Shown: in pieces, positions 1 to 64,000 of the stretch
Numbering within the stretch: position 1 is the stretch's first letter
Layout of the letters: every line of letters starts with the position of its first letter
Assembly (NCBI GenBank): GCA_029582155.1
Contig: CM055900.1
Location: 46,365,736 to 46,429,735 of the forward strand
Reading direction: 5' to 3'
DNA: 64,000 nt
DNA from: Panopea generosa
Taxonomy: Eukaryota; Mollusca; Bivalvia; Adapedonta; Hiatellidae
Made by a program: the position numbers and the translations under genes
The notes under the pieces: generated by a model
Databases searched by the model: none
Told to the model about the DNA's origin: nothing
The model's input: only the letters and a program-made list of their open reading frames with translations

Positions 1-246
1 AGATGTATCATACTGCCCATATCAATTCTGAACGGTAGAATACCACATCTGAATCGACTCAGTATTGATCTTTCACATTTTTCAATATTCATTATATAAT
101 GAAACATATTAAGTAAAATTCATAAGTTATCAGCTTTTGTTAGATACTTTGATGAGATCAAACAGTCGATTTTGATTGCAACGTGATATCAAACTCTAAC
201 ATTACATATTATGTTGCTTTTATATTAATAACATCATCCAACTTTC
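1..246. other. AT-rich non-coding spacer
   Basis: No coding signal, RNA gene or recognisable repeat is seen here. Short open frames lack biased composition or any motif. Confidence 0.5.
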
Positions 247-320
247 TTTTGTTCGTTATGTATGGAAGCAAATTAATTTTTGTAACTATCTTAATTTGCT
301 TCCATACATAACGAACAAAA
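247..320. repeat. Perfect 30-bp inverted repeat (hairpin)
   Basis: Bases 247-276 and 291-320 are exact reverse complements over 30 bp and are separated by a 14-base loop. The arm contains 'gttcgttatgtatggaagca'. There is no obvious terminal motif or target-site duplication. It could be a young fold-back element, a palindrome left by DNA repair, or a hairpin-RNA precursor. The sequence does not decide between these. Confidence 0.95.
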
Positions 321-3300
321 AACATTAAAGGACTCATCAAAGGAAAACATTGCGACGATAAGAACATAATTTTTTATATATTAATATAGAACGTATATTA
401 TAACCGTTATTCATCCTTCACGTTAGTCACTTCTCACATGTGATATTTGGTCTCTAACTCACAACCTCGTGTTTAAGATAATCCATCCAGATACAGTTAG
501 ACACTATGCAGCCAAACCTGTGTTGGTGGTCACCTTTATTAACAACCACTTAACTTAAACAGTTTCTGTTACCATGTTCATACTTTTAGGTTAAAGTCAA
601 CCTGTACTAAGCAACCACCTGTCTTAAGGGGTCATTTTTGCTCGTTTCTTGAGTTGCTGCTGAAGACATGTTTGACTTTACATTATGCAGCGGTTCTGTC
701 TCTGTCTCAATACCAACACTTACACATTAGGCTGTTTTCTCGGAATTGAAATCTTATATGGTTTTTTTTTCAATTATTTACAGATAAAAAAATGTTGTAC
801 TACGTATTGTGTGAAGACTGTAAAATGTCGCCCAGTATTTTTCTATTATTTCCAGAGTTTGCCGAATCATATGTCTTGAATATACTGCTTTTGTTATATC
901 TTCCTCCTACACTAACGAATTTCATCCAAATTTGGCAGAACTCATGTAAATGTTCTAATGTTCTCATATAAAAAACGAAAAATACGACCATATAAAGAAT
1001 TGTCAACAAAAGTTATTTCGATTTCCTCAGCTCTAATTTCTTTAGAGTAATAATCTTGTTACCGTCATTAAAGAGAGGTAATTGGTAAGAAAGACATATA
1101 TCCAGCAATTATTGCTTCTGTAATTTTTACTAAGTGAACCCTTCAGACCACTTTATTCTGAAAAGACCCAGAAACATCTAATATTTCAATAAGGACTTGA
1201 CTTGCTATATAAATGACAAACTTTTCTTTGACGTACTGTTAATAGAAATAAGGGGAAGAGGAAAAAATCTCATATTCCTCAAACACATTACAAGGCAAAC
1301 GCGAACAAATCCTTATAAATGAAATCGACAGTTTGGTGTCGACCATGACGTATATACAATGGTTTTATCTATATATATATCGTCCAGTCCAGATGTGTTG
1401 TATGATTCATATCAGAGAGACAGAGAGAGAAAGAGACACACAGAGATGGTAGGATATCTGATATGTATATATTAAAGTCTACAATAATATTTTCATATAT
1501 TCTTTCACAAACAAAGTGAGTGCGCATGCATGCAGATTTGCTTTCTGTTATTTATTGCTATTTCATGATAAACTGGATTATTTACGTATTTTATAAACTT
1601 TATAATAATATCTTAAAAGCTTAATTAGTTAATTTCATGCAAAGTAATTCGAACATATACAGATATATTAAAATCCAAAATCTATAAAAACTGCAATTTA
1701 ATATTTTAAAAAAAAAATATTGTTCACATGAATAACGGATACGTATAAAAACTATATACATGAATTATTTTGGGTTATTACAAAATTATAATTATCAAAC
1801 AAATAACTATACTGATATAATGTTCCATATTATACCATTTACATACAAACATAGTTTTAAAACAACGAGGCAATTATATATAAAGGGGGCACACGTGGAC
1901 ACATGTTTCACGCGCGTGAAGTTAACAGTATATACCAAAGCTTTCGTCAACCAATTGGTCGAAAATACTTAGTGCATTGCCGTTTGATGAAAATTACTCT
2001 TACACATTTGGACAGTCCCCACGTGTCTTAAATATCATTTTACTAATTAGAAATATGAAACTTTTTTTTTCTATAGCATACAGAACATACATTTCTTTCT
2101 CTCTGATATGTACCAAATATTAATAGTATTGTTGTTCAAATGTTATGCCATTTAATTTAAATTACGGTACAGCTCAACCAACTGTACGAATAATTGAGGG
2201 CACACTAATATTGATTTAGCTTTGGTTAATATTTTTTCTTATTTAAAAAGTTGTTCATAGATATAATAGCTGAATTTAAGGCATTTAATCATGCTTGCTT
2301 AACAGTATTACACGTTTTATTAGTATATTATGATTAAATGTAATACAAAACAATGATTCTTATTATGGACACTACTGTTGAGTTTGTGTTTTTGTTTTGT
2401 TTTTTAAAATTGATGTAATACGGTATATCATGTATTGTTAATGTTTTGGTTCATAAATACAATAGCTAAAATGTTAATGATTTCAGCTAGGATTTCTTAA
2501 CAGCAAGCTTGCAATTCATTATAATGTAAAATATCTCAACGATTCTTATTGTAGTATATACTATTGTTTTATTTGTGCGTGTGTGTGCGTGCGTGTGTTT
2601 ATGTGTGTGGGTGGGTTAGTGGGTGTGAGTGGGTGGGTGATTTAAGGGATGTAAAATTATTTGATATGTAATACTATTTGTATTCTGAATTTTTGCCATG
2701 AACCAAATTTTCTAAATGGGATATATCATTCTATTTAATAGTAGTAAATTCGTAAAGCTATTTTATCAGTAAATATGTAAAATTCCAATAACTAGTATTA
2801 TAGTCAAAACTCTTTGTTGTTTTTTTTTGGTTAAATTTGTTAAGAAATGGTCAGTCATAGTGTTTTATTTCCTTTAATATATTACAAAATACACAACCAT
2901 TCCATTGTACTAGGCTATAAAAACGTTATACATATTATAAATGATAAACAAAAGTAAACAGTGTTGAACTGTGAAAAATCATTATGTAAATTTCAAAGTT
3001 TAGACTGTATAAGACCTTTATGTTTGTACTCAAAATGAACTTAGTGTATTTAAATTTATCTTCCTTCTTTGCCTTTTTTTTTACTCAAATTGAATCATAA
3101 ACTATCCCAGTTCATGAATTTACATATATCACTGTTTTATAAATCAAATAGAAAAGTAGTTGGTTAAAACCTCATTAAATTCCGAAATGCACACTTTTTG
3201 ATAATAACAAAAAAACATTGTAATTAAATGTGTTTATAGTTCTGCTAAAACCGTTCCTGAAGACACCTTAGTGACTGTTTTTAAAAAATGTGAGAAAATA

Positions 3301-3343
3301 AATAGCTTTTAACTTTTGTTTGTATTTTTATGTAATTCCGTAA
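321..3343. other. AT-rich non-coding region
   Basis: Long AT-rich stretch with no coding signal. A GT-rich low-complexity segment lies at about 2571-2645. Short open frames (for example 685-879 and 1760-1972) have no motif and look like chance. Confidence 0.5.
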
Positions 3344-3440
3344 TGACTCGGTTGTTTTCCGACTGTATCTGCACAAGTGTTCTGAAGTACTCCAATGAAT
3401 ACTGCAGTGGTAGTGTACGAATTAAGACCGTTAGATAAGG
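3344..3440 (+). repeat. Dispersed ~97-bp repeat, copy 1
   Basis: This segment matches 62598-62693 in the same orientation at roughly 80% by eye. Shared phrases are 'tgactcggttg', 'tttccgactgta', 'gaatgaatactg', 'gtggtagtgt' and 'aagaccgttagataagg'. It is probably part of a dispersed mobile-element family. No tRNA-type promoter boxes are evident in it. Confidence 0.75.
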
Positions 3441-3814
3441 TCGTTTTCTGCCGAGGGTGTCACGGAAAAAGACGAACATTAATGTGTAAAAAAAACTCGT
3501 TCTTAATTATGTACTAATGTGCTTTATGTTCAGTTTTTCGTTCGCAAAGTCTCACCGTGATCAAATAAACATGCATTCTATTATCTGGAAGAGTAACATT
3601 GACTTAAATTAAAACTGAAAACGACCTTTCGGAAGTTTAATGAACCTTTGAATAAAAAATTATCATAATCAATTAATAAATACAGCTAGCTAATTGTAGA
3701 TCGTTTACAAGCGCTAGATATATGTATAAATAAAAAAAAGTTTGATTCTTATTAATGTATACTGTCCTCATAAAGACAACTTATCATTACTAAACACATT
3801 AGAAAAAATATATT

Positions 3815-5215
3815 GGTGAAAATGAGGATAAAATATTTGTAATTGGTGGTGATACCAACACTATTATAGACGTTGACATAGACAAACAATGGTAGATTCA
3901 TTACAATTAAAAATGTAAGACAAATTCTCAACTCTATTATTGAAACTTTTAATTTGACCGATATTTGGAAAATCAAACATCCTTTTAAAAAAAATACTTG
4001 GCATTCTAGTACCAATGTAAGAAATGAAATAATTAAACATTCATCAGCCATAAAGAAAAAATTAAAAACGAAAAAGAAAGCCAAATTGATATCAAAATAA
4101 ACAAAGTTGAAACAGATAAACATCTGATAGCATAACGATAAAAATATTGAGAACAGAATTAGAAAACTGTAAATATGGACACAATGATATAACTGACAAT
4201 GAAATGAATGGCATGATCATACGTTCAAAGGCAGACAAGGTTAACTATAATGAATGAAATACATAGTTTCTTTGCAAATTTAGAAAAGAAAAAGTCAGAA
4301 TCTAAAATTATATTAAGGTTAAAGGTACAATAAGAGATCAAAATGAAATTTTTAATGTGCAGAAACAAAATGCAAAATTATATAAAAGACAGGAGTGCAC
4401 AGAGACAAATTAAGATTTAAAGAATTAAAAAGCTTAATAACAATGAAAACAAAATATGTGAAGGAAAGTTAACAGAATATAAATGAACAATTGCTCTTAA
4501 AAAAAGAATAATAAAAATAGCCATGGAGCAAATGGAATGACAATAGAACTTTAGGTGTTTTTTTTAACAACATAAAGCAATTTATTATTAAATTTTTAAT
4601 TACTCTCTCGTATTTAATGACATGACTGCTTTGCAAAAGCAAAGTTTAATAACATTACTACCAAAGCAAGGTAAAGATAAGATAATACTATAATATAATA
4701 ATAAAATTGGCGTCCGATTAGTCTTTTAAATGTAAAGTATAAAAAAGCATCGAAAACCATAGCAAATAGAATTAAAAATGTTTTAAACTCAATAATAAAT
4801 AATACACAAACCGGATTAATATTATATAAAGAAAATATAAGAGTATTATGCGAAATTTTATAAACACAGAAGAAAATCAATTACCAGCAACCATATTCTT
4901 TTGAGATTTTGAAAATACTTTTTGACAGTAATGACCATAAATTTATGTACAAAACGTTGAACACTCATAAACTGGGTACGACTCTTCTATAATGGTATCC
5001 ACAGTAGTGTGACAAACAATGGTCATATGACTGATTTTTTTCCAGTAAACAGAGGTGTTCGACAAGGTTGTCCATTATCTCCATACTTGTTTATAATTTG
5101 TATTGAACTCCTGTCATGCGAAATATCAGAGAAGCAAAATATAAAATGGGTCGTCGTAGGCTATTGTGAAATAAAAAATAGTCGTTTTGCTGATGATGCA
5201 AACATTTGAAACGCT
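3815..5215 (+). pseudogene. Decayed Tx1/L1-like LINE: endonuclease C-terminus to reverse transcriptase
   Basis: The plus strand carries ordered fragments of an L1/Tx1-type ORF2 in shifting frames. At about 3820-3880 is an endonuclease-like 'GGDTNT' followed by 'DVDID', which corresponds to the GGDFN motif. At about 3940-4010 is 'LTDIW' and 'NTWHS', typical of the C-terminal endonuclease strand. At about 4215-4300 is the linker before the RT ('SKAD', 'FANLEKKKSES'). At about 4890-5209 is the RT with 'NRGVRQGCPLSPYLF' and an intact 'FADDAN' catalytic box. Several stops and frameshifts separate the pieces, and the copy breaks off just after the FADD box, so it is inactive. It belongs to the same broad family as the relics at 21.0 and 42.1 kb. 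Confidence 0.85.
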
Positions 5216-5388
5216 TACCAATGTTCTAGATAGTTATAGTCCCAGAGATAGGGGCTGTTAATTAACAATTTATGACCAAAAGGTTTGAGACTTGTTTTTA
5301 GGGATTAATTTGATGCTGAGTCTGAAAATACATTTCATACTAACTGCGTTTATCCAATAATCCAAGATGGCCACCAAAATAGCAGCAA

Positions 5389-5812
5389 AATATTGAATAT
5401 CATGTTATAATATATAATGTGATAAAAAACACTGCAAAGTGTTAAAAATTAGATGTATTGTGTTGTTGTCAATTGTATGACATGTTTTAGGATAATAATG
5501 AGTAAAATGACGGTTGATTCATGTACAAAAAGTCTAAATAAGTGATAAAATGGCCTCCAAAATATAAAAAATGACCGTTTTTCTGCAAATATTCTCATTT
5601 TGTTGAATGCTTTGCTCTTATTTCTATTTCCAAAAATCTATTTCTTACTAATGATTCCAGGGTATTTGTTCACAAATTCAAAATGGCCGGCAAATATTGA
5701 AATTCATGTTATAATATATAATCTGATAGAAAATATTGAAACATGTTAAAATTTAGATTTATTGTGTTGTTGTTAGTTGTATTACATGTTTTATGCTAAA
5801 ATAAGTATATAT
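5389..5812 (+). repeat. Two diverged copies of a ~300-bp unit
   Basis: The segments 5389-5510 and 5693-5812 share 'atgttataatatataat', 'attgtgttgttgt' and 'acatgtttta'. Each is preceded by 'aagatggcc' or 'aaatggccg'. This looks like a diverged tandem duplication of a non-coding unit with a period of about 303 bases. Confidence 0.7.
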
Positions 5813-6029
5813 AGCTTGCATCGGATCATTATTTCTATAAATACAAGGTTTAATAAACCTTAAATATTATTCATTGATTTAGATAGTGTCATTATCACGT
5901 GGTAGCATTAACATCGCCAGTTAATAATATCATGTATTTATGGATTTTATGTAACATCACCTAAACTGTTAAGTGTAAAATCCAACAAACTAAAAGGTGA
6001 ATAGTCTTTCTTGGAGTATCATTCAATGC

Positions 6030-6840
6030 TTAATTACTCATCATATCATCGGAGTCTCCAGGCTCGTAAACATCCAAATTGTCATCCTCGTTTTCAGCAT
6101 CAAGAGCATCACCGACAAGCACGTCAAGGATCGATTGTGGCAATTGGTGTCTGTTGAGCCATTTAATCAGGCAGATATCATTTTGCCTTATCCACTTTTA
6201 TTCAGGTATATCATCTATTTGAACTGTTTTATTTGCTCCTTTCCAAATGATTGCAACAAAATTTGCTCGCTTAATCTTTTGTTTCAAAACCTTGCGACAA
6301 GGCGGAATGCTACTAGAATGCATCCCTCTAGTTTTCTGCAATTGATCAGAATTCATCTTTGGTGCATAATTTTGCTGGAACATGGCGTATCTAACATCAT
6401 CAACATTTCTTAGTCTTGCCCAACCATACATAGAACATACAAAATCTTCGACAATTCTGTACACATCATCTCTTGGATTAATGTCGTCTCCCAGCTGCGA
6501 AAACGCTCATAAGTATGTTTTGTCCTTCGGCATAAGCGCAAGTGGTTTTGTTTTACCTTTGTTCATAAATGATGTTGAATAATCAGGTCCAGTAAATGCA
6601 TGTAGACCTTGAAAAGCACTGACAAATACCGGATTTAAATGCTCTTCTATAGGGGCAGTATTAATATAACGCCTTGTATTGCGACTGTTAACCCTGCATC
6701 CTTCCATATTTTATACTCCTTTGGTACATTATCTGCATGATATAAAAGCAAAACGACGACATCTGTTACAACGCTTCTGATACTGTACCGTAAACCTTCC
6801 AAACCTTCTTCAATCGCCTTCATAAGTATTTACTCTGCTA
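6030..6840 (-). pseudogene. Relic of an unrecognised repeat-family protein ('HAFTG' type)
   Basis: Reading leftwards on the minus strand, three parts appear in order. About 6790-6715 encodes 'TDVVVLLLYHAD' and 'IWKDAG'. After a frameshift, 6707-6510 encodes 'PVFVSAFQGLHAFTGPDYST' followed by a GKGK-like lysine-rich segment. After an in-frame TGA at 6507-6509, the same frame continues through 'VDDVRYAMFQQNYAPK' and 'SSSIPPCRKVLKQKIKRAN' to a TGA at 6198. It then continues as an acidic tail to TAA near 6030. I recall this order of motifs from multicopy uncharacterised proteins of molluscs and cnidarians, but I cannot assign a biochemical role. One frameshift and at least two stops mark it as a pseudogene or dead mobile-element gene. 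Confidence 0.6.
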
Positions 6841-8112
6841 ATACAATGGTTTTGTATACCAATAAATAGATAATTTAATAAAATAACAATTACCATAGAA
6901 ACACACTAAAATAAGACACTAAGCTGTGCCTCAGAGATGACTATCGCCCCCGCAACTTTTTATAGACTACAGACATGTATCTATTAAAAATATTAAAAAT
7001 ATAATAAAGCAATTTGCCAGTCTGACTGGTACCAATTTTTTAATTTTGGGTCTTATCTCACGGTCTATATATGTTTATCATTAAGAACGGTTGCAGATGT
7101 TAAGAAGTCATTTAGAACATTATCTTTTTCACATGCGTTTGTGTTAACTATATAGTTAAGTTTAAAGGTTGGGAATGTATTTAATTTAGTTTTATGTTTG
7201 GGAGCAGTTTTTAGTGTTTTTTCACGAGTCAGAGCTAGTAATATTTCGACTTTTGAGTTAAAAGTGCAAGTTTATTATAATAATCGTTTTTGCTAGTTTG
7301 AATTAATAATTTGACTTCATTGCGTAATTGTCTGTCAATTAATTCTACTATATTCTTTGTGCTTTGCTTTATTACAACAGCGTTTTCGTAGTGGCGTTTT
7401 TTTCCGAATTTCAGTTACATACCATTATAAAAAAGTATGTTATTTGAAAGATACTTAATCTCAAATAAAATGACCAAACCTGTTCTTTTGTTAATGGAAT
7501 TCACTAATGAGTCGTCTGGATGCAATTCTGCGTAAAGGTCGGCTGACGAGACAATTTTATGACATTACAACAAAACGAGACAGCTTAATTATAGATGTAC
7601 GTCACCAACATTGCATTTAGTCCCGTGTATTAATAGACTTACTTATACGATTCATTACATTTCGTGTTTGGTTATTTAGTTAAATACGGTTTTATTACGA
7701 GTAATGAGACTTCTTTTTTACATGTACGAAACCAATATGTAACGTTGATGTGAACTGCCAATGACAATTGCATACAATATCGTTACCCTGTGCCAAAGTA
7801 GGTTACATGCATGTATTAATATCACACAAAGTAGCTTGTAATTGACATATTCCAAATTTAGAGGTAGACCACACGTTTGATAATCTGTCTTTTCTTATTC
7901 ACTGTTTTCACTTTTTTGTAGATTAGTAACATTATTGAGATTGTCCAATGAAATGTTTATTTCTAATGTTCTGGTGACTATGTTCTATGTATGGTATGTG
8001 TTCTGTTGAATATAGTTATACTTATCTATAATTTATATTTAATTTTCATCTATATCTGGACTAGATTTATCTGTTTACCTGTCCACTAGCATTTAACTTT
8101 ATATCTAGAAAA
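6841..8112. other. Non-coding region
   Basis: AT-rich sequence without a supported gene, RNA or array. Confidence 0.45.
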
Positions 8113-8330
8113 CCGAGCAGTAGCGTTACAGTGAATAAGATGGTGGCCGCTTACGTCAGAGGTTGTAGGTTCGAACGACAGGTCAACCCGATGCTTCTAA
8201 AAATAATCATCAGTACTGAGTATACCCAATAAGTGTAATCTACAGCGGTTAATATAAACTATGAGTTTTATCCGCAGTCGACCTCATATAAATTGATATT
8301 AAGTATATACTTTAGTCTAATCACCATTAT
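8113..8330 (+). mobile_element. Probable tRNA-derived SINE
   Basis: A Pol III B-box-like 'ggttcgaac' lies at 8168-8176, about 25 bases after a weak A-box-like segment ('gatggtggccgc'). A non-tRNA body and an AT-rich tail follow. The A box is poor, so the family is uncertain. Confidence 0.5.
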
Positions 8331-8606
8331 ATATGAGATTCGTCTAAGACTTGTTGTTTTCGTTTTCTGAACGCTTAAAATAGCCCTAGAAACAAAATCC
8401 GAACTTTAAAAGGTTATTCCAATTACTGCAGTCGCTTTAATAGCCATTTCGAATAGAGTGGCATATATTAAGTATCAGGCTGGTACTGTGATACTGTCAG
8501 TCATCTTATCAAATGTGTTCTTTTAGCGGACTTCTGGTGGGGTCCGTTACATAGCAATGAAATTTGAGCCCGTTAATTGATCAGTTGCTTAGCTAAAGTT
8601 GAATAA

Positions 8607-8806
8607 CGTCTCAGTGTGGTAAGCGTTAAGTAGCAATAAGGTCACAGTCTGGTAAGCGTTCAGTAGCTTTAAGGTCACAGTCTGGTAAGCATTCAGTAGC
8701 TATAAGGTCACAGTCTGGTAAACGTTGAGTAGCTCTAAGGTCACAGTCTGATAAGCGTTAAGCAGCTATAAGGTCACAGTCTAGTAAGCGTTAAGTAGCT
8801 ATAAGT
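8607..8806 (+). repeat. 33-bp tandem array, ~6 copies
   Basis: The unit is approximately 'ggtcacagtctggtaagcgt' plus 'tcagtagctataa' (33 bp). It is repeated about six times, with the outer copies more diverged. No open frame of note runs across it. Confidence 0.9.
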
Positions 8807-9590
8807 TATACGACAGGAATGGAATTCTCTGCTTTTGTATTGGAAATATACCTTATTAGAGAGATATCAAGATTTCATTGAAACAGCTGTTACAGTGGTT
8901 TAAAATGTAATAAAACTATAGGAAGAACTACCCAAATATGTTGCAGATTTTATTATACTATTTTTGTAAAAGAAATATTAAAACTGAAAATTGCACCTAT
9001 GTAATGACCTTTAAACGTTAATACACGATAACATTTTAAAGTAAATATATAAGGATGGATTGCATATAAAGATATGTGCATGTTGCCTCATTTGTAAAAG
9101 AATAGTTTGAGGTTTAATTTCGTTGTTATGACGACGGGAGATTATCCTAATTAAGTGCAAAAATCACTGAATATCAAATCTGTCTCTCAATTCAATGCAC
9201 AAGTTTATCAAATTTTGACGACTTTCACCCACCGCCGAAGCAACTGACCAATTGGCGTGTTCGTATGTCACTACACTATTATCAGGGTCCCCCAGCGAGA
9301 GGTTGGGTCTATAGTCTCAATCAAATCAGTAAATTTTAAAAGATTTACATTTACTGAATGAACGTACCAATTGCTAAATATAATTAAATTGATCGTTTTG
9401 TGCAATCTTTTAAGCCATTTTAATCGACACATTTTGCATACTAGGAACTTTATAAATAAATTTATATATTTAAGCAGAGTAAATTATTTGAAATATAAAC
9501 AATGTTTGATGTTCTTGATACGAAGTAACCTCATCACAGAATGTATGGTAAATAGAACACTTTTATTGACTTCGTTATGCTTTTTATGCC
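8807..9590. other. Non-coding region
   Basis: Nothing recognisable is seen. The bivalve-type spacer is AT-rich. Confidence 0.4.
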
Positions 9591-9591
9591 C

Positions 9592-9645
9592 TCCCCCCAA
9601 CCCCCCCCCCCCCCCCCCCCAACCCACACACACACACCCTCCAAC
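9592..9645 (+). repeat. Poly-C tract with CA repeats
   Basis: A run of 20 C at 9601-9620 is flanked by shorter C runs and an (AC)n tail. Open frames crossing it on both strands are low-complexity artefacts. Confidence 0.95.
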
Positions 9646-9696
9646 AAAAAAAAATGGGGTGGCATATAGTAATCGCATCGTCCGTCCGTCCGGTGT

Positions 9697-9880
9697 ATGT
9701 AACATTGAGTTTTGACCAAATGAGTGATCAATTTTTAACCTTGAAAACTGACCCCGACCGTTATTTAATGACCCACCAACACGTGAAAAATTGACACTCG
9801 TTAAAATCTGATCACCAACAGTTGGTAACTGACCGAATAATCGGCCGGACCACATTTTAACATTGAAAACTTATATTATA
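9697..9880 (+). repeat. Dispersed 'gttgaaaattgaccc'-type repeat, copy 1
   Basis: This segment and 10537-10705 share variants of 'aacattgaaaactgacccc' and 'tcaatttttaacc'. It is a low-similarity repeat with internal sub-repetition. Confidence 0.5.
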
Positions 9881-9965
9881 AATTTGGATGTTCTCGTGGA
9901 TAAAAGAGTGATTTATAAACGGAAAATGTTGGTATACGATATATCAAGGAATTATACATGTCCTT

Positions 9966-9967
<2 letters not shown>

Positions 9968-10003
<36 letters not shown>
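9968..10003. repeat. (TA)n microsatellite
   Basis: About 18 uninterrupted TA dinucleotides. Confidence 0.95.
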
Positions 10004-10007
<4 letters not shown>

Positions 10008-10129
10008 GACCGGTATGCTATAGCTACGTTGTTTTATTGGTGATAACACGTGTGGAATCGGAATGGTGTTTGCTGGGATTGCCTTTCGTTAATGTATTAA
10101 TTTTGTTGTTTTACAAGTTCCTACATCAA

Positions 10130-10130
<1 letters not shown>

Positions 10131-10162
<32 letters not shown>

Positions 10163-10166
10163 TCTA
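10131..10166 (+). repeat. (CT)n microsatellite
   Basis: A CT run with a single G interruption. Confidence 0.95.
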
Positions 10167-10384
10167 TTACCCGGGCAATTTACAATTTTTTATATATATA
10201 TTTTTGAAATATTATTTTGACAATTCAATGCGCTAGTATTAACAATAATGTAATAGATACAAAATTATAACAAAAGCAATGAAATAGTTACTGTTAAAAT
10301 AATAAAAAGGTTCTCTAATTCAAAAATACCCAGTGCCAGCCAATGTGTGGCTTTTAAAATCATTATATGGGTTTTACAGTTTGA

Positions 10385-10530
10385 ATAACAGATTGTACGC
10401 TGGTATGCTGATGAATTGAACCGAGTGTTTTTGATATTTATCCATGTGACAAACTTACAGACTGGACATGAAATCTCAAACTGACTCAAAGTGTTGTCAA
10501 ACAAACTTAAATCTCACACAGACACGAAAT
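10385..10530 (+). repeat. Isolated copy of the 60.5-62.2 kb array family
   Basis: It contains 'gacaaacttacagactggac', 'atgaaatctcaaactgac' and 'tcaaagtgttgtcaaacaaa'. This matches part of the ~168-bp unit at 60.5-62.2 kb in the same orientation. It lacks the 'tgaccttgacct' portion. Confidence 0.7.
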
Positions 10531-10536
10531 GCCGGT

Positions 10537-10705
10537 GTAACATTAAATTTTGACCCCGTTGAAAAAAGAACCCAAAGGTAATTTTTCAATGTTGAAAATT
10601 GACCCTGGTCACATTTCAACATTAAATTCTAATCAGAACAGTCGTTGAAAACTAAACAGTGTTAAATTTTGATCAGACATGGTGTCATTTTTTAACGGTT
10701 TGTTA
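10537..10705 (+). repeat. Dispersed 'gttgaaaattgaccc'-type repeat, copy 2
   Basis: Internal recurrences of 'aacattaaattttgacc' and 'gttgaaaattgaccctggtc' resemble the segment at 9.7 kb. Confidence 0.5.
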
Positions 10706-13640
10706 AATACAAGCAAAACATAACATGACTGATGTCGCATGTTGCAACAATTAAACATAAGCCATGGTAAGCTTTTCGATCGACATTAAATACACAACAT
10801 CCGTCTGTTGTCCATATATAACACACAAAATGCAAGATACTGTTTTTATTTTAATTAATAAAATTTCGTTTTAAAAGGAACAGCTTGCCTTTTCTAGTAA
10901 CTTATACGTTTTTGTAGGTAAACGATACTTTAATTTGTGTAGGAGAACTTCAGTTGTTGCAGAGAGGCAACCTGTGGGTAGTGTGTGGGAAGGGTGTTCC
11001 TCTCCCGCTGGTAGCGGTAATACTACTCTACTCTCGCTATTGGGATAAGGGGAACAGCTCCGAAACTTGAATGTTTGATATCTTAAACACTTAGTACTCA
11101 TATTCTACTGATATAAGACGACCAATTAAACCGGGACAGAGAAAGATGAGATGTTGAAGCAAAATTTTGCTCATACATGTAGTTTTTGAATGGCTATGTG
11201 AGAAGCGGTGTCAGTTCAGCACAAACTGCACAAAACGCAACTAAGCACAAAACATCTGAAACGTTTGCTCATGAGAATTATGAAATACGTAAAACATCTC
11301 CAGCATGCCCTCTATCGGATCAGGAGGTGGAAATCATTTTAGGGGAAAACACTGAATGAGTTTTCCGATTCAGAGCACCAGTTATAAAGTTAAGACGCCT
11401 GATTAAACATGGTTTGAACGTGTACCATTTTTAGTATTGTCACATCATAAATCACAGCTTATTGATTAATAATACACAACATCGAGCCACAATACTATTA
11501 GAAATGTATATTGAAAAATACTGTCCATTATAACAATATGTAAATTCTCGGAATATATTAGTCTATTTGTACTTGTGAATAACCTACATTCACTGGTCTC
11601 AAACAGTAACATTATAATCTTTGTCATCACCGATGCTATTACCCTGTTCCCACTCATTTGATTTCAAATCCTGATTTATATATTTCCTAATACGTCTGCG
11701 GATATCAAACATAAAAGTAATATCAAATATATCTTTGATAATGAAGGTCTTAAAGAGTAATATCAATTTCCCGTAATCGGCTATATAAAGGATATAGAAA
11801 TTATCTTCTTTACAAAATTGATGATATAACCCAGGAAACATATTTATTCTGTTCTTTCCCATATAAACGTCGTGAAACGGTGTTGCCAAACGTTTGTAAT
11901 AAAATTAAAAAGGACATCTTAGTAGTCTTCAAACTAAAGGGTAAGCATTTATTCAAGTCATATGTGTTGTTATTTTAGTTTCTAATAAAAAGTAATGTGT
12001 AATTTTAAGATACAGTGCATTGCTATAAAAATGTCTGCATTCTTTGCGAGTACTTATTATTAATCTTGTCATTTTGTAATGTTTAGTTATTATTATCATC
12101 TTGAAATTTAATTTTTTTTAATTCTACTTAAATAATTTCTATATTTTATTTAATTATAGGCAAACCTGTAGTTATTTGATTTTATTTTTGTTTTTAGATA
12201 TAATTATCATTTGAATTAACGTTTTATTATTCAAGTAAGTTTGGCAATTCTTTTCTCTAAGTATTTTCTGATGACAATATAACACTTCAACTAAGGTTGG
12301 TAAGTTTCTTTCATTTTTGTAATACATTGTATTTTCTTTATACGTAATATTCCATTTCAACTCTCTCTACACTATTTCAACCACCACAGAGCAGATAAAA
12401 TGTAAACATGATTACAATGAAAAGAATGAATGAGTCGGCAAAATACTTAAACATGAACATATATCAAAAATATCATTTGCAACAAAAATTACTAATGAAG
12501 AATATTTGTTCAATTGGTATCTGGTATGAACATTATTTTATACGGTTGATGTTACTTTCACTCATACTTTTGAAATTGTTGTTACATTCGCTGTAGCTTT
12601 AGCTATTCTGACTTTTGCGATATTTGTTTGTCTTATAGTTTGACTTGAAATATAAATGACATTTTAGAAGTCTAACAACTCTGTTAAAGCTATTGCAATA
12701 CGTCATGAAGTAAGCATTCATATGCTAAAATAGTATCAGGTATTACGTGACGTAATTTAGAAGTTGATACTAAAACCGGCCAGGTTGTTGTTGACCCGGC
12801 CATATTCCGGCTGTAGAGAAAAGGCATATGGGGCATGTGTCATACTTTTGTTTATTGCACCAATATCAATCATTAAATATTTGCATATTTTATAAGAACA
12901 TTTGTTTTACCTTTATTTAGGTATTAAAACCTATTTATTCACCATTGTGTCTGACATTTTTTTATACATTGAAACTTGGTGTTTTCTGTATGATATTAAT
13001 AATAAATACATGAAAATACAATTCACTGTTTTATTTATTTTAAATTTTCAATGAAAAATGTGTCTTTATTTTGCTCCTAACGTAAGTTTCTATACGAAGC
13101 AAAATACAGTCCCAGGCTTTCAGCGCCCATAGTGCTTTAATTTAATTAACTTTTTCGTTTTCGTTTTTATTAAATTTTCATTGTTGTTTTTAAGGTGAAT
13201 GTTATGTCACAGATATCTTAGAAATCAGGTGTCTTAAATTGCCATATCGTGATTGTTTTGATATAGAAAATGCAATAGGCCATGTCATATACAACATGAA
13301 AATAACGTATTCGAATTGATATTTTATAAAAAAAAAAAAAGCTTCCTTGGCAGTAACCGTCGTGTATGGGGTATATTCGTATATTTTTTGGCTTCAAAGC
13401 ACACATTTTATAAAATATACAGGCTTGTAAATACGTCAACACTTGAACTGCATTAATATAACATACATGGCCAAAATTGATTATTTTCTATAATAAAACA
13501 ATCAAGATATGACAACTTTAAGAAATCTAAAGAGTAAGTTACCTATGATATAACAATCATATTAATAAGAATTATTTCCCTTAAAATAATTTGGTTTATT
13601 TATTTGAGAAATAACGTTTGTCCGTTGCTACGGATTCGTA
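10706..13640. other. Non-coding region
   Basis: No gene can be supported. A less AT-rich patch at 10880-11080 has open frames on both strands but no recognisable motif. The rest is AT-rich spacer. Confidence 0.4.
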
Positions 13641-13679
13641 GCTCTTCAGATTTTATCGTCCGGTAAGCTGGTTCCCCTT

Positions 13680-13807
13680 ACAATAAACACATTGTTTAAT
13701 AATACAATACAGAATCGGAAAACAATCTGAACAACCGCGGTATATAAACGCAAATCCCGTGCAGCCTTTTCACTTTTATCTACATGACACAAGAGTTTAC
13801 AAAATTA
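13680..13807 (+). repeat. Left 128-bp terminal repeat with TATA-like box
   Basis: It begins 'acaataaacacattg' and ends 'gtttacaaaatta'. It contains a TATA-like 'tatataaacg' at 13741-13750, about 100 bases before the first gag ATG at 13838, so it probably supplies the promoter. It pairs with 15248-15375. Confidence 0.9.
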
Positions 13808-13837
13808 AACTGAATTTTAATAAAGGCATAGCTTAGA

Positions 13838-14998
13838 ATGCCACGTGGAAGATTGAGGCGGCGAGTAGCTCACAGAGAGGACCGGGAATGTAACAAGCAA
13901 AACGCTAGGCAGGCAGCCCAGCCTCAACAAAACGAGGACAACCGTCCGCAGACGAGAGGCAGGGAACGGAATGCCGACGAGGTACAACGGCAGGACGACA
14001 ACGCTGCAGGTGCGGAGAGACAAGTGGGCGCGCAAGGCCAGACGCACGAACTCGACGCTGGTGACAACAGGCTGCTCAAGGATGATGCCGGTGGGTGTAA
14101 TAACAATTTTATTGATTTTGAAAATGTTCTGGTATTTTACCTCTTAGAAATACTGTTTTAGAGAATTCAGGTGATAAATCGGGGTGTGGCGATGTGCGCG
14201 GCAATAAGTTGCCTATCTCGCCGCCAGGTCAATTTTGGACCAAACCGGTCAGTATTGACCAGTACGCGCAAACTGCGCTTTCAGTCCGTTTTGGTTTGTG
14301 ATGATTTGGCAGCACATGTCACTTCATCTCTAAAGCAACAGATTGACAAGGGTGAATATATAAATTTAGCCCTTTTACTCAAAGGGGCAGTAAAGCTGTC
14401 TAATTTTTGCAAAGGGGGCGTTTTTAAATTAACATCCGACGGTCACATTGAAACTGCTGAGAAGGAGTGCAAAGACAAAATAACAAGTATAAAACAATGG
14501 ACAAACGCGTTCATTATAAACTCTTCAATTTATCTGTTATCGCACAGTAACAGAGTCCATGAAATGCTCCACTACATGTATAATGTTAGGGAATGCACTA
14601 TGCGTCAGGGAGGCCTGGCATGGCGCATATATAACGAGCAGTTCCGCTTACGTCAGGCCATATCACCCGCATCCTGGTCGCAAATCAATAATGACCTGTG
14701 GTGAAGATGCATGCAAGTTAAGGACACGCAGAAAGTTGCCCAGTTAAGCACGCGTAGATACACGTGTTACGACTTCAATAACGGTAACTGTGTCTGGCAG
14801 AACTGCAAATTCGCCCATGTCTGTAGTACCTGTTCAGCCCCGCGCCCTGAGGTTAATTGTAATCAGCAGAGTTCGTCCGCGAATTTTCGAATTTCAAGAC
14901 CTCCTAGTAATTTTCGAGGTAGGTGGTATTGTATACCTTTCAGAGGTCAAGGGCGGGGCCAGTTTCAAAGACAGCAGCTCAAGCGAGTTTACAACTGA
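13838..14998 (+). pseudogene. gag-like ORF of the DIRS/Ngaro-like element
   Basis: It opens with ATG at 13838. Segment one is rich in Arg, Gln and Asp (about 85 codons). From about 14290 the frame encodes 'VCDDLAAHV', 'INLALLLKGAV', a helical core, 'LAWRIYNEQFRLRQA' and 'NNDLW'. This resembles the conserved nucleocapsid-like region of DIRS-type gag proteins. After an in-frame TGA at 14702-14704 it continues as 'RCMQVKD' into a cysteine cluster with 'CYDFNNGNC', 'CKFAH' and 'CSTC', a zinc knuckle. It ends in an Arg/Gln-rich tail at 14998. A TAG at 14159 may lie inside a short intron (14091-14170). The TGA at 14702 is a true nonsense change in a conserved position, so the gene is broken. Confidence 0.7.
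14091..14170 (+). other. Possible 80-nt intron in gag
   Basis: The donor is 'g|gtgggt' at 14091 and the acceptor is 'aattcag|gtg' ending at 14170. Removing it eliminates the TAG at 14159 and leaves a frame encoding 'LPISPPGQFWTKPVSIDQYA'. That frame must then shift by one base near 14295 to rejoin the conserved gag frame. Spliceosomal introns are known in DIRS-type elements. The evidence here is only the splice motifs and the open frame. Confidence 0.35.
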
Positions 14999-14999
14999 A

Positions 15000-15247
15000 G
15001 AGCCTTACAATTTGGATATTGTCAATATAGCAAAATCGCCAGTCAAGGTAGAAGCTTTAAAACGTTATTCATGCTCTTATGATAAGGATGAAGCGAACTT
15101 TTTAAGTCAGGGTTTTTCACAGGGTTTTCCCATTCAGGATTATTGGACCAAGGTTACCACGGGATTCGAAATATTTACGCTCTACAGCGTTGAATCCTGA
15201 TATAATTATGTCTCAAATAAACAAAGAATTACAGAAACGGAGGGTGG
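15000..15247 (+). pseudogene. pol stub (N-terminus ahead of RT)
   Basis: Frame 3 encodes 'SPVKVEALKRY', 'YDKDEANFLSQGFSQGFPI'. After a one-step frame change near 15175, frame 1 encodes 'LRSTALNPDIIMSQINKELQ' and 'KRRV' before entering the right terminal repeat. The 'GF..GF' and 'NP.I....I..E...+RV' pattern is typical of the start of DIRS-type pol, just before the RT. Everything downstream of this point has been lost. Confidence 0.6.
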
Positions 15248-15375
15248 ACAATAAACACATTGTTTAATAATACAATAAAGAATCGGAAAACAATCCGTCC
15301 AACCGCGGTATATAAACGCAAATCCTGTGCAGCCTTCTCACTTTTATCTACATGACACAAGAGTTTACAAAATTA
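15248..15375 (+). repeat. Right 128-bp terminal repeat
   Basis: Same length and orientation as 13680-13807, about 95% identical by eye, and followed by 'cccgcccgccacacccc'. It abuts the truncated pol frame with no intervening 3' region. Confidence 0.9.
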
Positions 15376-15391
15376 CCCGCCCGCCACACCC

Positions 15392-15690
15392 CTAGAAGAT
15401 GTTTTTTATTGCATGTTCAATGGCAACTAGTGTATGTGATAAGGACTTATTAATACTGGTTACATATTTGCATGATTTTGTGTCAGAATTGCTGTTCCCA
15501 GTATATTTTTCAGGATCTTGTACGTTGAGATTTAACTGATGTGGTAACAACTGATGTGCATTAGATGGTCTCTGATATCCAGTTCGCTGCCACGTATATA
15601 CTATCATGGATCTTCTGCCACGAGTACCGACTTTGGGAACATTATCCTACTTCTACCTTGTACGAACAGACACTTTGTTAATCGTTGTGG
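15392..15690 (-). other. Candidate minus-strand coding relic
   Basis: The minus strand is open from about 15645 to a TAG at 15392. It encodes 'DNVPKVGTRGRRSMIVYTW' and, later, 'KSLSHTLVAIEHAIKNIF'. Composition is protein-like and less AT-biased than the surroundings, but I recognise no domain. Stops lie just upstream. It may be the 3' end of a decayed gene that also produced the Gln/Tyr-rich readings at 16.0-16.7 kb. Chance is possible. Confidence 0.25.
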
Positions 15691-15899
15691 AACAGGATGA
15701 TACGTTACATGCATTGTGTACATAATGCCTGGATATCGGATTCGAAAGTGACTTAGACTATCGTTAAATTGCAAAGAATGTTCGAGTTGGCGTTTGATGT
15801 TTAATACTTTATTTACAATTGAATATGGTTAGTGCCTCACTAACATTAAGAACAGTGTGCTATAAGTAGGATATAAAGTGTTGATCAAAAGTATTTATT

Positions 15900-16750
15900 T
15901 TAAACTTTAATTGCTAGAACTGTCGCTCAAGTCGGGTTCATCGGAAGGGATTAGGTGTTCTGTTAATAGCCAAACATATTTTATTGTATAACTGTGGTTC
16001 TCAACGGTGTTATTGTCACAGATTGGAAAAATTGGTACCTTGTACTAGGTATTGTGGCAACACGCATTATACCGCTGCTGTTGGTCTTGAGCTGTGCCAT
16101 ATGGTGTGCCCACGTTTGGCATTAAAACGTTTGCACCCAGACCGTATTTTGTGTGTTTGATGCAGTTGCAGTTTGTTGCGTTTGTGTATCTGTCTGAAAA
16201 TTGTACATGATGCATTTGGCCACTTAATAATGGTAGACTCGAGTTGCTTCGGGTCACTAGGTCTGGCCCTTATAGTACTGATAATACCTAGATTGCGTTG
16301 CTGCTTGGTGGTTCAATGCATCATGAAGGGCATACCAAAGCTGGTCAGTTGTATGTGTAACCGTATTGTTATACGAGTTTATGGTGGTTAAAGTAACCAC
16401 TGTTATGCTGGTAAACCGTAGGATGGACTGTCATTCTCACCGGTATTGAATAACTACAATAGCTGTCGTCGACACCCCTTTTAGCATAGGATGTTTGGCG
16501 GTAGACCCTAACTTTCAGTGTGGCACTGGTTTCCAGTGCGTAGCCGTTGTAAGCTGGGGCCTATGGTCATGCATTCGCGTGGAGTCTGTGTGCTTGATGC
16601 CGTCAGCCAGTCCGTTGTTGACTTGTGTTGTAATGCGTGTTGCTTCAATTTGCCTTCATTTTAATCAAAAGCTGGGTCTCTGCTAATGGGAGTTTGCCTG
16701 TAGAGCCTGGTCGCCTTTCGGTGGAGGAATCTATACACCATAGAGCGGCC
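15900..16750 (-). other. Higher-GC block with Gln/Asn/Tyr-rich minus-strand readings
   Basis: This block is less AT-rich than its flanks. On the minus strand it gives interrupted readings such as 'TDQLWYALHDALNHQAATQS', 'MYNFQTDTQTQQ' and 'GTPYGTAQDQQQRYN'. They change frame and contain stops. This composition resembles low-complexity tails of RNA-binding proteins, so a decayed retrocopy is possible. The block also lies directly upstream of the cystine-knot gene and could hold its promoter or 5' leader. No firm call can be made. Confidence 0.25.
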
Positions 16751-16945
16751 TAAACATGCCAACCTTTATTTACCTTTTAATAGTATAGATTATGATTGTT
16801 TATTATCTCGCAATTTGTTACTGCACAAACGTTACTATATATATTCAATAAACATAGAGAATGCAGCACGTTTTTCCTTTATTTTGAGTTATATTAAATA
16901 ATGACAATTTAAAAGTATTTATTCATATTTCAGACTGTGGTTAAA

Positions 16946-17302
16946 ATGATGCACCAATGGGCGACGATTACCTATTTGCCTAAAGTATCAGCGCTACTCG
17001 TTGTATGCTGTAGTTTATGTTACGCCCCAACGAATGCGCAGTGCATTATTCGCTACGGAGTAATGACTGTTAACTTTGAGAATTGTCTGCCAGCTCGCTT
17101 ACTTACTAAAATGTGTTTCGGTTCGTGTTCTTTACAAACAGCATTGGCAGAAGGAAGCGACTGTTTAGAATGTTCTCCCGACAGAGCTGCGAATAGAACA
17201 ATAAACCTACTTTGTCCACACACAGAAGAGGGTATGGTCTTTAGAAATGTGCATTATAATGTAAGCATTCCCATGACTTGTCAGTGTAAACATTGTACGT
17301 GA
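16946..17302 (+). CDS. Secreted cystine-knot (CTCK) protein, bursicon/DAN-like
   Basis: The CDS encodes a 118-residue protein from ATG 16946 (or the next ATG at 16949) to TGA. Residues 12-31 form a hydrophobic signal peptide with likely cleavage before Gln32 ('APTNA|QC'). The mature part has ten cysteines at 33, 47, 57, 61, 73, 76, 90, 112, 114 and 117. They include the diagnostic C-x-G-x-C ('CFGSC', 57-61), 'LLCP' at 88-91 and a C-terminal C-x-C-x-x-C. This is the C-terminal cystine-knot fold shared by bursicon, DAN/gremlin-type antagonists and glycoprotein hormone subunits. The short tail 'CQCKHCT' is most bursicon-like. N-glycosylation sequons are at 83 and 105. An acceptor 'atatttcag' ends at 16933, just before the start, so an upstream 5' UTR exon is likely. 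The bursicon 'CMCC' appears as 'CLEC', so one cysteine is absent. Receptor and function are inferred only at the family level. Confidence 0.8.
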   Translation: MMHQWATITYLPKVSALLVVCCSLCYAPTNAQCIIRYGVMTVNFENCLPARLLTKMCFGSCSLQTALAEGSDCLECSPDRAANRTINLLCPHTEEGMVFRNVHYNVSIPMTCQCKHCT

Positions 17303-20300
17303 TTGCCAACATACACTGATAGGCTTTACCTTGAAGGTTGTATTTTAGATGATATTTTCACAGCACTTATATGAGTATGGAAAACATATTTGAAACGTCA
17401 AAAAATGGCCTATATGACAATAACTGATAGTGCTATTAATTCAACTGCAATATAAACGAAACGTAATCATGTCACATGTCTATAACTTGCAAATTTAAAA
17501 TGAAACATGTATATATTAAATATGATCACACATTTCAAGAATGACATTGAGCTATACTTACCACTAGGAAAACGTACTACTGAGAAGTATATATATATAT
17601 ACTACCATGTTTAATTATGTCAGTAGTTAAGTCATATATTAGAAATATAGTACTTGTTATTGGAATATTACTAAATATAACAGATACAAATTTGTATTAC
17701 AATGAAAAGAATATATTAAAGAAACTCTATATTCTACCTTAATGGCACACCTCTGTTGAAAATGTATTGGTCTTAGAATTTGCTGACGTTTTAATAATAT
17801 CACATTTTTTTCAGGTTAGTATATAATTATTTGTTTCTCTTTCCCATTATTATCTCTTTGATTTACAATATTGAAGGTTACTGAACTCGTATGAAGAAAA
17901 ATTCCAGATCGGACACGTTTAGTCCAAATTATTAATTCTCCATACACGTTCAGTCACCTTTTTAGTGTATGCTATCATAAAGTTATATATTTTAAGCCTG
18001 TCAGCGCATCCAATCAAACACCTTTGAACATACAAGCATATGAAAAAGTTAATATCCAATAAATACTTACTTAAATTTCAAATATTGGATATTATCAACA
18101 TATAAAATATATATGTAAATATTCGTTAAAGTCCAAATTGAATTATTTTTTTCTATCATGCTGAGAACATGCGGTCCAATAAGCCTAAATCGCCGTACTT
18201 GCGTCAAGCTGACAGATGGACATGTCTTAGATAATTATAAAACGATTTAACGCGAGAAACCGTTGGGTGGATGTACATTATAATTGAATTGATAAACATA
18301 AACTTGCAAAACATCTATCTCCTGTATGGGAATGAACCGATAAAGAAAATAAAATCAGTGGAATTTCTTCAACCAATACTCTCTTTTTTTATTTGCAATA
18401 TTCTGAACAAACCATTAGTTCTTTTATTAAGTTTTGCACATTTGACCAAATTGAAATTACTTTGGAACAGTATGATAAAGTCCATATGAAATGTAAAATA
18501 ATTGTTATGGAAGCAGGCTTCTAAAGCTTTTTTCTGTATCCTTTCCACATAATTCGTTAAACGTATGACTTTATGCTTTATTTTAAATGAATGCCAAATA
18601 TATGTACTCACCTGATGTGAAAACAATATTGTTTGAACTAAATGTAAAATACATGTTATATATCTAATATCGAGACATTGAAAATATGATGTAAGAGTTT
18701 CGCTTAAAATATCCTTATAAACACTGTTGCGCTAGGATTTGTTGTCGAATCAGACTGATTCAACAACTCGTCTAAGAAAGCGTGGTTAAATAACTGCTTT
18801 ACAAGCTTGGTTAAATGTTACATGGAGCGCTATGCGTTTCCAACATATTTCCATATATAACTCTATCAATGACCCCTGTGGCGGCTCATTATTTGATCAC
18901 ATGTACCAGATTTCAACACGTGGTTTATGCGATGCTTCATATAAAATACCTATTGTCTAGACCTTGAACCTTGAAAAAAAATGATATAACCAATGCTGGG
19001 GCATTTTTGGACAAATAACGCTGGTCAAATATTTTCCAAGATCTTATGGTTATACAATTTATGTGAGGGAAGTACTTGCGTGTACAACAAAAGGGTAAAC
19101 GGCTGACACAAGCCGACGGAAGAAGGACCACAACAAAAGCCAAGCCGGCCTCTAACCGGTGCAGCTAAAATATAACACAAATGTTTCATAATTTTCCATA
19201 TAAGAAAATACAGATAGTGGAAATATAATGCCTTTCCTACATTAACAAGAAATATGATGCACTTTCTACATTTATAAGAGTTATGCCCCGTTTCAAACCA
19301 GAAACAAAATCAAAAGTCGCCACACATATTATATTCCTTATTCTTATTATCATCATATAGATGTGTTATATTCAGAAATAGTGACCAATTAACCTAGATG
19401 ACGGCTTCGAAAAACCTCGCTGGCTTCAATTTATATTTAAAAAAGTCTGTTAGACAGTTAAATAAATTATATTATCGCTCAGTAAAATAAAGTAAGATAA
19501 AGCAAGAAAAGCATTATATGCCCGTAAAACGTAATGAATCCGAAAATTGGGCAAACTCGCAATCGTTGTATGAACCATTACATTAATGGGAACATAACTC
19601 AGATTAGAAGAACATTAAAATGAGAAAGTATTATTTAAACAACTCCCAACACTCTGGTTATATGACTTAATTAACCCAGTTTCGTGTTTCTGTAGTTAAA
19701 AGTAGGTTTTACTACACAGTTTAATTTTGTTCTATATATAAAAGGTCTAGGATTTCCATGGTAAAAAGGAATTCCACATAGAATGTTTTTTCATAGCAGA
19801 AATGTATACCCACATACAATGCACACTAACTGGTAGGTTGATCAGCTTGTGTTATTTTTCTAAAGAGGGCGCAGTGACAAGCTGAGAATTTTTGGAAAAA
19901 AAAAGTCCTCAAATGTTCATTAATACTCATCTGCAGCAAGAAATTACAACCACTAGGAACCATTTTGAAAATATTTCAAAACCAAATTACATACTATATA
20001 TTAGGCCCTTTCTTAAGCGTGGAATCGTGCTACCGTGGGGAAAAAAGGGACGTAACTGTGTAGTGAGACGTAGTACAGCATCTTTCATTACCACTGGTAA
20101 GTGTATTAGATATTGGACCATCGTGTTTGGTTAAGCCAAATTACAGATTATCAGTTCGTCACCTTAGAAATTGAAGAAACGATGAAAAATGGTAACAGAT
20201 TGCTGATCAACATCGCCATATCAAGAAATATAAATATATTTTAATTATCGTATTTCCTAATGATATAATATGTCTGCTATGTAAAGTTTCCTAATGTTTT

Positions 20301-20382
20301 TATTCCATCAACATAAACTGCAAGGAAATATCATTTAAACAGTTAATATAGTGATAAAAACACTTTTTTCTCTTTTGTAATG
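17303..20382. other. Non-coding region downstream of the cystine-knot gene
   Basis: It contains the gene's 3' flank and then AT-rich spacer. An open frame at 18937-19143 (minus) and a Lys/Arg-rich plus-strand reading opposite it have no recognisable motif. No RNA gene is seen. Confidence 0.4.
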
Positions 20383-20615
20383 GGGTTTAACATCATAGTT
20401 AACACATTTCGGGTTATATATGGCATATCCAGTTTTATTAATGGAGGATGACTTCAGACTGAATCTGAGTAAAACCACTGTCCTTCCGCAAGTAGCAGGC
20501 AAACTTTCTCACATTAAGTTTTTGAACGAGCAAAACTCGATCCTACAACGCTAGCGAGGAGAGGTAAGTGATTTTGAAACGGCGCCTTAGACTTCTCGGC
20601 CACGGATTATCCTAA
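20383..20615 (-). mobile_element. tRNA-derived SINE, copy 1
   Basis: On the minus strand the element starts with a Ser/Leu-tRNA-like A box ('gtggccgagaagtctaagg', about 20605-20585). A degenerate B box ('aggatcgagttttg') follows. The central body includes 'cttgcggaaggacagtggt', and the tail includes 'aataaaactggatatgcc' and 'ttaaacccc'. The body and tail are shared with 22543-22745. Confidence 0.75.
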
Positions 20616-21000
20616 AACATTTAATACATTCTAAGCGTTCTTGTTTCCATAGTAATATATTGGTCTTAAAATGCAGGAAAAACATGGTATTGACAGGATT
20701 GTTTTCTCACAAATTCAAATAGTTTAATGACACCCCTTCATTTCTGATATTTCTAATCTTTTTCTGTGATATTTGTTTGAAATTCCAACAACAACCACTG
20801 ACATCCTCATAAAAACGTTCAAGATTCCTCACATGTATGAAAAACATGACTATTTTAAGCATCTTAAACAAATGAAATATCCAACCACTTTACACATCTT
20901 AGATTCATCTCTAATTCCATGTGTACAAAAATCTCACTACCGGGTATTTGGTCAGTGAAACCTACTAATATTCAAAGGAACAATTAGAAATGAATCGATA

Positions 21001-22260
21001 AAATATGCATCTGTTAAGAAGAAAACTTCAATTAAAGAGGGAACTAAAAGATGACATTGACGCATTAGAATGAGAATTGTCAAATAATACTAACAATGAA
21101 CATATTTTAAAACTTCTTAGTCAAAAGAAAACAGAATTAGAAATAAATTATACAAATGATGTAATATTGAAAGCAAAAACCGAATGGTTAAAAGGCGCAA
21201 AAAAAGGATACGAAATATTTTAGTGATTTATAGAAACTATCTATCGGATAGTATAACAATTATATATAGAGTTATTAAAAACAACATGGTTATAACAGAC
21301 TCAAACACCATCCTGGTTGAAGCAAAATCATATTACTGTCAGATATACAACAACCTTCAAACAAATCATTCTACTAGAGATATGTTTCCATCTGTAAAAG
21401 AAAATAAATAAAACCACAACAAAAAGATAAATGTGAGTACGTTTAGCTGCTTTAACGCTCTACAAGATGAAAAGTAACAAGAGTCCCGGTTCAGATGGCA
21501 TTAAACAGAAGTTTATCAAATATTTTGGAATGCAATAAAACAATTGTACACTAACTCAATTTATCACTCATATGCAAACGGAAATTAACATCAATGCAAA
21601 AACAGATTTAATTACTCTCATAATGAAAAAAAAGATAAAGACTTGATCATTTTAACTGGAGAAAATCAGTTTATTTAATAAAGATTATAAAATTGCCACT
21701 AAAGCTGTTGCAAATCGATTGAATTCACTAATAAATAATAATCAAACAGGATTGATAAAAGCAATTCATATGGGGGAATATACAAATGATTAAGATAACG
21801 AAAACTTTACTGAATTAATATTTTTGCCGATTTTGAAAAGGCGTTTGATAGTATTTATCATAGCTTTATAACTAGATACTTACACTATTTTTATTTCAAT
21901 CATCATTGTTTTCAGATCATCAACTTGTTAAACTTTTCACAACGATGCTCAAAGTTGTGTTGTTAATAACGGACACATGTCAGATTTTTTTAATATGGAG
22001 GCAATGGGTTAGACATGGATGCCCATTATCGCCATATGTATTTATATAAACAATTTAAATACTATATCAGGCAGTTCAAAACGATAACACTATTAAGGTA
22101 TAAAAATGAATATTAATGAAAGGGAGAAAACAGAGCTTTTGTCGATGACGTCACTTTCATATTAGATGGTTGGAACTTTAATAAATAAATTAGATACCCT
22201 TGACAATTCTTTAGGCATTAAACTAAATAAAAATAAGTTATTTTGTATTCAGGATCATTA
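21001..22260 (+). pseudogene. Decayed Tx1/L1-like LINE, linker and RT
   Basis: Plus-strand fragments lie in order. At 21001-21230 is an amphipathic linker ('LRRKLQLKRELKDDIDALE', then 'AKTEWLKGAKKGYEIF'), the region that precedes RT in L1/Tx1 ORF2. At 21465-21510 is 'MKSNKSPGSDGI' (RT motif 'NKSPGSDG'). At about 21820-21880 is 'FADFEKAFDSIYHSF'. At about 21975-22030 is a degraded 'HMSDFFN...CPLSP'-type region. At about 22140-22175 is 'FVDDVTFILDG', corresponding to the FADD catalytic box. Many stops and frameshifts show it is dead. It is flanked by two related SINEs. Confidence 0.85.
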
Positions 22261-22542
22261 AATCTCTGAAATGAAAAATATGGTTGTGATAGTAAATTCC
22301 TGCAAAAGCCTCTGTACTTGAAAAGTTGAAGCGAGAAAAAAGTTATTAAACAACTGTTTTGACCAACTCCCCCATGGATATGACAGACAGCACGCAGCAT
22401 CCAAAATGACAACTTTAGCAAAGATCATTTTCTAACAAAAATGTCAGTTTATAAAATTACACAAATTGTAGTTTATTTTGATACAGCATGTACTTTCATA
22501 TTGCTGTTATTTCAAACTGTTGATAAAACGTGATTTTATATA

Positions 22543-22745
22543 TGGTTTAACGCCATTTTAAACACATTTCATGCTATACATGGAACATCCAGTTTTATTA
22601 GTGGAGAACCTCAAAATGAATTTGAGCAAAAATCACCGTCCTTCCGCAAGTGAATGGCAGGCTTTCTCAGATAAACGTTTTCGAGAGAGCGGGGTTCGAA
22701 CCTTAGCGGTGAGTGGTAACCTCAGACACGGATTTAATCTGATTT
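22543..22745 (-). mobile_element. tRNA-derived SINE, copy 2
   Basis: The minus strand has a good B box ('ggttcgaacccc') near 22696 and an A-box-like 'tgtctgaggttacc' near 22728. It shares the 'cttgcggaaggacggtg' body and the 'aataaaactggatgttcc ... aaaatggcgttaaacc' tail with the copy at 20.4-20.6 kb. Confidence 0.75.
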
Positions 22746-22911
22746 GCAAATTTGACTCGTATGACGTATTTGTCATTTTACATGAATGTGAAAACTAAAC
22801 TTACAGTTTTACGTTTCGTGTTGCGGCTATTAAAGGTTGGTCAGTGTACCTCGACGCATTTCGAATGGAGCTCGTTTCATGTAGCCAGAAAATAGAATTC
22901 TACCTTTGTTT

Positions 22912-23095
22912 GAATATTTAGCGTCATTTTATGCCATCGAGGGCACACAGACGATCAGTTAACTTAGCAGTCTTCCTAGGATAGTAAAGGGTCCTTCAGT
23001 ACTCTAGCATACACGCGTCCGCAATTAACTGGTTACCTTTTCACTTGAATCAGCAGTGAGTGACGAACGACAGGACGAACGACAGTGGTATGCAA
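22912..23095. repeat. Dispersed ~180-bp repeat, copy 1
   Basis: It starts 'gaatatttagcgtcatttta' and matches 25139-25310 in the same orientation. Shared parts include 'gatcagttaac', 'cagtactc' and 'cacttgaatcagc'. It is probably another SINE family with a tail akin to the SINEs at 20.4 and 22.5 kb. Confidence 0.7.
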
Positions 23096-23769
23096 TTTTG
23101 TAAATCAGTTATGCTTCACTATCGTTGTACCGATACTAATAAACTGTATTCATTATTGAAGAAATGCTTTAGGGAGAATACTAGGTAAGTGTCTGTCATT
23201 ACAAAGTGTATTAGATGAGGCTAAGGATACGCAATAATGGCTATGCTATTCTCTTTCGTGCCAAACCTTATAACATGTATAAGGAAAGGCAATAACATTG
23301 TATTCTATTTATCCTTTGAATAAGCAAATAACATTTTCAACAAACAGGGGATTGATCTAGCAGAACAAAACATACAATACAAAAATAACAATCAAGTTCA
23401 TTTATTTGTTTTGTATTTTAATAAATGGTTATAAAACAAATAATATTTGTTTGTTTTCATAACATATCGATCGTGTTTGACCAGTTAAAAAATAAATTGA
23501 TGTCATAATTTAAGTCGATAATATTGTTGGCATGGGTCGAAACTTCTCGGGCACTAAAATTTACACGAAGACATCCAAGTAATCTGAAATTGAAGTCTAC
23601 TTAGTTACCTGCCATATAAACCTACATTTAATATGTTACCCTTTTATCATATCTAATGTTGACTGATGATAAGATAAATACCAGTTATGATACTGTTGTC
23701 CAAATATGCAACGATTCATCATCGCCATTCAGTCAAAAATTTTGAAAACTGATTTCTATTTTCATACCC
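23096..23769. other. Non-coding region
   Basis: AT-rich with no recognised feature. Confidence 0.4.
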
Positions 23770-24690
23770 ATTATGTAGTCGGTATTCAGTAAACGCTTTG
23801 AAATACTGTATTAATTTTTATAAAGATTATTTACTGTTACCCAAATACGGACCAAAGTCGGTATTCAGTAAACGCTTTGAAACTCTTATTCAAACTTCAT
23901 TAATATTTTTCACTGTTACCCAAATACGGACCAAAGTCGGTATTCAGTAAACGCTTTGAAACACTGTATTTCTTTTTATAAAGATTATTTACTGTTACCC
24001 AAATACGGACCAAAGTCGGTATTCAGTAAACGTTCTGAAACACTGTATTTTTTTTTATAAAGATTATTTACTGTTACCCAAATACGGACCAAAGTCGGTA
24101 TTCAGTAAACGCTTTGAAACACTGTATTTTTTTTATAAAGATTATTTACTGGTACCAAAATACGGACCAAAGTCGGTATTCAGTAAACGCTTTGAAACAC
24201 TGTATTTATTTTTATAAAGATTATTTTCTGGTACCCAAATACGGACCAAAGTCGGTATTCAGTAAACGCTCTGAATCACTGTATTTATTTTTATAAAGAT
24301 TATTTACTGTTACCCAAATACGGACCAAAGTCGGTATTCAGTAAACGTTCTGAAACACTGTATTTATTTTTATAAAGATTATTTACTGTTACCCAAATAC
24401 GGACCAAAGTCGGTATTCAGTAAACGTTCTGAAACACTGTATTTATTTTTATAAAGATTATTTACTGTTACCCAAATACGGACCAATGTCAGTATTCAGG
24501 AAACGCTTTGAAACTCTTATTCAAACTTCATTAAGATTTTTCACTGTTACCAAAATACGGACCAAAGTCGGTATTCAGAAAACGCTCTGAAACACTGTAT
24601 TAAAGTTGATAAATATTTTTCACTGTTACCCAAATACGGACCATAGTCGGTATTCAGTAAACACTTTGAAACACTGTATTAATGTTTATG
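23770..24690 (+). repeat. 79-bp tandem array, ~12 copies
   Basis: The core 'gtcggtattcagtaaacgct' recurs at 23778, 23858, 23936, 24015, 24094, 24172, 24251, 24330, 24409, 24488, 24568 and 24646. Spacings are 78-80. The central copies are nearly identical, and two carry a variant 'ctcttattcaaacttcatta' segment. It is a satellite-like minisatellite, not a CRISPR array, because the whole unit repeats. Confidence 0.97.
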
Positions 24691-25138
24691 AATAAAAAAC
24701 ATAATTTTCTACTAGTATCATATCTGCTGTTACTATATCTGATACTGTTGCCCGAATACGTTTATAGCCATTATTCGATAAATAGTTTGAATCATTTTAT
24801 TCCCTTTTTAAGATGAACCTAGCCATTGTATGTGATAAAAATCATTTTGTCAATTAGTGGTCGAGAGTGGTACTTACAGACACCAGACACTAACCTCTTT
24901 TCCGTACTGGAAAGGCTGTACATGACAGGAAATAACCAGCTGGACACTATAGCAATAAAAGTGAAACCCACACCGAGCTAAGCAACAACTGTATATATTG
25001 TTATGTTGTTATTAGAATGGATTGTACAACGGAGACAGCTGATTTCTAAAAGGCCAGTGGCATTATTTTCAGTAACTGTTATTGCCAGTGCGATTACATA
25101 GTTCAGTCATTCATCTGAAAAATCGAAAGTTTGGTTGA
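24691..25138. other. Non-coding region
   Basis: No supported feature. Confidence 0.4.
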
Positions 25139-25310
25139 TTGAATATTTAGCATCAGTTTTATGCCATCCAGGGCTAACTGAAGATCAGTTAACCTAACCG
25201 CTGTTTCCTGGGATCCTGAAATGTTAACCAGTACTCGAGCACACCCCATCTCCGTAAGTAACTGATAACTTTCCCACTTGAATTAGCGGTGAGAGACGAA
25301 TGATAATAAG
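25139..25310. repeat. Dispersed ~180-bp repeat, copy 2
   Basis: Second copy of the repeat at 22912-23095, same orientation, about 2.2 kb away. Confidence 0.7.
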
Positions 25311-26811
25311 ACACAATGTCGTATATCAATCATCATGGAGTCTTTTGACGGGCGGAGATTCTACAAATTATATAACGGTTTTGTCCCGAATGACAAAGAC
25401 ATTTATCTGTTCTATATCTAATTCCGTTGATCCTCAAGGTCATCCTCATCCCACCATTTTCAATATAGTAAAAATCCCAAATCTATACCGATTCCCTGAA
25501 ATTCTCATTCTTTACAAGTATCATCCCATTGATCTTGGGGACAATTAACGACTTCTGGACTTGAACTGTGTATGCTGTCATTTATTTTTATGACAGCTAC
25601 CACTTACCCTCTGCTAATCGTTTTACTTCTTAAAGCGACTTCGCATATACCTACTTCTTATTTTTGTTCGTTTAATCTATGCAAAGTTGCCATCACCCCA
25701 CCTACCGTGATGCCCGGCATTGAGCGTGAGCAGTATCGATAGATAGGTAGATAGATAGATTGACTTTATATTTGAATAATCTTAGTAAAGTAGTAATATA
25801 TAATTATAGAATAGTATATGGAGAGAAGTCTAAAATTAAGGAAGTTAATTGTGGGCATTAAACTGATTGAACAAATTATAAATATATTCAAACTTAATCA
25901 ATGAAATTAAATCCTTCTTATTTCATTTTAAAGTAGAAACTTGTCGTACGTTTACTTTAATGAAACTCATGAAAATATTTGTAAATATACTCTATTTCTA
26001 AAAATTATATATTTACATGATCCAAATATAAATATTGGTATATCCAAATATATATTTTGTAAAGCGGTATATATTTTTTTCGCCCATTCGTAGTCATATA
26101 TGGCTAAAAGTGTAACACATATACTATTTCCATCCTTTTTATTATTTTATAAAACATATAATTATTAAATTGATAAAGTTATAATTTTAAGGATTTTTAA
26201 TCACATTTTCAAAACTGAACTAGGGTTATATTAGATTGTAAATAAATTCTTAAATATGAATTTCCAAATAGTAATACCTGGATATTGATATTTCCATGTG
26301 ATTAAACGAACGTGTATATGCGTGTAAATAAAGATCGATTTCAACCATTCAACCTAAATGAATTGAAGTTGCACTTCGTAATAAGGGGAGTAAATCGTCT
26401 TATTTTTTTATTGTTCACTATATTGTGTTCCCTCCCTTTGGATTATGTGACGCGCTTGAAAAAAAATCAATGTAATGAACACGACATTTAATTACACATT
26501 CGAGAATATAATCATTTCTAACACTATTGTTTAGAATATATATTATTTTACATTTTCGCGTCATCATCAGCAAAACTTTATATATTAAGTAAGTTCATGA
26601 TAGCTATCTACTTAAGTACTACTATCTACTTACATAACAGTATCATATTCTAGGTCAATTGTATAGTGTGATACCCAACTAACTCACAACTTACTGTCAC
26701 CGTACAAAAGTTCACTAAATTTAGACAATGGTGTGAGACGGTTGTATGTTCTCTTATCAAATAGTTTGTTCGATGGTTTTATGGTTTCGTGATTATGACC
26801 GACATTAACTT
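25311..26811. other. AT-rich non-coding region
   Basis: No coding signal. A short GATA-type run lies near 25735-25760. Confidence 0.4.
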
Positions 26812-26838
26812 CCCCCCCCCCCCCCCCCCCCCCCCCCC
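26812..26838 (+). repeat. Poly-C tract (27 C)
   Basis: An uninterrupted cytosine run. Confidence 0.97.
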
Positions 26839-27591
26839 AGCATGCGGAGTTCATGGTACATATACATTCATTTCCCAGTTAACACACAGCAATGTTTTAA
26901 GATGACAGAACTTTGAGAACAAATATCAGACTACTATAACTGTATGAAAATTCATGACATATTCATGTCTGTAACAAGATGCTCTTGCGTAACATGAAAG
27001 TGTTACACGAGCAATTACACCACATATGAGCCTCATATGTGTTATATGAAACACGTCATATGATAATCATACAAAGAAGTCATATATAATTTTTGTAGAC
27101 ATGTTTCGTAAATCATATACATGGGAATCGTTCGGTTATGAACGGATTCTCCTATTAGAGTCGAAAGACAGGACTAGCACGGAACTCGTTTTACATGAAT
27201 TTTACATGATGCTTTTTATATGAGATCATATCAAACAAATACTATATGGTGCTCAAATGGTAACTATATATACAATCCTCATAGGAGAAACATAGGTCGC
27301 TCAATTTCCTATTTATATCAGTCCTATAATAAGTTAAGTGATTTGACATATCGTAGCAAGTGTTCCTAAAATTATAGTAGGATTAAACACATTTAAATGA
27401 ATCTGAAACTATATATATATATACTTATTACATACTATATTTATGTTTTTATTTTTAAGTTCGAGGAAACAGTCCCGTTGTCTGTTTACGTTTTGAACGA
27501 ACACTCCTATCGCACCATATATCCCATTTACTGGCACGCACACACGTTTAGACCTTTACACCTAATACCCATAATTTTAAAAGAACAACTT

Positions 27592-27593
<2 letters not shown>

Positions 27594-27644
<51 letters not shown>

Positions 27645-27717
27645 CACGCGCACGCACGCACGCATGCAAGTACTTATGCACGCACACAAACACACGTTCT
27701 CTCTCTCTCTCTCTCTC

Positions 27718-27783
<66 letters not shown>

Positions 27784-27785
27784 GA
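27594..27785 (+). repeat. (CT)n microsatellite
   Basis: Two long CT runs are separated by a CA/GC-rich bridge at about 27641-27695. Open frames across it encode only Ser-Leu repeats. Confidence 0.97.
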
Positions 27786-27839
27786 ATTTTAAAGCTAGTA
27801 AATTGGTCCATATAGTAAAACTTGTTTCATATTTTTAAG

Positions 27840-28434
27840 AAATGGCTACTGGTTGACAGTTCACTGTGGAGACAGAGTACTTCACAGTGGACAGACTTTG
27901 GATGCGTTTCTACGGAGTCCACGTATTGTAACAATAATAAACACATTGAAAGCGCGGAAAACCATGCAACAATATCAACACGCTGTATTATATCCACCGG
28001 ATGGGAGCAGTACTGACTTAAGTAAATGGGATGTATCGCTATTGTGTACGATTATCAAGAACACGTGTTTAGTGAGTAAGTCAGCCAAAACAAATATTGA
28101 AAAACTAAGACAAGAAAGGAATCAAATGTTATACATCTATCAACTTGGCTGATTATACTGCCAAAGAACAAACTGCTTGCATCTGCATAATGAATATTTT
28201 CCGTCAGTGTAACGATGCAGCATATGAAAGGGAAGTTCTAGATACAATTGATAAGATAAAGACACAAGTCTTGGAAATACAACTCACCATTGATATGTTT
28301 CAACAAGCAGTTAAAAGAAACAACTAACTACAAGCACTTAATGAACAAATGAATACAGTAATTGGAAAAGTTGAATTTATTCAGGAGAACGTCGATTTTT
28401 TTGTTAGGGAATTACAAGATTAGAGCCAATAAAG
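27840..28434 (+). pseudogene. Exon 1: DZIP3-like HEPN domain and coiled coil
   Basis: The acceptor 'atttttaag' ends at 27839. Frame 1 encodes 'LDAFLRSPRIVTIINTLKAR', then 'AVLYPPDGSSTDLSKWDVSL' and 'LCTIIKNTC', the core helices of DZIP3-like HEPN domains. The HEPN R-N-x4-H site reads 'ERNQMLYI', so the usual histidine is missing. A +1 shift at 28143-28152 moves to frame 2 ('ADYTAKEQTACICIMNIFRQ'). A coiled coil then runs through a TAA at 28325 to 'IGKVEFIQENVDFFVRELQD'. A further shift near 28421 reaches frame 3 and the donor at 28435. HEPN proteins are commonly RNases or RNA-binding, and the lost histidine argues against catalysis. An ATG at 27842 in frame 2 could be a remnant of the true start. 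Confidence 0.75.
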
Positions 28435-29540
28435 GTGACCCAAAATCAAAGACAAACAAATCTTCAAACGAAACACAGTACTATAGCGTTCCTACTTCTC
28501 CTACACAAAATTCCTCGGAAGTGCAATACCAACAAACAGGAGTAGATATAGTATATAGTCGAACGCCATTTTACGAACACATGGCGTTTTATAATGAAAA
28601 AAGTATATACCTGTTTTATATCACAGTATCACGCTTATATACCGTTCTTACTATTTCATTGAATTTTGACGTTAACTGTTCCAACAGGAAAGTTTTTAAA
28701 CGTTTATAAATAGTATAATTAGAAAATAACAACTCTGTTTTCTAAATATTCGGGCTTTCTCAAATTATTTGTAACTGCTACAAATTTTAAGTAGAATGTT
28801 CAAAAATGAGTAACATATTGACTAAATTTCCTGTTGGTAAATGACATCGCATCATTTCCCGCACTAAAGATGTCATGTCACAATTGAACTGAACACATTA
28901 AATTTTAGTTTGAGAGTAACTTATGATAACGGACAAGAGCATGAAAACAAAGCTGTTCTTTTCAAATTATACTATCGTGACTTCCATTTGGGTGATATCA
29001 TGAGTATAGTTTATGAATAGATCTACATTTAATATCCATGATGTGACCAAGTAATGTACATGTTAAGAACGTAATATAATCAGATGGTCTACATGTAATG
29101 TTCAAAATGATTTGCATGTTTGTAAGTGTTTGCATCTGATCCAGGCACGTTTTGTTCATGGCGTAATCACGTAATGTCCCTTGTGTTGTACGGAACGCAA
29201 ATAACTTGCATTAACCTTAATAAAATCACGATACGATAAAGGTCTTCACTGGTTGAGCATAATGTTAACATACCACGAAGCCGACATGTATTGATGTTGT
29301 TCGTATGTGATGTTAACACCTGTTAATAAGACACATATAAGGACTGTATTTAAATGAAGACCTGTCGCAAACAAAGCGTATTTATTTCTATAAATGATTT
29401 ACAATGCTATTTCAGTTAAAAGTGTCCGTTTAATGACTTGACTTTTATTTGGGGACCAAACTTTTGTGATTGAATGGAGTTACATGAGAATTAAGCATAC
29501 TTTTATAATGTAAACGCATCTGTTTTGACTCTGATTTCAG
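28435..29540 (+). other. Intron 1 of the HEPN-nSTAND relic
   Basis: The 1,106-nt intron runs from 'gtgacc' to 'ctgatttcag'. It contains no coding signal except a Ser/Thr/Gln-rich continuation of frame 3 just past the donor (to about 28560), which could be retained linker sequence. Confidence 0.55.
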
Positions 29541-29585
29541 GATATGCTTCGAGTTTGTTTCGTGAGCAAGCAGGAATTAAAACAC
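29541..29585 (+). pseudogene. Exon 2: 45-nt micro-exon
   Basis: It is flanked by a strong acceptor (ctgatttcag) and a strong donor (gtaagt). In the only phase that links both neighbours it reads 'YASSLFREQAGIKT', with split codons on both sides (phase 1 to phase 1). It joins the coiled coil to 'QLRKLLEQESRFV' of the NTPase exon. Confidence 0.6.
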
Positions 29586-30613
29586 GTAAGTTTCATTAAG
29601 AAATGAATTTTTAACGTTTATGAGACTTGCATATAACATGTTCAAAGTAAGTACATTCAAAACAGGTTCATGTAAATATTGCTCATGGCATGAAAGTTCA
29701 TATCTCATGAATAAGCAACAAAAAGGTTCACTAATTATATTTGTATCTTTAGTGCATTCGATTAACACACCATGTCCTTTTTCACATTTATCTAGCACCG
29801 ATGTATTTATATAAAGTATATGTTACATCCATAAGTTAAATGACGTCAGAAATTGTTAATAAATATGACAGTTTTGAAGTTATGACTAAATTCAAATCTC
29901 GAACAAAGTTGATTGTATCTAACTTTATTATGTCCGGAGCTAAAATGTCTGTTCTTCAGTATGCGTTCATTGGAAAAAATGAACGTCAACACTTGGACAA
30001 CGATGAAGAAGTTATGTCCCGAATGTAAATATTGACACATATAAAAGGCAGGACGTTACGACAACGTTTGATGGCAAATTGTGTGATTAGTGTAATATTT
30101 CCTAAGCAGGTTATGCTTGTAACAACAGGTATTGGAAATAATATGGAAATATAATATTGATACGTTTGTTGAGCAAATAATAATATGCACCAGTTAGTGT
30201 CAAAAAACATATGAAGATACTTTTTAAGCAAGAGGGTAATTAAGCATTTTCTTTCATACTTGCCAATAACATGAATGCTTAGTGTTTAACGGCCTATTGG
30301 CCATTAGTCAATAATGACTGTGAGACAAGTACATTCTGTAAGCACATACCCGTAGAAACATATATTTAAGTTTTAAAAATTACTTGCCAAATTGAAAATA
30401 ATTAACTACACAGAATCAATTGTAAACACAATTACAAAGATTAGATATATTTAAACATTAGTTGTTTATTTACTCCAATACATTTTTGTTTTTCATTAAG
30501 AAAATTAGACACGGTCTTGATAATCTTTGTAATTTCGGTATTGTTTTTATCATGGTGTATCTTCTGTAATAGCCATTATTATCATGGAATTGTATTTGTT
30601 CATGTATTTGTAG
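29586..30613 (+). other. Intron 2 of the HEPN-nSTAND relic
   Basis: The 1,028-nt intron runs from 'gtaagt' to 'tatttgtag'. No coding signal was recognised. Short open frames on both strands near 29.6-30.0 kb are unremarkable. Confidence 0.55.
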
Positions 30614-31931
30614 GGCAATTGAGGAAACTTCTGGAACAGGAGTCAAGATTCGTCCACACCAAACCGTTTCAACAGATTGAAGAAATGTTGAAGTCTGCTG
30701 TGAACGTTATTATTAGTGGTAGACCGGGTGAGGGTAAAACAAGTGCCGCATATGAATTAATGAGAACGTATGGACAGTGTAGTAAATGTAATGAAATTGA
30801 CTCACATGATGATATTATATTTCTGGAACCAAATATGTTTGATTTTGTTTTTATAGACGACTTGTTTGGCCAGCATGATGTTGACGAGAGTAAGGTAAAA
30901 GTATGGGTTCCAGTCTTAGAAAAGCTCCAAAACTTGCTAAGAGCAAATGCTTTCAAGTTGATAATTTCGTCCAGAGAAATAGTTATTAATGAATGTAAAG
31001 ATCACATTTTATACAATTTGATATGTTTTCGAACAAGGTTTTGATCTCGTCTGAAAATCTGAGTGATGAAGAAAAGATGATTATTTTACAGGCCGCATTA
31101 AAAAGCAAAGCTCGTTCTCTTACTGATGATGAAATGCTTACTTGTATAGGGAATTGTAGATCTGACATAGGTTTCCCCTATCTGTGCTTTCTTTTCGCGT
31201 CAAATGAAGAGTTCTTCCAAGAAAAACAACACTTCTTCCAACGGAGTCTTGTAGTAACCGATAACTTGTTACTACGGCTGCAGCCTTTTAAGTTACTGGC
31301 TTTATGGTATATGTGGATAAAGGGGTATGCCTGCCGTAAAGATGAGCTGTTCAACGTTTCTCCTGAAAATATGGAACTTCTCAAAGACATAAGGCAACAA
31401 GTTGAAAATCGATCGACTGACAGTATAAGCCATTTATTAAATGATATCAAAAAGAAATTGGACATAATGAAAAATATATGTATAGTTGAATCGAAAGGGG
31501 AATACAAGTTTTTGCATAATTCTATATACCAGTCGATAGGATTGCATTTTGCACATCATGGTTATGCTCCAACTGTTATAATGTCAAGTACGCTAGATTT
31601 CTTCATGGAATGTTTTCGGTTAAAAAGCAATGATGTAAATAGTGTTATCTTTCTAACGGAAAAGTTGTACCCAACTTTTGTACAGAGAATAATCATAGAA
31701 ATAATGGAAAAGGGCTATTATAGAGAAATTGTTCAACACCCTTGTATCACAGAACCTGTGTTGAATGTTCTAAAAAGAACACTGTCGACAAGAAAAATAC
31801 TGGATACATTTTTATGTACAGGAGTGGAAACAAATATGCGTTGTCCAGAAAATATAACCTTTTTGGAAGGAATACTTGAAACAGCGATAAAGGAATCATA
31901 CAACTTTTTGAAAAAAGTAATAAAACCTTAA
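30614..31931 (+). pseudogene. Exon 3, part 1: nSTAND3-type P-loop NTPase
   Basis: It starts 'QLRKLLEQESRFVHTKPFQQ', the typical lead-in to nSTAND3 domains. Walker A is 'GRPGEGKTS' at 30718-30744. Walker B is 'FDFVFIDDLFG' at about 30838-30870. A sensor-like 'KLIISSREI' lies at about 30955-30981. A single-base frame change near 31022 moves from frame 1 to frame 3 ('ENLSDEEKMIILQAALK'). A winged-helix-like part follows ('LQPFKLLALWYMWIKGY'), then 'KGEYKFLHNSIYQSIGLHFA'. These match the order expected of nSTAND3. All three NTPase motifs are preserved. The frame ends at TAA 31929. Confidence 0.8.
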
Positions 31932-34900
31932 TGTATTCATACAAAGAAAACGACTTGCAAAAGATGTTTCATGTTATACACGGCATATAGAGGCGCATGC
32001 AAAGGTGGAAATACTTTAGCTCTTTTAAAACTGAATTTTGTCGAAATTGACAATAAGCTACTTGTGAGTGCAGTTGAAAGTAGAAGTAAAGTTATTGTCG
32101 ACAGAATAGTGAAACGTTTAGGTTCTGTCTGTCCATCTGAAACGCAAAAAAGGTTACTTAAGTCTATTGAGTTGGGGTCTTTTGAGATATTTTTGTATAT
32201 TCGGAATACATTGGGGGAGTGATAAAAATCGACTGTCTCCACGAAGCTGTAAAAAAACAACATATAGAACTTTTAGACCACATTGCACTCGAACTAACCA
32301 ACAGTGGACATGTTTATACTGAGATACAACAAATACGTCTGTTTGATGATGTTGACAATTTTAATGTCTACCAAATTTTGTCCAAATACAATATTTTACC
32401 AACAGAGGAAAACATAGCAACATACATAAGTCAAAATAGACATCAATTACTTTAAAGATATAGTTTTTGATTTTGAGGTCAAACAAGCAGACTTATCAAA
32501 AGTAATAAAAGCAACGCCATCTTCAAATGACTATTTTATTTTTAGTTGTGTTCTTAGCCCAAGAGAATATATAACCGATGCGATTTTAAAAGATGACTTG
32601 GAACGTGTGAAACGTGTCATTGAATGTCATAACTCTATTGGTATTTGTTATCCATCAAAACCGTGGGTGTCAAGAGCTATATCATATTTTTCTGCAACAC
32701 CCTTCAGTGTTTCCATTCTATATTGCCATGCTGCACAAGGGTTTTATTCCCAATGATAATATTTTATATTTCGCGGTTCAGACAAACAGTCTTGATGTTG
32801 TACAGGAAACAATTTCCAAAATGAAAATCAACGGGAAATTTAATTGCAAAACTAAGACAATAAAGAGGGCTTTGCTAGTGTCTGTCCATTCACAAGACAT
32901 ATACAACTATTTAATAGCAGAAGGTATAAAGCCGTCTTATTACCACGTGTTGTTCGTGGCAGAATGTGGAAAAGATGATGCTGACGCAGTTGCCAAAAAT
33001 GTATTTTCAATTCTAAAAGCAAGAGACATAAAACCCCACAATTAGGACATCATGGGCATGGCTTTGTTGGCATTATTAGGGCAACTAAATCTGTACCATT
33101 GCATACGTACAGAAGGCGGTATACAGTTACCACCATATGTATTAAGTGCAGCTATAAAAAGAGACTGTATAGACGACCTGCGATTTGTCATTAATGAAAT
33201 GAAATTATAATCCGTTTGGCCCCCTGTCGAGACAGACATAATGAACGCACTAGGAAGTTGTTTTTATATACCAGACTTCTTTCAGGAACTGATGACGTCA
33301 TATGATATACAGCATGTAACCGTGTTTTCTATTCTCGCGGCTGTCAGACAGAAAAACTTAGAAATCCTAAAACAATCAATTGGAATACTTAAAAAGAATA
33401 ATAGCTTGGACGTAAATGACGTTATCGTTTAGCTTGCCGTTTTAGAAGCAACTGGTAATAATGAAGTTCACACTTTTCTTGAAAGAGAGGGCATATGTCA
33501 TATGGGAATTTTTTAAAAAAGTGTGAAATAAAAAAATGCACAGTTTATATGTCATGTTATGTTAATGTTGCAATCAAACGGTAAAGTTGATGAATTTGTC
33601 ATAGATCCATGTTCAGTGAGACTAGCATTTGAGACACCCAACATCCTTGAAATGATTTTGAAATCTCCTGATTTGTGTACATCAAAACTACTTTTGATTG
33701 CAACCGAAAATCTTCAACCAGATGTGGTTAAAATGATAATGTGCTGTTTAAAAGAGAGAAATATATTCAAACCGGATGATGAAAATTTAATCCAAGCTGT
33801 CGTTGCTTCAGTAAACTATACAGACATGTTAAAGTATCTTCTTGAAGAAGGAGTATCACCGTCCATGGAAAGGATTCATGGCTTTATTGAAAACGGAACA
33901 AAGGAAAATGTGATAGAGGCTATTCGATGTTTGTTTGAGTATGAATTATTGGACTTTTTAAGTCCTCATGTTGACAGTGTTCTTGAAACACTGCTAGCTA
34001 ATGGATATTTAGATTTATGCGAACAAATGATGGTTTATTATAATTTACACCATCGTTCCGCTTGCTGGAAAAAGTTGTTGAATTCGGGGAACTGCGAAGT
34101 GTTCAATTTGTTTTAGATGAATTATCATTTGAAATTTTGAGTGAGAACAGGGATGCATTTGGGGATTTAATGGAAAAGTCCTTTATACATTTCCCAATAT
34201 ACCAACTGCTTTCTAAACGTGGTATGAAACCCAATTCAAGATGCATTCTTAAAGCAGTGGAACTTAACTATAAAGAAACTGTTCTTGAAGTTGTGAACGA
34301 TTTTCTGTCAGAACACAAATGGTCTTGCAACAATTTGAACTTGCAACTTGCTGTTGCAAAGTCAAAAGCTGACCCTGCTATTTAAGACATTTTAAGAGAA
34401 CCAGTCAAAGAGGCACTTTAAAGTCTAATTTCGACTACATTTCAAAAATGTGATAGCCGAGAATTACAACATGTTCTCGATACCAATGATATTTTCTGTG
34501 GGGAGATTATTTCAGAAGTTCTTTGTGATGTTTGCGTAGTTGGAAGTAGTGTTCCTGGGGATCTGGTGGATATTTAGCTGAATCACTTAGATTGTAAATC
34601 GTGTGAATTTTCAAATGGAAAAGTATAACGTGCAGTGTTTCGCAAAGATCTACATCAGCTAACCCGCGTTATATATTATTTTAAACAAAACAACGCCTGG
34701 AACCCCAACATTAGGACATCGATAAGAGCGCTAGAAGAATCATTTTACTTGAATCAGGAAATAACAAGCATTTGCCTTATGAGTAATGCCGTTATTCCAA
34801 ATGCATTTTGTTTATTCTATGCAATGCAACATAAAATGTCGAACATAGTAACATAAATACTACATACCTGGGCGGTGGGAGAATATGAATCATATTCATA

Positions 34901-35183
34901 TTTCAAAAGTAAAGATATTTGCAATGACATATTCTTGGATCGTGCTTTGTCGTTATGCTGCAAACAGTCAGACGTTACAACATTCAAGGTCATGCTAGAA
35001 TGTGGAATACGGCCGAACACTATGCTTTTGTACGAAACTGTAATATCCAATGACAAAAACTCGAAGGTATTGGCGACGTTAATGTTAGACAGCTTAGATA
35101 AAAGAAACGCACTAAGGAAGGACGATTTTTGGATATGTGCCGCTTTAAGATATTACGAAACCGGTGAAATTCTACCTACATAG
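31932..35183 (+). pseudogene. Exon 3, part 2: helical-repeat tail, heavily broken
   Basis: About 1,080 codons of degenerate helix-turn-helix repeats continue the NTPase exon. Recurrent patterns include 'ML.KGFIPNDNILYFAV', 'YLLEEGVSPS', 'LLSKRGMKPNSRCILKAVEL' and 'MLECGIRPNTMLLYETVI'. That is, a Gly-x-x-Pro turn followed by an Ala-containing helix every 33-40 residues, ankyrin-like but divergent. Frame order is 3 (to TGA 32220), 2 (32219-32455), 3 (about 32436-32690), 1 (about 32680-34090) and 3 (about 34062-35183). Extra in-frame stops lie at 33043, 33208, 33430, 33514, 33529, 34383, 34419, 34575, 34626 and 34854. The final TAG at 35181 is probably the original end. The piece at 32436-32690 has no ATG and is easily missed. 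Confidence 0.75.
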
Positions 35184-35672
35184 TAAACTATTAACGAGCA
35201 TGTCAAATCATAATTATGTGTTTAAGGAATAAAAAAAACAAATGATTCGATATCAGTTGTAAGAGAGAAGCAAAATTTAGTGGGTTTTTTTTGTCTCTCT
35301 GGCGAAAGTGAATGATTAACCAGATGGTTGATTGTATAACGTTAAGAATCTACCCGCGTCGTACATGTATCGTAACTAAGGTAATATTTTGTTCGGATTA
35401 CTTTTGTTTACACCGTCTATTTATAAAGTGACGAAGGGAGAAGAGCGAGGTTGGATGTATCCGTAAACCGGTTTAAGATCACCAGTGACGTGTAAGTTCT
35501 GATCGTTGCAAGGCAATTATTCCTGCTGTCGCACCTGTATTGCCAATATTGTTGTGCCGTTATATGTTTTCGATATTTTCAAAAAAAAAAAACACGTGGT
35601 CATTGAATGCAATTAAATATATAAAAAAAATAATGCTTCAGTTAGAGGTAAGAAAATCATTTTATGATACAG
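35184..35672. other. Non-coding 3' flank
   Basis: No recognised feature. A poly-A run lies at 35580. Confidence 0.35.
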
Positions 35673-35735
35673 ACTTGAAAAATGTATTTCTCACTATGTC
35701 CATTTTTCACATCAAACCTCGACAAAAACTAGTTT
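35673..35735 (+). repeat. Segment shared with the OTU-fragment region at 59.7 kb
   Basis: The sequence 'gacttgaaaaatgtatttct' plus 'cactatgtccatttttca' and 'aaacctcgacaaa' matches 59729-59788 with a small gap and few changes. It is the leader of the 'KPRQ' reading that precedes the OTU-like motif there, but the OTU core is absent here. Confidence 0.6.
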
Positions 35736-38086
35736 GTTTACGAATGTCAGTTCCAAATGTGAAAACTGAGGCAAATATAGGTTAAGATAATAAGTTATAA
35801 ACTTTTACTCTCAAGTCAGAAATTTGTGAAAAAATTAGTTTGAAATCATCACAGGACATGTTCGATGTAGAATGAAAATAAGTAAATAGTTGAAAAGGTT
35901 TGTTTTGGGAAGTGGACAAGAAAAGGTGGAAATCTAGATGCATCAATAAAGTTAAATATATACATTATTTTTATTTATTTTAAACTTTATTAAAGCATCT
36001 GTAAAGTGTTGTTATCTTGTCAAGTATATGGCCATTATTTCTGTTAGGACCCTCAGATTGTATAAGTCAAAATTACATTGACTGTTTATAGTAAATCGAT
36101 TTCCTCTTCATAACTCTGGAACGGATTAGTCGTAGGGATATTAACCGTTGCAATTTGCGTTGTCTTGTAAATCAAAATAAATCACCTCTATTGATTTGCA
36201 GGTAAAATCGGCAGGTCAACGGTTTAAGGTCACCTACTGATATCTCGAAAACAGTAAAACTAGGTCCTACGGTGATTTTGGCTTACACCTAAATGACAAA
36301 GTTACCTTGCACGCTTTCATGTGTTTTACAAATATATATCTTTTTCATCTTTATTTGTCTATTATTATTTTGAAACTGGAGTCGGTGTTGTTTTATGATT
36401 TTAATTAAATATATTATTGATAAAATACAAGGTCAGGAACATGGAAACACAATTTTCTTAATAAGAAATAGCATAATATTATTGGTATATTCTTTAATAA
36501 AATATCCGAAGTGATTACCATAATTAAAAATGAATATTAACTCATATTCCATCTGGCAAAGTGTTTTCAAATTATTAATTATGAAAAAAAGCATGAGTTG
36601 AAACTTCGAATGTATGCAAAATTTATATATGCAAAGTATTTTGTAAGGTGTTATCATTATTTTTATCTCTGTATACTAGTATTGTATTTCAATCATTTAA
36701 ATGTTTTCCTGCTGTTAACAGGTTCTATGGTTGGAAATGTAACCATGTCTTCTTCATATTAAGTATGTGACTTGATTTCAGTAAGTCTTTATCACAGGTT
36801 TCATAATTTTCCAAATTTGAATTCTTAACAGTCACAGTTACTCTAGATCTGAAAATAGGAGGATTATATAACAAACAGGATATGTCTCAAATAATACGGG
36901 GTTTATTTTTCTTATGATGAACAAATAACTTTATTTGATGGTGACGAAAATACAGCTTATGTGTACTTAATCAATTTTCAGTAAGTGACGACTTTCATTA
37001 TGTTGAAGCCCGTGTGGTTCCGGCTAAGAATAGAATCACTGTCGATGTCTGCAGAGGGGTAGGAATCCTTCGAATGGGTGTCATGTTCATTTTATCATTT
37101 TTTGTCATATTCACTATTTTGGTTAAATTATAAACCCCTGTATGGTTCCAGGGAGCCATATGAGTGATGGCAAGAATAGGATCATTGTGGATCATGCATG
37201 TCGTAGAAAGCAACATATTGGGTAATACGATATAATTTGCTGAAACTCTGCAGTTCTGCAGGTATCAAGGTTCTAGTTTCATTCTGCATATTCATTTGTT
37301 GGTGTATTTTTTTTAAATCTGTATGTTATTTTGTTTTTTTTTGTACATGTAGAGTAAACCTGGAATCTTCCTTTCTGTTGGCTTCAAATAACCTATAATG
37401 TGTTGGTGCGCCGTAAAACCCTACTCATTCATTCATAATGTTGATTTTTTAATTAGAGCTAGCCTTTCCTTCACTGTAATTATTTATTAAGGGATGAGGG
37501 TGAAATATAATTTGATAAAAAACGACCTGGTGGCTACCAAAGGGGCTTGAAATGTACAGTGTGTTATAAGGGAATATGAAATATGTCTCTAAAACTTCTT
37601 TAATCCCATTTATAATCTCAATATATTATATGTATTATGAATAAACAAATATTAAATAAGAAGAGTTAAACCTTTATATGCTGATATATTTTGTAAATGA
37701 TGTTATCAAAATGCGGAATCTGAGTACGAATACCTGGCGTCAGCATCATTTTACTTAAATACTTAAAAACTTAACTAAGTTTTGACTTATTATTTATCTA
37801 TTTTATAATTAATATCAATGCAACTATATTCACTTTTACTGGAACCCGTCTAAAATCATGATCAACTGACTGCTTGTCTTAGATTTAGTTTTTTAAGTTT
37901 TCAACTATTTGAGTTTTTAAGTTTATTCTGGAGAAGCAAGAGTCTGATTGTTCAGTTGAAAAATATCCAAATTTATTGCTTGAAGACTGTTGTTTGCCAT
38001 TTTAAACACTCATTTACTCTTGAATAATATCTGGATATCATTCAAGAAAAAACAACATTGCTTTAGTTAGATTAAGATTATATTTT
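35736..38086. other. Non-coding region
   Basis: AT-rich. Two diverged copies of a short segment ('tgtggttcc...agaatagaatcactg' and 'tatggttcc...agaataggatcattg') lie at about 37010-37060 and 37140-37200. No coding signal is seen. Confidence 0.4.
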
Positions 38087-38300
38087 AACCAGGTTTTTCA
38101 AAGTTGAAAACCTGGTTATTAGATTGGCGAAGTCGGCGGGCGGGCGGATGGGCGGCGTCAAGTTTTTCGTTTCCGTTCAATAACTAGAGTATTTTTCATT
38201 GGAACTAAACCAAACTTACACAAAGTGTGTACCTCTAAAAATCTAGGCCAAGTTTGATAACCAGCCAATATGGACCATTTTCTTCAGAGTTATGGCCCTT
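38087..38300 (+). repeat. Bivalve-type dispersed repeat with terminal hairpin
   Basis: It begins with an 11-bp inverted repeat ('aaccaggtttt ... aaaacctggtt', 38087-38117). A G-rich 'gtcggcgggcgggcggatgg' and 'gagttatggccctt' follow. I recognise this as a common multicopy element of bivalve genomes. The family name is not known to me. Confidence 0.6.
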
Positions 38301-40659
<2,359 letters not shown>

Positions 40660-42145
40660 TCTTATCGCCCTGCGTCCGACGTCATCCGTCGTCCATGATC
40701 AGTCCGTGAATGTTTGTTGTGTGCATTCTACAACCTGCATTATTCATTGCCCTTTTACCAGACTTACACATTAGTTATATAACCATAATATCTCGGACAA
40801 GTTCTCGAACTTGCCAAATCGGATAATTAATGTCTGAGTTATGGCCCTTGAAACATAAAACATTCCACTGTTTGACCTTGCTTGAGCTCAAGGTCATCTA
40901 TTCTGATCGCCTTGTGTCAGTCGTCACCCGTCGTCCATAGTCTGTCCGTGTATTTCTGTTTTGTGCACTCTAGCACCTACATTTTGCATTGCCTCTTTAC
41001 CAGACTTACGCATTAGTTATATAACCATAATATCTCGGACAAGTTTTCGAAATGGCCAAATCATATAATTATTGTCTGAGCTGTGGCCCCTGAAAAGTAA
41101 AACATTTTACTGTTTGACCTTGCGTGAGCTCAAGGTGAGCTATATTTAATTAATTATGTAACCAATGTATATCGGGCAAGTTCTTGAACTGGCCAAATCG
41201 GATAATTAACGTCTGAGTTATGGCTCTTAAAACATAAAATATTTCACTTTTTTACTTTGCGTGAGATTAAAGTGAGCTATTCTGATCGTCATGTGTCCGT
41301 CGTCATGTGTCGTCCATGGTCCGTCCGTGAATGTTTGTTGTGTGAACTCTATCACCTGCATTTATCATTGTGTCTTTACCAAACTTACCATATAACCATA
41401 ATAACTCGGACAAGTTCTTCAACTGGCCAAATCGGATAATTAATGTCTCGGTTATGGCTCCTGAAACATAAAACGTTCCACTTGCGCGGGCTCAAGGTAA
41501 GCTATTCTGGTCGCCATCCGTCGTCCATGGTCTGTCCGTGATTTTTTGTGGTGTGCACATTAGTACCTGCATTTTTCAGTCGATTCTCTCCAAATTTATA
41601 CATTAATTATATAATCATAATATCTCGACAAATTTGTTGAACTGGCTAAATTGGATACTTAAAATCAAAGTTGACCTTGTGTGCAATCTAATACCTGCCT
41701 TTTTCATTTGATCTTCTGTAAACTTACACAATAGATATATATTTTGGACAAGCCTCTATACTGGCCAAATCGGATAATTACTGTCGGAGTTATAGCCCTT
41801 GAAACATAAAAATACACTATTTCACTTAGTGTGCACTCTAGCACCTGCATTTTTAATTTGATTCTCACCAAACTTCAACAGTAGTTATTATTAATATAGT
41901 TATTATATTAACTGTAATATCTCAGAAAAGTTCTTGAACTGGTTAAATTGGATACTTAAATTCGGAGTTACTGACCTTGAAACATAAAAATGCTTTATTT
42001 GACGTTGTATGCACTCTAGAACACGCATTTTTCGTTTGATACGTCTAAACTTACATATTAGTTATCTAAATAATATTATCTCTAAGTTTTTAAATTCGGA
42101 GTTGAAACATAAAAATATTCCACTACTGACCCCGTGTGCATTCAA
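40660..42145 (+). repeat. Diverged ~240-bp tandem repeat family
   Basis: Repeated blocks contain 'cgtcgtccatggtctgtccg', 'gtgtgcactctagcacctgc', 'ccagacttacacattag', 'atatctcggacaagttctcg', 'aactggccaaatcggataat' and 'gagttatggcccttgaaaca'. Some end with 'tgaccttgcttgagctcaag'. At least six blocks can be followed, and similarity falls towards the right end. The array runs into the LINE relic at about 42.15 kb. Confidence 0.8.
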
Positions 42146-42149
42146 GCAT

Positions 42150-44400
42150 TCCAAAATTGCAATAAAATATATAGCTAACAGAATGAAAAAAGTATTACAG
42201 GACATTATCAATAACAGTCAGACAGGATTTTTAAAAGGACGTTACATTGGTTAATATATTAGGACATTTTTGAATGCGTTTACGACTTGAATAACGACAA
42301 TAGACCGGGACTGATATTCTTTGCTGATTTTGAAAAAGCGTTCGACAGTGTTGACCATAGTTTTATTTTTAAAACATTACACTATTTTAAGTTTGGTAAC
42401 GAATTTATTGATTGGATAAAATTATTTTATAATGACGTACAAAGTTGTGTGTCAAATTATGGTTATGCCTCAGATTTCTTTAATATAAATAGAGGAGTTA
42501 GGCAAGAATGTCCACCGTCGCCATATTTGTTTATATTAGCTATTGAAATTTTATATAAATCTGTAAATAACGACAACACAATTGAAGGCGTAAAGGTAAG
42601 CAAACAAATCATAAAATATACTGCTTTTGCAGACAATGCCAATTTTTTATTAAATGGAAATCAATCTATATTTGAATCTTTAATATCATTTATTGATAGA
42701 TTCAACTCCATTTCCGGTTTAAAGATATGTATTATTCTCCGTGTAGGCTCTTTAAAGAAAACAATAGAAACGTTTTAAAAACCAATGTTTGGACTAATGA
42801 AAAAGCAACAACATTCGGAATTTTTTTTCACAAACTATAAAAATAAAGATTTAAACTACATCCAAAAATAGAACAATTTCAAAACTGCCTTAATAACTGG
42901 AAATAAATATATATTGTCTCTTTTAGGTAAAATCACAGTAATAAAAACATTTTCATTACCAAAACTTATTTTCCCACTAACTGTGCTTAAGTCACCTAAC
43001 ATAGACACTATAAACCAAATAAAAAATAAAATCGGAGGGAAAGCCAGAAAAAAATAAAGCGTAAAACTATTATACTAAATATTGAAAACGGCGGTATGAA
43101 AATGATATATATAGAACTTTTTTAAATTTAATAAAAGCAAGTTGGTTAAACGACTAACAGATGTAAATAATAATGGCGAATAGAAGTATATATACAGGTC
43201 TTCATTGGAAAAATATGGTGGAAATTTCGTCTTTGAGAGTAATTTTAATTTCGAAGAAAGTTATTCTTTGTTTAGCAAAAATCCGTTTTTTTATGTAACA
43301 TAATAGAATCATAGTCAAAAATTAATTTTAACTTTAATATTGAAGATAGATATCTAGTAAAACAGTACATAGGGAACAATTATTTCATTAAAAATAATGG
43401 CTGTTTACTATTTTACAAATCATGGATATAATTAAGAATTAAAACATTAAATGATATATATAATTCTAGACACAAGACATTTTATACTTTTGAAAGATTA
43501 AAACAATTATACAATATAAATAATTTAGAATTTCTAAACTATTACACAATAATTCGAAGCAAAACAAAAAGATGGAAACAAATTATTAAAACAGAATGTG
43601 CTAGAAATTGGAAAAAATACCTTTAATATTCTCCAAATAAAATGTAATATAATATCCAAATTAAATGAATTAAAACTGACAATATTACAAAACCTCATCT
43701 TCATAGGAAGAAATATTTTACAACCTCAACTGGAAAATTATCAGTTGACGAATGTCTATCTTTCAAAAGTACCATAGATACAAAACTAAGATCATTTCAA
43801 TACAAATACATTATGAGAATTTTACCTATTAACCAGTTTTTATATAAATGTAAAATAGTTAATTCAAGTCTATGTGAGTTTTGCGATAGACATACGGAAA
43901 CTATAACAGATTTGTTTTGGGAATGTCATTTTGTAAGAGCCTTTTGGACTGAAATTCATAATTTTTGTATTACAAACAATCAAACTTTAAACAAAATATA
44001 TCTTTCGGGTTACATAATTCATCAAGAATTTACTTACTTAACTGTATAATTTTACTTGCTAAATATTTTATATTTAAAAGCAAATATACGAAAACAATTC
44101 CCAGTAGTGCAGCATTCATACCTTACTTACAAAAAAACAAAGCAAATAGAAAGACTTATTGCAATAAACAAAAACAAACTCAGGTCACATGAAATTAAAT
44201 GGGGAATATGTAAACTAAATTACGAAAATATTCTCATCTTCTGTCCTTTTTTTACTTTCTTTAACTCGTCTTTACTACTTTATCTCTTTATATTCACACT
44301 AAAAATGTTACTTATAAGACAATATATTACTGATTTAATATATTGAGTTAGCATATTATATGTTATGTTTCAATGTATTGCTAGTATGTGTATATAACAT
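42150..44400 (+). pseudogene. Tx1/L1-like LINE relic with RT and C-terminal zinc-like domain
   Basis: It begins within RT ('IKYIANRMKKVLQDIINNSQ', 'TGFLKGRYIG'). It continues at 42287-42778 with 'FADFEKAFDSVDHSFIFKTL', 'YGYASDFFNINRGVRQECPP', 'SPYLFILAIEILYKS' and 'YTAFADNANFLL'. The catalytic FADD box reads FADN, a likely inactivating change. The thumb and connection regions at 42.8-43.8 kb are shredded. At 43813-44049 lies the C-terminal Cys/His segment ('CKIVNSSLCEFCDRHTETIT', 'DLFWECHFVRAFW') typical of L1/Tx1 ORF2. An AT-rich 3' end follows. The endonuclease is missing, so it is a 5'-truncated dead copy. Confidence 0.88.
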
Positions 44401-44464
44401 TGTAACATGTCTTACATGGAATAAAAAATATTAATCACAAAACAAAAGTCTTGAGTTTATATAG

Positions 44465-44547
44465 CCCGAGATCTAGATCCAACCTTTCCGAAGAAAAGTG
44501 GAAAAAGAGGAGATATTGAAAACCTATTCGGACCAGCACATATACAG
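44465..44547 (+). other. Candidate small exon
   Basis: It has an acceptor 'gtttatatag' and a donor 'cag|gtaatt'. One frame is open across all 83 nt and encodes 'RDLDPTFPKKSGKRGDIENL' followed by 'FGPAHIQ'. The composition differs from the AT-rich surroundings. No family is recognised and no partner exon was found. Confidence 0.3.
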
Positions 44548-44599
44548 GTAATTTCATATAAAAGCTAACAGTTATATTTCTGACCCTAATGTTTCAAAA

Positions 44600-44785
44600 G
44601 ATGTACGAGTGCTATATTGTACGTGACACGATCGACACGGAGTGGATCTCCAACGTGCAGAGAGCCCGTCCGAACGACAAGTCTTGGCTCCGCTCGCCTC
44701 TGCCATGACGTACGGGATACTGGAGCCGACCTCTATGGCAGAGACCGGAAGCCCGTCTTGGCTCGAAATGATTGTATCGTATGTC
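44600..44785. other. GC-richer patch
   Basis: About 50% G+C, with repeated words ('agcccgtc', 'cttggctc', 'ctctgccat'/'atggcagag'). Open frames occur on both strands with no motif, so it is probably part of an unidentified repeat. Confidence 0.3.
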
Positions 44786-44829
44786 ATATAACACATTATA
44801 CTATTGATGTGGATAATAATTAAATATTA

Positions 44830-45618
44830 CATATGCCAATAAATGTTTATAATTATGTTTTGATTATATACATTTGTACAGTATTGATTGGCAGATGCGG
44901 TGTTAATCATAATCCGATAGCTGCAGCGGTTTCTTTGCCGGTTTTTATACCTGCCATGTGCACTCTTAAACATATAAAGGTTAAAAAACATAGGTATATT
45001 TTATCATAACAGTGTATAAAGCACAGTACATGGCGATACATGCAACTCAGCTGCTACCATTATTGAACTAAGAACCTATCGATCGGACGTATACCGGTAT
45101 CCGCTTCGGATCTTCGTATATCGTGACGGAGTCGAACTGAAACTATCTTATTTTTGATAGTGTCAACTTAACATGTAAGTCCACAGTAGGTTTTCCTTCT
45201 TATTTCTGTAGAAAATGAAACATTTCTAAGGGTTTGTAAAATCCAAATCACAAAAAGTAAATTAACATTTAACTGCTTTTGACAGTGCCAAAATATCATT
45301 AGAAAGGTAGGAATTATGTTTCATTCAAGAGAGTTTTTCTGTTCAGTGTGTACACTGTTGGCAAAGTGAAAGTAGAGGTCAGAAACTATGTATCCATATC
45401 CTAATTCCCAAAAATCAATTCTTTATAATACTATAGTTATTTTCATAACGTTATATGATACAAGGTATATCTTGAGCAGGGTATCCGCTGTCACAAACAT
45501 TGTATCATACAAGGCTATGAGGTATCAGACGATCTCTCAATATGCACCGGCACTTCCTTCTCATAAGACACGCTGGTGTTCACCATATGAGGTTGACTCC
45601 CGTACCGTGAAATGGAAA
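44830..45618. other. Non-coding region
   Basis: No supported feature. Confidence 0.4.
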
Positions 45619-45679
45619 AGCCATGATATTGTTATCAATGCAGAAAAAATATTTTTCTGCATTGATAACATCACGGCTT
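45619..45679. repeat. Near-perfect hairpin
   Basis: The core 'gttatcaatgcagaaaaa' (45631 onward) is mirrored by 'tttttctgcattgataac' with essentially no loop. After a 3-base bulge, outer arms 'aagccatgat' and 'atcacggctt' pair with one mismatch. It is a cruciform-capable palindrome. Confidence 0.92.
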
Positions 45680-47377
45680 GTTAATAAGTGTTAGGTAAAT
45701 ATTATATCTATTTTGATAAGGTGATAGAGTAAAATACAAATACGTAACCATACCTCTAATAATGTCATCGATACTTTTAGTTTTCACAAAAGAAGTGAAA
45801 ACCTGAAAGGCAATATGTGCACGGTTACATACAATACGCTAATGAGATACTTAATCATGGCGAGAATTTTTGTCAGGGTCTAATTACAGTCATGTCTCAT
45901 GTGTTGTGGTAAAATATTTCTTACTTATTAATCATTATTTGTTTAAACAATGTTTATTTAGAGCCTGATTGTAAGGAAGCGGCGAATCCAGTGTTTATTA
46001 AATTATTATTGAAGTAAAGTTTTGTACTTATTCCAATTGCTCTCAAAAATGTTATGGTATTTATTTTTATCTGCTTTATATTTTCTTTGCCCTTAAGGAA
46101 TGTTTAAGTCTGTGTTGAAGTGCAGTAATAAATCATGGATAAGTTAATTTTTTGGCTAAGAATATAAAGTATTTTGTTTCTAATATGATTATGTATATCA
46201 ACCATTTTATAATGTTCTATATCAAATACAAATAATTATTCTATAAAAGGCAAAGTACTGTTCCTAATAAACCATGATTGTATATTTGAAGGAATGATCT
46301 TGTTGAAATACATGTCAAGGGTAAATGAATAATATTTTCCTCTTGAATATGATTAGGATATAATGAACTTGAGACAGCTTTAATTATTTTTAAATATTTC
46401 TTTTTCGGTAAAAACCAATGATTAATTCTGGTTTGAAACCATTATAAGGTTGAACTATATTTATAGTTTACGGGTGACAATATATGTGTTTCCATGTTCC
46501 TCTGAAATATTATAGATTTGCTCCAATTTCAATTTTAGGATTTTGCATTTTTGATTGTTAATGAGTATGTCATATTCTTTACTATTTATTTTATTGCTTG
46601 TGTTATTCCATGAAACTGCAAACAGTTCATTTTTAGGTTGTTTACATTTTTAAATTCGGTTTTCTGACACAATATTGTTGATAAAATATATACCCTTTTC
46701 ATTCCATAGCCTATTTATTATGGGTTTTTTTACCTACTAACAATTTATCATTTCGAAATATCGGCGTATGAAAAAAAACTGTTCTAAAATTGTTATTTTG
46801 TTTATTTGTGCTATGATATTATGTGATTGGAGAACATCCCGCCAGAATGATTCGAGACATCTAACTGTTTTGATATTGGCGTCAGTACTTCTTATGTTGA
46901 GATTAACAATTCTTACAGTACACGTGCTATTAGTTGGTAATACTATTAATAACAGAAAACTCATTTTCTCCATTTTTTATTTTACAAACATCAAAACACT
47001 ACATCGCCGATAAGCAAGACATACATTGTAGATGTGAATACACAACAAAACAGATGATTTCTTACGTTTACAATAAGCACTTTGTTTTACAACTCAAATG
47101 TAGCAAAATAGATAAATAAAATAGCTATACAATGTATTAAAGACGGGTCAAATGGAACATGGTAAAGTTCGGAATTATCAGGGATTCCCAAAAAAATATT
47201 GATAAATTAGAGCATTTTTAGCAAAAAAAATGAAACTTAGCTTCCAAGTCTTTGTTCTTTGGTTCAAAGAAACACATGGAAATGTTGAAATCGATTTTAC
47301 TATCGTTAATGCATATAATCAATATTTACACATTAATGTAAAACTGTTAAACGTTATCAATTAATTTCTCTTTTGAA
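45680..47377. other. AT-rich non-coding region
   Basis: No coding or RNA feature supported. Confidence 0.4.
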
Positions 47378-47412
47378 TGGGGTTCAACGCCATTCTAAAC
47401 ACTTTTCTGGTT
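47378..47412. repeat. SINE-tail remnant adjoining the minisatellite
   Basis: The segment 'ggggttcaacgccattctaa' plus 'acacttttctggttatatgtgg' matches the SINE tails at 20.38 and 22.54 kb ('ggggtttaacatcatagtta', 'ggtttaacgccattttaaac'). It runs directly into the 23-bp array. Confidence 0.7.
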
Positions 47413-48790
47413 ATATGTGGAATATCCAATTGGTTATATGTGTAATATCAAATTGGTTATATGTGGAATATTCAATTGGTTATATATGTAATATTCAGTT
47501 GGTAATATGTGAAATATCCAATTAGTTATACATGGAATATTCAATTGGTTATATGTGGAATATTCAATTGGTTATATGTGGAATATTCAATTGGTTATAT
47601 GTGTAATATCCAGTTGGTAATATGTGGAATATCCATTTAGCTATATATCGAATATCCAATTGGTAATATGTGGAAAAACCAATCGGTTATATGTGGAATA
47701 TCGAATTGGTTATTTGTGGAATATCCGATTAGTTCTATGTGTAATATTCAGTTGGTTATATGTGGAATATCCAATTGGTTATATGTGGAATATTCAGTTG
47801 GTTGTATGTGAAATATTCTGTATGATATATGTGGAATATCCAGTTGGTTATATGGGGAATATTCAGTTGGTAATATGTGGAATAATCATTTGGTTATTTG
47901 TAGGATATCCAATTGGTTATATTTGTAATATTCAGTTGGTTATATGTGGAATATTCAATTGATTATATTTGTAATATTCAGATGGTTATATGTGGAATAT
48001 CCAGTCTGATATATGTGGAATATCCAGTTGGTTATATGTGGAATATCCAGTTGGTTATTTGTGGAATATCCAGTGGAATATCTAGTGGAATATCCAGTTG
48101 GTTATTTGTGGAATATCTAGTTGGTTATATTTGGAATATCTAGTTGGTTATATATGGAATATTCAGTTGGTTATATGTGGAATATCCAGTTGGTTATATG
48201 TGGAATATATAGTTGGTTATATGTGGAATATCCAGTTGGTTATATCTGGAATATCTAGTTGGTTATATATGGACTATTTAGTTTGTTATACGTGGAATAT
48301 CCAGTTGGTTTTTATGTGGAATATATAGTTGGTTTTATGTGGAATATCCAATGGAATATCCAGTGGAATATTCAGTTGGTTATATGTGGAATATCCAGTT
48401 GGTTATATGTGGAATATCCAGGTCAATATCCAATTGGTTATATGTGGAATATCCAGTTGGTAATATGTGGAACATCCAGTGGAATATCCAGTGGAATATC
48501 CAGTTGGTTATATGTGGAATATCCAGTTTATTATATGTGGAATATCCAGTTGAATATCCAGTGGAATATCCAGTGTGGAATATCCAGTGGATTATCCGGT
48601 GGAATATCCAATTGGTTATATGTGGATTATCCAGTTGGTTATATGTGGAATATCCAGTGGAATATCCAGTGGAATATCCAGTTGGTTATATGTGGAATAT
48701 CCAGTGGAATATCCAGTGGAACATCCAGTGGAATATCCAGTTGGTTATATTAGGAATATCAAGTTGGTTATATGTGGAATATCATGTTGT
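47405..48790 (+). repeat. 23-bp minisatellite (WNIQ/VEYP array)
   Basis: The unit is 'cagttggttatatgtggaat' plus 'atc' (23 bp). It is repeated dozens of times and interspersed with a 12-bp short form 'cagtggaatatc'. Because 23 is not a multiple of 3, three units give a 69-bp super-period. All three frames read a 23-residue cycle with segments like 'WNIQLVICGISSWLYVEYPV'. The long open frames here (for example 48259-48753) are explained by the repeat and are not proposed as genes. Confidence 0.95.
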
Positions 48791-48799
48791 ATATCTGAT

Positions 48800-51170
48800 T
48801 CATTAAAGGTCTTTCTCGGTTAATAAACAACTATATTACCTGAAATGTGTTAAAAATGACGTTTAACCCAAATCAAAAATAAATCATATGGGACTATTTC
48901 AGACATCCCACTGGCTTATCGAGAGAAGTTACCCCCCTTGATATCGGCGTTTTTACTACTTACCTGGCTAAACTGTCATATTTGATTTATATAGAAACAT
49001 ATAGGAGAAAATTAATTTTATCGTTATAACTTTTTCATTATTAAATTGCCAACCTTTTACAACGTCTAGCCATTCAGTTAAAAATATATAACCTTTATTG
49101 TGATAAAATAAAAATTAAAAAAAGTTAACGTCTTCTTGCTTCCTTTTTTGATTTTATAACATCATATATGTTTCTTATATGTTCTATATAAATAATGCTC
49201 AAAACACGTTTTTGGCCACTTTTAATGTCTTATAAACCTTAGTTGTGATTTTTTGCCAACCTATTACAACGTATACGTTCATTGCAAATAAATCCCCTTA
49301 CGATGATATTGTGATATAGAAAATATGATAATTGCATCTTGCTTCCATTTTGATTTGAAAATGAGACCAAATGTAATTCTGATTTATTTTCTGTATGTTC
49401 AATAGAGCGTACTATTGAACCCAATACAGCATATTACAGTACCCAATTAAACATAGCATGTATGTCGTTATATCAGCCGGCAGATGTTGGTCAGTCCCGA
49501 CATGTTTATATACACATGGTGATATTGCAAGTTATGTGTAGTTAAAAGTGTTGTTTTTATTTATGTATTTTACTTATATTCTAAAGAATAGATTTATTTC
49601 GTATTTTAACTTAAGAACCTTCAAAACACTTCCAATTCAAGTACATTTCTTTTGTAAACCAAAACATTATTTAATGGTATATTTCTTTCGCACAAATATA
49701 TGTTTTAATGTCTTTGTTATAAAAAATTTAGTGGACATAGAAAGAAAATCAATAATGATCAAATCCAGTGACTTAATTACAACAATACTTTACGCGAGGC
49801 ATTTTACAAGAACAAAGAGATTTGATAATGTAATTGATTAATAAGTATGTTAATACAGCATAATTAGCATATCATTGTTTTGAATTACTCAATTTAATAA
49901 TCTTTTTAAGATAATTAAAATGCACAATAGTGCTCTTTTCTTCTTCAGCTTTTAATTCAAAACTTTGTTGATTGCAGCTTTTAGTATAAAGATTAGCAAT
50001 ATTTAACATAGAGCTTTTTCGTGTAAAATAATTGTGCTTTACATTGATATGAATAAAGAATGAAAGAACGAATCAATCAATCTTATAATTCGTTTAGAAT
50101 GGCTTTGTACAAGTTTAAACGTTCATATAGCTGTTTTGTTATATGACGTGTATATAGATTAGACAAAAATAAAGATAATAACTATGAAATGAATGGTGTT
50201 TTGCGGAACGAAAATAAAATTATATAATTATTTTAAGAAATATGAAGGTACTGAGATTACTTCATTAAGTTAAGTAATCCGAAATAGATATTCTTACTGC
50301 AAACATGTTTCATTTTGTGTATTATTATGTTTGTTTTATAGACATCGCATTGATATCGTGTAATTAACTAAATACAAGTTCAATTTGATAAACCAATATC
50401 AAATGTTTATAAATATTACAGCATATTGAATTTAAACGTTTTCCTAAGATCAGTAAAGTAATATGTAAATCTAATAATCTTTGTACAAAGAAAACAGAGA
50501 CCCCCGCCCCGCGCCTACTGTTTTCCAAATCTCAAACAATGGAATAAGCCAGTGTTTATTTATGACCTTAATTACCGACTACCCCTGCCCGGCGGCAAAA
50601 TTTTTATATGTGGTAATAATATAATATGTTAGGATGTTGTTGAGTAATTATATTTCAACACAAGTTTGGCATCACACATTTTTTTTTTTAAAATTATCTA
50701 TTTGATTTAAAATAGATATTCAGATAAATTGATAACAAATTCAAATTTTATAAACAGATGATAGAACGGGAGGAAAAATGTTAGCGGTTTTCAAATGTAT
50801 GTATTTCTCAATGATGCGATGACTTTATTAATTAAATGTATTGGTAAAAATTCTTTAAACAACTTAATATTTTTCTTAACTTACGTACAGTTTTTAGTAG
50901 TTTTTTCTTTAAAAAAAAAAAGATCCTCTCGTATATTGAAGTGGTATGCAGAACATATTAGTCTGTTGTAACAACATAATCAATCAGATATTATAACACA
51001 GGGTTCTTAAAAGAAGTTGTTAAAAAAGAATTATGGTCAAATACCGTTTTAGGCTTTATTTAATACACATGCGCTAATATACTGATGTCTGTTTCAAACA
51101 AAATTTTATATAATTTTCTTTTAGAAACAACAACATAAAGCTTAAAATATCATTTAAATATCAGTGCACT
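48800..51170. other. AT-rich non-coding region
   Basis: No gene seen. A short C-rich island lies at about 50500-50600. Confidence 0.4.
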
Positions 51171-51450
51171 TGTCCCGTTAACTCAGAAAGAAATGAGTCT
51201 GACTATCAACCCTCGGGTCGTGAATTCGAATCCCCACCCGGCACTATTCTCTGTGGATAGTGGAGCGCTTAGTCCAGTGATACAGCACCGAACCCATGAT
51301 CGGAGGGTCGTGGATTCGATCCTCTGCTACGGCTATGTGTGGTATCGTTGAGCAAGACACCTTTTCCGCATATACTTAGTACTTGTCATACCCATGAAGA
51401 CTTCGAGTGAGATTTGTAAGAACTTGTTTCACAATAGAAGAAAAATAAAA
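51171..51450 (+). mobile_element. tRNA-derived SINE, with a second tRNA-like head
   Basis: Two tRNA-like heads lie in tandem. The first (51171-51245) has 'taactcagaaag' and B-box 'gaattcgaatcc'. The second (51255-51330) has 'cgcttagtccagtgatacag' and 'ggattcgatcct'. A SINE body ('gttgagcaagacaccttttc') and an A-rich 'gaaaaataaaaaagtttaaa' tail follow. This looks like a bivalve SINE, either dimeric or inserted next to another SINE. Confidence 0.7.
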
Positions 51451-53130
51451 AAGTTTAAAAAATAAAGACATTATGTATCATTGTCATGCTGTCTCTTTTA
51501 TAAGTTTATATAATCAATTAACCGTAATAAATTTATTTATTTATAGTAACATAAAAAAATAAATCTTTATCTATAATAAAATAAACTATATCAAAGTATA
51601 TCATAATTTGTAAAATATCATTAAAATCATTAATCTATGTTATATTTTTACACATTAAACTTTATCAAATGATTTTAGCGTTTAAGTCAAATTCAATGAT
51701 TTCTTTTTTATACTACACATCAAAATCACCAAAACACCCTTATCAAAACAAGGACATATATAAGACCTTGTCAAATTGTACCCGAGGGCATATATAACAC
51801 GTTACGCATACTTAGTTTTAGTGTCAGAGCGGAAAGACACCTGTATGTTTTATCGCGGTCTAAGGGAAGTAATTGGATTCATCTCCACGATCATCAAACT
51901 GCGCAGGGGCAGTTATCGGATAACTCTTGAGAAATGTCTGAAATAGTCCAGTATGTGAGAGTAAGATACATGGTCGATATCAATATAATTATTTTACATG
52001 TAACTATTAAATCTGTATATAGAAAAATAAATAACAATGTATATTATATCATTTTTTCTCAAATTTTCGGCTTACACCTTTATCAGGAAATTAGCTAAAA
52101 TTGATATACACTATGCCACATCCGTAAAAAACACTAATCTGTAAAGTAACATTTATTTTACAGATATATATATTATTTAAAACAGACAATATCAATTTTT
52201 CCTTTTTCTGTTTTAGTATCAGCCATAGACACACAGGGAACACAAATTTATACAGAACATATATACCTGGCCATTCTATAATATACGTAAGGGACTACAA
52301 TATTAGCGTACATGTACTGTAACCTTGTTTAAGCCATTTACAGCTTCAAAAATTATCAAAATAAACAAGCGTTTATCAAAATTGATAAAATGTTCTCGAA
52401 ATATGTTATTAACCATGTTTAGATTGATAGTGAATTGATAAGCAGTGGTTTACTAGATATATCAAACAATGATTGAATGTGGAACTACTAACTGAATAAA
52501 GAAATATTACATAACAGATTTTCATTCCTTCTTTTTAGCATTAAAGTAGGTTTGGGTTATAACTCGTGCAAAACTCAGCTTGGAGAATAAAAACTCATCA
52601 AAAAATCATAACTTTTAATACGAATTGTATTTTCCATTTCTGTTGCTAGCTTCAATAACTACTCGTGTCTGTTATCATGATTTAACCGACACTTTATTAT
52701 AACCTCATCCATACTTGTACAGAAGCTTTCCTCAATATTCAATATTTCATGTTTGCATCTCACCTCTAACTGAGGCTAACACATACTTAAAACTTGAAAA
52801 TTGTAATTTGTATGAGAGAATCAAACTTATTTTACAGTAAAATTCCGTTTCGAACCCAGTTTTGAAAAGAACGTAGTATATTACAACGTGGTGCACAACT
52901 GCCATTCTTAAAGGCATAACCATTATGTGTTTCCCTTATAATTCAATAAATACAAATGTAATTTTTAGCATAAATAGAGGGCCATATCTGGTTAAACACA
53001 CCGTTGTTTATCGTCAAAAACATGTATATTAACTCGCCATTATCGCCGATATTTGATCCGTGGAATTAAATGTTAAATTAATGATTTAGCAAAGATGATA
53101 TATAAGTTTTATCAATATACACTTGGAAAT
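51451..53130. other. AT-rich non-coding region
   Basis: No supported feature. Confidence 0.4.
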
Positions 53131-54834
53131 TACCGGACAACACCAGAGAAAGCAAACAAAGGACACAGCCAGCAATACATCACCAGAATATAAAATACAT
53201 GACCAACGAAAGAGAAAGCAAACAAAGGACACAGCCAGCAATACATCACCAGAATAGAAAATACATGACCAACACAAGAGAAAGCAAACAAAGGACACAG
53301 CCAACAATACATCACCAGAATATAAGATACATGACCAACACACGAGAAAGCAATCAAAGGACACAGTCGGCAATACATCACCAGAAAAGAAAATACATGA
53401 CCAACACAAGAGAAAGCAATCAAAGGACACAGTCAGCAATGCATCATCAGAATAGAAAAAAACATGACCTACAAAAGAGAAAGCAATCAAAGGACACAGT
53501 CAACAATACATCACCAGAAAAGAAAATACATGACAACACTAGAGAAAGCAAACAAAGGACACAGTCAGCAATACATCACCAGAATATAAAGTACATGACC
53601 AACACGAAAGAAAGCAATCAAAGGACACAGCTCAACAATACATCACCAGAATAGAAAATACATGGCCAACACGAGAGAAAGCAATTGAAGGACACAGCTT
53701 AACAATACATCACCAGATTAGAAAATACATGACCAACACAAGAGAAAGCAATCAAAAGACACAGTCAACAATACATCGCCAATACAGGAAATACATACAT
53801 GACCAACACGTGAGAAAGAAAACAAAGGAGACAGCTCAACAATACATCATCAGAATAGAAAATACATGGCCAACACAAGAGAAATCAATTAAAGGACACA
53901 GCTTAACAATACATCACCAGAATAGAAAATACATGACCAAAAGAAGAGAAAGCAATTAAAAGACACAGCTCAACAATACATCACCAATATATATAAAATA
54001 CATGACTAACACAAGAGAAAGCAATCAAAGGACACAGTCAACAATACATCGCCAATATAGGAAATACATGACTAACACAAGAGAAAGCAATCAACGGACA
54101 CATTCAGCAATACATCACCAATATAGAAAAAAACATGACCAACAAAAGAAAAAGCAATCAATGGACATAGTCAACAATACATCACCAACATAGGAAATAC
54201 ATGATCAACATAAGAGAAAGCAATCAATGGACACAGTCAACAATTCATCACCAATAAGGGAAATACATGGCCAATACAATATAAGGCAATCAAAGAACAC
54301 AGCTCAAAAATACATCACTAATATAGAAAATACATGACCAACACAAGAGAAAGCAATCAAAGAACACAGCTCAATAATACGTCACTAATATAGAAAATAC
54401 ATGACCAACACAAGAGAAAGCAATCAAAGGGCACAGCTCAATAATACGTCACTAATATAGAAAATACATGACCAACACAAGAGAAAGCAATCAAAGGGCA
54501 CAGCTCAATAATACGTCACTAATATAGAAAATACATGACCAACACAAGAGAAAGCAATCAATGGACACAGTCAACAATTCATCACCAATATAGGAAATAC
54601 ATGACCAATACAAGAGAAAGCAATCAAAGAACACAGCTCAATAATACGTCACTAATAGAGAAAATAAATAACCAACACAAGAGAAAACAATCAAAGAACA
54701 CAGCTCAATAATACGTCACTAATATAGAAAATACATGACCAACACAAGAGAAAGCAATCAAAAAACACAGCTAAACAATACATCACCATTATAGGAAATA
54801 AACACAAGAGAAAGCAATCAAAGAACACAGCTAA

Positions 54835-54835
<1 letters not shown>
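53131..54835 (+). repeat. 66-bp tandem array, ~26 copies
   Basis: The unit is approximately 'acatgaccaacacaagagaa' + 'agcaatcaaaggacacagtc' + 'aacaatacatcaccagaata' + 'gaaaat', with spacings of 65-66. Because 66 is a multiple of 3, the frame is kept. The plus strand reads a 22-residue cycle 'MTNTRESNQRTQSAIHHQNR' + 'KY'. The minus strand reads a hydrophobic cycle with 'MIAFSCVGHVFSILVMYCWL'. One-base variants break both readings every few copies. There is no start context or flanking exon, so coding is unlikely. Confidence 0.96.
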
Positions 54836-54883
<48 letters not shown>

Positions 54884-54912
54884 TACATACATACATACAT
54901 ACATACATACAT
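54836..54912 (+). repeat. (AC)n then (ATAC)n microsatellite
   Basis: About 20 AC units are followed by about eight ATAC units at the right edge of the 66-bp array. Confidence 0.97.
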
Positions 54913-56172
54913 AGATCGGACAGTCAGTAACAAAATATCCCAGAACACTAAATGTATCAATAAATGAAATAATTACAATAACTACCATATATACACACCT
55001 AGAAAAAACTTAATAACATACATACATACAAAATGACGATATTAGTCACCGCCCTTAAATGGCCAGTGGCACTTCCACAGGACAGCTTCATTCTGTTTTA
55101 CCGTTGCTCCCAGTCTATCCAAGTCCGTTATACAATAATGTTAAAGCATGGGATTTCCCGTCCGTCCCATAACTATTAACACTAACGCGGTATAGCAAAA
55201 TGTGACGTATTTCAACTTCTGCTAAAGCACTGACCTGCTCGTTTGTCACCGCAATGAAATGGTCCTTAACGAGAGAGAAAGCAATGACCGTATCTTTAGT
55301 CTAATGTGGCTTCTAACCCCACCCTCCCATCGGTTTTCGCCCCATAAAACGAGACAAAATCAATAATAATAGTCCCGACCGACACTCCTCTTATAAGTCG
55401 GCCATATGAACATGCATATCATGTAAAAAAAGCAACAACTGTACTCAGGTTTGTTTATTTTTCACACATAATAGAATTCCATGTAATTAGATGTTCGTGG
55501 AATATCACAGTCTTCATTACTATTCGAAATTCATATATTCAAGAGAAACATACCAGGTCACTTTTTGTTCCATAGCAGCAGTCATGATTCAAATTAATGA
55601 TTTTTTTCTTTAATCAATATTTGAAAGTCGCAATCTAGTCTTGTTTTCCTTTTGTTTCACCCCACCGAGGTCCCCTCGATGTAATACCGTTGTCTTTGAA
55701 TTTTAATCACAGTACATAAGTATATAACCGGACTGTGGTGATTCTCCCTCACATTGACAAAACAATTACGAGGACTGACATATATAACTGGTCTATCCTG
55801 GACCCTGATATATCCCGAATCAGGTATACTAATCACCAATGAAAAAAGCAGAAAATGCTATGCCTGTCCCACAATTCATTGCAATTGAACACTTGCTAAA
55901 CTCTTTCGTCATTCAAACTTTCCCTGACCAATTGGCATACTCATTATGAATACTATTTAGTACTACAGATTACTGGTCACTGTTTTAAAACACGTGTAAC
56001 TCGCACTTACACACACACAGGCGTAAAATTGAAAATCAGTACTTCAAAATATTTTTTCTAGAGCGCATTTCACATACCTAACCTATACTTTTCATGTACA
56101 TTCATGGATATATCAGCGTCGTCCGACACTTGTTACTGAAAGTACTTCAACTTGACATTATTCACACAAAGA
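54913..56172. other. Non-coding region
   Basis: No supported gene. The 55.0-55.35 kb part is less AT-rich but has no motif. Confidence 0.4.
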
Positions 56173-56460
56173 ACATAAATCTTATATATAAGCAGTGGCG
56201 TTGCTACCTATAGGCACTGTAGGCACGTACCTACATTTTTTTCTAACATTTGACCCCAATGCTACTTCATTTTTACCATTATTGAAATGAACAAACAATA
56301 CAGTACATACATTTGGTTATAAAAAAGTGAATTCAAGGGTATTATTAAGGATAATCAGGCCCCTAAAAAATAACAAAATATACGTCAAAACACATCTGCA
56401 CCGTCAAGCTAAATATTTTTCGGAGAGGCATGCCCCAAGACCTCGGCTATTGCTAAGTAT
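56173..56460. mobile_element. Possible hAT-type terminal fragment
   Basis: 'cagtggcgttgctacctata' + 'ggcactgtaggcac' at the left resembles hAT-like termini (CAGTGGCGTAGC...). The right part, 'ggagaggcatgccccaagac', resembles the G/C-rich 'GGGGCATGCCCC'-type segment of such elements. No matching inverted end or transposase is present. Confidence 0.35.
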
Positions 56461-56553
56461 TAATGTTATTCGTTATCAACCGCTATCTGAAATATAAGAA
56501 CGCCATAACTCACTGTTTGGTATATCAATCTTGCTGTCTAACTATATATACTA

Positions 56554-57342
56554 TCAAGCAGAGAACATAATACACAACAACAGATAAACTTCCCACATAT
56601 TGTGAAATGAAATTCCATTATTTGTGGACTCTTGAAAAAGCTCAACGTAATCTTCAAGACAGATTTTCACCTCGTCTTTAGATTGCCAGAAGTAGACGTC
56701 TCCAATGTTTCTTGTTATTCCATTCGTTGTTTGATCGGTTGAATTAGTGAACACCTCGATTTCCTCATCAGTTAAGATTATCTGTTTACAGAACAACAGC
56801 GGACTCAAAGTTTCAGAGTGTACAAACGTTTTGAATTTCATATTATCACTCACGGAGAAAAGTCGTTTTGTCATGAACTTGTTTTCGTTTTCTGACGAAT
56901 TGAATTTACTCGACAAGTCGAGGTTCCATTCAAACAAATTTCCAATCGATATTTGAAACGCCGTTCCTCCAATCGATAGAGAAATACCATTCCTTAATCG
57001 GGTATAAACATCAGCAAAAATCGTTAAACAGTCAAATCCAGACTTTGATGAAATCGACGATGCAAAATAGAAAAAATCACCTGAACTGTCTCTGCCCTGG
57101 AACACAGCAAAGTATTTCACGGAAATCGTTCCTTTTTGTTCGAACGGTTTTCGCACTGCTGTTTTTAATTTTTCAACGTCAATGTTTGCATCTTTCCATT
57201 TCCTCGGTAAATCGCCATTCGATAAAGGCCGTAATTCAAAGAAAGCATTTACTTTAAAACCGTACAGGTCATTAATGAACCGAATACAGAGGCAACCTGC
57301 ATACCATTCCATGTAAGGACAGTATACTTTACGGCATTGAAC
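56554..57342 (-). CDS. Exon of an extracellular protein, possibly an adhesion/secretin-type GPCR ectodomain
   Basis: About 262 codons are open on the minus strand after a strong acceptor ('ttttttgttccag' ending at 57343). The exon starts in phase 0 with 'VQCRKVYCPYMEWYAGCLC'. It has a cysteine-rich start, a mixed alpha/beta middle ('YFAVFQGRDSSGDFFYFASS'), a segment 'SPLLFCKQIILTDEEIEV' and a late 'DEVKICLEDY'. The order of Cys-rich box, long variable region and '(V)xxC(L/V)x(D/E)(D/E)Y' just before the end recalls invertebrate adhesion or Methuselah-like receptors, where the 7TM domain follows. Here the frame instead ends in a short hydrophobic run 'WEVYLLLCIMFSA' and a stop. The exon could be terminal, or a donor could lie before 56600. 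Other exons should lie at higher coordinates but were not identified. No internal stops, so it is probably functional. Confidence 0.5.
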   Translation of the reverse strand, partial: VQCRKVYCPYMEWYAGCLCIRFINDLYGFKVNAFFELRPLSNGDLPRKWKDANIDVEKLKTAVRKPFEQKGTISVKYFAVFQGRDSSGDFFYFASSISSKSGFDCLTIFADVYTRLRNGISLSIGGTAFQISIGNLFEWNLDLSSKFNSSENENKFMTKRLFSVSDNMKFKTFVHSETLSPLLFCKQIILTDEEIEVFTNSTDQTTNGITRNIGDVYFWQSKDEVKICLEDYVELFQESTNNGISFHNMWEVYLLLCIMFSA

Positions 57343-57788
57343 CTGGAACAAAAAATAATAGCACTAATATAAATAAAATTAAGTAGCATTTTATAAAGAA
57401 ACATTTATTCATAGGACTTACATAACGTAAACAACTAGTTTGTACCATGTCTATTTCAAAACGTTTTTAAGCATCACATTACTTAGATTACTTTTAATAG
57501 AACGTCGAAGGACGGGTTGAATCTATGTTGTTTAGTGTAATCCGTTTGCAAGGTTATACCATTGGAGAATTTTCTGTTTTAACATAGCATTTTTATGTAG
57601 GGCGTAAGCATCAGACTAAATATATAACATTTATTATATGATCTATATATAAATGAGTTTTGATTGATCAGAATGATCCTTCATTTAACAAAATGCCAGA
57701 TGATATTTAACAGATTTTACTTTTGGTTTTGCAAAATTGTGCATACAATTTCCAATATACCATGGTTACTAAAACTAGCCAGTGGGGA

Positions 57789-58158
57789 TTCCAAGCAATA
57801 ACCGAACTCAACGATGAAAACTGAGATGTTCCGAATGCGGCGTTGTTTTCAAATGGCTGTCAACAAGAGATTCGCGTTTGATTTCAGCAAAATTACCGAT
57901 AACAAAGATGCCTGTATGACAAAAAATGGTAACTGTTCAATCACAAAATATATTTCGCCATTATTTACGGGAATTCCAAGCAATGATCGAACACAACGAT
58001 GAAAACTGAGATGTTCCGAATGCCGCGTTGTTTTCAAATGGCTGAAAACAAGAGATTCGCTTTTGATTTTAGCAAAATTACCCAAAACCAAGATGCCTAT
58101 ATGACAAAAAATGGTAACTGTTCAATCAAAAAATATATTTCGCCAATATTTACGGGAG
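57789..58158. repeat. Tandem duplication of 185 bp
   Basis: Copies 57789-57973 and 57974-58158 are about 92-95% identical. They include 'aacgatgaaaactgagatgt' and 'tggtaactgttcaatcacaa'. Short open frames occur on both strands because of shared composition. No domain is recognised. Confidence 0.93.
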
Positions 58159-58208
58159 AAACAATTGAATGGTCAGTTTAAATATAGAAATAACACTTTC
58201 ACTTATAG

Positions 58209-58287
58209 ATGTGTCCGAGGCCGAGAGGTTAAAACATTAAACTGACGTAAAAAAACATCCGCCATGGTTCGAATCCCGACCGGGGAA
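58209..58287 (+). repeat. tRNA-like fragment (SINE head or tRNA pseudogene)
   Basis: An A-box-like 'ggccgagaggttaaaa' and B-box 'ggttcgaatcccg' are spaced as in Ser/Leu tRNAs. However, the T stem and acceptor stem do not pair, so it is not a functional tRNA gene. Confidence 0.6.
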
Positions 58288-58453
58288 TTTAATTTTAAAT
58301 ATTTTTTTAATTATTTATTTTTTTCATTTAAATATTATTGTTACATAAAATGTTTAATGTTAAATTGGTCACTCTTTATCATTTCCTATACGAAAAAGCA
58401 GGAAAATACTCAGAATTCATTTATTTATACATGTAGTTTATATAATTAAACCG

Positions 58454-58565
58454 TTATGGACTTTTCAGCTGTGTGATATCATATGTTTTTCACCAGAAAA
58501 AAACACATACATATTGATATTACTAGTGCATAGCACATCATATTGCATAGCTGAAAAGTCCATAA
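58454..58565. repeat. 112-bp element with 17-bp inverted termini
   Basis: 'ttatggacttttcagct' at 58454-58470 is exactly mirrored by 'agctgaaaagtccataa' at 58549-58565. It is MITE-like in form. Flanking 'ccg'/'ttg' gives no clear target duplication. Confidence 0.85.
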
Positions 58566-59309
58566 TTGTATAATAATATGTATGGTGTGAAATTTTAAAT
58601 AAAATAAAAAATGTCATTTAATAACATTTTCTATTATCTATTACGAAACAGTGTTTGCTTATATATTAATATCCACTAGTGTTATATGATCACATGTTAT
58701 ATGTCATATATCACATGACAGTGCTGATTCTAATTATGCGATATTAATTATCCTGTCATGTTACACCTGTACAGTAATATAATTATAGGGGTAGAAAGTT
58801 TACAAACCTGTTACGGTATCACTTGAGCGACACGGAACTTGAGAAGTGCGTTTCAAATAAATCATGACGACCTTTGACCCATACGTTTCTTCGGGATTAT
58901 TTTCCCAAATATAATATAGCTAAACAACCTTGTCTCAAACAAATTATTGTACTAATTATATCATAAAAATAAAACTTTTTTGACAAATAAAATTCTTAGT
59001 TTTAGTTGATAATTAAAATGCCCACCCAGACGACAAAGTCCTTGCTATGCAGTATATACATGTATGTTGCGCAAAGCTTCGGTCAAAATATTGCGGGTAA
59101 AATGAAAAGTATTCCGATGCTGTTTACATTTTACGTTATCAAAGGTATACATATATGTGTGCTGATAATTATTGTGTAGTGTTGTATCATTATGTCCTGT
59201 AAATGGCTCGCAAAATATCCATGCCCATCTTGCAAGAGCCGAAAATAAATGAACAATGGTTTGATGTTGAAAATGTCCAGGATCATACCAGAGTTCCGTG
59301 GTTAAGATT
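58566..59309. other. Non-coding region
   Basis: No supported feature. Confidence 0.4.
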
Positions 59310-59706
59310 ATAAATAAAGATTAGAACGACTGAACTTGCCCACTCTGGAATATAGGAAACGACGGGGAGATCTAATACAAGTTTTCAAAATACTACAAAA
59401 AAATTGTTATATTGATTAAACTGAACATTTTACTATAGCTACAACCCAGCAAAATAGAGGTCATTCAATATAAACTGGTGAAACCAAGAGCCAACAAGTT
59501 ATCCCTTTACCCGTCGTGTTATTTATAACTGGAATTCATTACCAGAACATTAAACCATGGCAGATACAGTAATCCACTTTAAAAAAGTATCTAGATAAAT
59601 GCTGGCGTCATCGTTACGGCACAGATTCGCAATTTATCCATTTATTTACCACCGGATCGGCGTATAACTTTGACTTCGACGGGGATAACAAAACCGCCAG
59701 GGCTTA
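59310..59706 (+). pseudogene. C-terminal fragment of a second LINE family (CR1/Jockey/RTE-like RT)
   Basis: It encodes 'LPTLEYRKRRGDLIQVFKIL', then after stops and frame changes 'NRGHS', 'KLVKPRANKLSLYP', 'RVIYNWNSLPEH' and 'FKKYLDKCWRHRYGTDSQF'. This order ('LxxRRxRGDLIxxFKIL ... RGH ... RVxxxWNxLP ... FKxxLDxxW') is the familiar C-terminus of CR1/Jockey/RTE-type RT proteins. It is distinct from the L1/Tx1-like relics elsewhere in the window. The final TAA is at 59704. Stops and at least two frameshifts make it dead. Confidence 0.8.
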
Positions 59707-59728
59707 ATAGTTCCCCTACACCCAAGAA

Positions 59729-60037
59729 GACTCGAAAAAATGTGTTTCTCACAATGTCCGTTTTTCAGTTTACATAAAACCTCGACAAATGCTAAGTGGG
59801 GGTGGGAACTGTTTCTTCCATTGCTTAAGTTTAGCTATTCATGGTGACTTTAGTCACACTGAGTCAGATGTATTCAAATACGTGATTTGTCAGTCTGTCT
59901 ATAACATTGGTCCCATTGGGTATAAGGTGGTCCTTTTTCATACTCCTCATATGACCAGAACCCTGTTTTTTGGTATGATCAGTGGACGCTGGTTGGCCAG
60001 AATTACAGTGGTTTCGTCAACCTACCGGTTCGTCTAG
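59729..60037 (+). pseudogene. OTU-like protease fragment
   Basis: After a leader shared with 35.67 kb, the frame from 59789 encodes 'MLSGGGNCFFHCLSLAIHGD' and 'FSHTESDVFKYVICQ'. The 'GxGNCFFxxLSxAxxG...H' pattern is that of OTU cysteine proteases. The nucleophile Cys is present, but the acidic residue of the usual 'DGNC' is Gly. The C-terminal His motif is not found and the similarity fades after about 45 residues. OTU domains occur both in deubiquitinases and in some mobile elements, and the shared leader suggests the latter. Confidence 0.5.
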
Positions 60038-60509
60038 CTTAATTTATACAGTGAGCCATAAGTGGTTTCGTCTACCTTATTTCATATAGTTGGGGATAGG
60101 TAGTATCGTCTGAATTAGTATACACCTGGTTAATCAAAATATATTTATCAATTAATTAGCAGTTTGTGTGTGCACATGTTGACTTTTTTCTGCTATAAAA
60201 TCACAACAATTATATATGTATCAATTAGGAGTTTGAGTTTGCACGTGATGAGGTTTTAAACTATTTAAAGACCGATTGTTTGAATCGGAAATGTTAATGC
60301 TAATGATGATATTGATAAGTGTTTTGCCTAAAATTGTTTTAATTTAGATAAAACAATAAATGTTACTGGTAAGTATCGCATGCCCCCCAAGTGGTCGTTG
60401 AAAAATAACAATATAATTATGTTATAAGATATTAGAGATGTCTCCATGAATATAAAGAGTAATGGACTGATGTTTCAGACGAGATATACAATTTCATGTT
60501 TTTTACATT
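60038..60509. other. Non-coding region
   Basis: No supported gene. A short duplicated phrase 'agtggtttcgtc(a/t)acct' lies at 60008-60080. Confidence 0.4.
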
Positions 60510-62215
60510 AAAGTGTGACCTTGACCTTTGTGTAACCTTGGCATCTGATGTAATGGTCTGTGTATTTCAATAGTAAAATGCTGCTGAAACATCATCATGA
60601 CATGTTGATCACTTCTGTCAAGCTATTGTAAAATCACTGAATGTAAGACAAAGTTACAGATCAATTGTTGATAAATTGAGCCAGGTGTTTTTGAAATCCA
60701 TCCATGTATGATAAATTTAAAGGACGGACTTAAAATCTCAGACAAACTCAGAACAGATTCAAAGTGTTGTCATACATACTAAAAGTGTGACCTTGACCTT
60801 TGAGGTATGGGTCTAAGTTTTACTTATGACACGTCGTCATGTCATCTTGATAAATTCAGCCAAATTAAAGGCAAAGTCACAGACCAGACACACAATATCA
60901 AACAAATTGAAAGTGTGACCTTGATCTTTGAGGAAATGTTCTGGGTTTTACATGCGGCACTTAATTATGTCATGTTGATCAACTGAGCCAAGTGTTTTTA
61001 AAAGTTATCCATAGATGAATGACCGGACAAGAAATGTCAAAATGACTGAAAGTGTTGTAAAACAAAGTTAAATTGTGACCTTGACCTTTGAAGTGGGAGT
61101 TTGAGTATAAAGTGCAACACGTCGTCATGACATGTTGATCATTTATAACAAGTATTTATAAAAATCCATCTATGCATGATAAAGTTGCAGGCCGGACATG
61201 AAATCTTACACAGACTCAAAGTGTGACCTTGACATTTGAGGTAAGGGTGGTCTTACTAGCGACACGTCGTTATGTTTTGCTTATCAATAGTAGCAAGTAT
61301 CATTAAAATCCATCTATGCATGACAAAGTTACAGGCCAGATACAAAATCTCACATACTTAAAGTGTTGTTAAACAAACTCAAATTGTGACCTTGACCTTT
61401 GAGGTACGGGTGTGGGTCTTACTCGCGACTCATTGTCATGTTATGTTGATCATTTACAGCAAGTATTTATCAAATCCATCTATGCATGACAAAGTTACAT
61501 GTCGGACACGAAATCTCACACAAACTCGAAGTGTTATCAAAAAAACTGAAATAATGACCTTGACCTTTGAGGTACGGGTGTGGGTCTTACTCGCGACATG
61601 TCGTCATGTTATGTTGATAATTTGTAGCAAGCATCATTAAAATCCATCTATACATGACAAAGCTACAGGCCGGACACGAAATCTCACAGACTTAAAGTGT
61701 TGTTAAACAAACTTAAATTGTGATCTTGACCTTTGAGGTACGGATGTGGGTCTTACTCGCGACACGTCGTCATGTTATGTTGATCATTTGTCGCAAGTAT
61801 CATTAAAATCCATCTATGCATGACAAAGCTACAGGCCGGACACGAAATCTCACACAGACTCAAAGTGTATTCAAACAAACTCAAATTGTGACCTGGATCT
61901 TTGAGGTACGGGTGTGGGTCTTACTCGCGACACGTTGTCATGTTATGTTGATCATTTGTAGCAAGTATTTATAAAATCTCTCTATGCATGACAAAGTTAC
62001 AGGCCGGACACGAAATCTTACACAAACTCGAAGTGTTGTCAAACAAACTCAAATAGTGACCTTGACCTTTGAGTTACGGGTGTGGGTCTTACTCGCGACA
62101 CGTCGTCATGTTATGTTGATCATTTGTAGTAAATATCATTAAAATCCATCTATGCATGACAAAGTTACAGGCTGGACACTTAAACCCATACAGACTCAGA
62201 GTGTATTCAAACAAA
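60510..62215 (+). repeat. ~168-bp tandem array with nuclear-receptor-like motifs
   Basis: 'tgaccttgacctttgag' or variants start at 60516, 60788, 60916, 61076, 61224, 61387, 61555, 61721, 61889 and 62057. Spacing settles to 166-168 on the right and is irregular on the left. Other unit parts are 'cgggtgtgggtcttactcgc', 'gacacgtcgtcatgttatgt', 'tgatcatttgtagcaagtat', 'aaaatccatctatgcatgac' and 'acaggccggacacgaaatct'. No open frame is maintained. Confidence 0.93.
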
Positions 62216-62597
62216 TTTGGTTAAAGATTTCTAGCAGTTTAAAGTTTTTGAGAATGTATATATTTCATTAACCTGTGTATCATCAATAAAACGCAAAGAG
62301 ACAAGAACAATAACTCTGGTTTGCCTTTTTACAGAGTTATGGCCCTTTTGGATTTTGAAATTTTGTTTTTTAGCCGGTTTAAGTTTGAGGTACAAGGCGT
62401 TGAGCTTAGATGTTTGACAAATAGAGTCAGCTTTTCAGGTTTTATGTTTTTCATTTTCATATTTAACTTTCTAAAAAAAGTTTCTTCATTGTCATGAAAG
62501 AGTATCCAGTAAACTGTGCATGCTGGCTCAAGATTATTTCAACTATAGATCCATTTTCATGAAATGGTACCGAAATATTGGCTTCTGATGTAAAGTT
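62216..62597. other. Bivalve-type repeat debris
   Basis: Contains 'acagagttatggccctttt', a phrase shared with the repeats at 38.2 and 40.8 kb. No gene. Confidence 0.4.
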
Positions 62598-62693
62598 GAC
62601 TCGGTTGCTTTCCGACTGTACCTCCGTCAGTGTTCGGAAGGACACGAATGAATACTGTAGTGGTAGTGTGCGGATAAAGACCGTTAGATAAGG
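62598..62693 (+). repeat. Dispersed ~97-bp repeat, copy 2
   Basis: Partner of 3344-3440, same orientation. Confidence 0.75.
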
Positions 62694-64000
62694 GGTTCAT
62701 TAACAAGATTAGAAAAGTAATGGCTTCACTTGTATTTTGTATCGTTATTCGGTTTACTTTTTAAAAAAAAATAATATTGATGGCTGCAATAAAACTGTAT
62801 CGAACGTAGTACGCACTATACTATTTATACGCACCGAAAAACAATGAGTACAGAAATACTGGTTTGGTCTAGTAACTCTTGCTCAGGATCCTCCCTTGCA
62901 TATCCACGTGATACTATTGTACGCACTCTTACGTCATAAATCCCTTTATAGAAGTCAATATTAAGAGGCTACCAAGGGTGGTTTGTTTAGTTCAGTTATT
63001 AAAAAAGTAATTTAATTTTAAATTTTATATGAACGATCCGTCGCTTGCGTGCAATAAATTAGCTCGTGGGTTCTAGTGCATTAATACACTGAGGGGAATA
63101 AAAGGGGTGTTCTTAAAAACTATATAACCGCAAGCGGTAACTTACTTTTTAACCAGAATCCCTTACAGTTTCCCATACTATGTTTCTCTCTAAAGTGAAT
63201 TGATCATATTGTAACAAAATAGTTAGGTTGTTGTGGCCTAATTTAGTAGTGTCAGCTTATGCGTGTCATTGTAGAGATATAGGCTATATTTAGGTCAGGT
63301 AGCGTGGAATTGTTAAAACGTATTGATAGCTCAATAAGAGCAACGTTTTTAAGATTTTTTTTACATTTTCATTCTTTCATTAAAGAATATATTATTTTGA
63401 AGTTTAGTTCATCAAATTCCTTCAAGTATTAAGAAAGTTAAAATAATTAAGCGGGTTTATTTGTCATAAAACTAATTTAGGTTTATATTGGCCTAATAGC
63501 GTAAAATCCACTTCGTACGATGTATTGAGGGTTTGTTGTTTCATGATTTACACGAATTTCACTAAGGTATGTGGGCGATTTTGCTATTAATGCTGACTTT
63601 GTTATGAGAACAAGGTCCAGTTAGCAGAATCATCTTTAGATGTAGTTGTGACGACAAAGATTAAGTTTGTTACTGTTCAGTACATAACGGCATATGGCTG
63701 TTTTTAGACGTAAGCGAGAAATGTGTCCGCTTCGTCAATAACGACGTATAGACGTGACAGGATGTCAGTTGGTGGCAGTACAGTCATAGGACCGCAACCC
63801 ACATATTCGTCATATGGACGACTTGACGTTCCTGACGTCGGAATACAATCGACAGTCGGTACGGTGCGACGTGAAGCCATATACTCAGTATAGAGTTCAA
63901 GTAGACACAACCTAGTTATATAGCCACCGCCGCAAGGGACGAGTGACGCTAAATCTACATTATCCGGACGCAGAAAGTATATAGTGCATTTTTATAAACA
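62694..64000. other. Non-coding region to window end
   Basis: AT-rich until about 63690. The last 300 bases are near 50% G+C and contain an open minus-strand frame (63704-63910) without a recognisable motif. It could be the edge of a gene or repeat beyond the window. Confidence 0.35.

Follow-up and report, generated by a model that had tools for sequence, protein, structure and literature searches.

Bivalves are not known to have antibodies, and they carry large families of intracellular sensors. Fusions of a DZIP3/hRUL138-like HEPN domain to NACHT are described in bivalves (pearl oyster; PMC9646362), and a survey of HEPN domains gives, in its table, ankyrin and NACHT fusions together with an expansion in oysters (PMC3710099). 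A DZIP3-type HEPN combined with NACHT or ankyrin and expanded in oysters is a kind of gene already known. Among bacterial sensors, Avs5 is described with the nSTAND3 domain, PF20720 (PMC12931631). Our literature search found no description of a bivalve HEPN-nSTAND3-ankyrin gene, which does not prove that there is none.

In this study, we analysed a window of 64,000 nucleotides from Panopea generosa (contig CM055900.1), to whose first letter all positions below refer. We are highly confident that 27842-35183 is a decayed pseudogene that arose by DNA duplication and derives from a STAND receptor with HEPN_DZIP3, nSTAND3 and ankyrin-like parts.

Architecture and exon structure

The gene has three exons, the third about 4.6 kb long, and was delimited with the help of its least damaged paralogue, L034 (C7:61580500-61589499).

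27842-28602, + strand: exon 1, broken (HEPN and coiled-coil linker), by alignment to the L034 exon 1 frame
~27892-28107, + strand: HEPN_DZIP3 (PF18738) core, profile match
28117-28129, + strand: Rx4H RNase motif site, RNQM retained, C-H removed by an 11-bp deletion
28130-28418, + strand: coiled-coil linker, from frame reading, with the reading frame interrupted
29541-29585, + strand: micro-exon of 45 nt, 15 codons, phase 1, AG and GTAAGT borders undamaged
30614-35183, + strand: exon 3, broken (nSTAND3, winged helix, helical repeats), by alignment to the two L034 open frames
30649-31005, + strand: nSTAND3 NTPase (PF20720), E 3.2e-21, 76.1 bits, cut-off 27.2
30718-30744, + strand: Walker A, GRPGEGKTS in translation, within the nSTAND3 match
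30850-30870, + strand: Walker B, FIDDLFG in translation, within the nSTAND3 match
31509-31517, + strand: FxH motif closing the winged-helix-like part, from an alignment of 13 paralogous sequences
31930-35180, + strand: degenerate ankyrin-like helical repeats (sensor), helical-hairpin repeats with Ank_2 under its cut-off

Every element that an earlier note on this DNA had claimed, from HEPN to repeats, is present, in order and on the + strand, and the coding part begins with the ATG at 27842, which refines the earlier reading. The proposed HEPN core matches PF18738 above its curated cut-off (E 2.4e-7, 31.1 bits against 27, profile positions 2-69 of 144); a genome-wide search with the HEPN profile recovers the site at 29.3 bits, and L034 scores 42.1 bits. 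RNQMCH is present in six of the eight close copies, is gone in the window copy and went undetected in the one at C7:61.31 Mb. The predicted RNase histidine of the window copy is deleted, leaving no Rx4-6H motif there. For the suggested coiled coil there is indirect support from the AlphaFold model of L034 exon 1, which predicts a single long helix at residues 153-223 (mean pLDDT 58).

Both Walker motifs picked out by the first reading fall inside the nSTAND3 match, which, like that of HEPN_DZIP3, lies above its curated cut-off. Across the 13 aligned paralogous sequences, from which the window was excluded and which include all 12 distant open frames, G36, G41 and K42 of Walker A and D82, D83 and G86 of Walker B are near-invariant; in the FxH motif F299 is invariant and H301 near-invariant. 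The winged-helix-like part is borne out by this conserved motif and by the model of the L034 NTPase and winged-helix part, which resembles STAND proteins. The ankyrin-like repeats hold as helical-hairpin repeats reaching 35180, but they are ankyrin by sequence only weakly, Ank_2 scoring 22.1 bits in the window and 26.5 bits in L034 against a cut-off of 27.3. An ankyrin family exceeds its cut-off in five of the seven distant relatives scanned with Pfam, which were taken from the 12 distant open frames, and residues 455-813 of the L034 model align with the AnkB repeats in a partial fold match.

HEPN is joined to nSTAND3 here at the level of DNA, and the parts might instead belong to a pair of adjacent genes, one for HEPN_DZIP3 and, 2 kb on, a separate one for nSTAND3-ankyrin. 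The exon 1 frame of L034 runs about 14 codons past its donor before a stop, so that a HEPN-only product is possible, and 8/27 distant nSTAND3 loci have no upstream HEPN match. Against this, all eight close copies possess exon 1, the micro-exon and exon 3, so paralogues do join these segments, and the phase of the micro-exon suits both exons and is kept in 8/8: length (45 nt) and phase are identical in all six copies of the window's lineage (A-type), and both copies of the other (B-type) have a 36-nt counterpart of equal phase. Furthermore, 19 of the 27 distant loci are preceded on the same strand by a HEPN_DZIP3 match no more than 25 kb upstream (11/27 within 10 kb, 16/27 within 20 kb), where about 0.03 would be expected; within 25 kb, none lies downstream and none on the opposite strand. 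This count draws on all 126 HEPN matches of the genome-wide search, itself a lower bound, since it matched four of the eight subfamily loci though exon 1 was found in all eight. Two separate genes are therefore very unlikely. The pairing at distant loci and the close copies sustain the proposal that the single three-exon gene is a decayed member of a receptor family.

Decay and turnover of the copies

Compared with L034, the window copy has 13 in-frame stops and eight frame-breaking indels. Exon 1 contains two of the stops and deletions of 70, 11 and 8 nt, exon 3 contains 11 stops and five frameshifts, and the reading frame ends after four codons. Frame-destroying lesions are thus found alongside open paralogues that share the architecture and, together with the lost RNase histidine, they confirm that the gene is, as had been put, reconstructable but dead. 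If this were a live gene marred by assembly or sequencing errors, one could point to the several frameshifts of 1 nt and to L034, one indel away from an open frame; however, the 13 stops arise by substitution, exon 1 has lost pieces of 70, 11 and 8 nt, and the lesions, some private and others shared, form a sensible history among the copies. We regard such errors as an extremely improbable explanation of the decayed gene.

Eight close copies are present in the 1.47-Gb host genome. Six lie at C7:60.2-61.6 Mb, a seventh is on C3, and the window copy lies 14 Mb away. Chance is excluded because seven further copies in the same genome have 80-96% DNA identity. Seven of the eight are clearly broken; the eighth, L034, is without a stop, but its frame is broken once, by a 1-nt shift close to window-equivalent 33576, about 35-55 nt away from an inferred breakpoint. 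This shift may be genuine damage or an error of assembly. Other lesions are private, but some stops and one +1 shift are common to several copies, and dead copies must therefore themselves have been duplicated.

32448-32455, + strand: +1 frameshift, in the multiple alignment in 5/5 A-type copies spanning the site and absent in both B-type copies

In the NTPase part, dN/dS is 0.19 between lineages versus 0.69 within A, where it is 0.45 for the first repeats and 1.02 for the last repeats. The idea of birth-and-death turnover is supported by the eight copies, seven of them clearly broken, by the shared and private lesions, and by the two NTPase ratios. A different history would make the A-type at birth a truncated receptor, comprising HEPN, nSTAND3, winged helix and first repeats, that terminated near 32451, where the shared +1 shift lies, and was broken only later. 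The presence of the shift in all A copies spanning it, the lower within-A ratios of the NTPase and first repeats than of the last repeats, and exon 1 of L036, open up to the donor, all speak for it, whereas dN/dS just before and just after the shift shows no clear difference (0.45 versus 0.55), the dN/dS pairs are not independent, and the C-terminal value is confounded by exchange. We consider a truncated beginning possible though improbable.

Segmental duplication and exchange among copies

27595-27783, + strand: CT microsatellite, 5' edge of the duplicated unit, where homology with other copies begins
33600-35450, + strand: exchange zone, where A and B bodies lose their difference (divergence, max-chi-square, trees)
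35184-41202, + strand: 3' flank common with the C3 copy, 94-97% beyond 36300, interrupted by short gaps

Outside the 5' edge, 24700-27590 matched just a dispersed repeat elsewhere. Inside it, 28620-30590 with its two introns matches L035, L036 and L037 at 95.8-96.4% identity, and the C3 copy has about 6 kb of 3' flank in common with the window copy; this identity of introns and flank indicates segmental duplication at the DNA level. A LINE-type RT 7 kb downstream might suggest a retroposed copy carried on a mobile element, but the introns are kept, and the existence of intron-containing, flank-sharing relatives at other sites refutes retroposition, to which we give virtually no credence.

The copies are mosaics. 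Each of the two gene-body types is found with each of the two 3' flanks, which demonstrates exchange across the C-terminal third of the sensor. Divergence between A and B along the zone is 19%, 15%, 7% and then 4-7%, and in four of five triplets 0/2000 permutations reach the observed max-chi-square value. The 3' flank of the window copy is structurally unlike those of the C7 cluster copies examined. That the 3' third has been exchanged among copies is an addition to what the earlier note had found.

Sequence reservoirs contribute to diversifying or homogenising some antigen-receptor and surface-antigen genes. It is conceivable, though we think it rather doubtful, that the dead copies are such a reservoir, ectopic exchange with a nearly whole gene moving the C-terminal sensor third and the 3' flank; if so, pseudogenes would help to diversify or homogenise the sensor.

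Comparison with known systems

In intact relatives, the repeats would recognise an invader or a signal of damage, ATP binding would lead to oligomerisation, and the clustered HEPN domains would cut RNA via the Rx4H motif. By analogy, we put the chances at about even that intact relatives act in this manner, like NLR and Avs proteins. The window copy cannot, because it has an opening frame of four codons and no RNase motif left. Gene model and fold give the order of a canonical NLR, namely an effector, then an ATPase with its winged helix, then a repeat sensor. However, NACHT reaches 12.1 bits in the window, below the cut-off of 26.7, and the Pfam scan listed no NB-ARC at E 1; by these profiles the gene is not a canonical NLR, and the resemblance would lie in the manner of working.

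The locus provides an internally controlled case of receptor family turnover, in which broken copies were duplicated and spread to distant sites, constraint on the switch domain was relaxed and sensor ends were exchanged. The bivalve DZIP3-HEPN-NACHT proteins (PMC9646362, PMC3710099) share with it an N-terminal DZIP3-type HEPN with Rx4-6H, a central STAND-type NTPase, C-terminal repeats and lineage-specific expansion; they differ in that the NTPase here is nSTAND3, not NACHT, the repeats are ankyrin-like, not LRR, TPR or WD40, and the window copy is dead. The bivalve TRADD-N/HEPN/STAND expansions (PMC8195603) show, in oysters, a domain vocabulary in common with this family, while in the pieces scanned Pfam matched no TRADD-N, DED or immunoglobulin domain. 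SAMD9 is the top Foldseek match of the modelled NTPase-plus-repeat part (E 5.5e-6), a comparison limited to that part, with 12% sequence identity and a TM-score of about 0.2.

With Avs5 and other anti-phage Avs proteins, the family shares effector, nSTAND3 ATPase and helical-repeat sensor, with fold matches. PADLOC returned PDC-S73 at 4.7e-11 and Avs4 at 0.0077 for a 143-aa query piece, which cannot attain the whole-protein cut-off of the NCBIfam Avs4 model (14.7 bits against 1500). Here the effector is HEPN, not SIR2, the sensor is ankyrin-like, not TPR-, Sel1- or PPR-like, and the host is an animal. Because its nSTAND3 switch is of the kind also described for Avs5 (PMC12931631), this class of gene bears on how far bacterial and animal sensors share parts.

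Anatomy and decay of the gene

In a genome of 1.474 Gb in 39 contigs, where the window is C7:46365736-46429735, Pfam bore out the HEPN and nSTAND3 segments that the earlier note had placed on one strand: the first open piece matches HEPN_DZIP3 (E 2.4e-7), and was recovered again at 29.3 bits in a HEPN search across the whole genome, and the piece beginning at 30613 matches nSTAND3 (E 3.2e-21). The ankyrin-like repeats proposed there are matched by Ank_2 in 33532-34113 (E 2.3e-4), but at 22.1 bits the match is below the cut-off of 27.3. The gene is laid out as follows:

27842, plus strand: ATG start codon, start of the frame
to before the GT at 28603, plus strand: exon 1
29541-29585, plus strand: micro-exon, both ends in phase 1
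30614 to the stop at 35183, plus strand: exon 3

The micro-exon is in phase on either side, as had been read from the sequence, and measures 45 nt in 6/6 copies of the A-type gene body (the window copy and five paralogues) and 36 nt, with a similar peptide, in both B-type copies (L034, the least damaged copy, and the C3 copy). Phase-1 ends were taken from L034 and L036, in which exon 1 runs 847 and 850 nt to the donor; exon 1 of the window is 761 nt and, because of its deletions, out of phase.

In the frame of L034, the window copy carries 13 in-frame stops (27854, 28325, 31929, 33043, 33208, 33430, 33514, 33529, 34383, 34419, 34575, 34626 and 34854) and eight frame-breaking indels (70, 11, 8, 2, 1, 1, 1 and 1 nt), in agreement with its earlier description as dead. 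A pair of 1- and 2-nt indels in exon 1 keeps the frame and is common to L036. The RNase motif RNQMCH, present in six of the eight copies, is gone in the window and was looked for and not found in the 61.31-Mb copy. L034 is open over a HEPN exon of 297 codons and further frames of 1037 and 556 codons, with zero stops and one private 1-nt frameshift, missing from the C3 copy and from those A copies covering the site (the 61.31-Mb copy has a different 4-nt gap there); therefore, no subfamily copy is fully open in this assembly.

Elsewhere the window holds:

14162-15197, plus strand: open pieces of 180 then 150 aa, back to back, locally GC-richer (41%), with zero Pfam matches at E 0.1
16913-17299, plus strand: open piece of 129 aa, DAN cystine-knot at 22.9 bits, barely above the cut-off of 22; a possible secreted-protein exon
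42263-42775 and 43669-44046, plus strand: LINE-type element remains (RVT_1 2.6e-15, zf-RVT 2.1e-9)
56557-57363, minus strand: open piece of 269 aa, its sole match, DUF4651, sub-threshold (E 0.014); resembles the terminal exon of an unnamed gene
25131-25361, 37006-37437 and 38100-38352: dispersed repeats (~88-93% identity, many contigs), the 38100 unit also making up satellite arrays adjoining C7 cluster copies
23777-24689 (79-bp unit), 47408-48783 (23 bp), 53138-54830 (67/133 bp) and 61210-62215 (168 bp): large tandem arrays, the start of the 53138 array overlapped by a 182-codon open piece

Duplication of the copies

Used as a protein query, 30999-31928 returned 25 rows, 13 from eight subfamily loci and 12 from more distant loci; whole exon 3 as a DNA query returned the same eight loci (all 8 first-look candidates scored). 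Besides the window copy these are:

C7 ~60.24 Mb, minus strand: L035
C7 ~60.41 Mb, minus strand: M60415
C7 ~60.66 Mb, minus strand: L036
C7 ~60.98 Mb, minus strand: L037
C7 ~61.31 Mb, minus strand: M61316
C7 ~61.58 Mb, minus strand: L034
C3 22.26 Mb: C3 copy

Exon 1, with an identical start word, was found in 8/8 copies. The 5' edge of the duplicated unit is a CT microsatellite (27595-27783), and the sequence upstream of it (24700-27590) matches only a dispersed repeat elsewhere. Because 28620-30590, with both introns inside, is 95.8-96.4% identical to L035-L037 and only 54% to L034, the A copies are products of DNA-level duplication. L035 is broken off within the repeats after window-equivalent 32347, where satellite-like sequence follows.

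Other copies carry six (L035), three (L036), five (L037), four (61.31 Mb), three (60.41 Mb) and four (C3) stops, counts that for L035, the 61.31- and 60.41-Mb copies and C3 cover parts of those copies only. None of the window's stops is common to any other copy in the parts compared. One stop is common to L035, L037 and the 61.31-Mb copy and another to L035 and L037; the 60.66- and 60.41-Mb copies have three stops and a 1.5-kb deletion in common; and a +1 shift near 32451 is present in 5/5 A copies that span the site and 0/2 B copies. Because these lesions recur across copies, duplication acted on already broken copies, which lends support to the birth-and-death turnover proposed earlier.

Constraint and exchange between lineages

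Comparing the B copies with four A copies (window, L036, L037, 61.31 Mb), with pairs pooled and not independent, gave a dN/dS of 0.19 for the part holding NTPase and winged helix, and then 0.38, 0.42 and 0.60 along the repeats. For the same parts in order, it was 0.69, 0.45, 0.55 and 1.02 within A, and 0.58, 0.79, 0.46 and 0.84, with wide intervals, in the single B pair, which does not prove L034 to be maintained. Copies of each lineage have diverged by dS 0.03-0.07 since they arose. Because 0.19 between lineages stands against higher values within them, the switch domain was strongly constrained between lineages and much less so after the copies of each arose. Possibly the A copies nevertheless had a functional period, perhaps as a truncated receptor, and exon 3 within-A values below 1 leave room for this; exon 1 gave 0.98-1.91 over six within-A pairs, with wide intervals.

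Along exon 3, A-B divergence is 19-20% (30600-32700), ~15% (32700-33750) and ~7% (33750-34950), and beyond 34950 it is 3-7%, not above the within-lineage level there. Max-chi-square breakpoints fell at 33611-33631 in two triplets and 34898-35116 in two others (each with 0/2000 permutations reaching the observed value), and a fifth triplet, within A, gave none (1620/2000). In trees, the A|B split branch is 0.167 (30619-33600), 0.048 (33750-34900) and 0.039 (34300-34914), and 34950-35790, with low supports (57 and 85), lacks the split. About 35-55 nt separate the sole L034 frameshift, near window-equivalent 33576, from an inferred breakpoint.

Between 36300 and 41202, the 3' flank of the window copy agrees with that of C3 at 94-97%; the other flank, common to L034 and the 60.66- and 61.31-Mb copies, jumps to a satellite array at 36345, and past that array L034 carries flank of the first type again, in diverged form (87%). 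Among the copies whose flanks were compared (window, C3, L034 and the 60.66- and 61.31-Mb copies), two bodies and two flanks occur in all four combinations:

Body and flank combinations
window: A body, C3-type flank
C3: B body, C3-type flank
L034: B body, cluster flank
60.66- and 61.31-Mb copies: A body, cluster flank

The four combinations need at least one exchange, by crossover or conversion and in either direction, across the C-terminal third or just past it.

Architecture in distant relatives and known systems

The nSTAND3 genome search gave at least 22 loci (22 of 173 candidates scored, all above cut-off); with the 12 distant protein-search loci, minus overlaps and the subfamily's own row, we obtained 27 distinct distant loci. 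With all 126 HEPN matches used, HEPN_DZIP3 occurs upstream, on the same strand and no more than 25 kb away, at 19/27 (chance expectation ~0.03); within that distance it lies downstream at 0/27 and on the opposite strand at 0/27. Eight have no HEPN_DZIP3 match, some of them with long open frames, in a HEPN search that was incomplete, finding 4/8 subfamily loci although all eight have exon 1. Among seven of 12 distant open frames scanned, Pfam placed nSTAND3 above cut-off in six (L023, L025, L026, L028, L029, L030; L021 below) and an ankyrin family in five (L021, L023, L028, L029, L030), with L026 below cut-off and L025 without match. Walker A, Walker B, an arginine, an FP pair and FxH are kept across a 13-sequence alignment.

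The added interest of this locus lies in the count of broken copies, the inheritance of lesions and the exchange at the sensor end. The gene itself is a dead member of an already known kind, because the literature, in the passages cited here, has fusions of DZIP3-type HEPN with ankyrin and with NACHT, along with its expansion in oyster (PMC3710099), more than 50 pearl oyster NACHT proteins with an N-terminal DZIP3-type HEPN, with Rx4-6H kept in 194/202 DZIP3-type HEPN proteins (PMC9646362), related bivalve expansions in work on TRADD-N (PMC8195603), and, in Avs5, nSTAND3 flanked by an effector on one side and a helical-repeat sensor on the other (PMC12931631).
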